Part shown: in pieces, positions 1-44,589 of the stretch
How positions within the stretch are numbered: position 1 is the first letter of the stretch
How the letters are laid out: the number at the start of each line of letters is the position of its first letter
Source of the DNA: Deltaproteobacteria bacterium
GTDB taxonomy: Bacteria > Desulfobacterota > Desulfobulbia > Desulfobulbales > Desulfurivibrionaceae
Reading direction: 5' to 3'
Assembly (NCBI GenBank): GCA_021847425.1
Contig: JAJZRF010000021.1
Location: 1 to 44,589 of the forward strand
DNA: 44,589 nt
Program-made: the position numbers and the translations under genes
Notes under the pieces: model-generated
Seen by the model: the letters and a program-made list of their open reading frames with translations, nothing else
The model's database searches: none
What the model was told of the DNA's origin: nothing

Positions 1-465
1 CATGCAAGAAATGTCCTCTCATTTGCCATGTGGACACGGCGGCTACGGATCTTTACAGATTTTTTATCTTCAGCTATTTCCGGCATATTGCTCCCTCTCA
101 ATATAAAAAAATTCAAATACTACACTTTTGACAAACACAAAAATATCGAAATCCTTCTTATCCCGCCACCCGGTTTTCACGATTGTGGCCGTATTTCAGA
201 GTGCCCCCTAAAAAAGATGCCTTCGCTATAAAAAGGCGGCATGCTGATAAAATTCCCCTTGGCCAAGCGCTGATACTCCGCAGCTTGCCCATCCCCTGCC
301 GGTATCGGAACAGCCGTCCCTATTAACCAGCTGATAAAACTCGATAAAAATATTGTTTTTGTCTCGTTTTTCATGTTTATACTGACTACATTTTTTATTC
401 TCCCTCTTGGGCCACCGAAACACAAGGTCAATAATAATGCCGTCGTGCACAGGCTGGACGCATTC
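1..465. other. Left-edge region without a convincing gene
   Basis: AT-rich stretch before the histidine kinase. A 67-codon reading frame opens at 28 but has no clear ribosome binding site, no recognisable domain and an unconvincing composition, so I do not call it. I see no tRNA, terminator or insertion-sequence end here. The kinase promoter probably lies in this segment, but no hexamer pair stands out. Confidence 0.5.
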
Positions 466-3429
466 ATGCTCATCAGATCAATGATCGGACGCTGCCTCCG
501 AATTTTCGCGTTTTTTTGCTTTCTCGCTGCCCCGACAGCTCTCCTGGCCATGCCTGTGCCGGTGATTTTTACCCCGGAGCAAGGTTCATATTCCCTGGCA
601 AGACACCTCGAACTCCTTGAAGATCCAGCCAAAAATCTCACTATCACCGACATTGTTTCCCGGCAAAACGAGGCCCGGTTTGCTCCCCCAACCACCACCA
701 TCCCCAGCTTCGGCTTTACCACCTCGGCGGTCTGGGCTCGTTTTACCGTGCAAAACAGTCTGCCCCATGCTGCAGAGTATTTTCTCGAAGTGGAATATCC
801 TCTTCTTGACCATATTGATTTGTATACCCCCACTGGCACAGGCGCTTTCACGGCAACCAAAGCCGGCGACTATCTTCCTTTCAAACAAAGGGCCATCCAG
901 TACAAGAATAACATTTTCCCGGTCAGGCTTACCCCCGGCGAACAGGAAACCCTCTATCTTCGCTGTGAAACGACCAGCAGCCTGAACTTGCCGCTCAGAC
1001 TGCTTTCCCCTGCCTGTCTGGTCGAGGAGGTCAGCCTGGAACAGACCCTGCTGGGCATCTATTACGGCATCCTGCTGGTCATGATGATCTATAATTTTTT
1101 CATCTATCTTGGCCTCAAGGACATCACCTATCTCTATTACGTCCTTTTTGTCTTCACCTACATGCTGTTCCAGTTGAGCGTCAACGGCATGGCCTTCCAG
1201 TATTTCTGGCCCTCCCAGATCTGGTGGGCCAATAACTGCACGCCCATTTTTATCTTCCTTGCCTACATCTTCGCCACCCAGTTCACCCGCAACATTCTCG
1301 ACACGGCAAGAAACGTTCCCCGCCTGGACGCCATTCTCCGGGCAGGCCTGCTCCTTTCCGCAATCGGCGGCGTCCTGGCCCTTTTTGTCGGTTACAATCT
1401 GAGCATCCGCCTGGCGACCCTGATGAGCCTTACCGTGGTTATCCTGATCGTTGCCGGTTTTATCTGCATGGTTAAAGGCTACCGCCCGGCCCGTTATTAT
1501 TTTCTGGCCTGGTCTGTTTCCATGCTGGGGGTAACGGTGTATGCCCTGAAAACCTTTGGCCTCCTGCCCTACGTCTTCATTACCCAATGGGGTATCCAGC
1601 TCGGCTCGGCCTGGGAGGTCATCCTTCTGTCCATGGGACTTGCCGATCGTTTCCAGCTCATGAAACAGGAAAAGGAACAGCTACAGACCGTCTATGCCAG
1701 ACAACTCGAAGAAGCCCACGGCGAGCTGGAAAAATCTTTTCGGGATATGGAACAGTTCAAAACCTCCCTGGAAACCCTGCTCGAAGAACGAACGGCGGAT
1801 CTGAGCCGGGTCAATGAAAACCTTGCCAGGGAAGCCAGCGAGCGGCAAAAAGCGGAAGCACGGGCAGAAGCGGCCAGCAAGGCAAAATCCCAGTTTCTCG
1901 CCTCCATGAGCCATGAGATCCGCACCCCGATGAACGCCATCCTCGGCATGGCGAACATGGCGGCAAGAATTGCGGAAACAGTAAAGCTGAAACAATACCT
2001 TGCCGTTATCCAGGACTCCGGAAAGGCGCTTCTTGTCCTGATCAACGACATCCTTGATTTCTCAAAAATCGAAGCCGGTCACCTCGACCTCGAATGCACC
2101 AATTTTGATTTGCGGGAAACCTTGGAAAGCCTTGCCGACCTGTTCGGCAAGCAGGCCACCGACAAAGGCCTTGAATTGCTGATCAACATCAACAGCAACA
2201 CGCCCTGCTCTATCATGGGAGACCCCTTGCGCCTGCGACAAATCCTGATCAACCTGGTCAACAACGCCATCAAGTTTACGGAAAAAGGCGAGGTCGCCAT
2301 CACGGCGCGCTGCGAAAAAAATACCCCTGACGAGGCCGTCCTCTCTTTTTCCGTGCGGGATTCCGGCAGCGGCATCAACCATGACCAGATCAGACAGCTT
2401 TTCGGCGAATACACCCAGGCAAACAGTTCAACCTCCAGGGTATACGGAGGAACCGGACTGGGTCTTGCCATCAGCAGACAGCTGGTCACCCTCATGGGCG
2501 GAGAGATCAACGCCGAAAGTGAGCCGGGCAAGGGCAGCACCTTCCATTTCACCATCAGCGTGCGGCTGCAACCCCCGGAGACGCAATATTCCCTGCACCT
2601 TCCCGCCTCGGTTTCCGGCACCAGGGTTCTGGTGGCGACAGACCATCCTGCCCTGCGGAAAATCTTGCTGGATATGCTCACCGGCTTCGGTTGCAAGGCC
2701 GAACCGCTTTCGCCCTCGACAACAGACGGCTTGCCCTTGCCCATTGCCCAGATGACCCAGGATCAGGCTCTCCTTGTTCTTGACAGCTCCATGCCCGGAC
2801 TTGATCTGCCCCTTTTCCTGACAGAGCGCGCCGCCAACCCGCCGAAACGTCCCGTGATTCCGGTCATACTCCTCACTCCGCTCGACACGGGAGCTGCCCT
2901 TGAAAACACCAAGGCCTGTCCCGGGGTGATCCTCCTGAGCAAACCGCTCAAGCAATCTTTCCTGTACGAAGCGGTCACTGCCTGCCTGGGGATAACAAAC
3001 GCCGCACAGGCTTGCCTCCCTTCCCCTCCGGAGGAATGCGACAAAAACCGGTTCAAAACCCTGGCAGGCAAACAGGTGCTGGTGGTCGAGGATGACCCGG
3101 TAAACCAGATGGTGACAAGTCAACTCTTGACAAGAGCGGGCATTCTGGTTGATATAGCGGGCAACGGTCGGGAGGCGCTTGTTGCCCTGCAAGACAAGAC
3201 CTATGACGCAGTGCTGATGGATGTCATGATGCCGCAAATGGATGGGCTGGCCGCGACCAGAGCCATCCGTCAGACCCTGCTGCTTGACCTGCCCATTATC
3301 GCCCTCACCGCCAACGCCATCAAGGGTGACCGGGAAAAATGCCTTGAGGCCGGCATGGACGAATATCTGACCAAACCCGTGGATATCCCGTCCCTGTACC
3401 AAACGCTGGGGAAATTAATGGCCTCGTAA
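466..3429 (+). CDS. 7TMR-DISM hybrid sensor histidine kinase with C-terminal receiver
   Basis: Membrane hybrid kinase of about 987 residues that probably senses an extracytoplasmic ligand and relays phosphate. The ATG at 466 is chosen because a signal peptide follows (MIGRCLRIF then a hydrophobic run ending ALLA); an ATG at 481 is also possible. Order of parts: extracellular 7TMR-DISM sensory domain (about 40-190), seven-helix membrane region (about 200-400), a coiled coil rich in E, Q and K, a HisKA box (SMSHEIRTPMNAIL, phosphoacceptor near His483), an HATPase domain with the G-box GGTGLGLAIS, a first receiver-like domain, and a C-terminal receiver with VVEDDP and VLMDVMMPQMDG (phosphoacceptor near Asp919) plus the conserved TKP lysine. 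The first receiver-like domain lacks the acidic pair (VLVATDHP) and looks degenerate. No cognate regulator is adjacent. Family assignment is firm; the ligand is unknown. Confidence 0.9.
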   Translation: MLIRSMIGRCLRIFAFFCFLAAPTALLAMPVPVIFTPEQGSYSLARHLELLEDPAKNLTITDIVSRQNEARFAPPTTTIPSFGFTTSAVWARFTVQNSLPHAAEYFLEVEYPLLDHIDLYTPTGTGAFTATKAGDYLPFKQRAIQYKNNIFPVRLTPGEQETLYLRCETTSSLNLPLRLLSPACLVEEVSLEQTLLGIYYGILLVMMIYNFFIYLGLKDITYLYYVLFVFTYMLFQLSVNGMAFQYFWPSQIWWANNCTPIFIFLAYIFATQFTRNILDTARNVPRLDAILRAGLLLSAIGGVLALFVGYNLSIRLATLMSLTVVILIVAGFICMVKGYRPARYYFLAWSVSMLGVTVYALKTFGLLPYVFITQWGIQLGSAWEVILLSMGLADRFQLMKQEKEQLQTVYARQLEEAHGELEKSFRDMEQFKTSLETLLEERTADLSRVNENLAREASERQKAEARAEAASKAKSQFLASMSHEIRTPMNAILGMANMAARIAETVKLKQYLAVIQDSGKALLVLINDILDFSKIEAGHLDLECTNFDLRETLESLADLFGKQATDKGLELLININSNTPCSIMGDPLRLRQILINLVNNAIKFTEKGEVAITARCEKNTPDEAVLSFSVRDSGSGINHDQIRQLFGEYTQANSSTSRVYGGTGLGLAISRQLVTLMGGEINAESEPGKGSTFHFTISVRLQPPETQYSLHLPASVSGTRVLVATDHPALRKILLDMLTGFGCKAEPLSPSTTDGLPLPIAQMTQDQALLVLDSSMPGLDLPLFLTERAANPPKRPVIPVILLTPLDTGAALENTKACPGVILLSKPLKQSFLYEAVTACLGITNAAQACLPSPPEECDKNRFKTLAGKQVLVVEDDPVNQMVTSQLLTRAGILVDIAGNGREALVALQDKTYDAVLMDVMMPQMDGLAATRAIRQTLLLDLPIIALTANAIKGDREKCLEAGMDEYLTKPVDIPSLYQTLGKLMAS

Positions 3430-3535
3430 AAAGAAAAAACGGCCAGTGGATGGGCTTGACCCATCGGCGCAGGTTTGCGACACAGGTAAGCGGGCCAGCG
3501 AGACGCCAAAATCAAACAATTTCACTTTACCAACC

Positions 3536-3568
3536 GTTGGAATCGCTTTTTTTTTTTGCGATTCCAAC
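3536..3568. repeat. Perfect 11-bp hairpin with an all-T loop
   Basis: GTTGGAATCGC (3536-3546) and GCGATTCCAAC (3558-3568) are exact inverse complements, separated by eleven T residues. It lies between the histidine kinase stop (3429) and the acyl-CoA synthetase start (3592). The T-run is in the loop and not after the stem, so it is not a standard intrinsic terminator on either strand. It could be a transcription pause or mRNA-stability hairpin, or a relic of a small repeat. Confidence 0.75.
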
Positions 3569-3591
3569 AAAGAAATAATTGCCATGCGACC

Positions 3592-5286
3592 ATGATCTCC
3601 GCCTCCATAACAACCTTGAATCTGCTGCTGGAGGAAAGCGCCCGATCCTTCGCAAACCAGCCTGCGGCAGGCTTCGCCTTTCAGCCCCCCATGCGCTATG
3701 GGGAGTTCCACCAGAAAGCCCTGGAGGTTGCGGCCCTGCTCAAGGAGCGCGGGATTAAAAACGGCGACCGGGTGGCCATTCTTGCCGATAACTCTCCCCA
3801 ATGGGGCATGGCCTATTTCGGCATCGTCCGCCTTGGGGCGATAGCCGTCCCGATTCTCCCCGATTTTACGGAGGCAGACGTCAAGCACATCCTGAACGAG
3901 GCCGGGGCAAGGATTCTTTTTACCACCCAACGCCAGCTGGAAAAGCTCTACGAGCTCCCCGGCAACATACTCAAGACCGTAATCACGCTGGATGACGGCG
4001 TTGACCTGAACAACCTCGTGGCCACCATCCCCTTCAGCCAATTTCTCGCCGGGGCCGAAGATCTGCCGGAAAAGAAAAAAAACCTTGCCCCGGACCTGGC
4101 CGCCCCAGAGGATCTCGCCTCGATCATCTATACCTCCGGCACCTCGGGCCACGCCAAGGCGGTGATGCTGAGCCATAAAAACTTTATCAGCAATGTCCGC
4201 TCCACCCTGGCCATCTTTCCCGACGAGCCGGTGGGGGGCTGGACCTTTCTTTCGATCCTGCCCATGTCCCATGCCTATGAGTTCACCATCAGCTTTCTGG
4301 TGCCTCTCTCCACCGGCTGCCGTATCGTCTATGCCGGTAAGACCCCGACCCCGACCGTGCTTGAACGGATCTGCAGGCATGAAAAGCCCAGTATCATGTG
4401 CATGGTGCCCATGGTCATGGAAAAGATCTACAAAAAAAAGGTGCTGCCGGTCATCACCGCCAATGTTCTTATACGGGCAGCCATGAAGCTGCCCCTGGTC
4501 CGCCGGAAGATCTTGCAAAAAATCGGCCAAAAACTACGGATATTCTTCGGGGGCAAGCTGAAATTTGTCGCCATCGGCGGCGCGGCCCTCAACATTGAGG
4601 TGGAACGATTCCTGGCCGAGGCCGACTTTCCCTACATCATCGGCTACGGCCTGACCGAAGCCTCGCCCCTGGTCAGCGCCGGGCCGTATGGTGATCCGAG
4701 CATCGCCCTGGGCTCGGCAGGCAAACCCGTACAGGATGTGGAGCTCCGCATCAGCAACCCCAACCCGGAAACGGGCTTGGGAGAAATCCTGATCAAGGGC
4801 CCCAATGTGATGCAGGGATACCGCGGCAACCCCGAGGAAACGAAGGAAGTTCTCGACCCGGACGGCTGGCTTGCCACCGGTGATCTCGGCTTTCTGGACC
4901 CGCAGGGCAATCTCTTCATCAAAGGGCGCTCCAAGAGCGTCATTGTCCTTTCCCACGGTGAAAACATCTACCCGGAAGCCATCGAGGAGAAGATCAACGC
5001 CTTCCGGCATGTGGTGGAATCGCTGGTGCGCGAATGCAACAACCGTTTGGAAGCCTTGATCTATCTCGATTACGAGCTGATCGACGCGGAAACCCGAGGC
5101 AAGGATCAGGCCCGGCAACTTGGCCATATCGCCGGGATTCTCGCAGAGATCAAAAAGCAGGTGAATCTGCAGCTGCCGCCGTATGCGCAGCTTGCCCAGG
5201 TAAGCGAACACCGCGAGCCATTCACCAAGACCGCGACCCACAAAATAAAACGATATCTCTACACCAGCAGCCCCCTTATCCGATGA
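3592..5286 (+). CDS. AMP-forming acyl-CoA synthetase (long-chain fatty acid-CoA ligase-like)
   Basis: ANL-superfamily enzyme of 564 residues that activates a carboxylic acid with ATP and then forms the CoA thioester. Visible motifs: phosphate-binding A3 loop IIYTSGTSGHAK (about 178-190), GYGLTEASPLV (about 350), ATGDLG and KGRSKSVIVLSHGENIYPEAIE (A7/A8 region, about 424-460) and a C-terminal TKTATHKIKRYL holding the probable catalytic lysine. ATG 3592 is preferred: a TTG 12 codons upstream lies inside the poly-T hairpin, and an ATG at 3584 is out of frame. A FadL-type porin starts 21 bases downstream, so import and activation of a hydrophobic acid are likely coupled. Substrate chain length cannot be read from sequence; acyl-ACP synthetase activity is an alternative. 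Confidence 0.88.
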   Translation: MISASITTLNLLLEESARSFANQPAAGFAFQPPMRYGEFHQKALEVAALLKERGIKNGDRVAILADNSPQWGMAYFGIVRLGAIAVPILPDFTEADVKHILNEAGARILFTTQRQLEKLYELPGNILKTVITLDDGVDLNNLVATIPFSQFLAGAEDLPEKKKNLAPDLAAPEDLASIIYTSGTSGHAKAVMLSHKNFISNVRSTLAIFPDEPVGGWTFLSILPMSHAYEFTISFLVPLSTGCRIVYAGKTPTPTVLERICRHEKPSIMCMVPMVMEKIYKKKVLPVITANVLIRAAMKLPLVRRKILQKIGQKLRIFFGGKLKFVAIGGAALNIEVERFLAEADFPYIIGYGLTEASPLVSAGPYGDPSIALGSAGKPVQDVELRISNPNPETGLGEILIKGPNVMQGYRGNPEETKEVLDPDGWLATGDLGFLDPQGNLFIKGRSKSVIVLSHGENIYPEAIEEKINAFRHVVESLVRECNNRLEALIYLDYELIDAETRGKDQARQLGHIAGILAEIKKQVNLQLPPYAQLAQVSEHREPFTKTATHKIKRYLYTSSPLIR

Positions 5287-5307
5287 ACACAAAAAAGGAG
5301 AAAAGAG

Positions 5308-6567
5308 ATGAAAAGGAAAATCGCTGTTGTCGCCCTGACCGGGATACTTGCCGCCGGCCCGGCCTTTGCTTCGGGCTATCGGGTCCCCGAGCAATCCGTC
5401 AATTCCACTGCTCTGGCTGGAGCGTATGTGGCCAGCACTCCCGGCGCAGACGCCAGTTATTACAACCCGGCCAACATGAGCTGGCTTGAAAACAAATGGC
5501 AGACCGAAGCGAGCCTCACCTGGATTCACTTGGACAGCATAGACTATACAGATAACGCCACTTCCCTGAAAAACGGCGAATCTCTCAGCGAAGACTTTGC
5601 CATGCCCAACCTGCATATAGTCTCCCCGGAATACAACAACTTCCGCTTCGGCCTCTCCGTGGTCTACCCCTACGGTCTGTCTAAACGGTGGAACAACGCC
5701 TTTCCGAAAACAACAGCCGAAGAATTCACCCTGAAAACCTATGAGCTCAACCCGACGATTTCCTATAAAATAAACGACAAGCTTTCCCTCGGCGGCGGGT
5801 TGCGGGCCATCTATGCAGAGGGGGTGGTGAAGAGCGACGGGCCCATACCACTGCCTGCTCCGCTCAACGCCACCACCATCAGTCGTGACATGGACGGCGA
5901 CACCACCGAGTACGGCTACAATCTGGCGCTGACCTATCGTCCCATGGAAAACCTCTCCCTGGCCGCGACCTACCGCTCCAAGGTGAATCTGAACATAGAA
6001 GGAGATGCGCGGCTGGCCTCCAGCGTCAATGGTGCATCCTATTCCGGCGGCGCCTCGGTTTCGGTGCCCGCGCCCGCAGTGCTTTCCCTGGCGGCCTCTT
6101 ACACCTGCAACAGCGGCAGGACCACCGCCGAGTTCACCTACGACAAAACCTACTGGAGCGCCTACGACCAGCTTGATTTCAACTATGGCGCACCCATAAC
6201 CGACGGTCTTGGTGTCCTCCAGTCCGCCTTCGACAATCCCAAGCCGAAAAACTGGGCCAACGCCGAAGCCTACCGCCTCGGCCTGACCCACAAGCTCAAC
6301 AGCCAATGGACCATCATGGCCGGGTTCGCCATCGACAAGACGCCGGTTCCGGACCAGACCCTGGGCTTCGAACTGCCGGACTCCAACGCCAAGATCTACT
6401 CCTGCGGCGTCCGCTACCAGGCGACGGAGAATCTCAACCTGGGCGCGGCCTATCTCTTTGACGACAAGGAAAGCCGCACCGTGGTGGCCAACGCCAACAG
6501 CATCAACGGCACCTTCGACAACTCCGCAGCCCAGCTAGTCACTGTCGGGCTGCAATACCGCTTCTAA
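5308..6567 (+). CDS. FadL/OmpP1-type outer-membrane hydrophobic substrate porin
   Basis: Outer-membrane beta-barrel of 419 residues for diffusion of fatty acids or other hydrophobic compounds. It has a clear signal peptide (MKRKIAVVALTGILAAGPAFA), then the family signature near the mature N terminus: SGYRVPEQSVNSTALAGAYV and DASYYNPANMSWL. Repeated amphipathic strands run to a C-terminal phenylalanine (LQYRF), as expected for BAM-dependent insertion. Length is typical of the family. A good ribosome binding site (AAAGGAGAAAAGAG) fixes the start. It follows the acyl-CoA synthetase by 21 bases, and a TraB-family gene begins 15 bases after its stop, suggesting one operon. Family certain; substrate not known. 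Confidence 0.92.
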   Translation: MKRKIAVVALTGILAAGPAFASGYRVPEQSVNSTALAGAYVASTPGADASYYNPANMSWLENKWQTEASLTWIHLDSIDYTDNATSLKNGESLSEDFAMPNLHIVSPEYNNFRFGLSVVYPYGLSKRWNNAFPKTTAEEFTLKTYELNPTISYKINDKLSLGGGLRAIYAEGVVKSDGPIPLPAPLNATTISRDMDGDTTEYGYNLALTYRPMENLSLAATYRSKVNLNIEGDARLASSVNGASYSGGASVSVPAPAVLSLAASYTCNSGRTTAEFTYDKTYWSAYDQLDFNYGAPITDGLGVLQSAFDNPKPKNWANAEAYRLGLTHKLNSQWTIMAGFAIDKTPVPDQTLGFELPDSNAKIYSCGVRYQATENLNLGAAYLFDDKESRTVVANANSINGTFDNSAAQLVTVGLQYRF

Positions 6568-6582
6568 TGTGATCCTGAAACC

Positions 6583-7779
6583 ATGACTGAATCCACGGCG
6601 GCTTCCGCCCCCATTTATCCCCCGGACGTCCATTGCCTTACGATCGGCGACCGGGAAATCCTGCTCATCGGCACGGCCCATATCTCCAAGGAATCCGTGG
6701 AGCTGGTCCGCCGGGTCATCGGTGCGGAACAGCCGGACTGCGTCTGCGTGGAGCTTGACGAGAAACGCTATGAGGCCCTGGCCAAACGCAAGACCTGGGA
6801 GCTTCTCGACCTGCGCGAGATCATCCGCAAAAAGCAGCTCTCCACCCTGCTGATCAACCTGGTCCTGGCCTCCTACCAGAAACGGCTCGGCGACCAGATG
6901 GGGGTCAAGCCGGGCACCGAACTGCTGGAGGCGGTGCAGGAGGCGGAAAAACACGGGATTCCCGTGGCGCTCTGCGACCGGGACGTGCGGGTCACCCTGC
7001 GCCGGGCCTGGAATTCCACCTCGTTCTGGCGCAAGAACTACATGCTGGCAAGCATCATTACCAGCATGTTCGAGAAAACCGAGATCACCGAGGAGAAGCT
7101 GCGGGAGCTGAAAGAGAGCGATGTCCTCTCCGAGCTGCTGAGCGAAATGGGCCAGGCCTTGCCGGAACTCAAGCGGGTGCTCATCGATGAGCGGGACACC
7201 TTTCTGGCGGAAAAGATCAAGGCTGCCGAGGGCAAGCGGCTGGTGGCCGTGGTGGGTGCCGGGCATGTGGCCGGAATCAAGGTGGCGCTTGGCGAGGACC
7301 GCAGCAACCGGATGGAAGCCATCAACCAGATTCCCTCCGTTCCCCCGGTCTGGAAGGTGGCCGGCTGGACCATCTCCGCCCTCATCCTTGCGGCTCTGGT
7401 CATGATTGCCGTCAACAAGGGGGCCTCAGTGGCCGGCGACAACCTGGTCTTCTGGATTCTGATAACCGGCACGCCAGCGGCCATCGGGGCCATCCTGGCG
7501 CTGGCCCATCCCCTCACCATTCTGGGCGCCTTTGTCGGCGCCCCCCTCAGAATCCTGATCCCCGTGCTTGGCGTGGGACATATCACGGCCTTTATTCAAG
7601 TCATGGTCCGGCCGCCGCTGGTCATTGAATTTGAAACCGTCCTGCAGGACATGGCCACCTTCCGCGGCTGGTGGCGCAACCGGCTGCTGCGGCTTTTTCT
7701 GGCCTTTATCCTGCCTGCCATCGGCGCCGTAATCGGCATGTGGATCGGCGGCTCAAAAATCATCTCCAACCTCTTTTAG
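6583..7779 (+). CDS. TraB/PrgY-family membrane protein
   Basis: Protein of 398 residues. The N-terminal two thirds is a soluble TraB (Tiki/GumN-related) domain with the motifs IGTAHISKESVELV (about 27-40), the acidic pair in CVELDEKRYEAL, CDRDVRVTLRRAW, IDERDTFLAEKI and VVGAGHVAGIK. The last 150 residues hold about four hydrophobic helices (AGWTISALILAALVMIAV, then a long Gly/Ala-rich pair, and LFLAFILPAIGAVIGMWIG). Enterococcal PrgY/TraB reduces peptide pheromone activity, and related Tiki proteins are metalloproteases; a peptidase-like role at the membrane is inference. It begins 15 bases after the FadL-like gene with a weak ribosome binding site, so translational coupling is likely. The stop codon lies at the edge of a 60-bp dispersed repeat. 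Confidence 0.85.
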   Translation: MTESTAASAPIYPPDVHCLTIGDREILLIGTAHISKESVELVRRVIGAEQPDCVCVELDEKRYEALAKRKTWELLDLREIIRKKQLSTLLINLVLASYQKRLGDQMGVKPGTELLEAVQEAEKHGIPVALCDRDVRVTLRRAWNSTSFWRKNYMLASIITSMFEKTEITEEKLRELKESDVLSELLSEMGQALPELKRVLIDERDTFLAEKIKAAEGKRLVAVVGAGHVAGIKVALGEDRSNRMEAINQIPSVPPVWKVAGWTISALILAALVMIAVNKGASVAGDNLVFWILITGTPAAIGAILALAHPLTILGAFVGAPLRILIPVLGVGHITAFIQVMVRPPLVIEFETVLQDMATFRGWWRNRLLRLFLAFILPAIGAVIGMWIGGSKIISNLF

Positions 7780-7838
7780 GAGCCGTTACGAAACAACCTC
7801 GCCACTCTTGGGCTTTCGTTACGACGCCTTATGCCGTC
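7779..7838 (-). repeat. 60-bp dispersed intergenic repeat, copy 1 (inverted)
   Basis: On the minus strand this runs from GACGGCATAAGG to ACGGCTCC over exactly 60 bases. The same termini and length occur on the plus strand at 28602-28661, with most of the middle diverged. Both copies are followed by TAAAA on their own strand. This copy touches the stop codon of the TraB gene. The shared length and conserved ends argue for a small non-coding repeat family, REP- or MITE-like. Confidence 0.65.
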
Positions 7839-7891
7839 TCTGATATCCGGACGGCGATACTATTTTAATTACAACGGCTTAGGGAAAAACC

Positions 7892-8215
7892 ATGAACAAG
7901 ACTCTGTATCTTACGGGCAAACAGGCCCGCCACCTGCGCGGACTGGGACACCATCTTTCCCCCCTGGTCATGATCGGCAAGGATGGCGTCACCGACAATC
8001 TCACCGATGCGCTGGAAGCCGTGCTTGCCGCCCACGAGCTGGTCAAGGTCAAGATCCAGGACGGCTGCCCTTACACCAGGGAGGAGGCAGCCGAGCTGCT
8101 GGCTAAAAAGACCAAAAGCCGGATTCCCCAGATCATCGGCAAGACCTTCCTGCTCTTCCGCGAGAACAAGGAGCTGAAAGAGGACAAGAAGATCACGCTG
8201 CCTTCCGGCAAATAA
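7892..8215 (+). CDS. yhbY: YhbY/CRS1-CRM-type RNA-binding protein
   Basis: Small basic protein of 107 residues built from one CRM domain, expected to bind pre-50S ribosomal particles or structured RNA in the cytoplasm. The sequence fits YhbY: LTGKQARHLRGLGHHLSPLV, then MIGKDGVTDNLTDALEAVLAAHELVKVKI, then the EAAELLAKKTKSRIPQIIGKTFLLFREN tail with the IGKTFLLFR strand typical of the family. A weak purine-rich ribosome binding site (TTAGGG) precedes the ATG. The C terminus is a short charged tail (KELKEDKKITLPSGK). It is followed 20 bases later by cmoB, so both translation-related genes probably share a transcript. Confidence 0.92.
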   Translation: MNKTLYLTGKQARHLRGLGHHLSPLVMIGKDGVTDNLTDALEAVLAAHELVKVKIQDGCPYTREEAAELLAKKTKSRIPQIIGKTFLLFRENKELKEDKKITLPSGK

Positions 8216-8235
8216 TCCACGGTGCAGACCCGGCC

Positions 8236-9195
8236 ATGCGCGATTATCTCGACCTCCTGAAAACCGCCGACAAGGATGCCATCCGCGCCCGGCGGGCAGA
8301 CACGGCCACCCGGCTGGCCCAGCCCAAAAAAGGGTTCCTGCGCTTCCGCGAGCCCTATGAATCCTTGCATCATCTGCACGCGCAGTTCACCGATTTCGGC
8401 AAGAATGCGGTAACCATCGGCCTGGGTGACGAGCTGGATGAAGCGAACCGCAACCTGGTGCATAAGGCCATGCGTGCCTTCATGCCATGGCGCAAGGGGC
8501 CTTACAATGTGTTCGGGATTGAAATCGATGCGGAATGGCAAAGCTGGCGCAAGTGGGAGCGGTTGCTCCCTGCCCTGCCCGACCTTACCGGCAAGGTCGT
8601 GGCCGACCTCGGCTGCAACAACGGCTACTACATGTTTCGCATGCTGGCGCATAAGCCGCGCTGCGTTGTCGGGCTGGAGCCCTTTCTCCAGCACTATTAC
8701 TGTTTCAAAACCCTCCGCCGCCTGGCCGGCGCCGACGAACTCTTCATCGAGCTGCTGGGGGTGGAGGATATCCCCCTCTTTCCCTCCTGTTTTGAGGTGG
8801 TGTTTCTCATGGGCATCATCTACCACCGCGTCTCGCCGGTGGAGATGCTGCAGCAAATCCGGGCAGCCATGCGTCCGGGCGGAATGCTGATTTTAGAATC
8901 CCAGGCCATTCCGGGAGAAGAACCCATGGCTCTTTTCCCGGAAAAGCGCTATGCTAAGGTTCCAGGCACATATTTTGTGCCCACGGCCAGTTGTCTGCGA
9001 AACTGGCTCATCCGCACCGGCTTTGCCGAGGTGGAAATATTTTGCAGCCACCCCATGAGCAGCGAGGAACAGCGTAAAACAGCATGGATGACCTTTGAAT
9101 CCTACCTCGATTTTATCGACCCGCGCAACCCGGCCCTGACCGTGGAGGGCTACCCGGCGCCCCTGCGGGTGTTTCTCCGGGCGGTGAACCCCTGA
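8236..9195 (+). CDS. cmoB: tRNA U34 carboxymethyltransferase CmoB
   Basis: Enzyme of 319 residues that transfers the carboxymethyl group of carboxy-SAM to 5-hydroxyuridine at the wobble position of tRNA, giving cmo5U. The N-terminal helical part ends with the CmoB signature KGPYNVFGIEIDAEWQSWRKW. The Rossmann methyltransferase core carries SAM motif I VVADLGCNNGYYMFRML (about 122-138), GLEPFLQHYY and FLMGIIYHRVSPVEML. The C-terminal part includes PGTYFVPTASCLRNWL and KTAWMTFESYLDFIDP, all diagnostic. Length matches the family. The partner CmoA, which makes carboxy-SAM, is not in this window and must be elsewhere if the pathway works. yhbY lies 20 bases upstream. Confidence 0.96.
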   Translation: MRDYLDLLKTADKDAIRARRADTATRLAQPKKGFLRFREPYESLHHLHAQFTDFGKNAVTIGLGDELDEANRNLVHKAMRAFMPWRKGPYNVFGIEIDAEWQSWRKWERLLPALPDLTGKVVADLGCNNGYYMFRMLAHKPRCVVGLEPFLQHYYCFKTLRRLAGADELFIELLGVEDIPLFPSCFEVVFLMGIIYHRVSPVEMLQQIRAAMRPGGMLILESQAIPGEEPMALFPEKRYAKVPGTYFVPTASCLRNWLIRTGFAEVEIFCSHPMSSEEQRKTAWMTFESYLDFIDPRNPALTVEGYPAPLRVFLRAVNP

Positions 9196-9236
9196 GATGG
9201 CCGGCACAGATCAACCCTTTCCCAAATGGTGTCAAC

Positions 9237-9386
9237 TTGGCAAAACCAAACTATCAATACGAAAAACGGCAACGAGAGCTGGCAAAGAAAAAAAAGAAGG
9301 AAGAAAAGAAACAGAACTTGCAGGAAAAAAAGGAACTCCTCCAGGATACCGAGGCAGACCAGCCTTCGGGTTCAGAGGCGGACTGA
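9237..9386 (+). CDS. Small highly basic conserved-type protein (49 aa, TTG start)
   Basis: A 49-codon frame beginning at TTG: it reads (M)AKPNYQYEKRQRELAKKKK, then a Lys/Glu/Gln-rich helix and an acidic end (DTEADQPSGSEAD). Short proteins starting AKPNY-F/Y-EKRQ-ELAKKKKKEEK are, as I recall, widespread hypothetical proteins in proteobacteria; no function is established. TTG is the only reasonable start in this frame: no ATG or GTG lies between it and the end of cmoB. An overlapping frame opens with ATG at 9226 but encodes a low-quality sequence. No clear Shine-Dalgarno is visible. It could be a ribosome- or nucleic-acid-associated peptide judging by charge, which is inference. It lies 41 bases after cmoB. 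Confidence 0.65.
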   Translation: MAKPNYQYEKRQRELAKKKKKEEKKQNLQEKKELLQDTEADQPSGSEAD

Positions 9387-9474
9387 AGCCGTTTTTTTCA
9401 TCCGCCGCTGGCCGCCCCGAACCGCCGGCAACGCGCATCTCACCAAGTTCACGAATTTATTTCCGGTTTCCCCC

Positions 9475-9504
9475 TTGACTTCCACCACCACATCCGCATA
9501 GTAT
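9475..9504 (+). promoter_or_regulatory. Candidate sigma-70-type promoter for flagellin
   Basis: TTGACT (9475-9480) and TAGTAT (9499-9504) are separated by 18 bases, just upstream of an AGGAGG ribosome binding site near 9514. This would give a very short leader. I see no sigma-28 or sigma-54 consensus here, although flagellin genes are usually sigma-28 or sigma-54 dependent. Prediction by eye only. Confidence 0.4.
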
Positions 9505-9526
9505 GGGATATACAAGGAGGTATGCC

Positions 9527-10366
9527 ATGGCGATCACAATCAACAGCAACAGCAGCTCTTTAGTCGTAAGCCAACTGGGAAGCAGCCAGAAAAGCCTCGA
9601 CGCATCCCTGGAAAAAATCGCTTCCGGACGTCGCCTTAACAAGGCGGCGGACGATGCTGCCGGAATGACCATCGCCGACAGCCTGCTCAGCCAGGCGCAA
9701 GGAATGGGCCAGGCCTTGCGCAATGCCAACGACGCCATCTCCATGGCCCAAGTGGCGGACAGCGCCTTGGGCCAGTCAACAACGCTGGTGCAATCCATCC
9801 GCGAAAAGGCGTTGCAGGCCGCAACCGCCAGCCAGACCACGGAAACCCGCCAGGCTCTCCAGGCCGACATCAACAAATCCCTGACTCAGCTCAATAAGAT
9901 CGCCCAGAACACCACCTACAACGGGCAACAGCTGCTCTCCGGCACCTTTACCGGCAAGGAGGTGCAAACGGGCGCAAACAGCGGCGAAACCGTCAAATTG
10001 TCCATTGCCTCCGCCGCGCCGGACAAACTCGGCAGCGCAACGTTGGGCAAACTCTCCGAGGTCAACGTCTTGAGCCAGGCAAGCGCCCAGGCCGCCGTCA
10101 AGATTACCGACACAGCCCTGGCGCAGATCGACGCCTCCCGGGCCAACATCGGCTCCACCCAAAAACAGCTTGCCTCAACGATCAACAACCTGACCACCAC
10201 CGGCACCAATCTGCAGTCCGCAGCCTCGACCACCTCGGATGTGGACCTGGCGCAAGAGGCCATCAACTTCACCACCATGAAGGTTCTGACCCAGGCGCAG
10301 ACATTCGCCGCGGCCCAGGCCAAAAACATGAACAAGCAGAATGTCCTGAGCCTGCTCCAGGGCTGA
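9527..10366 (+). CDS. Flagellin
   Basis: Flagellar filament subunit of 279 residues, exported through the flagellar type III apparatus. The start at 9527 follows an excellent ribosome binding site (AAGGAGGTATGCC). The N-terminal D0/D1 half has the standard flagellin pattern SQLGSSQKSLDASLEKIASG, then RLNKAADDAAGMTIADSLLSQ and the ANDAISMAQVADSAL heptads. The central variable domain is very short (about 140-190). The C-terminal D1/D0 half includes ALAQIDASRANIGSTQKQL and ends DLAQEAINFTTMKVLTQAQ, then AAQAKNMNKQNVLSLLQG. No flagellar chaperone, cap or assembly genes are nearby, so this is an isolated monocistronic gene closed by a strong terminator. Confidence 0.95.
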   Translation: MAITINSNSSSLVVSQLGSSQKSLDASLEKIASGRRLNKAADDAAGMTIADSLLSQAQGMGQALRNANDAISMAQVADSALGQSTTLVQSIREKALQAATASQTTETRQALQADINKSLTQLNKIAQNTTYNGQQLLSGTFTGKEVQTGANSGETVKLSIASAAPDKLGSATLGKLSEVNVLSQASAQAAVKITDTALAQIDASRANIGSTQKQLASTINNLTTTGTNLQSAASTTSDVDLAQEAINFTTMKVLTQAQTFAAAQAKNMNKQNVLSLLQG

Positions 10367-10394
10367 ACCACCCCCTCCGTATTGTGCACCGTCT

Positions 10395-10439
10395 AAAAAA
10401 GAAGCCCCGAATCGGCAGCCGATTCGGGGCTTCTTTTTT
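10395..10439. terminator. Strong bidirectional intrinsic terminator
   Basis: GAAGCCCCGAATCGG (10401-10415) pairs perfectly with CCGATTCGGGGCTTC (10419-10433) around a three-base CAG loop. Six A residues precede it and six T residues follow. It serves flagellin on the plus strand and the ankyrin gene, the end of the corrinoid locus, on the minus strand. Confidence 0.95.
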
Positions 10440-10463
10440 GATTTGCGGGAGCCAAGGCCCCAT

Positions 10464-11171
10464 TCAGGCTCGTGGTTTTAGCCCGCCCTCAAGCCGCAAT
10501 ACCATTCTGGCGAGTTTCTGGTTATGCGCGACCTGCTCAACCATGTTCCCCTTGAAATTTTCCCTGGCAAATTGGGCTGCGGTTCGGCCATCTTCGGAAA
10601 CAAGCCGCGGGTCCGCGCCCCGGTCGAGGAGCAGATTGACAACCTCGATCCGGCCATTTTTAGCCGCCGCCATGAGCGGGGTCAAGCGGTTCTTACCCAC
10701 CCGGCAATTCGGATCCGCCTTGTAATCGAGAAGCAGGGCCGCGATCCGGGCATCCTCTTTATGCGCCGCAAGCCAGAGCGGCGTCCGGCCATCATGGTCA
10801 GCCACATTGGGACGAGCGCCAAAGTCCAGCAATCTGGAGACGATGGCCGGGTTGCCAGGGGCGATGGCGCAATGGAGCGCGGTGGTGCCGTCATCCGTGG
10901 CAGCATTGACGGTTTCGACCGTGGTCTTCACCAGGACATGATCGACCCCTTCCTCAAAACCCTGGGCAACCGCCTGCATGAGAATGGTTTTCCCTGTAGC
11001 ATCAACCACAAAAAAATCATCCCGCCGACGAAACCGTCCGAAAAGCCCCGTCTTTCCTCCCCCTCCTTCTTCATCCGGCACAGCCATGGACCTGCTCACA
11101 CGGACCAGAAAAAAGGTGACAATTGCCACCAGGGTAAAAAGCGCGAAGATGGCTGAGTATCCATCCGGCAT
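10464..11171 (-). CDS. Membrane-tethered ankyrin-repeat protein
   Basis: Protein of 235 residues with one N-terminal transmembrane helix (YSAIFALFTLVAIVTFFLV, about 5-23), a Gly-rich linker and four to five ankyrin repeats. Visible repeat cores are TDDGTTALHCAIAPGNPAIVSRLLDFGA, DHDGRTPLWLAAHKEDARIAALLLDY, then the NRLTPLMAAAKNGRIEVVNLLLDRGA unit and EDGRTAAQFARENF. The ATG at 11171 is chosen because GAGGAG lies just upstream and the transmembrane helix follows at once; longer upstream frames add only unlikely sequence. Ankyrin repeats bind protein partners; the partner is unknown. It is the last gene of the minus-strand run, 186 bases after btuD. Whether it belongs functionally to corrinoid uptake cannot be told from sequence. 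Confidence 0.85.
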   Translation of the reverse strand: MPDGYSAIFALFTLVAIVTFFLVRVSRSMAVPDEEGGGGKTGLFGRFRRRDDFFVVDATGKTILMQAVAQGFEEGVDHVLVKTTVETVNAATDDGTTALHCAIAPGNPAIVSRLLDFGARPNVADHDGRTPLWLAAHKEDARIAALLLDYKADPNCRVGKNRLTPLMAAAKNGRIEVVNLLLDRGADPRLVSEDGRTAAQFARENFKGNMVEQVAHNQKLARMVLRLEGGLKPRA

Positions 11172-11357
11172 GTTCTGCAACTCCTCTGTTTTGTTACGAT
11201 TCTTCCACATCGGCAAGCGTGCGGCGTCAAGATCGAGGCACAAATCGTTGCGTGCTCCGGGTGGTTGAAACGCAGACAAGCACAGCATAGCACCGAAAGC
11301 CGCGGCGGCAAAGCACAAAGCTGCAAAACGAACGCTGCTCCTGCCTGCGGAAACGGT

Positions 11358-12155
11358 TTACAAGAACTGGCTGTATTTGTGCGGAACCAGGGTAACGCGG
11401 GGCTTCTCGCCCAGGGAATTTTTTTCGACCAGCATGGCGCAGCCATAACAGGCGGCCAGACGCTCGGCAACGAGCACCTCGGAGGGGCGACCCACCATTT
11501 CCACTCTGCCGTTATGGAGCAGCAGCAGACGGTCGCCATAGAGAGACGCCAGATTGAGGTCGTGGGAGACCATGACGACCGTGGTGCCTTTTTCGACGCG
11601 GAACCGCTCCATAAGATCCATGATCTGGATCTGGTGGGCAGGGTCCAGGGAGGCGGTAGGCTCATCGAGCAGGATGATCTCCGGCTGCTGGCAGAGGGCC
11701 CGGGCAATGATCACCCGCTGCCTCTCGCCGCCGCTCAGCTGGTCAAGACGCCGGTGGGCAAGATGGGCCACCTCGGTAAACTGCATGGCCTCCCGGGCAA
11801 AAGCATGGTCTGCTTCCCCTTCAATTTCCAGAAGGCCAAGATGCGGGGCCCGCCCCATGAGAACGGTGTCTGCCACGGTAAAGGGAAAATTCAGGGAGAT
11901 CTGCTGGGGCACCACAGCGAGTCTGGCTGCCAATTGCCGCCTGGTGTAACCGGTCAAGGGTTGGCCGAGGATCTCTATCCCGCCGCCACCAATGGGGAGA
12001 AGATTGGCCAAGGCTTTGAGCAGACTGGTTTTACCGCTGCCGTTTGGCCCGATGATGAGATAGAACTCCCCGCGCCGAACCTGCATGGTGATATCCCGCA
12101 GAACCTGCCTTGTCCCGTAACACAGGTCAAGACCCTTGACGGAAATCACCGGCAT
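11358..12155 (-). CDS. btuD: ABC transporter ATP-binding protein, cobalamin/iron-chelate type (BtuD-like)
   Basis: Cytoplasmic ATPase of 265 residues that energises the BtuC-like permease next to it. Motifs: Walker A IGPNGSGKTSLL (about 34-45), Q-loop VVPQQISLNFPFTV, signature LSGGERQRVIIARAL (about 140-154), Walker B EIILLDEPTASLDP and the switch histidine in VVMVSHDLNLAS. The start at 12155 has GGAGG eight bases upstream and overlaps the end of the permease gene by ten bases, a typical coupled arrangement. FecCD-family transporters carry cobalamin, haem or ferric siderophores. The riboswitch and cbiZ/btuB context favours a corrinoid. Confidence 0.92.
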   Translation of the reverse strand: MPVISVKGLDLCYGTRQVLRDITMQVRRGEFYLIIGPNGSGKTSLLKALANLLPIGGGGIEILGQPLTGYTRRQLAARLAVVPQQISLNFPFTVADTVLMGRAPHLGLLEIEGEADHAFAREAMQFTEVAHLAHRRLDQLSGGERQRVIIARALCQQPEIILLDEPTASLDPAHQIQIMDLMERFRVEKGTTVVMVSHDLNLASLYGDRLLLLHNGRVEMVGRPSEVLVAERLAACYGCAMLVEKNSLGEKPRVTLVPHKYSQFL

Positions 12156-13168
12156 CGGTGCGACCTCCACAACAGGGCAAGGAAAAGCGGCGCCCCGATA
12201 ACGGCGGTGACAATGCCCACCGGCATCTCCCCAGTGCCCGGCAGGGTGCGGGCCAGCAGATCGCAGAGAATCAGATAGGCCCCGCCGCCCAGAATGCTGG
12301 ACGGCACCAGCAGCCGGTGGTCGGGGCCCAAAAACATCCGCAGAATATGGGGGACCACCAAGCCGACAAAACCGACCAGGCCGGACTGACAGACCACGAT
12401 GCTCACCATGAAGGTGGTGGTCACGAGAAGAATCAGGCTCAGCCGCTGCACATTGACCCCAAGCGCGGCGGCGGAGTCGTGCCCGGCCAGCAACAGGTTC
12501 ATGGGCCGGGCCAGGACAAAGATAAGCAGAAAACAAGGGAGCAGGGTCAGGAGAATGGGCAGCCGATCGGTGCTGAACATGGTGAAATCGCCCATGAGCC
12601 AGAAAAGAATCTGGTGCACCTGCGAGGTCTGGCTCATGGAAATGAGAAACATGATAATGGCGCCGCAAAAGGCGTTCATCATGACGCCGCCCAGCAGCAT
12701 GGAATCCCGGCTGATTGCGCTTTGCCCGGAAACCAGCCCGAGAACGAGAAACAGGATGAGCATGCTGCCGGAGAATGCCGCCAGGGGTACGCCGGGAAAG
12801 GGGGAAAGCCCCAGAAGCAGGCCGATGATCGCCCCCACCGCAGAGCCGCCGGAGATGCCGAGGATATACGGCTCAGCCAGGGGATTGCGGAGCAGGGCCT
12901 GAAAAACCAGGCCACCCAGGGCAAGGCTCGCCCCCGCCGTGGCGGCAAGAATCACCCGGGGCAACCGGATCGACCAGACAATCGTGCCGGTGATGGATTG
13001 GCTCCCGCCATTGCCGGAAAAAATCGCCCAAACCTCGCCGAAGCTGCTGCCGGACGGCCCCATACCGATGCCGAGAAACCCGCTTGCCGCAAGGAGAAAG
13101 CCGAACCCCAGGGTGATCAGGACCAGACGGCCGATTAATGATCGCTCACTTGCCACCAGGCCCACCAT
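12146..13168 (-). CDS. btuC: ABC transporter permease of the FecCD family (BtuC-like)
   Basis: Inner-membrane permease of 340 residues with about ten transmembrane helices; a homodimer is expected. Family signatures are visible: WSIRLPRVILAATAGASLAL, GLVFQALLRNPLAEPYILGISGG, and the ATPase-coupling and C-terminal segments GLVGFVGLVVPHILRMFLGPDHR and GEMPVGIVTAVIGAPLFLALL. The ATG at 13168 is chosen because it removes an implausible charged leader; the gene then overlaps the end of btuF by 23 bases. It is tightly packed between the binding protein and the ATPase in the usual F-C-D order. The substrate is assigned to corrinoids from context, not from the permease itself. Confidence 0.92.
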   Translation of the reverse strand: MVGLVASERSLIGRLVLITLGFGFLLAASGFLGIGMGPSGSSFGEVWAIFSGNGGSQSITGTIVWSIRLPRVILAATAGASLALGGLVFQALLRNPLAEPYILGISGGSAVGAIIGLLLGLSPFPGVPLAAFSGSMLILFLVLGLVSGQSAISRDSMLLGGVMMNAFCGAIIMFLISMSQTSQVHQILFWLMGDFTMFSTDRLPILLTLLPCFLLIFVLARPMNLLLAGHDSAAALGVNVQRLSLILLVTTTFMVSIVVCQSGLVGFVGLVVPHILRMFLGPDHRLLVPSSILGGGAYLILCDLLARTLPGTGEMPVGIVTAVIGAPLFLALLWRSHRCR

Positions 13169-14048
13169 AGAGTTCGGGATGGATAATTCCGGCCAGGGCT
13201 TCAAGGCCCTCGACAAGCCGGGGAGTCGGCCGGTCAAAAAGCCCGGCCTCCACCACATACAGCCGGTTCTGCCGCACTGCGGGCAGTTGTTGCCATTGGC
13301 GCCACTGGGCCTTGAGACTTTCCGGGCTGTGCCCTCCGGCCATGGAGGTGATCACGACAATCTCAGGATTCAAAGCCAGGGCCTGTTCCCAGCTGAGGCG
13401 CGGGTACGGAACCGGTCCGGCCCCGAGATTGCGCCCTCCGGCCAGGGTGATCAGCTCATGGGTAAAGGTGTTGGTCCCGGCGGTGATGATCGGCGCGGCG
13501 TCAACCTGGAAAAAGACCCGGGGCCGGGAGGCTGCGGCGCGTGCCAGCCGGCTGACCCTGGCAATGCGCCGCCCCATCTCCCGGGTGAGCGCTTCCGCCG
13601 TTTCCGAGGCTCCCAGCGCCGCCCCCATTCCTTTGATAGCCTCCATGATTCCCTCAAGGTTGCGCGGATCAATGATATAGACCGGGATGCCGAGGGCCTC
13701 GATTTTTTCCACCTCCTGTTTCGGATTGCCTTCCCGGATGCCGAAGCAGATATCCGGTTTCAAGGCGACAATGCGTTCCAGATCGAGCCGCACATAGGAA
13801 CCGATCCTGGGCAGGTTCTTGGCCGCCTCGGGATAATCGCTGTACTGGGTAACGCCCGCCAGCCTTTTCTCCTGGCCCAGGGCGTAGATAATCTCGGTGA
13901 TGCTGGGCGCAAGGGCAACAATCCGCCGCACCCTGGCCGGCATCTTTACCAGGCGGCCGGCCTGGTCGTGCAGCTCCAGGCCAAAGGCTGGCCCGGTCAT
14001 CCATGGCAAGATGCAAAGCAGGAAAAATATCTGTTTTATCCGGTTCAT
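13146..14048 (-). CDS. btuF: Periplasmic corrinoid/siderophore-binding protein (BtuF-like)
   Basis: Substrate-binding protein of 300 residues for the BtuC/BtuD transporter. The ATG at 14048 starts a signal peptide (MNRIKQIFFLLCILPWMTG, ending PAFG). The mature protein opens LELHDQAGRLVKMPARVRRIVALAPSITEIIYALG, the class III binding-protein pattern shared with BtuF, and continues with LAGVTQYSDYPEAAKNLPRIG and LERIVALKPDICFG. A C-terminal lobe follows after a long helix (about 155-185). It overlaps the permease gene by 23 bases. Immediately upstream lies a 15-codon remnant of a tonB 3' end, part of a direct repeat shared with 20824-20898. This is the second BtuF-type domain of the locus, the other being fused to CbiZ. 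Confidence 0.9.
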   Translation of the reverse strand: MNRIKQIFFLLCILPWMTGPAFGLELHDQAGRLVKMPARVRRIVALAPSITEIIYALGQEKRLAGVTQYSDYPEAAKNLPRIGSYVRLDLERIVALKPDICFGIREGNPKQEVEKIEALGIPVYIIDPRNLEGIMEAIKGMGAALGASETAEALTREMGRRIARVSRLARAAASRPRVFFQVDAAPIITAGTNTFTHELITLAGGRNLGAGPVPYPRLSWEQALALNPEIVVITSMAGGHSPESLKAQWRQWQQLPAVRQNRLYVVEAGLFDRPTPRLVEGLEALAGIIHPELYGGPGGK

Positions 14049-14095
14049 TTTTGCTCTATCCCCGCAGTTCAAAGCGCACCGGCACCCTGACCCGC
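14021..14095. repeat. 75-bp direct repeat, copy A (tonB-end/btuF-start junction)
   Basis: Aligns without gaps to 20824-20898. The outer blocks match 22/23 and 34/36, and the middle 16 bases match 8/16, giving 64/75. It covers the last codons of a tonB remnant and the first codons of intact btuF. The two copies lie 6.8 kb apart in the same orientation and flank the CbiK-CobN-DUF2149-ExbB-DUF2162 module. Confidence 0.85.
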
Positions 14096-14103
14096 TTCCC
14101 GGT
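14056..14103 (-). pseudogene. Remnant of the 3' end of a tonB gene
   Basis: Read on the minus strand this gives TGKRVRVPVRFELRG and a stop. Intact TonB at 20859-21719 ends MRVRVPVRFELRG and a stop, so the last eleven residues, RVRVPVRFELRG, are shared apart from wording at the left. Nothing further upstream resembles TonB: similarity stops near 14104 and cbiK ends at 14188. It is therefore a truncated relic of about 15 codons plus stop, directly upstream of btuF. Confidence 0.8.
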
Positions 14104-14187
14104 CCGAGGCCGCTTAAGATGAAAGGAATCCTCTCGCCGACTTCGAGCTGGGACATGACCGTCCCATTGCCTTGATAAGCCGGAGGG

Positions 14188-14982
14188 TCATTTTCCACAT
14201 GTACCTCTATTTTCCAGGACCACATCCAGAGCCGCAGCGATATGATCGGCCAGGATATCGCTTATTTCCGGCAGCATGCCGATACCCTGGTCAACCGCCT
14301 CTACTTCGATGCCTGCCGCCGCAAAAAGCGATTTCCAGGAATCATCATCCACACCCACCAGGTCTTCCTTGAAGTGGACTCCTGCCACCAGCATAAAGGG
14401 AATGAGACACACCTTTTTCAACCCTGCATCAACAACACGGGCGACAATCTCATCGGCCCCTGGATATTCTTCCACACAGCCGACAAAGATCCGTTCTCCA
14501 AAGCGCTCCCGCAACAGATATTGCAGAGCCAGATAACTTGCCCAAATGGGATGATCCGTGCCGTGCCCCGCCAGCACAATGGCCTCGTCCTGCAAGCGGG
14601 AGGCAATCAGGGGAGCCAGCATCGTGCCGATCCGCTGGTAGTCGGCAACCGAACTTAACAGCGGCAGGCCGATGGCAGTACGAATTTTTTCCCCTCCGGT
14701 CTCTTCGATAAGCCGATAAAATTCATGCCCGGCCAGAAAATGCACCGACTGCACCACGGCCCATTCATGTTTCTGTGCTTGCAAGCGGCGCAGGGCTTCA
14801 TAAGGATGCACCGTGTCGATATTCTTGCGTTTCTTGACCCAGTCCTTGACCATCCGGGATGAGTAGGCCCAGACAATTTCATGATCAGGAAAACGCTGCC
14901 TGATCCGTCCATCAATATACGCATAGGTGGACAGAGCTCTGGTTGTGGTGCCAAAGGCTGCCATTACAATGGGGGTATTCAT
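14188..14982 (-). CDS. cbiK: Sirohydrochlorin cobaltochelatase CbiK-type (class II chelatase)
   Basis: ATP-independent chelatase of 264 residues. The CbiK family inserts Co2+, and in sulfate reducers also Fe2+, into sirohydrochlorin for anaerobic B12 or sirohaem synthesis. Family motifs: MAAFGTTTRALSTYAYID at the N terminus, QSVHFLAGHEFYRL (His81, Glu87), VLAGHGTDHPIWASY (His140) and FMLVAGVHFKEDLVGVDDD then SWKSLF (His203). The three positions fit the metal-binding His/Glu/His set of CbiK. The ATG at 14982 follows GGAGAAGG; no signal peptide is present, so it is cytoplasmic as called, unlike the periplasmic CbiK variants reported in Desulfovibrio. It lies 95 bases downstream of the CobN-like gene. 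Metal specificity is not readable from sequence. Confidence 0.9.
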   Translation of the reverse strand: MNTPIVMAAFGTTTRALSTYAYIDGRIRQRFPDHEIVWAYSSRMVKDWVKKRKNIDTVHPYEALRRLQAQKHEWAVVQSVHFLAGHEFYRLIEETGGEKIRTAIGLPLLSSVADYQRIGTMLAPLIASRLQDEAIVLAGHGTDHPIWASYLALQYLLRERFGERIFVGCVEEYPGADEIVARVVDAGLKKVCLIPFMLVAGVHFKEDLVGVDDDSWKSLFAAAGIEVEAVDQGIGMLPEISDILADHIAAALDVVLENRGTCGK

Positions 14983-15077
14983 TATTTTTTCCTTCTCCAC
15001 AGTGACACCTCCGTTTTTCCTCGGCGGTTTGGTGTCCGCTTTTTCCACCCTGCCTCACTCCGCGCATCAAAAACCAG

Positions 15078-18000
15078 TTATCGTCTTTTGAAACCAAGGG
15101 CTACCAGTCCGATTGCCAGAATAAACCCCAAAATGAATATCCACGGAATAGGGGCTGAAAATGCGGCGCCTGCGGGTGCGCCGACCTCCTGCATTTCGAG
15201 CCCTTCCACAGATTTGCTTCCCGCCTTTGCCTTAGCCGCACCCTTTCCGTCAGGAGCGCGGCTGTTCAGGCCTTTGTTTTGGAGAATGGACTTTGCCGAG
15301 GTTCCTTTTTGTTGCCGCCGCGCCGGGGAATATTGCCCATGTTCGGTTTTTTTCATGGTATCCAAAGCCTTCATGAACCCCTGGGCCAAAGGACGCAGTC
15401 CAGGGACCGACAGGAGCGTACTGACAGTGTAGCTGGTGAGCTGGGGGTTGTTGCAGGTGTGGTCGCAACAGGCCAGCCCCACTTCCTGGACGCTTTCGGC
15501 GTACTCTTCCGCCAGGACCTCCACTACCTTTTTGTTCGGCTTCCAGTATCCCTTGCGTACCGTCTCCAGCATCCGGGCCGCCACCGATTGGTAGGCCCAC
15601 ATGTTTTTCGCCTTCCGGAACAGCTCCTTGATTCCCAGCCCGTATTTGTCCTGAATATACGTTTCGTACATCTCCTGCCACTTGGCGCCATCCACTGCTT
15701 CCGGCACCGTGACCTGCCAGCCCCACAGATGTTCCGTCACCTTGTCGACAAATCGGGCACCGGAGTACTCTTCCTTCATCATCGCCTTGATCCACTCCGG
15801 GTTCAGGTAGCGGGAACGCATCTCCATGCCCATCACCTTTTCAAGGCTCTCCTGTTTGGGCTGTTTTGGGTTGCTCATGGTTGTGACGTACACCTCGGGG
15901 CTCTTGCCGTCCACGGCACGGATTGCCATGACCGTCCCCCCCAGGTACTGGAAGAAATCATCATTATCAAGGGTTGCGATCAAATTACCGGAACGGCTGT
16001 GAACCGCCATTTTGCTGCCGGACAGGGCATTTTTAAACAGCGTAACACCGAGATCCTCCCCTTTGTACTCCGTCTTCTCGCCCCAAAAACCCTGACCAAA
16101 GGGATGCCCCAAGCGCTTGAAGTAAACATCAACCACCTGTTTTTCATTATGCCAGGAGTTGGAGGCAACGATCACCTTGTCTATGCCGGTGCCGTAGGAT
16201 CCGGGCTGCTCGGTAAATATCCGCACCGATGCAAGCCTCTGGGCCTTCTCCTCCGACATCCCTTTCTCCATCAACATCCTTTTCGTACTCTTGACATTGG
16301 CGCTGATCAGGTTGTCCCCTTCATCCTGATCCCTGGCAACAGTCACGGCGCTATCCAGCAACGCCATCAGGTTGGAAAAAAGATCCCGGTACAACCCGGA
16401 AGGGACCATGGTCACGTCAATCCGGCCTCGACCCAGTTCCCGCCGCGGGATTGCTTCCACCCCGGTCACCCGTCCCCGTTCGTCCCATTTGGGTCGCACC
16501 CCCATGAGATACATGACCTGAGACTCCATCACCCCTTCGTTACGAATGGTCTCGGTGCCCCAGAGGTTGAAGGTCAGCTTATCAGGATAGCTCCCGTGGC
16601 GCTTCTTGTACCCCTCTATCAACTCTTTGGCCAGTTTCTCCCCTGTGGCATAGGTAATGGAAGACGGTATCCTGGAGGGATCGAATGCGTAAAAATTCTT
16701 CCCGGTTGGCAGCGATTCCGGATTCCTGATCGGATCATTCCCTATGCCGGAAGGGATATACTTGCCTGCAAGGGCTGCCACAAACGAATCCAGCTCACAT
16801 GGGCCGCTCTTGATGATATCAGCCTCCAGGGCAGCCAACCGTTTAGCCCGTTCCTCCGCTGTCAGTCCCTTTTCGATGGAGAGAATCGCCTCGGCAGTGC
16901 TTCTGCAATATCGGTCATCAGGGGATTTCCCGAAGGTATGCAACCCGAAGGGGGTGATCTTTTCCCCGATCTCCCTGATGTAGTCATCCAACTCGTCCGC
17001 CTGTTCCGGGGTAGCAATGGCGGCAAGTTTCAGGTCGGTCAAAATCCCCTCCTTGCGGGCCAGGTCATTGATCTCCTCCAGTTTGCCGATTGCCAATTGA
17101 GAAGATTTCTCCCGCGCACCGTTGTAGTCGCTGATCAGGGAAGACAGCTCTTTCAACTCAGGGTTCATCCCTGCCTTGTCAAAGGGAGGGGTCATGTAAT
17201 CGATCACCACCCCCATCCCGCGCCTCTTGGCCTGCAACCCTTCTCCCACATCATCCACGATATAGGGATAAATGTTGGGCAGATCCTGAATCAGCAGTTC
17301 CGGCGGATCTTCCGCGGTAAAGCCAACTTCCTTGCCGGACAGCCATTCATGGGTGCCATGGGTGCCGATATGGGCCACGGCATCAGCCTTGAACTCATGT
17401 TTCAACCAGAGATAGAAGGCGATGTACTGATGGTGGGGTGCAATGGTGGTGTCGTGGTAGAGTTTTTTGACATCCTGCTCCCAGCCCCGCGATGGTTGGG
17501 GGGTGAAAAGAATATTTCCATATCTTAACGCAGGAATAACAAGATATTTCGTCCCGTTCGCACTCCGCCAAACCATAATGCGGCTCTCTTCCGGCTTGCC
17601 CCAGTCATGGAGCACCGCTCTCCTGAAACCATCCGGCAGGGTGGCGAACCAGCGCTTGTATGTCTCCATCGGGATCAGCACCGCCTGACCGCTGCGGGCC
17701 ATGCGATCTATCGCCGCCGGAGCCCAATTGCCGATGTTGCGGCCATGGCTGCGAATATCCTCAAACAGGCGATCCCTGGTAATCTCACCGCTCCCGGTGT
17801 CGTACCCTTCAGCCTGTAGTCTCGTGATGATTTCATAGAGACTTTCCGGGAGCACGTTCAGGTAACAAGCGCCGATATTCTGCTTACCCGGAGGATAGTT
17901 GTAGTAGATCAAGGCGATTTTTTTCAGGCTGTTGGGCTTTTGCTGCAAGGCCAGCCAACGTTTGATCCGTTCCGTCAAACGGTTGATCCGTTCCGGGATC

Positions 18001-19091
18001 GGCCTCACCTCCAGATATTCCAGCCCGGTCGCCGGATCAACGGCCTGCTCCTTGGAGGCCACCACGGTGGGCTGAATGACTCCCGCCAGTTCCGGCAGAC
18101 CGACTTGAAAACCACGCTCAAAGGTATCCAACCCCAGCGGCGATCGCTCCCATTCCTCGCGCGACTGGGAATTGAGGGTAATGGCATCAATCACCGGCAC
18201 CCCCAGACGGCTCAGAATCGGGATAGCCCGTTGAGGAACGACACCCACCTTGAGGGAGATGCCGATCACGGCTTGAACCCTGGGCCTGCCAGCCCCATCG
18301 AACATGAACCGCTCCACGGCCAGTTCCGAGGGATAGCCGTAAACAGGCAATACATTCAACCCCGCCCGCTCCAGAGCATCGATCATGGTGTCCACGAGGG
18401 CCATATCCCCGTTATCCAGCGAGGTTTTGTGAAATACGATGCCGATCCAAGGGCCTGGCCGCTCTTGATGGAGTTGCCGATACTCCTCAAAATCGGTCAC
18501 ACTGCGTCGCCCCTGCTTCAGATAAATGCCTGTCTGGGGGACACTCACCGGTTTCCGGTAGTCCAGCTTCAGTCCGCAGTCCCGCTGCAAAAGAAAACGC
18601 AGCATCTGGGTGATGTTCTCAAGTCCGTTTTCCCGCTGATAGGCGTTTACGATTTCATCATTAATCAGCCCCAGTTCCCGCTGTTCCGTGCCGTATGAGC
18701 CGCCGACGGCATAGACCCTGACCCCGCTTCGGATCATCCTTTGGATGTAAGGCATCAGGTTCGCCACCATGCGGCTATCCATAATATTCAGGAGAGCGAT
18801 CCCCTTTGCGCCGGGGGGGAGCCTGCCTGCCGTCCCCTCGGCCAGCACCTTGTCCGCCGTTCTGCCGGACACCACTTGAAAGTGAACCTCATCAACCAAT
18901 TCCGGCTGAGAGTGGCGGATAGCCTTTATCGCATCAACCGCCATCTTCGCATTGAAATCCCCCATGATGAGATTGACATAGGTCTGGCCGGCCCAGGCTG
19001 ACGATGCCATCAACAACAACCAGACAACGCTCGTCGCCAACAGACAGAACAAGGGCTGAAACAATTTTTCTCCCTTTCTATTCAGGAACAT
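15078..19091 (-). CDS. Secreted, membrane-anchored CobN/HmuS-like chelatase
   Basis: CobN/BchH-family protein of 1337 residues. Unlike cytoplasmic CobN it has an N-terminal signal peptide (hydrophobic stretch LFCLLATSVVWLLLMASSAWA, about 14-34). Near the C terminus it has a low-complexity linker, a transmembrane helix (PWIFILGFILAIGLVALGF) and a positive tail KRR, so the large domain should face the periplasm. CobN hallmarks include IGTHGTHEWLSGKEVGF (about 573-590), FNLWGTETIRNEGVMESQV and MGVRPKWDERGRV. A Cys/His cluster LACCDHTCNNPQLTSY lies near 1210. Class I chelatases need ATP-driven CobS/CobT or ChlI/ChlD partners; none is encoded here. Instead it overlaps a DUF2149 gene by 14 bases and follows an ExbB-like gene. 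The closest analogue I know is the HmuS-type CobN homologue of Bacteroidota haem-uptake operons. Corrinoid or haem as substrate is inference; context favours corrinoid. Confidence 0.85.
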   Translation of the reverse strand: MFLNRKGEKLFQPLFCLLATSVVWLLLMASSAWAGQTYVNLIMGDFNAKMAVDAIKAIRHSQPELVDEVHFQVVSGRTADKVLAEGTAGRLPPGAKGIALLNIMDSRMVANLMPYIQRMIRSGVRVYAVGGSYGTEQRELGLINDEIVNAYQRENGLENITQMLRFLLQRDCGLKLDYRKPVSVPQTGIYLKQGRRSVTDFEEYRQLHQERPGPWIGIVFHKTSLDNGDMALVDTMIDALERAGLNVLPVYGYPSELAVERFMFDGAGRPRVQAVIGISLKVGVVPQRAIPILSRLGVPVIDAITLNSQSREEWERSPLGLDTFERGFQVGLPELAGVIQPTVVASKEQAVDPATGLEYLEVRPIPERINRLTERIKRWLALQQKPNSLKKIALIYYNYPPGKQNIGACYLNVLPESLYEIITRLQAEGYDTGSGEITRDRLFEDIRSHGRNIGNWAPAAIDRMARSGQAVLIPMETYKRWFATLPDGFRRAVLHDWGKPEESRIMVWRSANGTKYLVIPALRYGNILFTPQPSRGWEQDVKKLYHDTTIAPHHQYIAFYLWLKHEFKADAVAHIGTHGTHEWLSGKEVGFTAEDPPELLIQDLPNIYPYIVDDVGEGLQAKRRGMGVVIDYMTPPFDKAGMNPELKELSSLISDYNGAREKSSQLAIGKLEEINDLARKEGILTDLKLAAIATPEQADELDDYIREIGEKITPFGLHTFGKSPDDRYCRSTAEAILSIEKGLTAEERAKRLAALEADIIKSGPCELDSFVAALAGKYIPSGIGNDPIRNPESLPTGKNFYAFDPSRIPSSITYATGEKLAKELIEGYKKRHGSYPDKLTFNLWGTETIRNEGVMESQVMYLMGVRPKWDERGRVTGVEAIPRRELGRGRIDVTMVPSGLYRDLFSNLMALLDSAVTVARDQDEGDNLISANVKSTKRMLMEKGMSEEKAQRLASVRIFTEQPGSYGTGIDKVIVASNSWHNEKQVVDVYFKRLGHPFGQGFWGEKTEYKGEDLGVTLFKNALSGSKMAVHSRSGNLIATLDNDDFFQYLGGTVMAIRAVDGKSPEVYVTTMSNPKQPKQESLEKVMGMEMRSRYLNPEWIKAMMKEEYSGARFVDKVTEHLWGWQVTVPEAVDGAKWQEMYETYIQDKYGLGIKELFRKAKNMWAYQSVAARMLETVRKGYWKPNKKVVEVLAEEYAESVQEVGLACCDHTCNNPQLTSYTVSTLLSVPGLRPLAQGFMKALDTMKKTEHGQYSPARRQQKGTSAKSILQNKGLNSRAPDGKGAAKAKAGSKSVEGLEMQEVGAPAGAAFSAPIPWIFILGFILAIGLVALGFKRR

Positions 19092-19416
19092 AGATCACTC
19101 TTCCGTCCTTCAGCCGATATGCCGTACCCATGCGTTCACCCTCCCCGGAGAGGCGCCTGTCGGTTACTTTTTGCACCTTGATCTCTTTTCCTTTTTTGGT
19201 GATGACCTCAAGCTTGCCATCGGCAGCTTTTTTGGTGATGGTAACCTCTGACTTGGGGTCCATCAGGTCCAACATGTTGTACGCCATGAACAGGGCGATC
19301 ATTATGCTGACAATAAATACCACGCTCACGTCAAACAGATTGGCGACCCCGGAAATCGGGTCTTCCAACGGTTCGTCATATTTATTAAAACGGTTGCGCC
19401 GTTTAAGATAACGCAT
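19078..19416 (-). CDS. DUF2149 protein, candidate ExbD/TolR-like partner
   Basis: Protein of 112 residues: a short basic cytoplasmic N terminus (MRYLKRRNRFNKYDE), one transmembrane helix (ANLFDVSVVFIVSIMIALFM, about 27-46) and a periplasmic tail of about 65 residues with several short strands. The pattern NLFDVSVVFIVSIMI resembles the ExbD/TolR helix, which carries a proton-responsive aspartate in PLVDVMLVLLIIFM. Size, topology and gene order (ExbB-like gene immediately upstream, overlapping by 14 bases) also match an ExbB-ExbD pair. GAGGAG precedes the ATG. I therefore propose it couples the ExbB-like channel to the CobN-like protein. The family name is from memory; the ExbD role is inference from motif and context. 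Confidence 0.75.
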   Translation of the reverse strand: MRYLKRRNRFNKYDEPLEDPISGVANLFDVSVVFIVSIMIALFMAYNMLDLMDPKSEVTITKKAADGKLEVITKKGKEIKVQKVTDRRLSGEGERMGTAYRLKDGRVIYVPE

Positions 19417-19999
19417 CGCCGCTCTCCTCTTTCGCCAGAGGGGTGAGGCCGTTCATACGCCGGCGCAGCAGCAGTTCGGTCAGGTACTCCATCTCCCGCA
19501 TGTCGGCCCTCACCCACTTCTCCTTCACCAGCGAGAGCAGGTAGGCTATGATACTGCATGCCAACCCCACCACCACGGTGGTAAAGGCTGTTACCATGCT
19601 GCCCGCCATCTTGGGCATGTCCCCCTGGGCCAGGGAGGAGAGGGAGACACCCATGGGGATCAGGGTGCCCATCAACCCCAAGGCCGGGCCTACCCGAATC
19701 ACAAAACGGATTAAGTCCAGCGATTTAATCTGAACCAACTCGCTGCTTTGCAGCAACCGCTCCACGACGATATCCAGGTTGACCTTCTCCGTTGCCGTTG
19801 CGAGGGCTGTGGTCAGCTCTTTCCGATAGCGGGCCAGAGGGGTGGAGACTCCCTGGCGCCGATCCAGGAATTCCCGCAAAAAAGAGCCAAGATAAAGCAA
19901 TACCCAGAAGGTGAGCAGCACCAACCCTGCCACCACAGGAAAAAGCATCACCGATGAAATCAAATAAAGAAAGCTTTCAAGCCCTGCAAGAACCTGCAT
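19403..19999 (-). CDS. MotA/TolQ/ExbB-family proton channel protein
   Basis: Inner-membrane protein of 198 residues with three transmembrane helices: SSVMLFPVVAGLVLLTFWVL (about 15-35), the VIRVGPALGLMGTLIPMG segment (about 105-125) and MVTAFTTVVVGLACSIIAYLL (about 140-165). The GPALGLMGT and AFTTVVVGLA motifs are the ExbB/TolQ proton-channel core. ATG 19999 is preferred over an upstream start because GGAGG lies ten bases before it; it starts directly after the DUF2162 stop (20001-20003). ExbB-type rings use proton flow to drive periplasmic work through an ExbD-type subunit. tonB is nearby, so this could instead energise TonB/BtuB. Its tight overlap with DUF2149 and cobN favours a role with the chelatase. 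Confidence 0.88.
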   Translation of the reverse strand: MQVLAGLESFLYLISSVMLFPVVAGLVLLTFWVLLYLGSFLREFLDRRQGVSTPLARYRKELTTALATATEKVNLDIVVERLLQSSELVQIKSLDLIRFVIRVGPALGLMGTLIPMGVSLSSLAQGDMPKMAGSMVTAFTTVVVGLACSIIAYLLSLVKEKWVRADMREMEYLTELLLRRRMNGLTPLAKEESGDALS

Positions 20000-20000
20000 G

Positions 20001-20702
20001 TCATATCCTCCTGCGCCGTTTCCCGGCAAAAAAACCAAGCAACAGCAGAGCCGGCAGGACCGTCAAAACGCCCATGCCAGCTCTGCTGCACTCCGACAGA
20101 GCGTTTTCCATGATAAATGAGCGGTACATCTCCTGCGCCTCTTTAATTTTGGCAGGCAGAAAAAGGGAGGCGATAAAATAAAGACCGATCACGATCATCG
20201 CAAGCCCCAGCGACGCTTCCGAATGTTGGCCGGTCCGACGACGACGAGCCACCAGCCACACCCCCAACGCCAGCACGCCAAAGACCAGCCCCAATCCCAG
20301 CCCCACCAGCGGGGCCGGCAAGCTGATCGCTTTGAGCGCAGCCCAGGTTGAAAAGCAGATGGCGGTCAGACAGACCGGGCAGGGGATAATCAGCAAAAGC
20401 CTGGCCCCGGCCCCATGATGTTCACGTGTTCGCCTGCTGATGATGTACATGCCCCATGCGATCAGACCTGTTGCCAAGAGACTGTGCAACAACGGCCCGT
20501 TGCGCAACAGCGGCACAAGCCCCCGGGACAGTTGCTCTGCCGCCAGGGCTACTACCAAAAAGAGGGCCAGATACCCGGCCAGGGTGGCGATTATTCCTTT
20601 TAACCCTACCTTTCCGCAGGCAAGACCCAACCCCACCTTAAGGGCAAAAATCCCCAGGCTGAAAAGCATGCCGCCAATCCAGAGCAGGATGTTCATATCC
20701 AT
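20001..20702 (-). CDS. DUF2162-type polytopic membrane protein
   Basis: Protein of 233 residues with about six hydrophobic helices (for example ILLWIGGMLFSLGIFALKVGL, GIIATLAGYLALFLVVALAAE, and PLVGLGLGLVFGVLALGVWLV) and a basic Arg-rich C terminus. A motif LLIIPCPVCLTAICFSTWAA contains a Cys-Pro-x-Cys-like pair inside a membrane segment. I recognise the DUF2162 family, annotated as a predicted transporter and seen beside ExbB-like, DUF2149 and CobN-like genes in other genomes. No biochemical function is established to my knowledge. Candidate roles are metal or tetrapyrrole export, or supplying electrons or metal to the chelatase. GAGGA precedes the ATG. It heads the four-gene module, 150 bases after the tonB stop. 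Confidence 0.75.
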   Translation of the reverse strand: MDMNILLWIGGMLFSLGIFALKVGLGLACGKVGLKGIIATLAGYLALFLVVALAAEQLSRGLVPLLRNGPLLHSLLATGLIAWGMYIISRRTREHHGAGARLLLIIPCPVCLTAICFSTWAALKAISLPAPLVGLGLGLVFGVLALGVWLVARRRRTGQHSEASLGLAMIVIGLYFIASLFLPAKIKEAQEMYRSFIMENALSECSRAGMGVLTVLPALLLLGFFAGKRRRRI

Positions 20703-20803
20703 ATTTTTTCAGTCCTCACAAAGTAAAAAACCGTCGCCGAATCAGGAGGCTCATCTCTGCCGGGAAAGAGAGGAGCAAACTTCCCTGAATCGTATCGCTG
20801 TTA

Positions 20804-20854
20804 TTACCTGCACCATGGAAGGAGGAAAAACATCTGTTTTATCCGGGTGGACAT
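20804..20854 (-). pseudogene. Remnant of the 5' end of a btuF gene
   Basis: Five bases after the tonB stop, GAGGA precedes an ATG (20854) that encodes MSTRIKQMFFLLPWCR and then a stop. The intact BtuF at 13146-14048 begins MNRIKQIFFLLCILPWMTG, so the signal-peptide start is clearly shared and then broken off. It is a stub of 16 codons with its ribosome binding site still present. It mirrors the tonB stub at 14056-14103. Confidence 0.8.
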
Positions 20855-20898
20855 TCCTCTACCCCCGAAGTTCAAATCGCACCGGCACCCTGACCCGC
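20824..20898. repeat. 75-bp direct repeat, copy B (tonB-end/btuF-start junction)
   Basis: Ungapped partner of 14021-14095 with 64/75 identical bases. It covers the last codons of intact tonB and the start of the btuF stub. A CCATGG follows in both copies after a short length difference. The rest of 20703-20858 holds no further gene or terminator that I can support. Confidence 0.85.
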
Positions 20899-21719
20899 AT
20901 GACAACCGGTCGGCCGTTGCGCAGGCCGGGCGCAAACCGCCAGCCGCGCACCGCATCAAGCGCTGCCGCATCAAGAAGTTCAGAGCCGCTGCCGGAGGCC
21001 ACCTTTACATCCGTCACCATTCCCGAGGCGGAGACAACCACCTCCAGCAGCACAACCCCCTGTTTCCCCATCCGCCTGGCAAGGCGCGGATAGTGGAGCG
21101 GCGGATTCATTGCATACAGGGGGCGGGCCGACACTTCGGCGGTCTCACCCCGGCCGACTTCCTGCCCTTCTCCGCTTCCCGGACCCTGAACCGCCTGCGA
21201 TGGAATGTATCCCCCACCGCCAGCCGAGGTCTCCGCACCGCCAGCCGCAGGCTCACCACCGCCGGTCACCGGCTTTGCCAAAAAATTTTCCTCCCCTGCC
21301 ACCCTTCCGATTTTCTGTAGGATTTCCTGGGCGGAATGTTCCCTGCCGACATCTTTTCTCGCCCTGGGCGCCGGAGATACGCTATTTCTCCCGGCTGCCC
21401 TTCTTTCGGGCAGGACGGATTTTCTTCCCGGCGACAGGACCGGCTTCTGGTTGCCCGCCTCTTTCTCCCCCGCCGGCCCGTAACCCAGGCTGACGGCGAT
21501 GAACGAAGGCGGATCCGGTCCCAGGGTTCGGACCGTTGCACCGCTCAGCCAGAAGCCCAGAAACAAAACTGCGGCATGGAGAAGTACCGCCAAAACCGCA
21601 GCCAGGCAATACAGGCGCTGTAGCGGTGCCTTGGGCGCATCCCCCGCCGCCCCGGCAATATATTCCGGAATCGCAACCGCCGGTCTCACTTCAAGGCCCG
21701 CCGCCCGGTTTTCCCGCAC
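20859..21719 (-). CDS. tonB: TonB energy-transducing protein
   Basis: Protein of 286 residues that spans the periplasm and drives BtuB. After a 35-residue cytoplasmic N terminus comes one transmembrane helix (LAAVLAVLLHAAVLFLGFWL), then a Gly/Pro/Arg/Glu-rich periplasmic linker. The C-terminal TonB fold reads PLHYPRLARRMGKQGVVLLE, then VVVSASGMVTDVKVASGSGS, LLDAAALDAVRGWRFAPGL and VRVPVRFELRG. The helix contains the conserved-type histidine of the TonB membrane segment (SHLS-like position, here LLHAAV). The start is probably GTG 21719, overlapping the BtuF-CbiZ gene by 29 bases. No canonical ExbD accompanies it; the ExbB-like/DUF2149 pair downstream could serve it or the CobN-like protein. 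Confidence 0.92.
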   Translation of the reverse strand: MRENRAAGLEVRPAVAIPEYIAGAAGDAPKAPLQRLYCLAAVLAVLLHAAVLFLGFWLSGATVRTLGPDPPSFIAVSLGYGPAGEKEAGNQKPVLSPGRKSVLPERRAAGRNSVSPAPRARKDVGREHSAQEILQKIGRVAGEENFLAKPVTGGGEPAAGGAETSAGGGGYIPSQAVQGPGSGEGQEVGRGETAEVSARPLYAMNPPLHYPRLARRMGKQGVVLLEVVVSASGMVTDVKVASGSGSELLDAAALDAVRGWRFAPGLRNGRPVVMRVRVPVRFELRG

Positions 21720-23685
21720 ACACCCCGTTTACCAGAGACTCAAAGGCCAGGGCGATAACCGGCGGTAACTGCCCACCGGCAAACCTGTGCGGCCACGGCT
21801 CGATGGCATGGCCCGCCAGCGCGCTGGACACCGCCCTGGACCACATACCATACCCCCGCAGATCAGTGAGGCTGCCACCCTGCTCCGCATCGCTTACGGC
21901 AAAGGAGCCCAGCATGAAGCCCGCGTACTGAGGTTGCAGGAGAACATTTTCCAGAGCACCGACCAATTGGGCCTTGTCAAGGGAACAATCTTCCACCTCC
22001 GTCCCGGGAAAAAGCCCCCAGAGGTCTATCTTCCGTTCCTTGAGCCGGGCAAAAACTGAACGGTTCGCGGTGATCCCGTTCTGTTTGGCTATTGCCTCCC
22101 TAACCCCGTCATACACCGCCCCAGCAATGAGCTCCCCCATTTTCGTGTGCCCGCCGCTGTTGTCAATGGCCGGACCCTCACCCTGCACCACCAGAATATT
22201 GTCCGTGCCGGTTCCGGTCGCCTGCCGTTGGGGCGTATAACTGCTGCGGATGTCCAGATCGGCGAGGGCCGCGCTTTTCGCCTCGGTGGCGCTGATAACC
22301 GCCCTGGCCATGGCCTGCTGGCTGAGCCGCGTGTTGGTCAGCAGGATAATATTGATGGTGCCCGGCTCATAATAGTTGCCCCTATCCACGGACATGCGCA
22401 TGGCGTTTGTGGCAACCCCGGCGGTAACCAGGGCGTAGACCTCCATGTCGCGGAATCCCTTGCGGCTGACCACCAGATTATCCATATCCGCACCGGTAAA
22501 AAGCAGGCTGGTTTCGCCCGGATTCCTGCCCAGCACCGCGCAGCTCCTTTTCTTGAGACCGGCCACGCTGCTGCTCTCTGCCAGCCCCCAGGCCGGGGGA
22601 GGATAATAATGATTCCCCACCGAAGTGATGCCAGTCCGCTCTCCTTCCAGGGTGGACAACACCCGTTGCGGGGAGGCAAAATCAATCACCAGGGTTTTAT
22701 CGATGAAATCACGGACTCGGCTCTCCACTACCCTGGCCTGCCGCACATAGCCGAGGGCAAGGGCCACCTCGCGGGAGCCGATGTTGTGGTCCGGGGTGAG
22801 CTGCCGGGCCGGATCGGAAAACTCCTTTTCATAGATGCGGGCGGAAAGGGCGGAAACGAAAGCGCCGATATGTGCCCCGGCCCTACAGGTAAGATCGCAC
22901 GGAAATGAAAATACTCGTTTGTTCTTAACCGCATCAATGGTCTGCAACTCTGTATTGGCCAGCACCGCGGCTTGGGCCTTGTCCCCACAGACATAGATGC
23001 ACTGCGGGTTAAATCTTTTCAGCTCGTCGACGCTTACGGTTATGGCATTGCCATTCCGGCCGAAGTGGGGAGGCACGCCTCCCGCCGCCCGGATAAAGTC
23101 GTTTTGAAAGGAATCATCCCCCGGCACCATAAGCTGCTTGGGGCTCATGAGCCGCATCACCCGCTGGCGTTCCTTTGCCGGGATCCCGGCTGTTTTTTTG
23201 GCAATGACCGCCAGCTCCGCCCGGTTCTTCTCAATGAGCTTCTGCGCTGCGTCCCTCTTGGCGAAAATCACCCCCAACGCCTCAATACGTGCAAGTGCCT
23301 GGTCAATGGAATGCACCGGCGGGTCGAGCAGAAGACGGTCCGCCTGAAAATGCTCCCTGACTTTTTTCTGCAGATCGGCGGCAATGATCAAATCAGGATC
23401 AAGCGCATCGATCCGTTCGATGGAGGGGGCGAAAAAACCGCCGACCACCGTCTTGTCGGCAACCTCGGCCGGATAGGTGCTATGGTAGGTCACCCCGGCC
23501 AGACCATCGCCCGCGCCAATGGCAAAAATAATCTCCGTAACCGCCGGGACCAGGCACACCACCCGGTGAGGGGGATGGGCAAAGTGCATCTGCGCCGCCC
23601 CTGCCGGGGTCAAGCTCGCCGCCGACACCTCTGCCGCCATCAACACCGCGAAAAAGAGGGAAAAAAATTTCAATAATAGCTTCAT
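21691..23685 (-). CDS. Exported BtuF-CbiZ fusion: corrinoid-binding domain plus adenosylcobinamide amidohydrolase
   Basis: Protein of 664 residues. It starts with a signal peptide (MKLLLKFFSLFFAVLMAAEVSA). A BtuF-like domain follows (about 35-295): HRVVCLVPAVTEIIFAIGAG, GLAGVTYHSTYPAEV, IDALDPDLIIA and MVPGDDSFQNDFIRAAGG. A CbiZ domain (about 330-535) has SLLFTGADMDNLVVSRKGF, YALVTAGVATNAMRMSVDRG, NIILLTNTRLSQQAMARAV and the signature DNILVVQGEGP then GGHTKMGELIAGAVYDGV. A tail of about 125 residues is unassigned. CbiZ cleaves the amide bond of adenosylcobinamide or pseudocobalamin-type corrinoids so they can be rebuilt with another lower ligand. The single exported chain implies binding and cleavage in the periplasm. 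ATG 23685 follows GGCGGAG; an upstream TTG is less likely. It lies 60 bases after btuB. Confidence 0.9.
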   Translation of the reverse strand: MKLLLKFFSLFFAVLMAAEVSAASLTPAGAAQMHFAHPPHRVVCLVPAVTEIIFAIGAGDGLAGVTYHSTYPAEVADKTVVGGFFAPSIERIDALDPDLIIAADLQKKVREHFQADRLLLDPPVHSIDQALARIEALGVIFAKRDAAQKLIEKNRAELAVIAKKTAGIPAKERQRVMRLMSPKQLMVPGDDSFQNDFIRAAGGVPPHFGRNGNAITVSVDELKRFNPQCIYVCGDKAQAAVLANTELQTIDAVKNKRVFSFPCDLTCRAGAHIGAFVSALSARIYEKEFSDPARQLTPDHNIGSREVALALGYVRQARVVESRVRDFIDKTLVIDFASPQRVLSTLEGERTGITSVGNHYYPPPAWGLAESSSVAGLKKRSCAVLGRNPGETSLLFTGADMDNLVVSRKGFRDMEVYALVTAGVATNAMRMSVDRGNYYEPGTINIILLTNTRLSQQAMARAVISATEAKSAALADLDIRSSYTPQRQATGTGTDNILVVQGEGPAIDNSGGHTKMGELIAGAVYDGVREAIAKQNGITANRSVFARLKERKIDLWGLFPGTEVEDCSLDKAQLVGALENVLLQPQYAGFMLGSFAVSDAEQGGSLTDLRGYGMWSRAVSSALAGHAIEPWPHRFAGGQLPPVIALAFESLVNGVCAGKPGGGP

Positions 23686-23702
23686 GTTCGACTCCGCCAA
23701 GA

Positions 23703-23744
23703 CCCGGCAGCGCTCCGTGGGACACGCTGCCGGGGCCTTTTTTT
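23703..23744. terminator. Intercistronic hairpin between btuB and btuF-cbiZ
   Basis: CCCGGCAGCG (23703-23712) and CGCTGCCGGG (23725-23734) form a perfect 10-bp stem with a 12-base loop. Seven T residues follow on the plus strand (23738-23744), so it is a good intrinsic terminator only for plus-strand (antisense) transcription. On the sense minus strand no U-run follows, and it may act as an mRNA-processing or stability barrier between btuB and the downstream genes. Confidence 0.6.
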
Positions 23745-23745
23745 A

Positions 23746-25680
23746 TCAGAAATGAAATTTCACCCCGCCATAGACCGAAAGACCCGGCGTGGCATAGCTC
23801 CAGGCCTCTTCATATTGCTCGTTCAAGAGGTTGTCGATCCGGCCATACAGATCAAGATGCGGAGTCAGCGCGTAGGTACCGGCCACATTGACCACCGTGT
23901 ACGGATCCAGGCTGTAGACCCGATTGCCATACATATCCCTGGCAGAGGAAATTTCATCCCGTTCCCCCACCCAGAGCAGGTCCACATTGCCCCGCAGCTT
24001 TTCGCTGAAACGGTAGGCCGCGGAAAGGGATGCCTTGTTCATTGGCCGGCGGGTCAGGCGAGCCCCAGAAGCATCCTTGGCATCCGTATAGGTATAGGCA
24101 AGCTTCAGATCCAGGGCTGACAGCGGCTTGAAGCGGACAAAGGATTCCACGCCCTGGGTGGTACTCTCTCCCGTGGCCTGGGCGTATTGCCAGGTGTCAA
24201 AATCATACTGAATCAGATTGTCATAGTTTGTTTGAAAATAGGTGGCGCCGATGGTCAGCTTCTCGCCAAGCAGTTCCTGCTCAATCCCCACATCTCCCCC
24301 CTTGCTCTTCTCTGCCTGCAACGCCGAATTGCCATAGCCCGGGGCATAGAGCTCAAAAAGAGAAGGAGCACGAAAACCGGTGCCGTAGTTGCCCTTAAGC
24401 GTGGTGCCGGTGGTCGCGAACACATAGGAGGGCGAAATCCGATAGGTGGCTGCGCTGCCGAACCGGTCATGATCGTCAAGCCGCGCCCCTGCCACGACAT
24501 TGAAGCTGTCGCCCAGGGATATCTGGTCCTGCAGCCAGGAACTGGCCACATTGGCCGACTGCCTGTTGATGACGGTAAAACCGCCGGAAGAATCCATCTG
24601 CTCGTCAACATAGGAAACGCCCAGGGTAACGGTGTTCGCCTTGAAAGCGGCCACACTCCCCTGCCACCCCACCTCCGAGCTTTTGCCGTTATAATGCGAG
24701 AGGCCGGAATCCAGGGAATAGTCCCGGTTTCTGTCGGTTTGCTGCCAGTACAGATTTGAGTCGAACCGCCCCTTCAGCAACCGGTTATGGATATTGAATT
24801 TCGACAGCCAATCCGTGCTGTCGACGTACTTGTCCTTTGGATTGCCGACCTTGTTGTCCTGCAGATAACCGTTGGCCCAGCTGTCGAGGTCTACCTCCGA
24901 ATCCATGTATCGGGCCATGGCGGAGACATCGAAATCAGGGGTCAGCTTATAGCCCAATTTTCCGGAAAAGGTGGAATTCTGCCAGCCGTCATCTTCCGAG
25001 GTAGCGCCGCCCGCATGGGGAATGCGGTCATTCCTGTTGTCAGCCGTGGAAAAACCCTGGGATACGGTGCGGGCAAGGTCCAGGGCATAGTTGAACCGCT
25101 CCAGGGCACCGCTGGCCCCGCCGTAGGTTTTCCTGGTGCCGTAGGAACCGGCCTCCGCCCCCAGATAATAGTGCGGGGCTCCGCCGCCCTGCTTGGTGAT
25201 GATATTGATGACGCCTGCCGTGGCGTTGCTGCCGTACAGCACGCTCATGGGGCCGCGGACAATCTCGATGCGTTCGATGTTGTCCGTGGTAAGGTTGGCG
25301 AGATTCGCGCCGCGATTGGCATCGGACGGATCATTGAACATGACCCCATCCACCAGCACCAGGGTGTTCTTGGAATCAGCCCCCCGGATAAAGACCGAGG
25401 TGGTGGTCCCCAAGCCCCCATTGGCCACCACATCCAGGCCGGGCACCCCCTTCAGCACCTCCTCCACCGTCAGCTGCTGTTTGGCCTCGATCTCCTGCGC
25501 GGTTATCACCGTCACCGTGCTGCCGCCGATTTGGGCAAGCGATGCCGGGGTACGGGTCGCCGTCACCACCACCTCATCCATGGCGATCTGCCGGTTGTCG
25601 GCTGCCTCCTGCCCTGCAGTGGCGAGACCGGGAACGGCCAGCAGAACCAAGGCCCAAGCTGGGTAAAGTTTTTTCCTCAT
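23746..25680 (-). CDS. btuB: TonB-dependent outer-membrane cobalamin receptor
   Basis: Outer-membrane receptor of 644 residues for corrinoid uptake. Signal peptide MRKKLYPAWALVLLAVPGLATA is followed by a TonB box (DEVVVTATRTPA, about 35-46). The plug domain has VEEVLKGVPGLDVVANGG, FIRGADSKNTLVLVDGVMFND and IERIEIVRGPMSVLYGSNA, then the GVINIITKQG end. The 22-strand barrel closes with YGRIDNLLNEQYEE and a terminal Phe (VKFHF). GGAGGAG precedes the ATG and lies inside the end of a 37-residue ORF whose TGA overlaps the btuB ATG. The cobalamin riboswitch upstream supports cobalamin over iron chelates as substrate. btuF-cbiZ and tonB follow in the same direction. Confidence 0.95.
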   Translation of the reverse strand: MRKKLYPAWALVLLAVPGLATAGQEAADNRQIAMDEVVVTATRTPASLAQIGGSTVTVITAQEIEAKQQLTVEEVLKGVPGLDVVANGGLGTTTSVFIRGADSKNTLVLVDGVMFNDPSDANRGANLANLTTDNIERIEIVRGPMSVLYGSNATAGVINIITKQGGGAPHYYLGAEAGSYGTRKTYGGASGALERFNYALDLARTVSQGFSTADNRNDRIPHAGGATSEDDGWQNSTFSGKLGYKLTPDFDVSAMARYMDSEVDLDSWANGYLQDNKVGNPKDKYVDSTDWLSKFNIHNRLLKGRFDSNLYWQQTDRNRDYSLDSGLSHYNGKSSEVGWQGSVAAFKANTVTLGVSYVDEQMDSSGGFTVINRQSANVASSWLQDQISLGDSFNVVAGARLDDHDRFGSAATYRISPSYVFATTGTTLKGNYGTGFRAPSLFELYAPGYGNSALQAEKSKGGDVGIEQELLGEKLTIGATYFQTNYDNLIQYDFDTWQYAQATGESTTQGVESFVRFKPLSALDLKLAYTYTDAKDASGARLTRRPMNKASLSAAYRFSEKLRGNVDLLWVGERDEISSARDMYGNRVYSLDPYTVVNVAGTYALTPHLDLYGRIDNLLNEQYEEAWSYATPGLSVYGGVKFHF

Positions 25681-25790
25681 TGTACTCCTCCTGAGTTGTC
25701 ATTAGAGGAGCGCATGGCTCTTTGAAAACCATCCCAGTCTTTGATGAAAAAAATGGTTGTTTTATTGAAACTCTGTTCGTTTGAATCCAT
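25677..25790 (-). CDS. 37-residue ORF translationally coupled to btuB
   Basis: A short frame with a near-perfect ribosome binding site (AAAAGGAGG, spacing about seven) encodes MDSNEQSFNKTTIFFIKDWD and then GFQRAMRSSNDNSGGVQ. Its stop TGA overlaps the btuB ATG as ATGA, and the btuB Shine-Dalgarno is in its last codons. It lies between the riboswitch terminator and btuB. I know no homologue. It may be a true small protein, or an upstream ORF whose translation opens the btuB start. There is no signal peptide or transmembrane helix; the centre (TTIFFIKDWDGFQRAM) could form an amphipathic helix. Confidence 0.6.
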   Translation of the reverse strand: MDSNEQSFNKTTIFFIKDWDGFQRAMRSSNDNSGGVQ

Positions 25791-25832
25791 CGTCGTCCTC
25801 CTTTTGGAGTCCGGGGCGCCATTGCAAATGGG

Positions 25833-25876
25833 CAAAAAAAAATCCCCGGACCGATAAGTATCGATCAGGGGATTTC
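25833..25876 (-). terminator. Riboswitch-linked intrinsic terminator
   Basis: On the minus strand AATCCCC and GGGGATT close a stem continued by GATCGATA and TATCGGTC (one G-U pair) around a two-base loop. A run of at least seven T follows. It lies about 60 bases after the cobalamin riboswitch and before the 37-residue ORF. This is the expected expression platform: ligand binding should favour termination. Confidence 0.85.
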
Positions 25877-25935
25877 CCAAAATATCCACTGGACCAGCAG
25901 CACGCCTCACAGTCCACGGGAGGTATGCTATATAG

Positions 25936-26099
25936 TATCTCAAGGCAGGTCTTCTGACTTCCGGTTCGTCCTTGTTTCGCGCCTTCCCGTTCAAAAAACA
26001 GTGGCTTTATTGCGAAACTCGTCCCCGGTTACAGCGGCGGGCCCGTCCCGGATTTACACCGGGTTCCCTATTAAGCTCTCTTCAGAGCACCTGAGATAT
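25936..26099 (-). promoter_or_regulatory. Cobalamin riboswitch
   Basis: On the minus strand the segment shows the conserved core of the B12 element: TATCTCAGGTG at the 5' side, GGGAACCCGGTGTAAATCCGG, then CCGCTGTAACC, GCCACTG, GGGAAGGCGCG, and the 3' B12-box side GAAGTCAGAAGACCTGCCT. The outer TATCTCA and TGAGATA ends pair to form P1. It stands before the btuB transcript and is followed by an intrinsic terminator, so control is probably transcriptional attenuation by cobalamin. A TTGACT near 26134 on the minus strand could be its -35 element, but I see no convincing -10. Confidence 0.93.
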
Positions 26100-26318
26100 G
26101 AGTGCCAAATTGAGCGAATCTCCGCCCAAAGTCAAGAAATTTATCAACCAACCCGATAGCCGACACCTCTGCCGGAGGCAGGGTCTGCACATTGACCGGG
26201 TCCGATTTTACTAGCCTGGCGCCCTCCAACCCCTTCGCGGACAACCTCTTTTTTCTTGCCCTTTTCCAGTCAATCGTAAATAGTGCCGTTTTATTGACAG
26301 GCAAAGGGAAAATACGGC

Positions 26319-28205
26319 ATGAGCGTCCCTATCAAGGAAACAGACGGCAAACAACTGACAGCCCTGTCACTGGCGGCACTGGGGGTTGTCTTTGGCGACA
26401 TCGGCACCAGCCCCCTCTATGCCATCCGGGAATGTTTTCACGGCGAGTACGGCATCGTTGCCTCCGCCGCCAATGTGCTCGGCGTATTGTCCCTCATCTT
26501 CTGGGCCCTGCTGCTCATTGTCAGCGTCAAGTACCTCGGTTTCATCCTCCGCGCGGATAACGAAGGCGAAGGCGGCATCCTGGCCCTGACCGCCCTGATC
26601 AAACCCAAAAACGTCAACCCGCGCACCCATCAATGGGCACTGGTGGGGACAGGACTCTTTGCCGCCTGCCTGATGTACGGCGACGGCATGATCACCCCCG
26701 CCATCTCGGTGCTCAGCGCCGTTGAAGGGGTGCAGAACATCACCCCGCTGCTGAGATCCTTTGTCATCCCGGCCACCATCATCATCCTGGCCGGACTGTT
26801 TCTTCTGCAAAAAAGGGGCACCGCCAAGGTGGGCCGCCTGTTCGGGCCTATCATGCTCCTCTGGTTCTGCATGCTTGCCGTCCTCGGCATTGCTCAGATC
26901 GTGCAGTGCCCGCAGGTTCTGGCTGCCGTCTTTCCCTGGCACGGCCTCCGCTTTCTTCTTGAAAACAGGCTCCATGGCTTCATCGTCCTGGGTGCTGTTT
27001 TCCTTGCGGTTACAGGGGCGGAGGCAATCTATGCCGACATGGGCCACTTCGGCAAAAAGCCCATCCAGCTGGTCTGGTTCCTGATCGCCTTTCCATCGCT
27101 GATCCTGAACTATTTCGGACAGGGCGCCCTTCTGCTTGTCAGGCCGGAAGAAGTGCATCACCCTTTCTACGCCATGGTCCCGGAGTGGGGCATGATCCCC
27201 ATGGTGCTCCTGGCGACTTTTGCCACCATCATCGCCTCCCAGGCGGTCATCACCGGCTCCTTTTCCCTCACCCGCCAGGCGATTCAAATGGGCTACCTCC
27301 CCCGGCTGCGGATCACCCACACCTCGTCCTCGCAAATGGGCCAGATCTATGTGGGCCCGGTGAACTGGACCCTGATGCTCTGCACCATCGGCCTCGTTCT
27401 GGGCTTCCAATCGTCAAGCAAGCTGGCCGCCGCCTATGGCGTGGCGGTAAGCGCCACCATGCTGATCACCACCACCCTCTTTTTTGTGGTCGCCAGAAAC
27501 CGCTGGAGCTGGAACCGACTGACTGCCGGACTTCTCACCGCCCTTTTCTTTGTGGTTGACCTTCCCTTCTTTGGGGCGAACATGAGCAAGATTTTCCATG
27601 GCGCCTGGTTCGCCCTGGCCATTGCCGGTTTCTTTTTCCTGGTGATGCTGACCTGGGAACAAGGCCGCGAAATCCTTGGCAGAAAGATGCGGAACCTGAC
27701 GCCAAGACTGGAAGAATTCCTGGCCATGCTGGCAAACAATCCCCCGCAGCGCATCAATGGCCAGGCCGTGTTCCTGACCAGAAGCCATGATATTGTGCCC
27801 GCCGCGCTGATGCACAACCTGAAGCACAACAAAATTCTCCACTCCGAGGTGGTGTTTCTGAATATCCGCACCGAGGAAATCCCCCGGGTTCCAAATTTCG
27901 AAAAAATCGAAGCCGAGAAAGTGGGCGTCGGCCTCTACCGCATCATCGCCCACTACGGCTTCATGGAAGAGCCGAAAATTGGCACCATCTTCGCCCTGTC
28001 CCGAAGCAAGGGGGTAAACCTGGAAATGAAAACTGCCAGCTTTTTCCTGGGGAGGGAAAAACTCTCCATCGGGGAACACCCGGAGATGTCGCGCTGGCGC
28101 TCACACCTTTTTCTTTTCCTGGCGCGCAACGCCATGGATGCCGCAGCGTTTTTTGACATTCCCCCGGATCAGGTCATCGAGGTTGGCATCCAGCTGGAGC
28201 TGTAG
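26319..28205 (+). CDS. kup: Low-affinity potassium transporter Kup
   Basis: Inner-membrane K+/H+ symporter of 628 residues with about twelve transmembrane helices and a C-terminal cytoplasmic domain. Kup-family motifs are clear: VVFGDIGTSPLYAIRECF (about 21-38), a loop with DNEGEGGILALTALI, LMYGDGMITPAISVLSAVEG, GAEAIYADMGHFGKKPI, NYFGQGALLL and SQAVITGSFSLTRQAIQMGY. The soluble tail begins near residue 455 with RMNGQAVFLT-like sequence and ends in DQVIEVGIQLEL. Length is typical. AAAGGG upstream of the ATG is a modest ribosome binding site. It is divergent from the riboswitch-controlled corrinoid locus and appears monocistronic. Confidence 0.96.
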   Translation: MSVPIKETDGKQLTALSLAALGVVFGDIGTSPLYAIRECFHGEYGIVASAANVLGVLSLIFWALLLIVSVKYLGFILRADNEGEGGILALTALIKPKNVNPRTHQWALVGTGLFAACLMYGDGMITPAISVLSAVEGVQNITPLLRSFVIPATIIILAGLFLLQKRGTAKVGRLFGPIMLLWFCMLAVLGIAQIVQCPQVLAAVFPWHGLRFLLENRLHGFIVLGAVFLAVTGAEAIYADMGHFGKKPIQLVWFLIAFPSLILNYFGQGALLLVRPEEVHHPFYAMVPEWGMIPMVLLATFATIIASQAVITGSFSLTRQAIQMGYLPRLRITHTSSSQMGQIYVGPVNWTLMLCTIGLVLGFQSSSKLAAAYGVAVSATMLITTTLFFVVARNRWSWNRLTAGLLTALFFVVDLPFFGANMSKIFHGAWFALAIAGFFFLVMLTWEQGREILGRKMRNLTPRLEEFLAMLANNPPQRINGQAVFLTRSHDIVPAALMHNLKHNKILHSEVVFLNIRTEEIPRVPNFEKIEAEKVGVGLYRIIAHYGFMEEPKIGTIFALSRSKGVNLEMKTASFFLGREKLSIGEHPEMSRWRSHLFLFLARNAMDAAAFFDIPPDQVIEVGIQLEL

Positions 28206-28259
28206 ATTCAGGCTCCGTCATCAGAAGCAGCGGCTTCCCCTGGCTTTTGCCTTCTCCGT

Positions 28260-28526
28260 TCAGCCACGGAGGCGATCAAGCTCCCGGTTGCGGAAATAAA
28301 GAAAAATATCGCAGGCCACCATGATCGCGTTCAGGATGTACAGAAAAATTACCGGATCGGGACTGAAAAATATCTTGTGCAGGATCCCGGACACATACCC
28401 CAGAAACACCACGCCCAGGAAAAAAAGGCTCTTACCCGCATTGGTCCGGGCCCGGTAGGACCGGTATACGGAAAATGGCCAGGCCGCCCCAAAACAGATC
28501 AGCATGACAATCTCAAAAATACTCAT
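28260..28526 (-). CDS. Small three-helix membrane protein (88 aa)
   Basis: Protein of 88 residues with three hydrophobic helices: IFEIVMLICFGAAWPFSVY (about 3-21), SLFFLGVVFLGYVSGILHKI (about 33-52) and VIFLYILNAIMVACDIFLYF (about 58-78), ending in a charged tail (RNRELDRLRG). The WPFSVYRSYRARTNAGKSLFF segment is of a type I have seen in conserved hypothetical proteins of anaerobic bacteria, reminiscent of PQ-loop/SWEET half-units. No function is known. GGGAG lies upstream of the ATG. It is convergent with kup and divergent from the TAXI gene. Confidence 0.8.
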   Translation of the reverse strand: MSIFEIVMLICFGAAWPFSVYRSYRARTNAGKSLFFLGVVFLGYVSGILHKIFFSPDPVIFLYILNAIMVACDIFLYFRNRELDRLRG

Positions 28527-28601
28527 CTCACTCCCAATCGCTTTCCGGCGGGAACTGCTGAACCGTCATTAAAAAATAACTTGAACATCGAGTCCTGCCA
28601 A

Positions 28602-28661
28602 GACGGCATAAGGAGCCGTAAAGTCGAGGCAGAACAGTACAAGCTATTTTCGCACGGCTCC
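28602..28661 (+). repeat. 60-bp dispersed intergenic repeat, copy 2
   Basis: Begins GACGGCATAAGG and ends TTCGCACGGCTCC, followed by TAAAA. The inverted copy at 7779-7838 has the same ends and exactly the same length. The segment also holds its own inverted ends (AGGAGCCGT and ACGGCTCCT). It lies in the 300-base region between the small membrane protein and the TAXI gene, where I see no other gene. Confidence 0.65.
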
Positions 28662-28672
28662 TAAAAACAAAA

Positions 28673-28704
28673 CGCGGATGCAGGCCAACAATATTGCATC
28701 CGCG
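28673..28704. repeat. Perfect 10-bp inverted repeat upstream of the TAXI gene
   Basis: CGCGGATGCA (28673-28682) and TGCATCCGCG (28695-28704) are exact inverse complements with a 12-base spacer. It lies 12 bases after the dispersed repeat and 124 bases before the TAXI start. A T-run occurs near 28721, too far away for a standard terminator. It could be an operator or an mRNA leader hairpin. Confidence 0.6.
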
Positions 28705-28827
28705 GGAAAAGAGCTGTATTATTTTTTTTGGGATAAGAGGATCGGCAGACATTGGCGCAACCCGTTTCCGAAACATGCCCAGACCGGTTTTCCCGAGCCG
28801 CACACCTTCTTAACAGAGACCTTTCCC

Positions 28828-29802
28828 ATGACAAAAAAATCTTCCCGCCTCGCGCTGATCATCTGTGCAAGCCTGTTCCTGGTTCTTTCCCCTGCCCACC
28901 CAACCTTTGCCCTGCAAAAAAACATAGTCTTCCGGGGCGGCCCGGCCGGGGGAACCTTCCAGCAGGTGGCCGACGCCATCAATGCTTGTCAAGAAAGCAC
29001 GGCGCCCTCAGCCTTGAGCCTCAGGGTCCAACCATCCGCGGGCTCCCTGGAAAACCTCCGCGAAGTCCACTCCGGCCAAGCCGATTTCGGCCTGGTCTAC
29101 TCCAGCCACGCCTATCTTGGCCGCAAGGGGCTGCTGCAAGATGACAGCACTGCCTATAACAAGGTTCTGGCCGTGGCCTCCCTCTACGGCGTTCCAGCCC
29201 AGCTCGTTGTCCGCAAAGGCTCTGGAATCAACAGCGTCAAGGATCTCAAGGGAAAAAGAGTGTGGGTCGGCAGCCCCGGGTCTGGTGCCTTTGCCCATTG
29301 CGAGCTTTTTCTCAAACACCTGGGAGTCTGGGACGCCATTATCCCCAGCCATATCGGGTACAATGAGGTACCCTTTGCCTTTGCCAACAAACAACTCGAC
29401 GCCTTCTGGCTGTTTACCGCGTTCCCGAACAGCGCCGTCACCATCGCCGCCAGAACCGGCAAAATCAAGCTCCTCAACCTCGACGCCGAGGCCAGGGCCA
29501 GCGGATTCTACAAGAAGTATCCCTACTTCACCGCCCGCACCTTGCCCGCAGGAACCTATCGGGGGGTAAGACACAACACCCATTCCTTCCAGGATCCCAC
29601 CCTCTTGGTGGCCGGAGCCGAGGTGCCGGACGAGGTGGTCTACCGCCTGCTTTCCAGCATCTACAACAAAAAAAGCCTGTGCTACTTGAAGGAACAGAAT
29701 AGTGTTCTGAAAGGCATGGCCCAGCGCTCCGGCGCGCGGGGGATCATCATCCCCATGCACCCTGGCGCCATCAAATTCTGGAAGGAAAAAGGTCTTCTCT
29801 GA
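28828..29802 (+). CDS. TAXI-family periplasmic solute-binding protein
   Basis: Exported binding protein of 324 residues, of the family that serves TRAP transporters. ATG 28828 starts a signal peptide (MTKKSSRLALIICASLFLVL, ending TFA). The mature protein opens KNIVFRGGPAGGTFQQVADA, the TAXI glycine-rich signature, and continues with SLRVQPSAGSLENLREV, ADFGLVYSSHAYLGRKG, VKDLKGKRVWVGSPGSGAF and DAFWLFTAFPNSAVT. The substrate may be a dicarboxylate, amino acid or similar small anion, but this is not readable. No TRAP permease gene is adjacent, so this is an orphan or its permease is elsewhere. It is closed by a terminator. Confidence 0.88.
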   Translation: MTKKSSRLALIICASLFLVLSPAHPTFALQKNIVFRGGPAGGTFQQVADAINACQESTAPSALSLRVQPSAGSLENLREVHSGQADFGLVYSSHAYLGRKGLLQDDSTAYNKVLAVASLYGVPAQLVVRKGSGINSVKDLKGKRVWVGSPGSGAFAHCELFLKHLGVWDAIIPSHIGYNEVPFAFANKQLDAFWLFTAFPNSAVTIAARTGKIKLLNLDAEARASGFYKKYPYFTARTLPAGTYRGVRHNTHSFQDPTLLVAGAEVPDEVVYRLLSSIYNKKSLCYLKEQNSVLKGMAQRSGARGIIIPMHPGAIKFWKEKGLL

Positions 29803-29832
29803 CAGGACGTCGAAAAAGCCGTCCTGTTTTTT
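29803..29832 (+). terminator. Intrinsic terminator after the TAXI gene
   Basis: CAGGACG (29803-29809) pairs with CGTCCTG (29820-29826) around a ten-base A-rich loop, and six T residues follow. It starts directly after the stop codon of the TAXI gene. Confidence 0.85.
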
Positions 29833-29878
29833 CAACCACGATCCATCCCTGGATCACGCGCTTACTGTTGTCCAAGGG

Positions 29879-31615
29879 TCACCTGGGCACAATCGGCAGA
29901 TACCTGGGCTGCCAGCCCATCATCTCCACCAGACGCAGCAGACGGTCCCGCTTGTAATCATGCTGGTAGGTGCTGTACACACAGGGATGGGCCACGCCCT
30001 GGCTGATGGCCGCCTCACCCACGGCCAGGGCCACAGCCTGACTCACCTCGCGCAGCTTGTCCACCGATGGCAGAAGGATGCCCTTCCTGAGGTCCGCGGC
30101 CGACACCTGTTCGGCCACCGCCTGTGCCGCGACGGTAAAAAACCGGGGCAGAACCTCCTGGACGCCCGAGGCCATGATTCCCAGCCCCATCCCCGGAAAG
30201 ATGAAAACATTATTGCACTGCCCGACCCTGACCGGCAATCCCCCGACAACCACCGGCTCAAAGGGGCTGCCCGTGGCGACCAGGGCGCTGCCGGAGGTCC
30301 ATTTCTGGATGTCGGCGGGAACCGCCTCCGCCTTGGCGGTGGGATTGCTGAGCGGCAGAATAACGGGCCGTCGGCTGTTGCCCTGCATGGCCTGAACAAT
30401 GTACCTGCTGAAAGCGCCGGGCTGGCCCGAGGCGCCGACCAACACCGTGACCCGAGCCTTCTGGATCACGTTCAGCAGATTGCCGTCTGTTTTTGCTCCA
30501 TACCAGTCCAGCGCGGCAGGATCCTTGGCAAACTTCTGCTTGTACGGTTCAAGCTCGCGCTCGGTGGTCACCAGTCCCTTGCTGTCCACGGTGAAAATCC
30601 GGGCGCGCGCCTCTTCCCGGCCAAGCCCCGCCTCGATGAGCGAGGTCTCGATCTGCTCGGCAATACCAACCCCGCCCGCCCCCGCGCCGTAGATCAGATA
30701 AACCTGCTTGCCAAGCGGCTCCTTCTTGATCTTCATGGCGGAGAGCAATGCCGCCAGGGTCACGGCCCCGGTGCCCTGGATATCGTCATTGAACGAGATA
30801 AGATCGTGCAGGTAGGCGTCGCGGATGGCAAAGGCCTTCTGTTTGGAAAAATCCTCCCACTGGCAGAGGGCCTGGGGAAACACCGCCTTGAACGCCTTGG
30901 CAAAACGCCTTACAAACGCAAGATACTCATCCCCGGCCAGGCGGGGATGCCACCAGCCAAGATAGTTCGGATCATTCAGCAACGCGGCGTTGTCCGTCCC
31001 CACATCAAGCGAGATGGGCAGACAATGCCAGGGCGCGACCCCGGCTCCCTGGGTGTAGAGCATGAGTTTGCCAAGACAGATGGAGATCCCTCCCACCCCC
31101 TGATCGCCGATGCCCAAAATGCCCTGATTGTCGGTGACAACAGCCACCCGGATCTGCCTGGCCTTGAACCGGCCCAGTATCTCCTCGGCCCGGTCGATGT
31201 TGCCGGGAAAAAGATGCAGCCCGTTTGCCTTGCGGAACATGGAAGAATACTGGCGGCAGGCCTCGCCCACCGTGGGCGTATAGATGATCCGCATGAAGCG
31301 CTCGATGTCGCTGGCGATGACGGCATGGGCCAGGGTCACATTCCGGTCGTAGAGGGAACGCAGGTAGACAAACTGCTCCAGATCGCTGCCTTTCCGCGCA
31401 AGGGTTTCCAGACAGTTGTCCACCTGCTGCGCCAGGGTGCGGACGCTGGGCGGCAGGGTGCCTTCCAGCTGGAGCTGTTCCCGCTCCTCCCTGGTAAAAG
31501 CGGTGCCCTTGTTGGTGAACTGATTGTCATACACCCCGAGCCAGCGGCTGAAGACCTCGATCGCCTTGGTGTTGCCATAGGAATCATACTGAAAACGGAA
31601 GCTGTTTTGCGGCAT
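29879..31615 (-). CDS. NAD-type malic enzyme
   Basis: Cytoplasmic enzyme of 578 residues that decarboxylates malate to pyruvate with reduction of NAD(P). Signatures: YTPTVGEACRQYSSMF (about 110-125), VVTDNQGILGIGDQGVGGI (about 157-175), PISLDVGTDNAALLNDP, the catalytic-type FNDDIQGTGAVTLAALL (about 275), the dinucleotide fold IYGAGAGGVGIAEQI (about 308-322) and PVILPLSNPTAKAEA. Length matches the long bacterial/eukaryotic-type NAD malic enzyme (SfcA/MaeA class). ATG 31615 is chosen because GGGAG precedes it; an in-frame start 22 codons upstream adds an unlikely leader. It is divergently placed from the KamA-like gene. NAD versus NADP preference cannot be decided. Confidence 0.93.
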   Translation of the reverse strand: MPQNSFRFQYDSYGNTKAIEVFSRWLGVYDNQFTNKGTAFTREEREQLQLEGTLPPSVRTLAQQVDNCLETLARKGSDLEQFVYLRSLYDRNVTLAHAVIASDIERFMRIIYTPTVGEACRQYSSMFRKANGLHLFPGNIDRAEEILGRFKARQIRVAVVTDNQGILGIGDQGVGGISICLGKLMLYTQGAGVAPWHCLPISLDVGTDNAALLNDPNYLGWWHPRLAGDEYLAFVRRFAKAFKAVFPQALCQWEDFSKQKAFAIRDAYLHDLISFNDDIQGTGAVTLAALLSAMKIKKEPLGKQVYLIYGAGAGGVGIAEQIETSLIEAGLGREEARARIFTVDSKGLVTTERELEPYKQKFAKDPAALDWYGAKTDGNLLNVIQKARVTVLVGASGQPGAFSRYIVQAMQGNSRRPVILPLSNPTAKAEAVPADIQKWTSGSALVATGSPFEPVVVGGLPVRVGQCNNVFIFPGMGLGIMASGVQEVLPRFFTVAAQAVAEQVSAADLRKGILLPSVDKLREVSQAVALAVGEAAISQGVAHPCVYSTYQHDYKRDRLLRLVEMMGWQPRYLPIVPR

Positions 31616-31884
31616 GGAGACGCTCCCTGGGAAAAGATTGGCTGCGTTGCAATCAAAAAACACCGTTTTTTCTGTCGGCAAGGCCAGCTCAACTTTTTAC
31701 CACTTTCACCTCCATCCTGACCAGCACTTTTATCCTGCCGCCTTTCTCTAAAACACAAGCCGGAATCGTGGCTCGAATATCTTGAGCCGGTCCACCTTTA
31801 CGGTAATGGCCCATTGCACCGCCACCGGATCTTGAGTAAGCTCTGTCCGCTGTTTCCTTCTCCTTTTTTTACCGGATTCTGCCG

Positions 31885-32928
31885 ATGACACACTGGAAAA
31901 ACCTCCTGGCCCGCAGCATAACCACCCCTGCACAGCTGGGCCGGCATTTCAATCTCGATTTCTCGGCCTTGAACGGTGTGACCGAACAGTTTCCCATGCG
32001 GATCAACCCCTATTACCTCGGGCTGATCAAGACCCCTGGGGATCCCCTTTGGCGGCAGGCCGTCCCCGACCCGCTGGAGCTTGACGACAGCATCTGCCTT
32101 GCCGACCCGCTGAACGAGGAAAACCGCTCGCCGGTGGAGAATCTGGTCCACACCTATCCGGACCGGGTCCTGTTTCTGGTGGCCGGCCAATGCGCCATGT
32201 ACTGCCGGTTCTGCACCAGAAAAAGAAAGGTGGGCACCAGCCGCATGACGGCAGGCCGGGAAACCATGCAGGCAGCCTTCGCCTATCTGCGCAGAAACAA
32301 GCAGATCCGCGATGTCCTCATTTCCGGCGGAGACCCGCTGCTCTTGCCAGACGAGGCCCTGATCTGGCTGCTGGACAACCTGCGGGCCATCCCCTCGATC
32401 CAAATCATCCGCATCGGCAGCCGGGTTCCCTGCACCCTGCCCATGCGGATCACCACCCGGCTGGCCGGTATCCTCAAGCGGTATCATCCGCTCTACATCA
32501 ATACCCATTTCAACCACCCCGACGAGCTAACCCCCGAGGCGGCCAAGGCCTGCGCCCGTCTGGCCGGGGCCGGAATCCCCCTGGGCAACCAGACCGTCTT
32601 GCTCAAGGGGGTCAACGACAACGCCGAAACCATCACCAGGCTCATGCACGGGCTGCTCATGATCCGGGTAAAGCCATACTATCTTTTCCAGGCGGACATG
32701 ACCCGGGGCACCAACCACTTCAGGACCAGAGTGGAGACGGGCCTCGGGATCATGCAAGCCATGATCGGGCACACCTCCGGCCTGGCCGTGCCGACCTTCG
32801 CCATTGACGCGCCGGGCGGCGGGGGCAAGATTCCGCTTCTCCCCAGTTACCTCACCTGCCTGGGCAAGAATGTCACCTTTGCAAATTATCTCGGCGCCCC
32901 GTGCAGCTACCACAATGATCTTTGCTAA
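31885..32928 (+). CDS. KamA-family radical SAM protein (lysine 2,3-aminomutase/EpmB-like)
   Basis: Protein of 347 residues in the lysine 2,3-aminomutase family. The radical SAM motif is CAMYCRFCTRKRKVG (about 110-125), followed by VLISGGDPLLLPD and RIGSRVPCTLPMRIT. The PLP lysine lies in the conserved DAPGGGGKIPLLPSY (about 306-320). It ends about 70 residues short of true lysine 2,3-aminomutase, lacking the C-terminal oligomerisation region, and matches the size of EpmB, which makes (R)-beta-lysine for EF-P modification. EpmA and efp are not in this window. A glutamate 2,3-aminomutase or other amino-acid mutase activity cannot be excluded. The ribosome binding site is weak. A universal stress protein gene follows after 95 bases. 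Confidence 0.88.
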   Translation: MTHWKNLLARSITTPAQLGRHFNLDFSALNGVTEQFPMRINPYYLGLIKTPGDPLWRQAVPDPLELDDSICLADPLNEENRSPVENLVHTYPDRVLFLVAGQCAMYCRFCTRKRKVGTSRMTAGRETMQAAFAYLRRNKQIRDVLISGGDPLLLPDEALIWLLDNLRAIPSIQIIRIGSRVPCTLPMRITTRLAGILKRYHPLYINTHFNHPDELTPEAAKACARLAGAGIPLGNQTVLLKGVNDNAETITRLMHGLLMIRVKPYYLFQADMTRGTNHFRTRVETGLGIMQAMIGHTSGLAVPTFAIDAPGGGGKIPLLPSYLTCLGKNVTFANYLGAPCSYHNDLC

Positions 32929-33023
32929 GGCCGCCATCCATCCCGTTTTTTATCCGGGACGATTGCCTTGACCTGCCAGGTTTGATACCATTTACCCAGG
33001 ACCATGGCACAAGGAGGCCAAGC

Positions 33024-33959
33024 ATGCTGAAAAAAATCCTCATCGCCGTTGACGGCTCACCATACAGCACCCATTCCCTCCGCTACCTCGGCGAGCTTTT
33101 CCGCCATCTTCCCGAGATTCATTTTCACCTTCTTTCCATTGTCCCGGCAAGCAGCTCCGGCCCAGCAGCCACAGACTGGCTGAGCGAAGCGGAACTGCTC
33201 AACACCGTGAGCCCGGCCACCCGCAACCTGCTGACCGCCCAGAAAAAATACATGCTCCAGGCCGTGGACACCCTCAAACGGCTTGACATTGCCGAAGAAC
33301 AGATCCACACCTCTGTCCGGCTTTCCCAACGCAGCGTGGCCCACGACATCATCCACGAGGCCCGGCAAGGCAAATACGACGCCCTGCTCATCGGCCGCCG
33401 GGGCATAGGCAAACTGGAAGAGATGATCATGGGCAGTGTTTCGGCAACCATTCTGGAAAAATGCCATGATGTCCCCCTGTGGATCATCGACGGCCAGGTT
33501 GACTCCTGCAAATTCCTGGTCCCGGTGGACGGCACCAGCCATTCCTTGAAAGCCATTGATCATCTGGCCTTTATCCTTGCCGGCAACCCCAACGCCGAAG
33601 TGACTCTCTTTTACTCAAAAGCCCTGCTGGGCAGCCACCCGGTAATCGAACCCAAGGATTTCTATGCCGTCTGGGGCGAGGAGTGGTGCGAAGAGCACCT
33701 GCGCCGTCCCGACAGCCTTTTCCATGCGCCCAAACAACTCCTCATTGACTCCGGTTTCCCGCCGGAGCGCATACTCTGGCTGGAAACCTTCATGGGCATC
33801 GACCCCAGCCGCCAGATTCTTCGCCAGGCCATGATCGACGATTTCGGCACCATCGTCATGGGCCGGAGGGGAGAGGCGGCCAACAAGGGCATCTTTCGGG
33901 GGGTTTCGGACCGGGTGCTGCTCATGGCCGAAAAGGTGGCGATCTGGATTATAGGCTGA
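33024..33959 (+). CDS. Tandem universal stress protein (two UspA domains)
   Basis: Cytoplasmic protein of 311 residues with two UspA domains (about 1-150 and 153-311). The first begins MLKKILIAVDGSPYSTHSL and carries the ATP-binding-type loop LLIGRRGIGKLEEMIMGSVS (G-2x-G-9x-G-S/T). The second starts CKFLVPVDGTSHSLKAI and has IVMGRRGEAANKGIFRGVS. Such proteins bind nucleotide and respond to starvation or energy stress; the target is unknown. AAGGAGG before ATG 33024 fixes the start. It is 95 bases after the KamA-like gene and 84 bases before the GGDEF regulator; co-transcription is possible. Confidence 0.9.
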   Translation: MLKKILIAVDGSPYSTHSLRYLGELFRHLPEIHFHLLSIVPASSSGPAATDWLSEAELLNTVSPATRNLLTAQKKYMLQAVDTLKRLDIAEEQIHTSVRLSQRSVAHDIIHEARQGKYDALLIGRRGIGKLEEMIMGSVSATILEKCHDVPLWIIDGQVDSCKFLVPVDGTSHSLKAIDHLAFILAGNPNAEVTLFYSKALLGSHPVIEPKDFYAVWGEEWCEEHLRRPDSLFHAPKQLLIDSGFPPERILWLETFMGIDPSRQILRQAMIDDFGTIVMGRRGEAANKGIFRGVSDRVLLMAEKVAIWIIG

Positions 33960-34043
33960 CCGGCGGACGATACCAGTTGACAGGCAAGATGTTTGCAAAT
34001 ACAAACAAAGAGTTGCGTCAAAAAATCCAAGGCTGGGGGGACC

Positions 34044-36245
34044 ATGACCTTAAAAATTCTCGTGGTGGACAACCACCCGATGATCCTGAAGCTCCTGGCC
34101 AATTTCCTGGAAAAGGAGGGGCACGAGGTGATGACGGCCAGCGATGGCCTGGCGGCCCTCAGCGTGCTGGAGGTCTACACCCCGGACATCATCTTTGTCG
34201 ATCTGGTCATGCCCAACATCGGCGGCGACAAGCTCTGCCGGATTATCCGCAGCATCCCCAGGTTTGCCGACCTTTTCATCGTCATCCTTTCCGCCATTGC
34301 CGCGGAAGATGACACCGATTACAAAAAGTTCGGCGCCGACGCCTGCATTGCCAAGGGCTCCATCAAATCCATCCAGAAACACGTTCTTGACATGATCCGC
34401 CACCTGGCGGACAAATCCCAGGCCAGCCTTGAGCCCGTGGCAAATCTTGAAGACATCCAGTACCGGACCATCACCAGGGAACTGCTTTCCTCGAAAAATC
34501 ATTTCGAAGCCATCATCAACAACATGTCCGAGGCGGTTTTCGAACTGACCCCGGACGGCACCATAATCTTTGCCAATCTGGCCGCCCTTGCGCTGTGCAA
34601 CCTTGCCGAGGAAAAGCTGCTGGCCGTAAACATTGTCACGCTTTTCAACGAGGATACCCAGGAAAGAATAGCAAGTCTGCTGGCACACCCGGAGCGCTTG
34701 CCCCAACTCATCGAAGACACCCCTCCCATGCTGTTAAACGGCAAACATGCCGCCCTGCATTTCCTGGAACTCCGCCAGAACGGCCAGCCCAGCATAATCC
34801 TTATCGCCAAGGACATCAGCGAACGATACGAGACGGAACAGGCCCTGCAGGCCAATGAAACACGCTTCCGGGAGCTGTTCAACAACATGAGTTCCGGGGT
34901 TGCGGTCTACGAGGCAAAAAACATCGAGGCCACCGATTTTGTTTTCGTAGACTTTAACCGAGCTGCGGAGCGCATCAATAAAATCCGCAAGGATCAGGTG
35001 ATCGGCAGATCCCTCCTCGAAGTCTTTCCCGGGGCAAAGGACTTTGGCTTTCTTGCCTTGCTGCAACGGGTCTGGCAGACCGGCAAACCGCAACATCATC
35101 CGGTTACGCTGTACAAAGACAACCGCCTGACCAGCTGGCTGGAAAATTACCTGTACAAGCTGCCCTCCGGCGAGGTCGTCGCCATCTTCAAGGATGTCAC
35201 CGCCAGTAAACAGGCGGAAGACAAGCTGGCCTTCGAATCGGCCATGAACGGGGCCTTGGCCAGAATTTCCAGAATGATCATCTCTTCCGATTCCCTGAAG
35301 GACATTTCCGCCGCCCTGCTTGAAGAGATTCTGGCCCTAACCGGCAGCAAACATGGAATTGTCGACCTGGTGGACGAGAAAACGAACAACCTGCTGGCCA
35401 TGGCTTTTTCCCCGGAGATCCGGACCATGTGCGCCATGCAAGACGAAAACGGCGCCTGTGTGCATGCCCCACAAGGCCTTGTCAACTGGGTGCTGGAAAA
35501 CAAAACCGGAATTCTCTCAAACTCGCCGCTCACCGACTACAGGACAAAGGGGCTTTCCCCCGGCTCGGCCTCCCTCACCCGCCTTCTCGCGGTTCCAGCC
35601 ATGTTCAATAACGATTTCCTCGGCATCCTCTCCGTTGCCAACAGCCCCAAAGATTATGAAAAACGGGATCTCGACACCCTTGAACACTTCGCCTCCCTGT
35701 TCGCCCTGGCCGCGCAAAAAAAACAGGCCCAGGACCACATTGCCCATCTGGCCCACCACGACCCCCTTACCGGGTTGATCAACAGGCATATCTTTCCGGA
35801 TCGCCTGGCCCAGGCCATGATTCTGAGCCAACGCCACCGCAAGAAAATCGCCCTCCTCTATGTGGATCTGGACAAATTCAAACAGATCAACGACGCACAC
35901 GGACACATGGCCGGCGACGCGGTCCTCAAAGAAGTCGCCTCCAGACTGCTCGGGCTGTTGCGCGACTCCGACACGGTCGCCCGCATGGGTGGCGATGAGT
36001 TCGTGGTGATCCTCCATGATATTTCCAGCAAAATTGCAGTGAACCATGTGGCTGAAAAGATCATCGGCACCCTGGCCAAGCCCATCCTTTTCCACGACAC
36101 ACAGTTCACGGTCATGGCCAGCGTCGGCATCAGCATCTACCCTGACGATGACAAACAGATCGACGCCCTCATCCAGAAGGCGGACAAGGCCATGTATCAG
36201 GCCAAAAAATCCAGCACAACCAGCCACATCTTTTACGAGGGATAG
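34044..36245 (+). CDS. Response regulator with PAS, GAF and GGDEF domains (diguanylate cyclase)
   Basis: Cytoplasmic protein of 733 residues that should make cyclic di-GMP. Domain order: receiver (1-120; phosphoacceptor Asp53 in FVDLVMP), PAS (about 150-260), a second PAS (about 275-395), GAF (about 405-560) and GGDEF (about 575-730). The active-site motif is RMGGDEFVVIL (GGDEF at 649-653), and a complete inhibitory I-site RDSD (Arg640, Asp643) precedes it by five residues, so product inhibition is expected. The receiver has one acidic pair residue replaced (VVDNHP), but the Asp and Lys positions look usable. GGGGGGA lies before ATG 34044. No EAL domain is present. No paired kinase is adjacent. 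Confidence 0.92.
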   Translation: MTLKILVVDNHPMILKLLANFLEKEGHEVMTASDGLAALSVLEVYTPDIIFVDLVMPNIGGDKLCRIIRSIPRFADLFIVILSAIAAEDDTDYKKFGADACIAKGSIKSIQKHVLDMIRHLADKSQASLEPVANLEDIQYRTITRELLSSKNHFEAIINNMSEAVFELTPDGTIIFANLAALALCNLAEEKLLAVNIVTLFNEDTQERIASLLAHPERLPQLIEDTPPMLLNGKHAALHFLELRQNGQPSIILIAKDISERYETEQALQANETRFRELFNNMSSGVAVYEAKNIEATDFVFVDFNRAAERINKIRKDQVIGRSLLEVFPGAKDFGFLALLQRVWQTGKPQHHPVTLYKDNRLTSWLENYLYKLPSGEVVAIFKDVTASKQAEDKLAFESAMNGALARISRMIISSDSLKDISAALLEEILALTGSKHGIVDLVDEKTNNLLAMAFSPEIRTMCAMQDENGACVHAPQGLVNWVLENKTGILSNSPLTDYRTKGLSPGSASLTRLLAVPAMFNNDFLGILSVANSPKDYEKRDLDTLEHFASLFALAAQKKQAQDHIAHLAHHDPLTGLINRHIFPDRLAQAMILSQRHRKKIALLYVDLDKFKQINDAHGHMAGDAVLKEVASRLLGLLRDSDTVARMGGDEFVVILHDISSKIAVNHVAEKIIGTLAKPILFHDTQFTVMASVGISIYPDDDKQIDALIQKADKAMYQAKKSSTTSHIFYEG

Positions 36246-36266
36246 CGGCTCTGCGAAAACATGGCC

Positions 36267-36295
36267 TTGGAAAACCCTGACCAATTGTGTATTCT
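36267..36295 (+). promoter_or_regulatory. Possible promoter upstream of comM
   Basis: TTGGAA (36267-36272) and TATTCT (36290-36295) are spaced by 17 bases, about 90 bases before the comM start and after the GGDEF gene stop. The match to sigma-70 consensus is moderate; eye-based prediction only. Confidence 0.3.
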
Positions 36296-36384
36296 GACGT
36301 GCATGTTTTCCCTTTTGCCAGCCCGGCCAATGAAAGACCGGACGCACTACCCCAGCACGCAGAGCAATCTTCCCGGAGCCAGCC

Positions 36385-37908
36385 ATGCTTGCCAAGATTA
36401 TCAGTGGAACAGTGTTGGGCGTTGACGGACATCTCGTTGACGTGGAGGTTGATATCGCCATGGGATTGCCGACCTTCACCATTGTCGGCCTTGCCGAAGG
36501 CGCGGTGCGGGAAAGCAAGGACCGCGTCAAGGCGGCCATCAAGAACAGCGGCTACGATTTCCCCAATCGGCGCATCACCGTAAACCTCGCCCCGGCCGAT
36601 CTCAAAAAATCAGGCACCGGCTTTGATCTGCCCATCGCCCTCGGCATCCTGGCCTCCACGGGAATAATCGGCTCGGAGATCCTCGCCCGGACCTGCGTTA
36701 CCGGCGAGCTTTCCCTGGATGGCGGCCTGCGCCCTACTCCCGGCATCCTGCCCATTGCCCTGGCCGCACGGAACGCCGGTTTTGCCAACTACCTGGTCCC
36801 CGAGGCCAATGGTGCGGAAGGGGCGGTGGTGGAGGGGATCAACACGGTGAGTGTGGCCGCCCTGCATGAGGCAGTAGAACTCCTTGCCGGCAAGAAGGAG
36901 CTTTCGCCGATAACCATATGCCATGCCGAGCTGTTCCGCCAGACAGAGACCCCGGAAAACGATTTTTCCGAGGTCAAGGGACACGCCCATGTAAAACGGG
37001 CGCTGGAGGTTGCCGCGGCGGGAAGGCACAACATCCTGCTCTCGGGTCCCCCTGGCTCGGGAAAAACCATGCTGGCCCGCAGGCTCCCCTCGATCCTGCC
37101 CGATCTTTCCTTTGCCGAGGCATTGGAAACCACGAAAATCTATTCCACCATGGGACTCATCCCCAAGGACAGAAGCCTGATCACCACCAGGCCTTTTCGC
37201 GCCCCGCACCATACCATTTCCGATGCCGGACTGATCGGCGGCGGGCAGATTCCCAGGCCCGGCGAGGTTTCCCTCGCCCACAATGGCGTTCTCTTCCTTG
37301 ACGAACTCCCGGAATTCAAACGGAATGTCCTGGAAGTGCTGCGCCAGCCCCTGGAAGACGGCCAGGTCACCATTGCCAGGGCCTCGCAATCGCTCCGCTT
37401 TCCCGCCGACTTCATGCTGGTTTCGGCGATGAACCCCTGCCCGTGCAGCTTTCTGGGCTCGGACAAGGAGTGCCTCTGCACCCCTCCGCAAATCCAGCGA
37501 TACCGCAGCAAACTCTCCGGCCCCCTGCTGGACAGGATCGACATCCATCTTGAGGTGCCCGCCGTGAAGGTGCATGAACTCACGGCCTCCCAGCCCGGCG
37601 AAACCTCTGCGGCGATCAAGACCAGGGTAAGCAAGGCCCATGCCATTCAGCAGACGCGCTTTGCCAAGAGGGCCGCAGTGTACTTCAACAGCCAGATGGG
37701 ACCAATGGATCTCAAGCGCCATTGTCTCCTTGACCCTCAGGGACAGGCGCTGCTGGTCCAGGCCACAACCCGGCTGGGGCTTTCCGCAAGGGCGTATCAC
37801 CGCATTCTGAAGATTGCCAGAACCATTGCCGACCTGGAAGAAAGTCCGCACATCCTTGCAAGCCACCTTGCCGAAGCTATCCAGTACCGGCGCTTGCCGA
37901 ACCAGTAA
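36385..37908 (+). CDS. comM: YifB/ComM-family Mg-chelatase-like AAA+ ATPase
   Basis: Protein of 507 residues. The N-terminal Lon-protease-like S5 fold domain (1-170) shows [19 protein letters not shown] and [20 protein letters not shown]; the AAA+ core follows. Motifs: [14 protein letters not shown] (Walker A, about 218-231), [19 protein letters not shown] (Walker B), [12 protein letters not shown] with a Cys cluster (about 355-375), and the C-terminal [14 protein letters not shown] helix with final EAIQYR. ComM promotes branch migration during natural transformation in Vibrio; the name YifB is used when function is untested. Length is typical. A good start with CGGAG upstream. Confidence 0.94.
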
Positions 37909-38057
37909 TCCAGAGGCGCAAACACACCGGCAGCCTCGCCAAGAAGCAGGAAATCCTCTGCAATAGACTTGCGAAAGGAAAGAAAACATCTTAGGCTGTG
38001 CCGAGATACCCGTTTGAGAAAAAAATTCACCTTCTTCGATCCCGCCCCTGGATTCAC

Positions 38058-39017
38058 ATGACAGAGACACAGGAAAACCAGACCCGCCAACGGTTGTTGG
38101 ACCTTTTTTCCATGGTCAACATGGACTCCCTGCCAGCCATGTCCGAACATGTGACGGAACTCATCTCGTTGCTGGGCAGCAGCCGCGCCACCGCCCAGGA
38201 AGTAGCCAATACCATCCTCAAGGACTATTCCCTCACCATCAGGATTCTTCAGGTGGTGAACTCCGCTTACTATTCGCGGGGAACCCCGGTCAGCACAATA
38301 TCGCGGGCCATAACCGTGGTTGGTTTCGACACCTTGCGCCAGCTGGCCGCCACCATGGCATTGTTTGAAGAATTCATGCGGGTGGGCGCCGAAAAAGATG
38401 AAATCGCCGGGATATTCACCATGTCCCTGATCAGCGCCACCCAGAGCAGAATCTACTGCGAACTCAAAAAAAGCCGCATCTCCGCGGAAGAGGCATACGT
38501 TTGCAGCCTGCTGCATAAAATGGGAAAACTTGTTGTCCTGGTCTATCTGCCTGCCCAGTATCAGGCCATTGAGCAGCACGTGCAAAAGGGATACTCCGAG
38601 GAACATTCCAATCGCATCGTGCTCAAAGGATTGACCTACAGCCAGATCGGCCAGGAAATTTCGACCTTCTGGAATTTTTCCAAAAGAATTATCGACTGCA
38701 TGGAGACCGAGCCGCCCAAACCCGACAGAGGGAAGGACTCTTTTCTTCTCCTCCAGAACCTTGTTGTTTTCAGCAATAAGCTGACCTCCGCCTTTTTCAA
38801 CGGAACCAAACTTGAGCTTACCGAGCTCATTTACAAATTCGGCGGTATCCTCGAAATCGGAGAAGGAGAGGCCCTTGCCCTTGTGGATAGAAGCATCGGC
38901 GCCTGTGAAAATTACTCAAAAGCCATGCGCGACGGCCTGGAAAAGATTCAGAAAGGCCGCTCCAGCCAGATCACCGTATCCAAGGATTCTTCCGGTCGCT
39001 GGGTCCGCCTGAGCTGA
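38058..39017 (+). CDS. HDOD-domain signalling protein
   Basis: Cytoplasmic protein of 319 residues. The HDOD domain spans about 15-215: SLPAMSEHVTELISLLGSSRA, LKDYSLTIRILQVVNSAYYS, STISRAITVVGFDTLRQLAA and SLLHKMGKLVVLVYLP. HDOD domains resemble HD phosphohydrolases but lack the catalytic HD pair; here the position reads LLHKMGK instead of L-HDIG, consistent with that. These proteins usually act as scaffolds in signalling, for example in chemotaxis, c-di-GMP or SOS-type control. The C-terminal 100 residues (ELIYKFGGILEIGEGEALAL and beyond) are unassigned. ATG 38058 is preferred; a GTG 20 codons upstream is possible. It follows comM by 149 bases. Confidence 0.85.
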   Translation: MTETQENQTRQRLLDLFSMVNMDSLPAMSEHVTELISLLGSSRATAQEVANTILKDYSLTIRILQVVNSAYYSRGTPVSTISRAITVVGFDTLRQLAATMALFEEFMRVGAEKDEIAGIFTMSLISATQSRIYCELKKSRISAEEAYVCSLLHKMGKLVVLVYLPAQYQAIEQHVQKGYSEEHSNRIVLKGLTYSQIGQEISTFWNFSKRIIDCMETEPPKPDRGKDSFLLLQNLVVFSNKLTSAFFNGTKLELTELIYKFGGILEIGEGEALALVDRSIGACENYSKAMRDGLEKIQKGRSSQITVSKDSSGRWVRLS

Positions 39018-39108
39018 CGGCCCCCTGATCCCTCCTCGCACAACGCCGCCATTGCCACGGCAGTACGGCAATCCCGCTATCTGATGAATGCCATGGGTGT
39101 CTCTCCCC

Positions 39109-39150
39109 TTGACAACCCACTGCCACCCCGTGGTACTAATACCATGGTAT
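39109..39150 (+). promoter_or_regulatory. Candidate promoter and palindromic operator of the HTH gene
   Basis: TTGACA (39109-39114) is a perfect -35 hexamer, and TACTAAT near 39134-39140 may be the -10 with a long spacer of about 19 bases. Overlapping its downstream edge is the perfect 12-bp palindrome ATACCATGGTAT (39139-39150), with a further GGTAC half-like motif just before it. The adjacent gene encodes an HTH protein, so autoregulation is a natural hypothesis. Confidence 0.45.
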
Positions 39151-39188
39151 CATCCTCTTTTTCTTGTCTCTTCTGCCGGGAGCAACCG

Positions 39189-39566
39189 ATGGACAAACAG
39201 ATTTTCATGTTGGCGCGCAAGAAACTCAGCAAGACCCAAAAACAACTGGCCGAACTTCTGGGCTCGTCGACAAAGGCCATCCAAGGCTACGAACAGGGTT
39301 GGCGCCATGTCCCTCCCCATGTCGAACGGCAGATTTTCTTCCTGCTCTCGCGCCGGCGGCAAAAGGACAACCGCCCCCCCTCTCCCTGCTGGGAAACAAA
39401 AAAATGCCCGCAGGAGAGGCGGGAGCAATGCCCGGCCTGGGAATTTCAAGCCGGAGAATTATGCTGGTTCATCAACGGCACCATTTGCGAGTGCAAGGCC
39501 AAAAAAAATTGGAAGGAAAAAATGAATATCTGTCGGGGATGTGAAGTTCTCACCTCTATTCTTTAA
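39189..39566 (+). CDS. HTH protein with C-terminal two-CW cysteine domain
   Basis: Small protein of 125 residues. The N-terminal part is a Cro/CI-like helix-turn-helix: [20 protein letters not shown] then [20 protein letters not shown] (about 7-48). The C-terminal part is cysteine-rich with two Cys-Trp pairs: [20 protein letters not shown] (about 68-87), then [15 protein letters not shown] and [10 protein letters not shown] recognise this as the two-CW type of domain; eight or nine cysteines suggest a metal site or Fe-S cluster. A redox- or metal-sensing regulator is the obvious inference, not demonstrated. GGGAG lies before the ATG. A palindrome sits 39 bases upstream. cysK follows after 97 bases. 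Confidence 0.8.
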
Positions 39567-39663
39567 TTTTTTCCTTTACCAGGGGGGACAACAGCCTCTC
39601 TCCGTTTTTTCAACAATCAAGCCGCAGAAACACGCTGTTCCCATATATCGCAGGAGAACGCCA

Positions 39664-40593
39664 ATGCCACGAATTTCCCCTGACATCACCGCAATCATAG
39701 GCAAAACTCCCATCGTCAATCTGTCACGGCTCGGGGCGGGACTGGAAGCCGCCTTGCTTGCCAAACTGGAATCCCAAAACCCTCTGGGGAGCGTCAAGGA
39801 CCGCATCGGCCTGGCCATGATCCGCTCCGCCGAGGAGCAGGGGCTGCTTCAGCCGACAACCACCATCATCGAGCCGACCAGCGGCAATACCGGCATTGCC
39901 CTGGCCTTTGTCTGCGCCGCCAGAAAATACCGGCTCGTCCTGACCATGCCGGAAACCATGAGCCTGGAACGGCGCACCCTTCTCAGGCACCTGGGCGCCG
40001 AACTGGTTCTCACCCCAGGCAGCGAAGGGATGAAAGGAGCAATAGCCAGGGCGGAAGAACTCCTTGCAAAAACTCGGGACAGCTTCATGCCCAACCAGTT
40101 TACCAACCCGGCAAACCCGGAGATCCATCGCCGGACCACCGCCCGGGAGATATGGGAGGACACGGACGGGACCATCGATATCTTTGTGGCCGGGGTGGGC
40201 ACCGGCGGCACCATCACCGGGGTCTCCGAAGTAATCAAGGCGCAAAAACCATCACTGTTCGTGGTGGCGGTGGAGCCTGCCGGCTCTCCGGTTTTATCCG
40301 GGGGAAAGCCGGGCCCCCACAAGATTCAGGGCATCGGCGCAGGCTTTGTCCCCAAGATCCTCAACCGGGAGATCATCGACGAAGTCATCACGGTAACCAA
40401 CGAACAAGCCATGGAAACCGCCCGCAGAATCGCCAAGGAAGAGGGCATTCTCTGCGGGATTTCCTCGGGCGCCAACGCCTGGGCCGCCATGCGGATCGCA
40501 AGCCGCCCGGAAAACCGTGGCAAGCAGATTGTCTTTCCCCTCTGCGATACAGGGGAGAGGTACCTGAGCACCGAGCTGATAAATTTCAACTGA
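39664..40593 (+). CDS. cysK: Cysteine synthase A (O-acetylserine sulfhydrylase)
   Basis: PLP enzyme of 309 residues that makes cysteine from O-acetylserine and sulfide. Motifs: [15 protein letters not shown] with the PLP lysine at about 44, [20 protein letters not shown] (about 70-90, the TSGNT substrate loop), [42 protein letters not shown] (phosphate-binding glycine loop GTGGT) and [11 protein letters not shown]. The C terminus [18 protein letters not shown] and [12 protein letters not shown] is typical of CysK/CysM; O-phosphoserine use cannot be excluded. AGGAGAA precedes ATG 39664; longer upstream frames overlap the HTH gene and are unlikely. No cysE is present here. The neighbouring cysteine-rich regulator makes a sulfur-related control circuit worth testing. 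Confidence 0.94.
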
Positions 40594-40657
40594 TAACCGT
40601 GACCGGCCCTGTACGGCACACAGAAAAGAAACGCCTGTGGCCAACCGCAACTTACGT

Positions 40658-40684
40658 TTGACAAACCTCCTTATTTCATATAGA
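40658..40684 (+). promoter_or_regulatory. Possible promoter upstream of msbA
   Basis: A perfect TTGACA (40658-40663) is followed after 15 bases by TATAGA (40679-40684). The spacing is shorter than the ideal 17. It lies in the 244-base gap between cysK and msbA, about 150 bases before the msbA start. Nothing else recognisable is in that gap. Confidence 0.35.
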
Positions 40685-40837
40685 AACCTCAGCAGACGAC
40701 TCAAAGTACCATTTCAGGCTTGCTGCCTGTTAACCCCCCAGGGATGCCCTGCGTGACCGGCGCCTCTTCACTCGGCCAGCAGCAACCTCATAAAAATCCG
40801 GACAACCCGCGCGGGCGAACCTGCTTCCCTCTCTCCT

Positions 40838-42559
40838 ATGACAGAAAAAGAAATTTTCAGAAGAATTTATTCATTGGTCCGCCCCTACCGCCGACGCTTG
40901 TTTATCGCCATGTTCAGCATGGTGCTGGTGGCAGGGTTGAGTGCGGGCCAGGCTTACATGGTCAAGCCGCTGCTCGACGAAATTTTCTTCAAGAAAGACC
41001 GGCTCATGCTCAACATCCTGCCCTTCGCCCTGATCGGCATCTTCCTGCTGAAAGGGATATTCTATTATATTTATTCATACCTGCTTGAGTGGGTGGGACA
41101 TTCCGTGATCAGAGAGCTCAGGGGGAATATGTATCTGCATATTCAATCCCTGCCCCTCTCCTATTTCGGCAAAACAACTACCGGTGAACTTGTTTCCCGC
41201 ATCCTCTCCGATGTGGTCCTGATTCAGTACGGAGTTTCCTCTGCCCTGGTCGGGGTTCTCAAGGATTTCTTCCTTGTTATCGGCTTGTTGGGCGTGGTTT
41301 TTTACCAGAACTGGCAACTGGCGCTCATCTCCATGATCATCCTGCCTCTCGCGGTTATTCCCATCGTGCATTTCGGCCGCAAATACCGCAAACTGAGCAC
41401 CAGAAGCCAGCAGGAAGTCGCAGCGGTGTCCGCCAAACTGCACGAAACCATCACCGGAAACAAGATTATTAAAGCCTTTTGCAAGGAGCAATTCGAACAC
41501 CGCCGTTTTTCTGAAATCATCAACCGGCTTTTCGGCATCAGCATGCGGGACGTTCAGGCCAGAAGTCTTTCCCATCCCATCATGGAGCTCCTCGGCGGAC
41601 TGGGGATTGCTGGGATCATCTGGTACGGAGGCCGCCAGGTTCTCCTGGGGCAAGCCACCCCGGGAACCTTTTTCTCCTTCCTCACCGCGCTTATCATGAT
41701 CTACGAACCAATGAAACGGGTGAGCGGGGTCAACAATGCCGTCCAGCAAGGCATGGCCGGTGCGGTCAGAGTTTTCGCCCTGCTGGATCAGCCTCTTGAG
41801 ACCACGGGGGAAAGCGGCAAACCGGAGCTGGCGCCGATCCGCCGCGACATAAGAATTCAGAATGTCTCTTTTAGTTACGATGACGGCCAGGAAGTCTTGC
41901 ATGGGGTCAATCTGGTAATTCCCAAAGGCCAGGTCATCGCTTTAGTCGGGCCGAGCGGCAGCGGCAAAAGCACCTTGGCCAACCTCATCCCCCGATTTTT
42001 CGAACTCCCCACAGGGAAAATTTTGATCGATGGGACAGACATCCGGGATGTTTCTCTCTTTTCCCTGCGGCAGCAAATCGCGGTGGTCACTCAGCACACC
42101 ATCCTCTTTAATGATACGGTCAGGCACAACATTGCCTACGGCGACCCGGACTGCCCCGAAGAAAAGATCATTGCCGCGGCCCGAGCCGCACACGCCCTGG
42201 AGTTCATCGACCAACTGCCCCAGGGAATGGATACCATGATCGGCGAGTCCGGCCTCAAGCTTTCCGGCGGGCAACGCCAGAGAATTTCCATCGCCCGGGC
42301 CCTGCTGAAAGATGCCCCCATCCTCATCCTCGACGAGGCCACCTCAGCCCTGGACACGGAATCGGAACGGGAGGTGCAGAAGGCGTTGGAAAACCTCATG
42401 CAGGACCGGACCACCCTGGTTATCGCCCACCGCCTCTCCACCATCAAAAAGGCGGACCGGATAATTGTCATGCAGGCCGGCCGGATCGTGGAAGAGGGAA
42501 CCAATGAACAGTTGCTCGATCGCCAAGGGCTTTACTCAACATTGCATTGCATGCAATAA
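40838..42559 (+). CDS. msbA: Lipid A/lipid export ABC transporter MsbA
   Basis: Half-transporter of 573 residues (homodimer expected) that flips lipid A-core across the inner membrane. The N-terminal exporter domain has six transmembrane helices (about 15-300), including the LPLSYFGKTTTGELVSRILSD coupling-helix region. The nucleotide-binding domain has Walker A GPSGSGKSTLANLI (about 370-383), the Q-loop VVTQHTILFNDTV, signature LSGGQRQRISIARAL (about 474), Walker B ILILDEATSALD and the H-loop LVIAHRLSTI. Length and order are typical of MsbA. Two glycan-modifying genes follow on the same strand within 34 and 36 bases, supporting an LPS role. The ATG at 40838 has only a weak ribosome binding site. 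Confidence 0.93.
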   Translation: MTEKEIFRRIYSLVRPYRRRLFIAMFSMVLVAGLSAGQAYMVKPLLDEIFFKKDRLMLNILPFALIGIFLLKGIFYYIYSYLLEWVGHSVIRELRGNMYLHIQSLPLSYFGKTTTGELVSRILSDVVLIQYGVSSALVGVLKDFFLVIGLLGVVFYQNWQLALISMIILPLAVIPIVHFGRKYRKLSTRSQQEVAAVSAKLHETITGNKIIKAFCKEQFEHRRFSEIINRLFGISMRDVQARSLSHPIMELLGGLGIAGIIWYGGRQVLLGQATPGTFFSFLTALIMIYEPMKRVSGVNNAVQQGMAGAVRVFALLDQPLETTGESGKPELAPIRRDIRIQNVSFSYDDGQEVLHGVNLVIPKGQVIALVGPSGSGKSTLANLIPRFFELPTGKILIDGTDIRDVSLFSLRQQIAVVTQHTILFNDTVRHNIAYGDPDCPEEKIIAAARAAHALEFIDQLPQGMDTMIGESGLKLSGGQRQRISIARALLKDAPILILDEATSALDTESEREVQKALENLMQDRTTLVIAHRLSTIKKADRIIVMQAGRIVEEGTNEQLLDRQGLYSTLHCMQ

Positions 42560-42592
42560 AGAACTTACGCCTCACAACCTCGCGAAACGCCA

Positions 42593-43339
42593 ATGAATCA
42601 CGGATACTATGTCCTCCATGTCAAGGAAGGATATGAGGAGCGGGAGCAAAGCATCCTCGCGCAATTCTCCCAGCTCCGGATTCCCTTGCAATGGATTCTC
42701 GCCCATGATATCGGCGAGATTTCCCAAACAGAACTGCAGAAATACAACTACAAGGGCTCGCTACTCCGGGACCAGGAGATTTCCTGCTGCCTCAAGCATA
42801 TCACTGCCTGGGAAAAAATTGCCGCAGGGTCCCACGCAGGCGGCTTTGTTTTTGAAGACGATATCTTGATCGATCTGCAACATTTTGCCCCGGTAGTCAA
42901 TGAAGCAATCGCGGAATTTCATGCAAACTTCCCCAATCATCTTGGCTGCATCTGCCTTGGCGACGGTTGTGCCCTGTATGTTCCTTGGACCAGAAAAAAA
43001 AAAGGGACGCGACTCTATGCCGCGGAATATGTGCGGGCGGCGGACTCCTACTGGTTATCCCGGAAAACTGCACAGCGCATGGTTGACTGGATCATGCAAC
43101 ACGGTTTTGACAGGCCGGCCGACCATGTCATTGATGAAATCTGTGCGCAGATCGGCATCCCGATTTTGTGGATGGAGCCACCGGTCGTTAGCCAGGGATC
43201 ACACACCGGCCGTTTTCGGTCAAGCATTCAATTGCAGGAAAACGGTTATAAAATCGGCAAAAAAATCGAATGGCTGTTCAAGAGAATCCGCCGCAAGTAT
43301 CTGTTTCCCATTTTAGGCATTGATCTCACCAAACGATAA
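42593..43339 (+). CDS. Glycosyltransferase family 25 (LPS glycan)
   Basis: Cytoplasmic glycosyltransferase of 248 residues of the LOS/LPS GT25 type. Visible features: start YYVLHVKEGYEEREQSILAQ (the family's N-terminal strand), GSLLRDQEISCCLKHITAWE (the E-x-GC-SH-like motif in which the family aligns acceptor), then the donor-binding acidic motif GFVFEDDILID (about 82-93) and ADSYWLSRKTAQRMVDW. The tail is basic (LFKRIRRKYLFP), suggesting a membrane-surface contact. GT25 enzymes add galactose or glucose to core oligosaccharide; the donor here is unknown. It lies 33 bases after msbA and 36 before the FkbM gene, a likely operon. Confidence 0.88.
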   Translation: MNHGYYVLHVKEGYEEREQSILAQFSQLRIPLQWILAHDIGEISQTELQKYNYKGSLLRDQEISCCLKHITAWEKIAAGSHAGGFVFEDDILIDLQHFAPVVNEAIAEFHANFPNHLGCICLGDGCALYVPWTRKKKGTRLYAAEYVRAADSYWLSRKTAQRMVDWIMQHGFDRPADHVIDEICAQIGIPILWMEPPVVSQGSHTGRFRSSIQLQENGYKIGKKIEWLFKRIRRKYLFPILGIDLTKR

Positions 43340-43375
43340 TTCTCCACTCATTCAGACATCAGCACCGGACAAACA

Positions 43376-44119
43376 ATGCGACTTGATCACAAAATTGCCG
43401 ATTTCTTGGGATACGACCTGGTAAAGAGCAAAAAAAATATCCTGCTGCATCGCCATCTTCGCAATCTTTTCGCCTTGCTGGATATAGATTGTGTTCTTGA
43501 CGTGGGGGCAAACTATGGTCAGTACGGAACAATGCTGCGGGATGCCGGATACCGGGGCCGGATTATTTCCTTTGAGCCGGTTTCAGCCAGTTATCAACGC
43601 CTTCAACAGACTGCCGCCAAGGACGGCAACTGGGATACCTACAATTTCGCCCTGGGCAGCACGGAACAGCAACAGGAAATCCATGTTACCGCAGCCTCCG
43701 ATTTCGCCTCTTTTTTACAGCCCAGCGAGTTTTCGAAAAATACCTTTGGTGACGTTGTCGCGATAGCCAAAAACGAACGCGTACACATCAAAAGGCTCGA
43801 TGATGTTTTCGCTACGATCATAAAAAAGCAAAACCAGGCCAGGATCCACCTGAAAATGGATACCCAGGGATATGATCTCGATGTCTTTAAGGGCGCGGGA
43901 AACTCCCTGCAAAACATCACCAGCATCCAGTCCGAGCTTTCGGTGCTTCCGGTATACGAAGGCATGCCGGATTATCTTGAATCCCTTACCACCTATCGCA
44001 ACGCAGGCTTTGAAATCACGGGGATGTTCCCTGTATCCCATGACAGCGCAACGCTTATGGTCATTGAGTTTGACTGTGTACTCCGCAGGAAAGACCAGCC
44101 GAAAACGATGCCCCGGTGA
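43376..44119 (+). CDS. FkbM-family methyltransferase
   Basis: SAM-dependent methyltransferase of 247 residues. Motif I is CVLDVGANYGQYGTML (about 38-53), followed by IISFEPVSASYQRLQQTA, a middle region with VHIKRLDDVFATII, then HLKMDTQGYDLDVFKGAG (the FkbM lysine/Asp pair) and IQSELSVLPVYEGMPDYLE. FkbM enzymes often O-methylate sugars of polysaccharides; the presence of msbA and GT25 next door suggests an LPS or O-chain sugar, which is inference. The start at 43376 is 36 bases after the GT25 stop. The gene is convergent with an O-antigen ligase-like gene 16 bases away. Confidence 0.88.
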   Translation: MRLDHKIADFLGYDLVKSKKNILLHRHLRNLFALLDIDCVLDVGANYGQYGTMLRDAGYRGRIISFEPVSASYQRLQQTAAKDGNWDTYNFALGSTEQQQEIHVTAASDFASFLQPSEFSKNTFGDVVAIAKNERVHIKRLDDVFATIIKKQNQARIHLKMDTQGYDLDVFKGAGNSLQNITSIQSELSVLPVYEGMPDYLESLTTYRNAGFEITGMFPVSHDSATLMVIEFDCVLRRKDQPKTMPR

Positions 44120-44135
44120 ACCCCGGGAAAACGAT

Positions 44136-44589
44136 TCAAGTCCGGGAATCCGGCTTTGCAGAGCGCGCCAGGGCGAATTGGGCGCCACACCAGAGCATCA
44201 GAAATCGCCCTTCCCCGGCCGTAGAAAAATGGCCGCTGAAGAGACTGGTTGCGCACCAGGCCAGCAGGACGCCAAGACCGAGGATACGATCCGCCCCCGA
44301 GACCCCCTGCCAGAAAAAAGAGCCGATAAATCCGAGGAACACCAGCAGGCCCACCAGCCCGAGCTCGGCCGTCACCTTGAGATACTGGTTATGGGGATCG
44401 TCAATCACGATTCCTTCCCAGCCGGAAACCCCCTTCACTTTCTCCCGATAGGCTTCCTTCAGCCCGCCCAGCCCGTAGCCAAACAATGGGCGCTCCCGGA
44501 TAAGCTGCACCGTATTTTTCCACATCACCATGCGGATACCCATGCTCGTGTAATTTTTTTCCTGTTTATAATCACGCATCTCGTCCACT
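44136..44589 (-). CDS. O-antigen ligase/polymerase-like protein, C-terminal part (cut by window edge)
   Basis: About 150 residues of the C-terminal part of a Wzy/WaaL-type membrane protein; the 5' end is beyond 44589. The signature ERPLFGYGLGGLKEAYREK precedes the conserved loop DDPHNQYLKVTAELGLVGLL (PHN-x-YL-x4-E-x-G-x2-GL), typical of O-antigen ligases. Further helices follow: LLVFLGFIGSFFWQGVSG and RILGLGVLLAWCATSLFSG, and a short hydrophilic tail ends the protein. Such enzymes join O-antigen to lipid A-core or polymerise repeat units in the periplasm. Convergent with the FkbM gene, consistent with an LPS region continuing to the right. Confidence 0.88.
   Translation of the reverse strand, partial: VDEMRDYKQEKNYTSMGIRMVMWKNTVQLIRERPLFGYGLGGLKEAYREKVKGVSGWEGIVIDDPHNQYLKVTAELGLVGLLVFLGFIGSFFWQGVSGADRILGLGVLLAWCATSLFSGHFSTAGEGRFLMLWCGAQFALARSAKPDSRT

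Follow-up and report, generated by a model that had tools for sequence, protein, structure and literature searches.

Gene content of the operon

The window, i.e. the whole analysed stretch of 44,589 nucleotides (contig JAJZRF010000021.1 of the deltaproteobacterial assembly GCA_021847425.1), contains an apparent 11-gene B12 operon on the minus strand, ordered BtuB, exported BtuF-CbiZ, TonB, DUF2162, ExbB, DUF2149, CobN-like, CbiK, BtuF, BtuC and BtuD. At its head, on the same strand, lies a cobalamin riboswitch (RF00174, 25926..26109), which covers the full model (1-189) and was retrieved with cmscan at 123.2 bits against a gathering threshold of 31.5. Among 29 scanned loci of the phylum, 22 have their operon preceded by a same-strand cobalamin riboswitch. 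The first gene encodes a BtuB-like TonB-dependent receptor with Pfam Plug and barrel domains (23746..25680), whose best NCBIfam match, TIGR01779 (TonB-B12), scores 321.7 bits, under the cut-off of 599.7. It is followed by a fusion of a periplasmic binding protein (Peripla_BP_2, E 4e-22) and an adenosylcobinamide amidohydrolase (CbiZ, E 2e-53; 21691..23685), the latter activity being predicted from the match to PF01955. The fusion starts at ATG 23685, the listed open reading frame beginning at TTG 23700, and its N-terminus, MKLLLKFFSLFFAVLMAAEVSA, is signal-peptide-like. A TonB-like energy transducer (20859..21719; TonB_C, E 2e-25) lies directly upstream of DUF2162. No other TonB_C match occurs in this genome (81% complete), and no ordinary ExbBD was found beside TonB in the operon.

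The four focal genes are intact and tightly packed: a DUF2162 multi-helix membrane protein (20001..20702; E 2e-53), an ExbB/TolQ-type proton channel subunit (19403..19999; MotA_ExbB, E 5e-11), a DUF2149 single-helix protein of ExbD-like layout (19078..19416; E 3e-33) and an exported, membrane-anchored CobN-like class I chelatase of the HmuS/BtuS clade, as predicted from sequence (15078..19091; CobN-Mg_chel, 1041 bits). The ExbB and DUF2149 genes overlap by 14 bases, as do DUF2149 and the CobN-like gene. Next come a CbiK-type cobalt chelatase (14188..14982; E 7e-56; start at ATG 14982, listed from GTG 15048), in whose N-terminus no signal peptide was seen, a BtuF-like periplasmic binding protein (13146..14048; Peripla_BP_2, E 1e-33; ATG 14048 proposed, listed from 14225), a BtuC-like permease (12146..13168; FecCD, E 4e-83; ATG 13168 proposed) and a BtuD-like ABC ATPase (11358..12155; ABC_tran, E 1e-32; ATG 12155 proposed).

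An initial annotation of this DNA had recognized the four packed genes and their families, with which the coordinates, reading frames and Pfam matches agree. A start of ExbB at TTG 20038 is less likely than one at ATG 19999. The limits that the annotation gave to the cluster were too short at both ends, and it missed TonB, which provides the main support for a rival explanation, that ExbB and DUF2149 energize BtuB.

The CobN-like protein

The CobN-like protein begins with MFLNRKGEKLFQPLFCLLATSVVWLLLMASSAWA and finishes with ...IPWIFILGFILAIGLVALGFKRR. A signal peptide (AWA site) is predicted at its start and a hydrophobic segment at its C-terminus; both are at odds with a soluble cytoplasmic location. 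Such a C-terminal anchor is predicted in all 101 DUF2149-linked CobN-like proteins whose frames run to a stop codon (maximum hydropathy 1.44 or more) and in none of 29 unlinked CobNs (0.56 or less), whereas N-terminal hydropathy values of the two groups overlap. The export of the CobN-like domain, already suggested in the initial annotation, is thus backed at the level of prediction.

In a phylogenetic tree, the window protein and 99 other DUF2149-linked proteins form one clade (support 0.96) that includes none of the 29 unlinked CobNs; the hmu-locus proteins L223, L228 and L230 served as stand-ins for HmuS. Judged by sequence, the protein is therefore a member of the HmuS/BtuS clade, an already known class that we define broadly as anchored, ExbB-DUF2149-linked and including hmu-locus proteins. 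Its best solved relative is HmuS (9d26, E 1e-149), and other solved class I relatives are 9uk9 (E 2e-134) and 4zhj (E 2e-127). In eight of eight annotated plasmid records, the gene is labelled simply 'cobaltochelatase subunit CobN'.

The chelatase histidine (H578 of HxGTHG, corresponding to HmuS His-538) and the glutamate four positions further along are conserved in 136 of the 137 proteins aligned, including that of the window. This conservation argues against a role as a proton-motive-force (PMF)-cycled corrinoid receptor or transport part, in which the head and neck would bind corrinoid and the motor would pass it to DUF2162 or BtuFCD with the metal unchanged. Such a role would fit the many transport genes of the operon and the ExbB-DUF2149-linked member L124, which lacks both residues; BtuFCD, however, already supplies inner-membrane transport, and we regard this explanation as improbable. 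The domain V motif of the window protein, LDNDDFFQYLGG, resembles that of CobN (LDSDDYYQFEGG in 9uk9) and not that of HmuS (SLDHVYEFMGG), and CobN is an ATP-driven inserter. The enzyme might accordingly run forward in the periplasm, with PMF standing in for ATP, and load cobalt into scavenged corrins that lack a metal or carry the wrong one. However, HmuS, placed in the same clade through its relatives L223, L228 and L230, removes metal (PMC12583661), and the operon gives no hint of where metal-free corrin would come from, so that insertion also seems a rather poor prospect.

Co-occurrence and AAA+ partners

The initial annotation had proposed a survey of gene neighbourhoods. Among the 75 complete DUF2149 loci (those with 6 kb or more of sequence on each side of DUF2149), every one encodes ExbB and a CobN-like protein, and because it recurs in this way the arrangement is not due to chance. 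Four further over-cut-off places fall outside this count: G072 and G136, both broken and without CobN, G043, at a contig end with CobN beside it, and G012 (locus L217), which has ExbB and CobN. Across 395 genomes of the window's phylum, CobN was detected in 40 of the 42 with DUF2149 over the cut-off, compared with 73 of the 353 others (p 3e-22, uncorrected for kinship). In the two exceptions, G072 and G136, the DUF2149 matches contain internal stops and no CobN match was found anywhere in the genome. The genomes sampled from two phyla (40 and 3) yielded no unbroken, over-cut-off DUF2149 without CobN. This co-inheritance favours the pairing of motor and CobN on which the initial annotation built. 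DUF2162 exceeded its cut-off in 36 of the 395 genomes, all 36 of which have CobN. Some open frames are fused: L150 joins BtuF, CbiZ and CobN (2045 aa), and L217 joins DUF2149, BtuF and CbiZ (778 aa). L062 was left out of the nickel loci because four of its neighbouring genes encode phosphate (Pst) transport.

No CobS/CobT was found near the CobN-like gene of the window, as first annotated, and no real ChlI/ChlD pair occurs in any of the 75 complete loci. A single ChlI-like protein was found in the window. It is encoded on the other strand about 17 kb away (36385-37908), carries three ChlI-type Pfam domains and presumably belongs to the ComM/YifB-type family; all ChlI/ChlD matches in the window come from this frame and were rejected. 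A second CobN, on another contig of the genome, adjoins two AAA+ genes, one of them ChlI-like and the other a ChlD-type AAA+-VWA gene. An ordinary cytoplasmic cobaltochelatase could conceivably borrow this pair in trans. This is very improbable, given the predicted signal peptide and anchor, the position of these ATPases next to their own CobN, and a passage on Trichlorobacter lovleyi reporting that CobS/CobT homologues are absent altogether (PMC3403914). Since ChlI/ChlD lie near only 11 of 21 unlinked CobN controls, own-genome CobN included, a missing AAA+ neighbour cannot by itself define the group. Its defining marks are the anchor and the clade.

The ExbB-DUF2149 pair

In an alignment of 21 ExbB sequences, GTLIPMG is invariant or nearly so. 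T125 is invariant, as are A151, F152 and G158 of AFTTTVVGL, and T153 is kept in at least 90%. DUF2149 has an Asp29 near the start of its helix that is invariant in 21 of 21 sequences, and its structure model, of low confidence (pLDDT 65), consists of one long helix (20-45). PF02472 (ExbD/TolR) was not among the matches of these 21 DUF2149 proteins. An hhalign comparison of the DUF2149 and ExbD profiles gave a weak match (probability 4%, E 0.01) in which Asp29 aligns with the ExbD Asp, and two canonical ExbDs scored weakly on the DUF2149 profile PF09919 (E 4e-5 and 1e-4), below the cut-off. Of six weak genome matches below the cut-off, Pfam identifies G047 and G255 as canonical ExbDs and phmmer marks G389 and G365 as ExbD-like, G009 and G089 lying outside this classification. 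A scan of viral contigs found no relative of DUF2149.

The ExbD layout of DUF2149 and the scores of the two canonical ExbDs, together with the TonB gene, could mean that ExbB-DUF2149 is an ordinary energizer of TonB and BtuB, with DUF2149 in place of ExbD, and that the CobN-like protein works without PMF, using a reductant as HmuS does. Published views assign HmuU/HmuV a TonB-energizing role, and HmuS is active in lysates. However, a separate canonical ExbD is present in 20 of the 75 complete loci, in 17 of them with TonB as well. On T. lovleyi plasmid pGLOV01, for example, TBDT-DUF2162-ExbB-DUF2149-CobN is followed by ExbB-ExbD-TonB-TBDT. That no unbroken, over-cut-off DUF2149 without CobN turned up in the two phylum samples also counts against this explanation. 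Archaea add a further objection, for which we draw on published passages and on family matches from a single control genome: Methanosarcina acetivorans, which has no outer membrane, has matches to CobN, DUF2149, MotA_ExbB and DUF2162 and none to ExbD or TonB_C, and a passage in PMC9425974 describes DUF2149 linked to TolQ in 41 genomes of the methano7 lineage. In M. jannaschii, DUF2162 and CobN were matched and DUF2149 was not. Considering the linkage in 75 of 75 loci, the separate ExbD in 20 and the archaeon without ExbD or TonB, ExbB-DUF2149 seems, as far as sequence comparison can tell, to serve the CobN-like protein specifically and not TonB, and we consider the TonB-energizing explanation unlikely, though a serious contender.

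DUF2162

DUF2162 has an invariant PCPxC motif, and C108, P109, C111, H73 and W83 are identical in 28 of 28 aligned proteins. Foldseek searches with its structure model (pLDDT 83) returned nothing at E <= 0.001 (VIT1 0.21, ZIP 0.44, CcdA 1.9), sequence searches retrieved no solved relative, and no second Pfam family was matched by more than 3 of the 28 members. Similarity to HmuT was not detected. We propose that DUF2162 is either a metal permease or a thiol conduit.

A possible periplasmic corrinoid-processing machine

Our preferred interpretation, held tentatively and at slightly below even odds, is a B12-controlled periplasmic machine in which the CobN-like protein acts on the metal centre of corrinoids and is driven by PMF through ExbB-DUF2149. 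BtuB would bring cobamide into the periplasm, where exported CbiZ may strip its nucleotide loop. The anchored CobN-like protein would then act on the metal centre, most likely to extract cobalt in the way that HmuS removes haem iron. The dedicated ExbB-DUF2149 stator, from the same operon and in the same membrane, would convert proton flow into domain movements or product release, the job done by the AAA+ motors CobS/CobT or ChlI/ChlD in cytoplasmic class I chelatases. DUF2162 might carry the freed metal (or electrons) across the inner membrane, and CbiK might use the freed cobalt. The genes, the riboswitch, the export and anchor signals, the clade, the co-inheritance and the missing AAA+ neighbours are observed; from them we infer the physical coupling, the part played by PMF, the identity of the metal as cobalt, removal over insertion and the role of DUF2162.

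Taking cobalt out of a corrin is chemically very difficult, and a B12-needing cell has no obvious gain from destroying B12, which counts against such a machine. Further points against it are the TonB gene of the operon with no ordinary ExbBD next to it, the operons of many Bacteroidetes species that hold T, U and V without S being detected (PMC10100974), the loss of the chelatase His and Glu in L124, the weak profile match between DUF2149 and ExbD, and M. jannaschii with its DUF2162 and CobN matches and none to DUF2149. Haem demetallation by purified HmuS and by lysed membranes proceeds with NADH in the absence of PMF, which argues against a strict PMF requirement, although the purified enzyme halts after 1-2 turnovers (PMC12583661). 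The initial proposal that the motor replaces the ATPase is partly supported, by the co-inheritance of motor and CobN, the predicted export, the absence of AAA+ partners and the family matches in the archaeon, and weakened as to a strict need for PMF.

More broadly, and with less confidence, ExbB-DUF2149 may be a third power source for class I chelatases, the stator driving an exported branch for iron (hmu), cobalt (B12-riboswitch operons), possibly nickel (loci of Runella and Azospirillum) and in archaea. This branch would mine metallo-tetrapyrroles and deliver the metal to a permease in the DUF2162/HmuT slot, cobamides being broken down for cobalt in the window.

ExbB-type motors are known to work in outer-membrane transport, cell-envelope integrity, flagella, gliding and defence. 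If our interpretation is true, driving a chelatase would be a novel type of task for them and a way to run a class I chelatase without ATP; we found no published statement that such a motor replaces the ATPase. It would also bear on the powering and turnover of HmuS-type enzymes outside the cytoplasm, for which published work leaves the turnover limits and the electron source open. One prediction is that cobamides are dismantled or remodelled in the periplasm, by exported CbiZ and then the chelatase, which would alter the reading of B12 sharing in anaerobic communities.

Comparison with known systems

The window protein is by sequence a class I chelatase, as are CobN and ChlH. Unlike the cytoplasmic, ATP-driven systems of CobN with CobS/CobT and ChlH with ChlI/ChlD, as described in passages of PMC13227078 and PMC7689651, it has no such partner gene beside it, the genome's own pair adjoining the second CobN. 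The ExbB-DUF2149 pair shares with ExbB-ExbD-TonB and TolQ-TolR an ExbB-family channel and a single-helix Asp partner, with DUF2149 replacing ExbD. A close relative is the CobN cluster of pSZ77/pGLOV01 from Trichlorobacter (Geobacter) lovleyi, in which DUF2149 is 91% identical and the riboswitch is present (PMC3403914). The authors, in the passages concerned, remarked on the missing CobS/CobT, left the role of CobN open and read the Exb/TonB genes as outer-membrane transport.

BtuS (Rodionov 2003, as cited in PMC6460266; BtuS1/BtuS2 in B. fragilis) is described there as CobN-like, exported and apart from CobN and ChlH, as appears to hold for the window protein, and the cited passage proposes metalloporphyrin salvage. 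Among published accounts of the class, we found none that describes an exported CbiZ, reports AAA+ neighbours to be missing from locus to locus, or casts ExbB-DUF2149 as the motor of the chelatase.

The link to hmu operons of Bacteroidota that the initial annotation had drawn is correct. HmuS of hmuYRSTUV (PMC12583661, PMC13227078) shares the anchored CobN-like clade and the same ExbB-DUF2149 partners. Operons with T, U and V in which S was not detected occur in many Bacteroidetes species, and hmu-like operons with a cobalamin riboswitch have been noted (PMC10100974). The HFG(T/A)HG motif of HmuS is nearly matched in the window protein (HIGTHG, with the catalytic His kept), whereas LSLDHxxEFMGG is replaced by the domain V motif given above, the His of this second motif occurring in only four linked proteins (L223, L226, L228 and L230). 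The Met-rich insertion in domain IV of HmuS (residues 688-890) has no counterpart. As for the haem ligands, a Met aligns with Met-79 and the position of His-254 (HGR) reads ISLK. Where HmuS has His-1209/Glu-1212, the window protein has D1045/Q1048. In the slot of HmuT the window has DUF2162 with its PCPxC motif, and in place of HmuY, which was not seen there, it has a cobalamin riboswitch, CbiZ and CbiK.

Genomic organization of the module

The initial annotation described four genes, DUF2162, ExbB, DUF2149 and CobN-like (15078-20702, minus strand), all of which are present as described, with firm Pfam assignments and 14-base overlaps at ExbB/DUF2149 and DUF2149/CobN. They belong to a longer apparent operon headed by an RF00174 cobalamin riboswitch, in the order BtuB, exported BtuF-CbiZ, TonB, DUF2162, ExbB, DUF2149, CobN-like, CbiK, BtuF, BtuC and BtuD. 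The next gene after BtuD, in the same orientation, encodes an ankyrin-repeat protein (window:10464-11318).

We compared 124 numbered DUF2149 loci (L): 40 of 44 places over cut-off that a phylum search gave in addition to the window, the best 80 of 435 relatives in a genome collection, which are hence biased to window-like sequences, and nine of ten plasmid matches, with the window added and six duplicates removed. CobN was found in 112 loci, and the other 12 all end less than 6 kb from DUF2149 on at least one side. All 75 complete loci, in which DUF2149 is flanked by 6 kb or more on each side, encode CobN and ExbB; DUF2162 (46), CbiZ (29), TonB (22) and CbiK (17) are less frequent. In 72 of the 112 loci, DUF2149 directly adjoins CobN, their open frames lying no more than 200 bases apart. 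Four further places lie outside this count, in numbered genomes of the phylum: G012 carries the complete set and G043 a CobN, and the DUF2149 matches of G072 and G136 are broken. Two complete module copies (L042 and L043) occur in a single genome, G214.

The claim that the module lacks an AAA+ partner was borne out, as the sole ChlI/ChlD match in the 75 complete loci is the window's ComM-like gene. The ChlI-domain protein at window:36385-37908 was rejected as the chelatase ATPase of the module, having the easily mistaken ComM/YifB build. One other CobN was found in the window genome (81% complete); it is cut by a contig end, and after it come a ChlD-type AAA+-VWA gene and then a ChlI-like AAA+ gene. 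Thus, a single genome has both an AAA+ version and an ExbB version.

Co-occurrence of DUF2149 and CobN

We searched 395 genomes of the window's phylum, identified as Desulfobacterota from six loci that duplicate named deltaproteobacterial records, for DUF2149 (48 genomes at E <= 0.001, 42 over cut-off), CobN (113 genomes) and DUF2162 (41 at E <= 0.001, 36 over cut-off). A visual comparison of these lists placed CobN in 40 of the 42 genomes with DUF2149 over cut-off, against 73 of the other 353 (Fisher's test, 3e-22, ignoring kinship between genomes). In the two exceptions (G072, locus L214; G136, locus L213), the DUF2149 matches are broken by internal stops, as if the motor decays after CobN loss. 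All 36 genomes with DUF2162 over cut-off had CobN, and all but two (G066 and G144) of them, 34 genomes, had DUF2149 over cut-off. Of 296 genomes in a sample of the Bacteroidota phylum, 80 had CobN and three had DUF2149; in each of these three, a CobN lies about 6 kb or less from DUF2149 on one contig.

A possible motor for TonB or for CobN

ExbB-DUF2149 could serve TonB. HmuU and HmuV, the ExbB and DUF2149 partners of the haem de-chelatase HmuS in the hmuYRSTUV operon of Bacteroidota, are assigned as ExbB/ExbD in passages of PMC10100974 and PMC12583661, DUF2149 has an ExbD-like build, and the window operon itself contains a TonB gene. However, neither of the two genome samples (395 and 296 genomes) contained an unbroken over-cut-off DUF2149 without CobN. 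Moreover, canonical ExbD sets stand beside the DUF2149 set in 20 of the 75 complete loci, 17 of which have TonB as well, most plainly in T. lovleyi and Propionivibrio (L094). Methanosarcina acetivorans has no outer membrane, yet it matches CobN, DUF2149, MotA_ExbB and DUF2162; the control genomes that match ExbD or TonB_C do not include it. Two control genomes, M. acetivorans and M. jannaschii, match DUF2162, one of the two over cut-off, and in M. jannaschii CobN and DUF2162 match but DUF2149 does not. In 41 methano7 genomes DUF2149 is listed as a TolQ-linked membrane protein (Table 3, PMC9425974), and M. barkeri is described as having two BtuS proteins, which are related CobN-like proteins, while lacking the complete operon of B. 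fragilis (PMC10846266). On balance, ExbB-DUF2149 is somewhat more likely than not to be a dedicated motor of the CobN-like protein. The whole pathway, cobalt removal included, is more tentative, its likelihood falling a little short of even.

The CobN-like proteins

The C-terminal hydropathy maximum was 1.44-3.36 in the 101 CobNs linked to DUF2149 that reach their stop and at most 0.56 in 29 CobNs without DUF2149. At the N-terminus the two groups overlap (values from 0.84 in linked proteins, the lowest belonging to a shortened ORF, and up to 1.96 in controls); a predicted signal peptide is therefore attributed to the window protein rather than to each linked protein. Five partial sequences were removed before alignment of 137 proteins, and eight duplicate or extra sequences before tree construction. 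The FastTree phylogeny (129 sequences, 1213 columns) drew its controls solely from the window's phylum and included neither aerobic CobST-linked CobN nor an HmuS of solved structure. In this tree all 100 linked proteins group in a single control-free clade (support 0.96), within which three hmu-locus proteins split off first, the other 97 grouping at 0.94.

The superfamily histidine (HmuS His-538) corresponds to H578 of HIGTHGTHEW in the window protein. Of the 137 aligned proteins, 136 retain both this histidine and the motif's glutamate. The exception is the linked protein of L124, so catalytic residues can be lost in a linked member, a point against the motor reading. The odd domain V motif of L124 also occurs in L130, and L122 and L133 each contain a second, more distant CobN-like frame. 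The domain V motif of the window protein resembles that of CobN 9uk9. The HmuS marks HGR, SLDHxxEFMGG and the Met-rich insertion are absent from the window protein; the histidine of the second of these motifs is present in only four linked proteins, the three from hmu loci and that of Azospirillum (L226). The window protein is therefore a member of the HmuS/BtuS clade, yet not an HmuS as defined in PMC12583661.

Corrinoids and other metals

A hydrophobic, signal-peptide-like N-terminal segment was found in 35 of the 41 CbiZ frames of the loci examined, in which CbiZ is fused to a BtuF-like domain or stands alone. Outside these 35, the frame at L217:8167-10500 (778 residues) begins with DUF2149, followed by BtuF-like and CbiZ domains, and is either a motor-enzyme fusion or an assembly error. 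A BtuF-like, CbiZ and CobN fusion spans L150:1224-7358 (2045 residues); it too could be an assembly error. These CbiZ proteins and fusions link the motor and the CobN-like protein to extracytoplasmic handling of corrinoids. In L057, L058, L129, L137 and L215, the CbiK encoded close to the module begins with a signal-peptide-like segment, unlike that of the window.

A same-strand riboswitch precedes the operon in 22 of the 29 Desulfobacterota loci scanned (coordinates read by eye); of the seven misses, L037, L047 and L061 are cut by contig ends, and L042, L045, L062 and L064 are uncut. It also precedes the operon in the T. lovleyi, Propionivibrio, Azospira and Brocadia loci, and the scan retrieved none in the hmu (L223), Runella (L225) and Sphingobacterium (L109) loci. 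In the Azospirillum plasmid (L226:4611-16569), CobN-ExbB-DUF2149 is followed by a cobalamin riboswitch, lying behind DUF2149, and by a binding protein, a permease and a receptor, with NikR on the other strand.

The window DUF2162 (20001-20702) has invariant PCPxC, His73 and Trp83, the motif lying at a helix break in the structure model. DUF2162 was not detected in the Betaproteobacteria and Sphingobacteria loci examined. In hmu loci its place is filled by HmuT, which had no Pfam match in two loci and no PCPxC in three. The Runella plasmid module (L225:5284-13318) consists of a receptor, a protein that matches DsbD_2 and NicO weakly, ExbB, DUF2149 and CobN inside hypABF...CDE, which suggests a nickel version. 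These sequences suggest a candidate metal permease or thiol carrier in the DUF2162/HmuT slot.

Comparison with known systems

Cobalamin riboswitches of hmu-like operons, with a possible cobalamin role, are already noted in PMC10100974, BtuS is named in PMC6460266, and the T. lovleyi cluster, including its missing CobS/CobT, is described in PMC3403914. PMC13227078 states that HmuT, HmuU and HmuV may influence HmuS activity. No proposal of ExbB-DUF2149 as a chelatase motor was found in the literature searched, a scope that excluded most subscription journals and Rodionov 2003.

Published observations also speak against a chelatase motor. PMC10100974 scores operons with T, U and V but no S in its cblaster patterns (981 and 337 species), which may stem from sequence thresholds. 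According to PMC12583661, HmuS requires NADH, not ATP, lysed membranes without PMF convert most haem, and purified HmuS performs 1-2 turnovers. If the window protein is like HmuS, the motor could act in turnover, in loading of the substrate or in release of the product instead of in bond-breaking.
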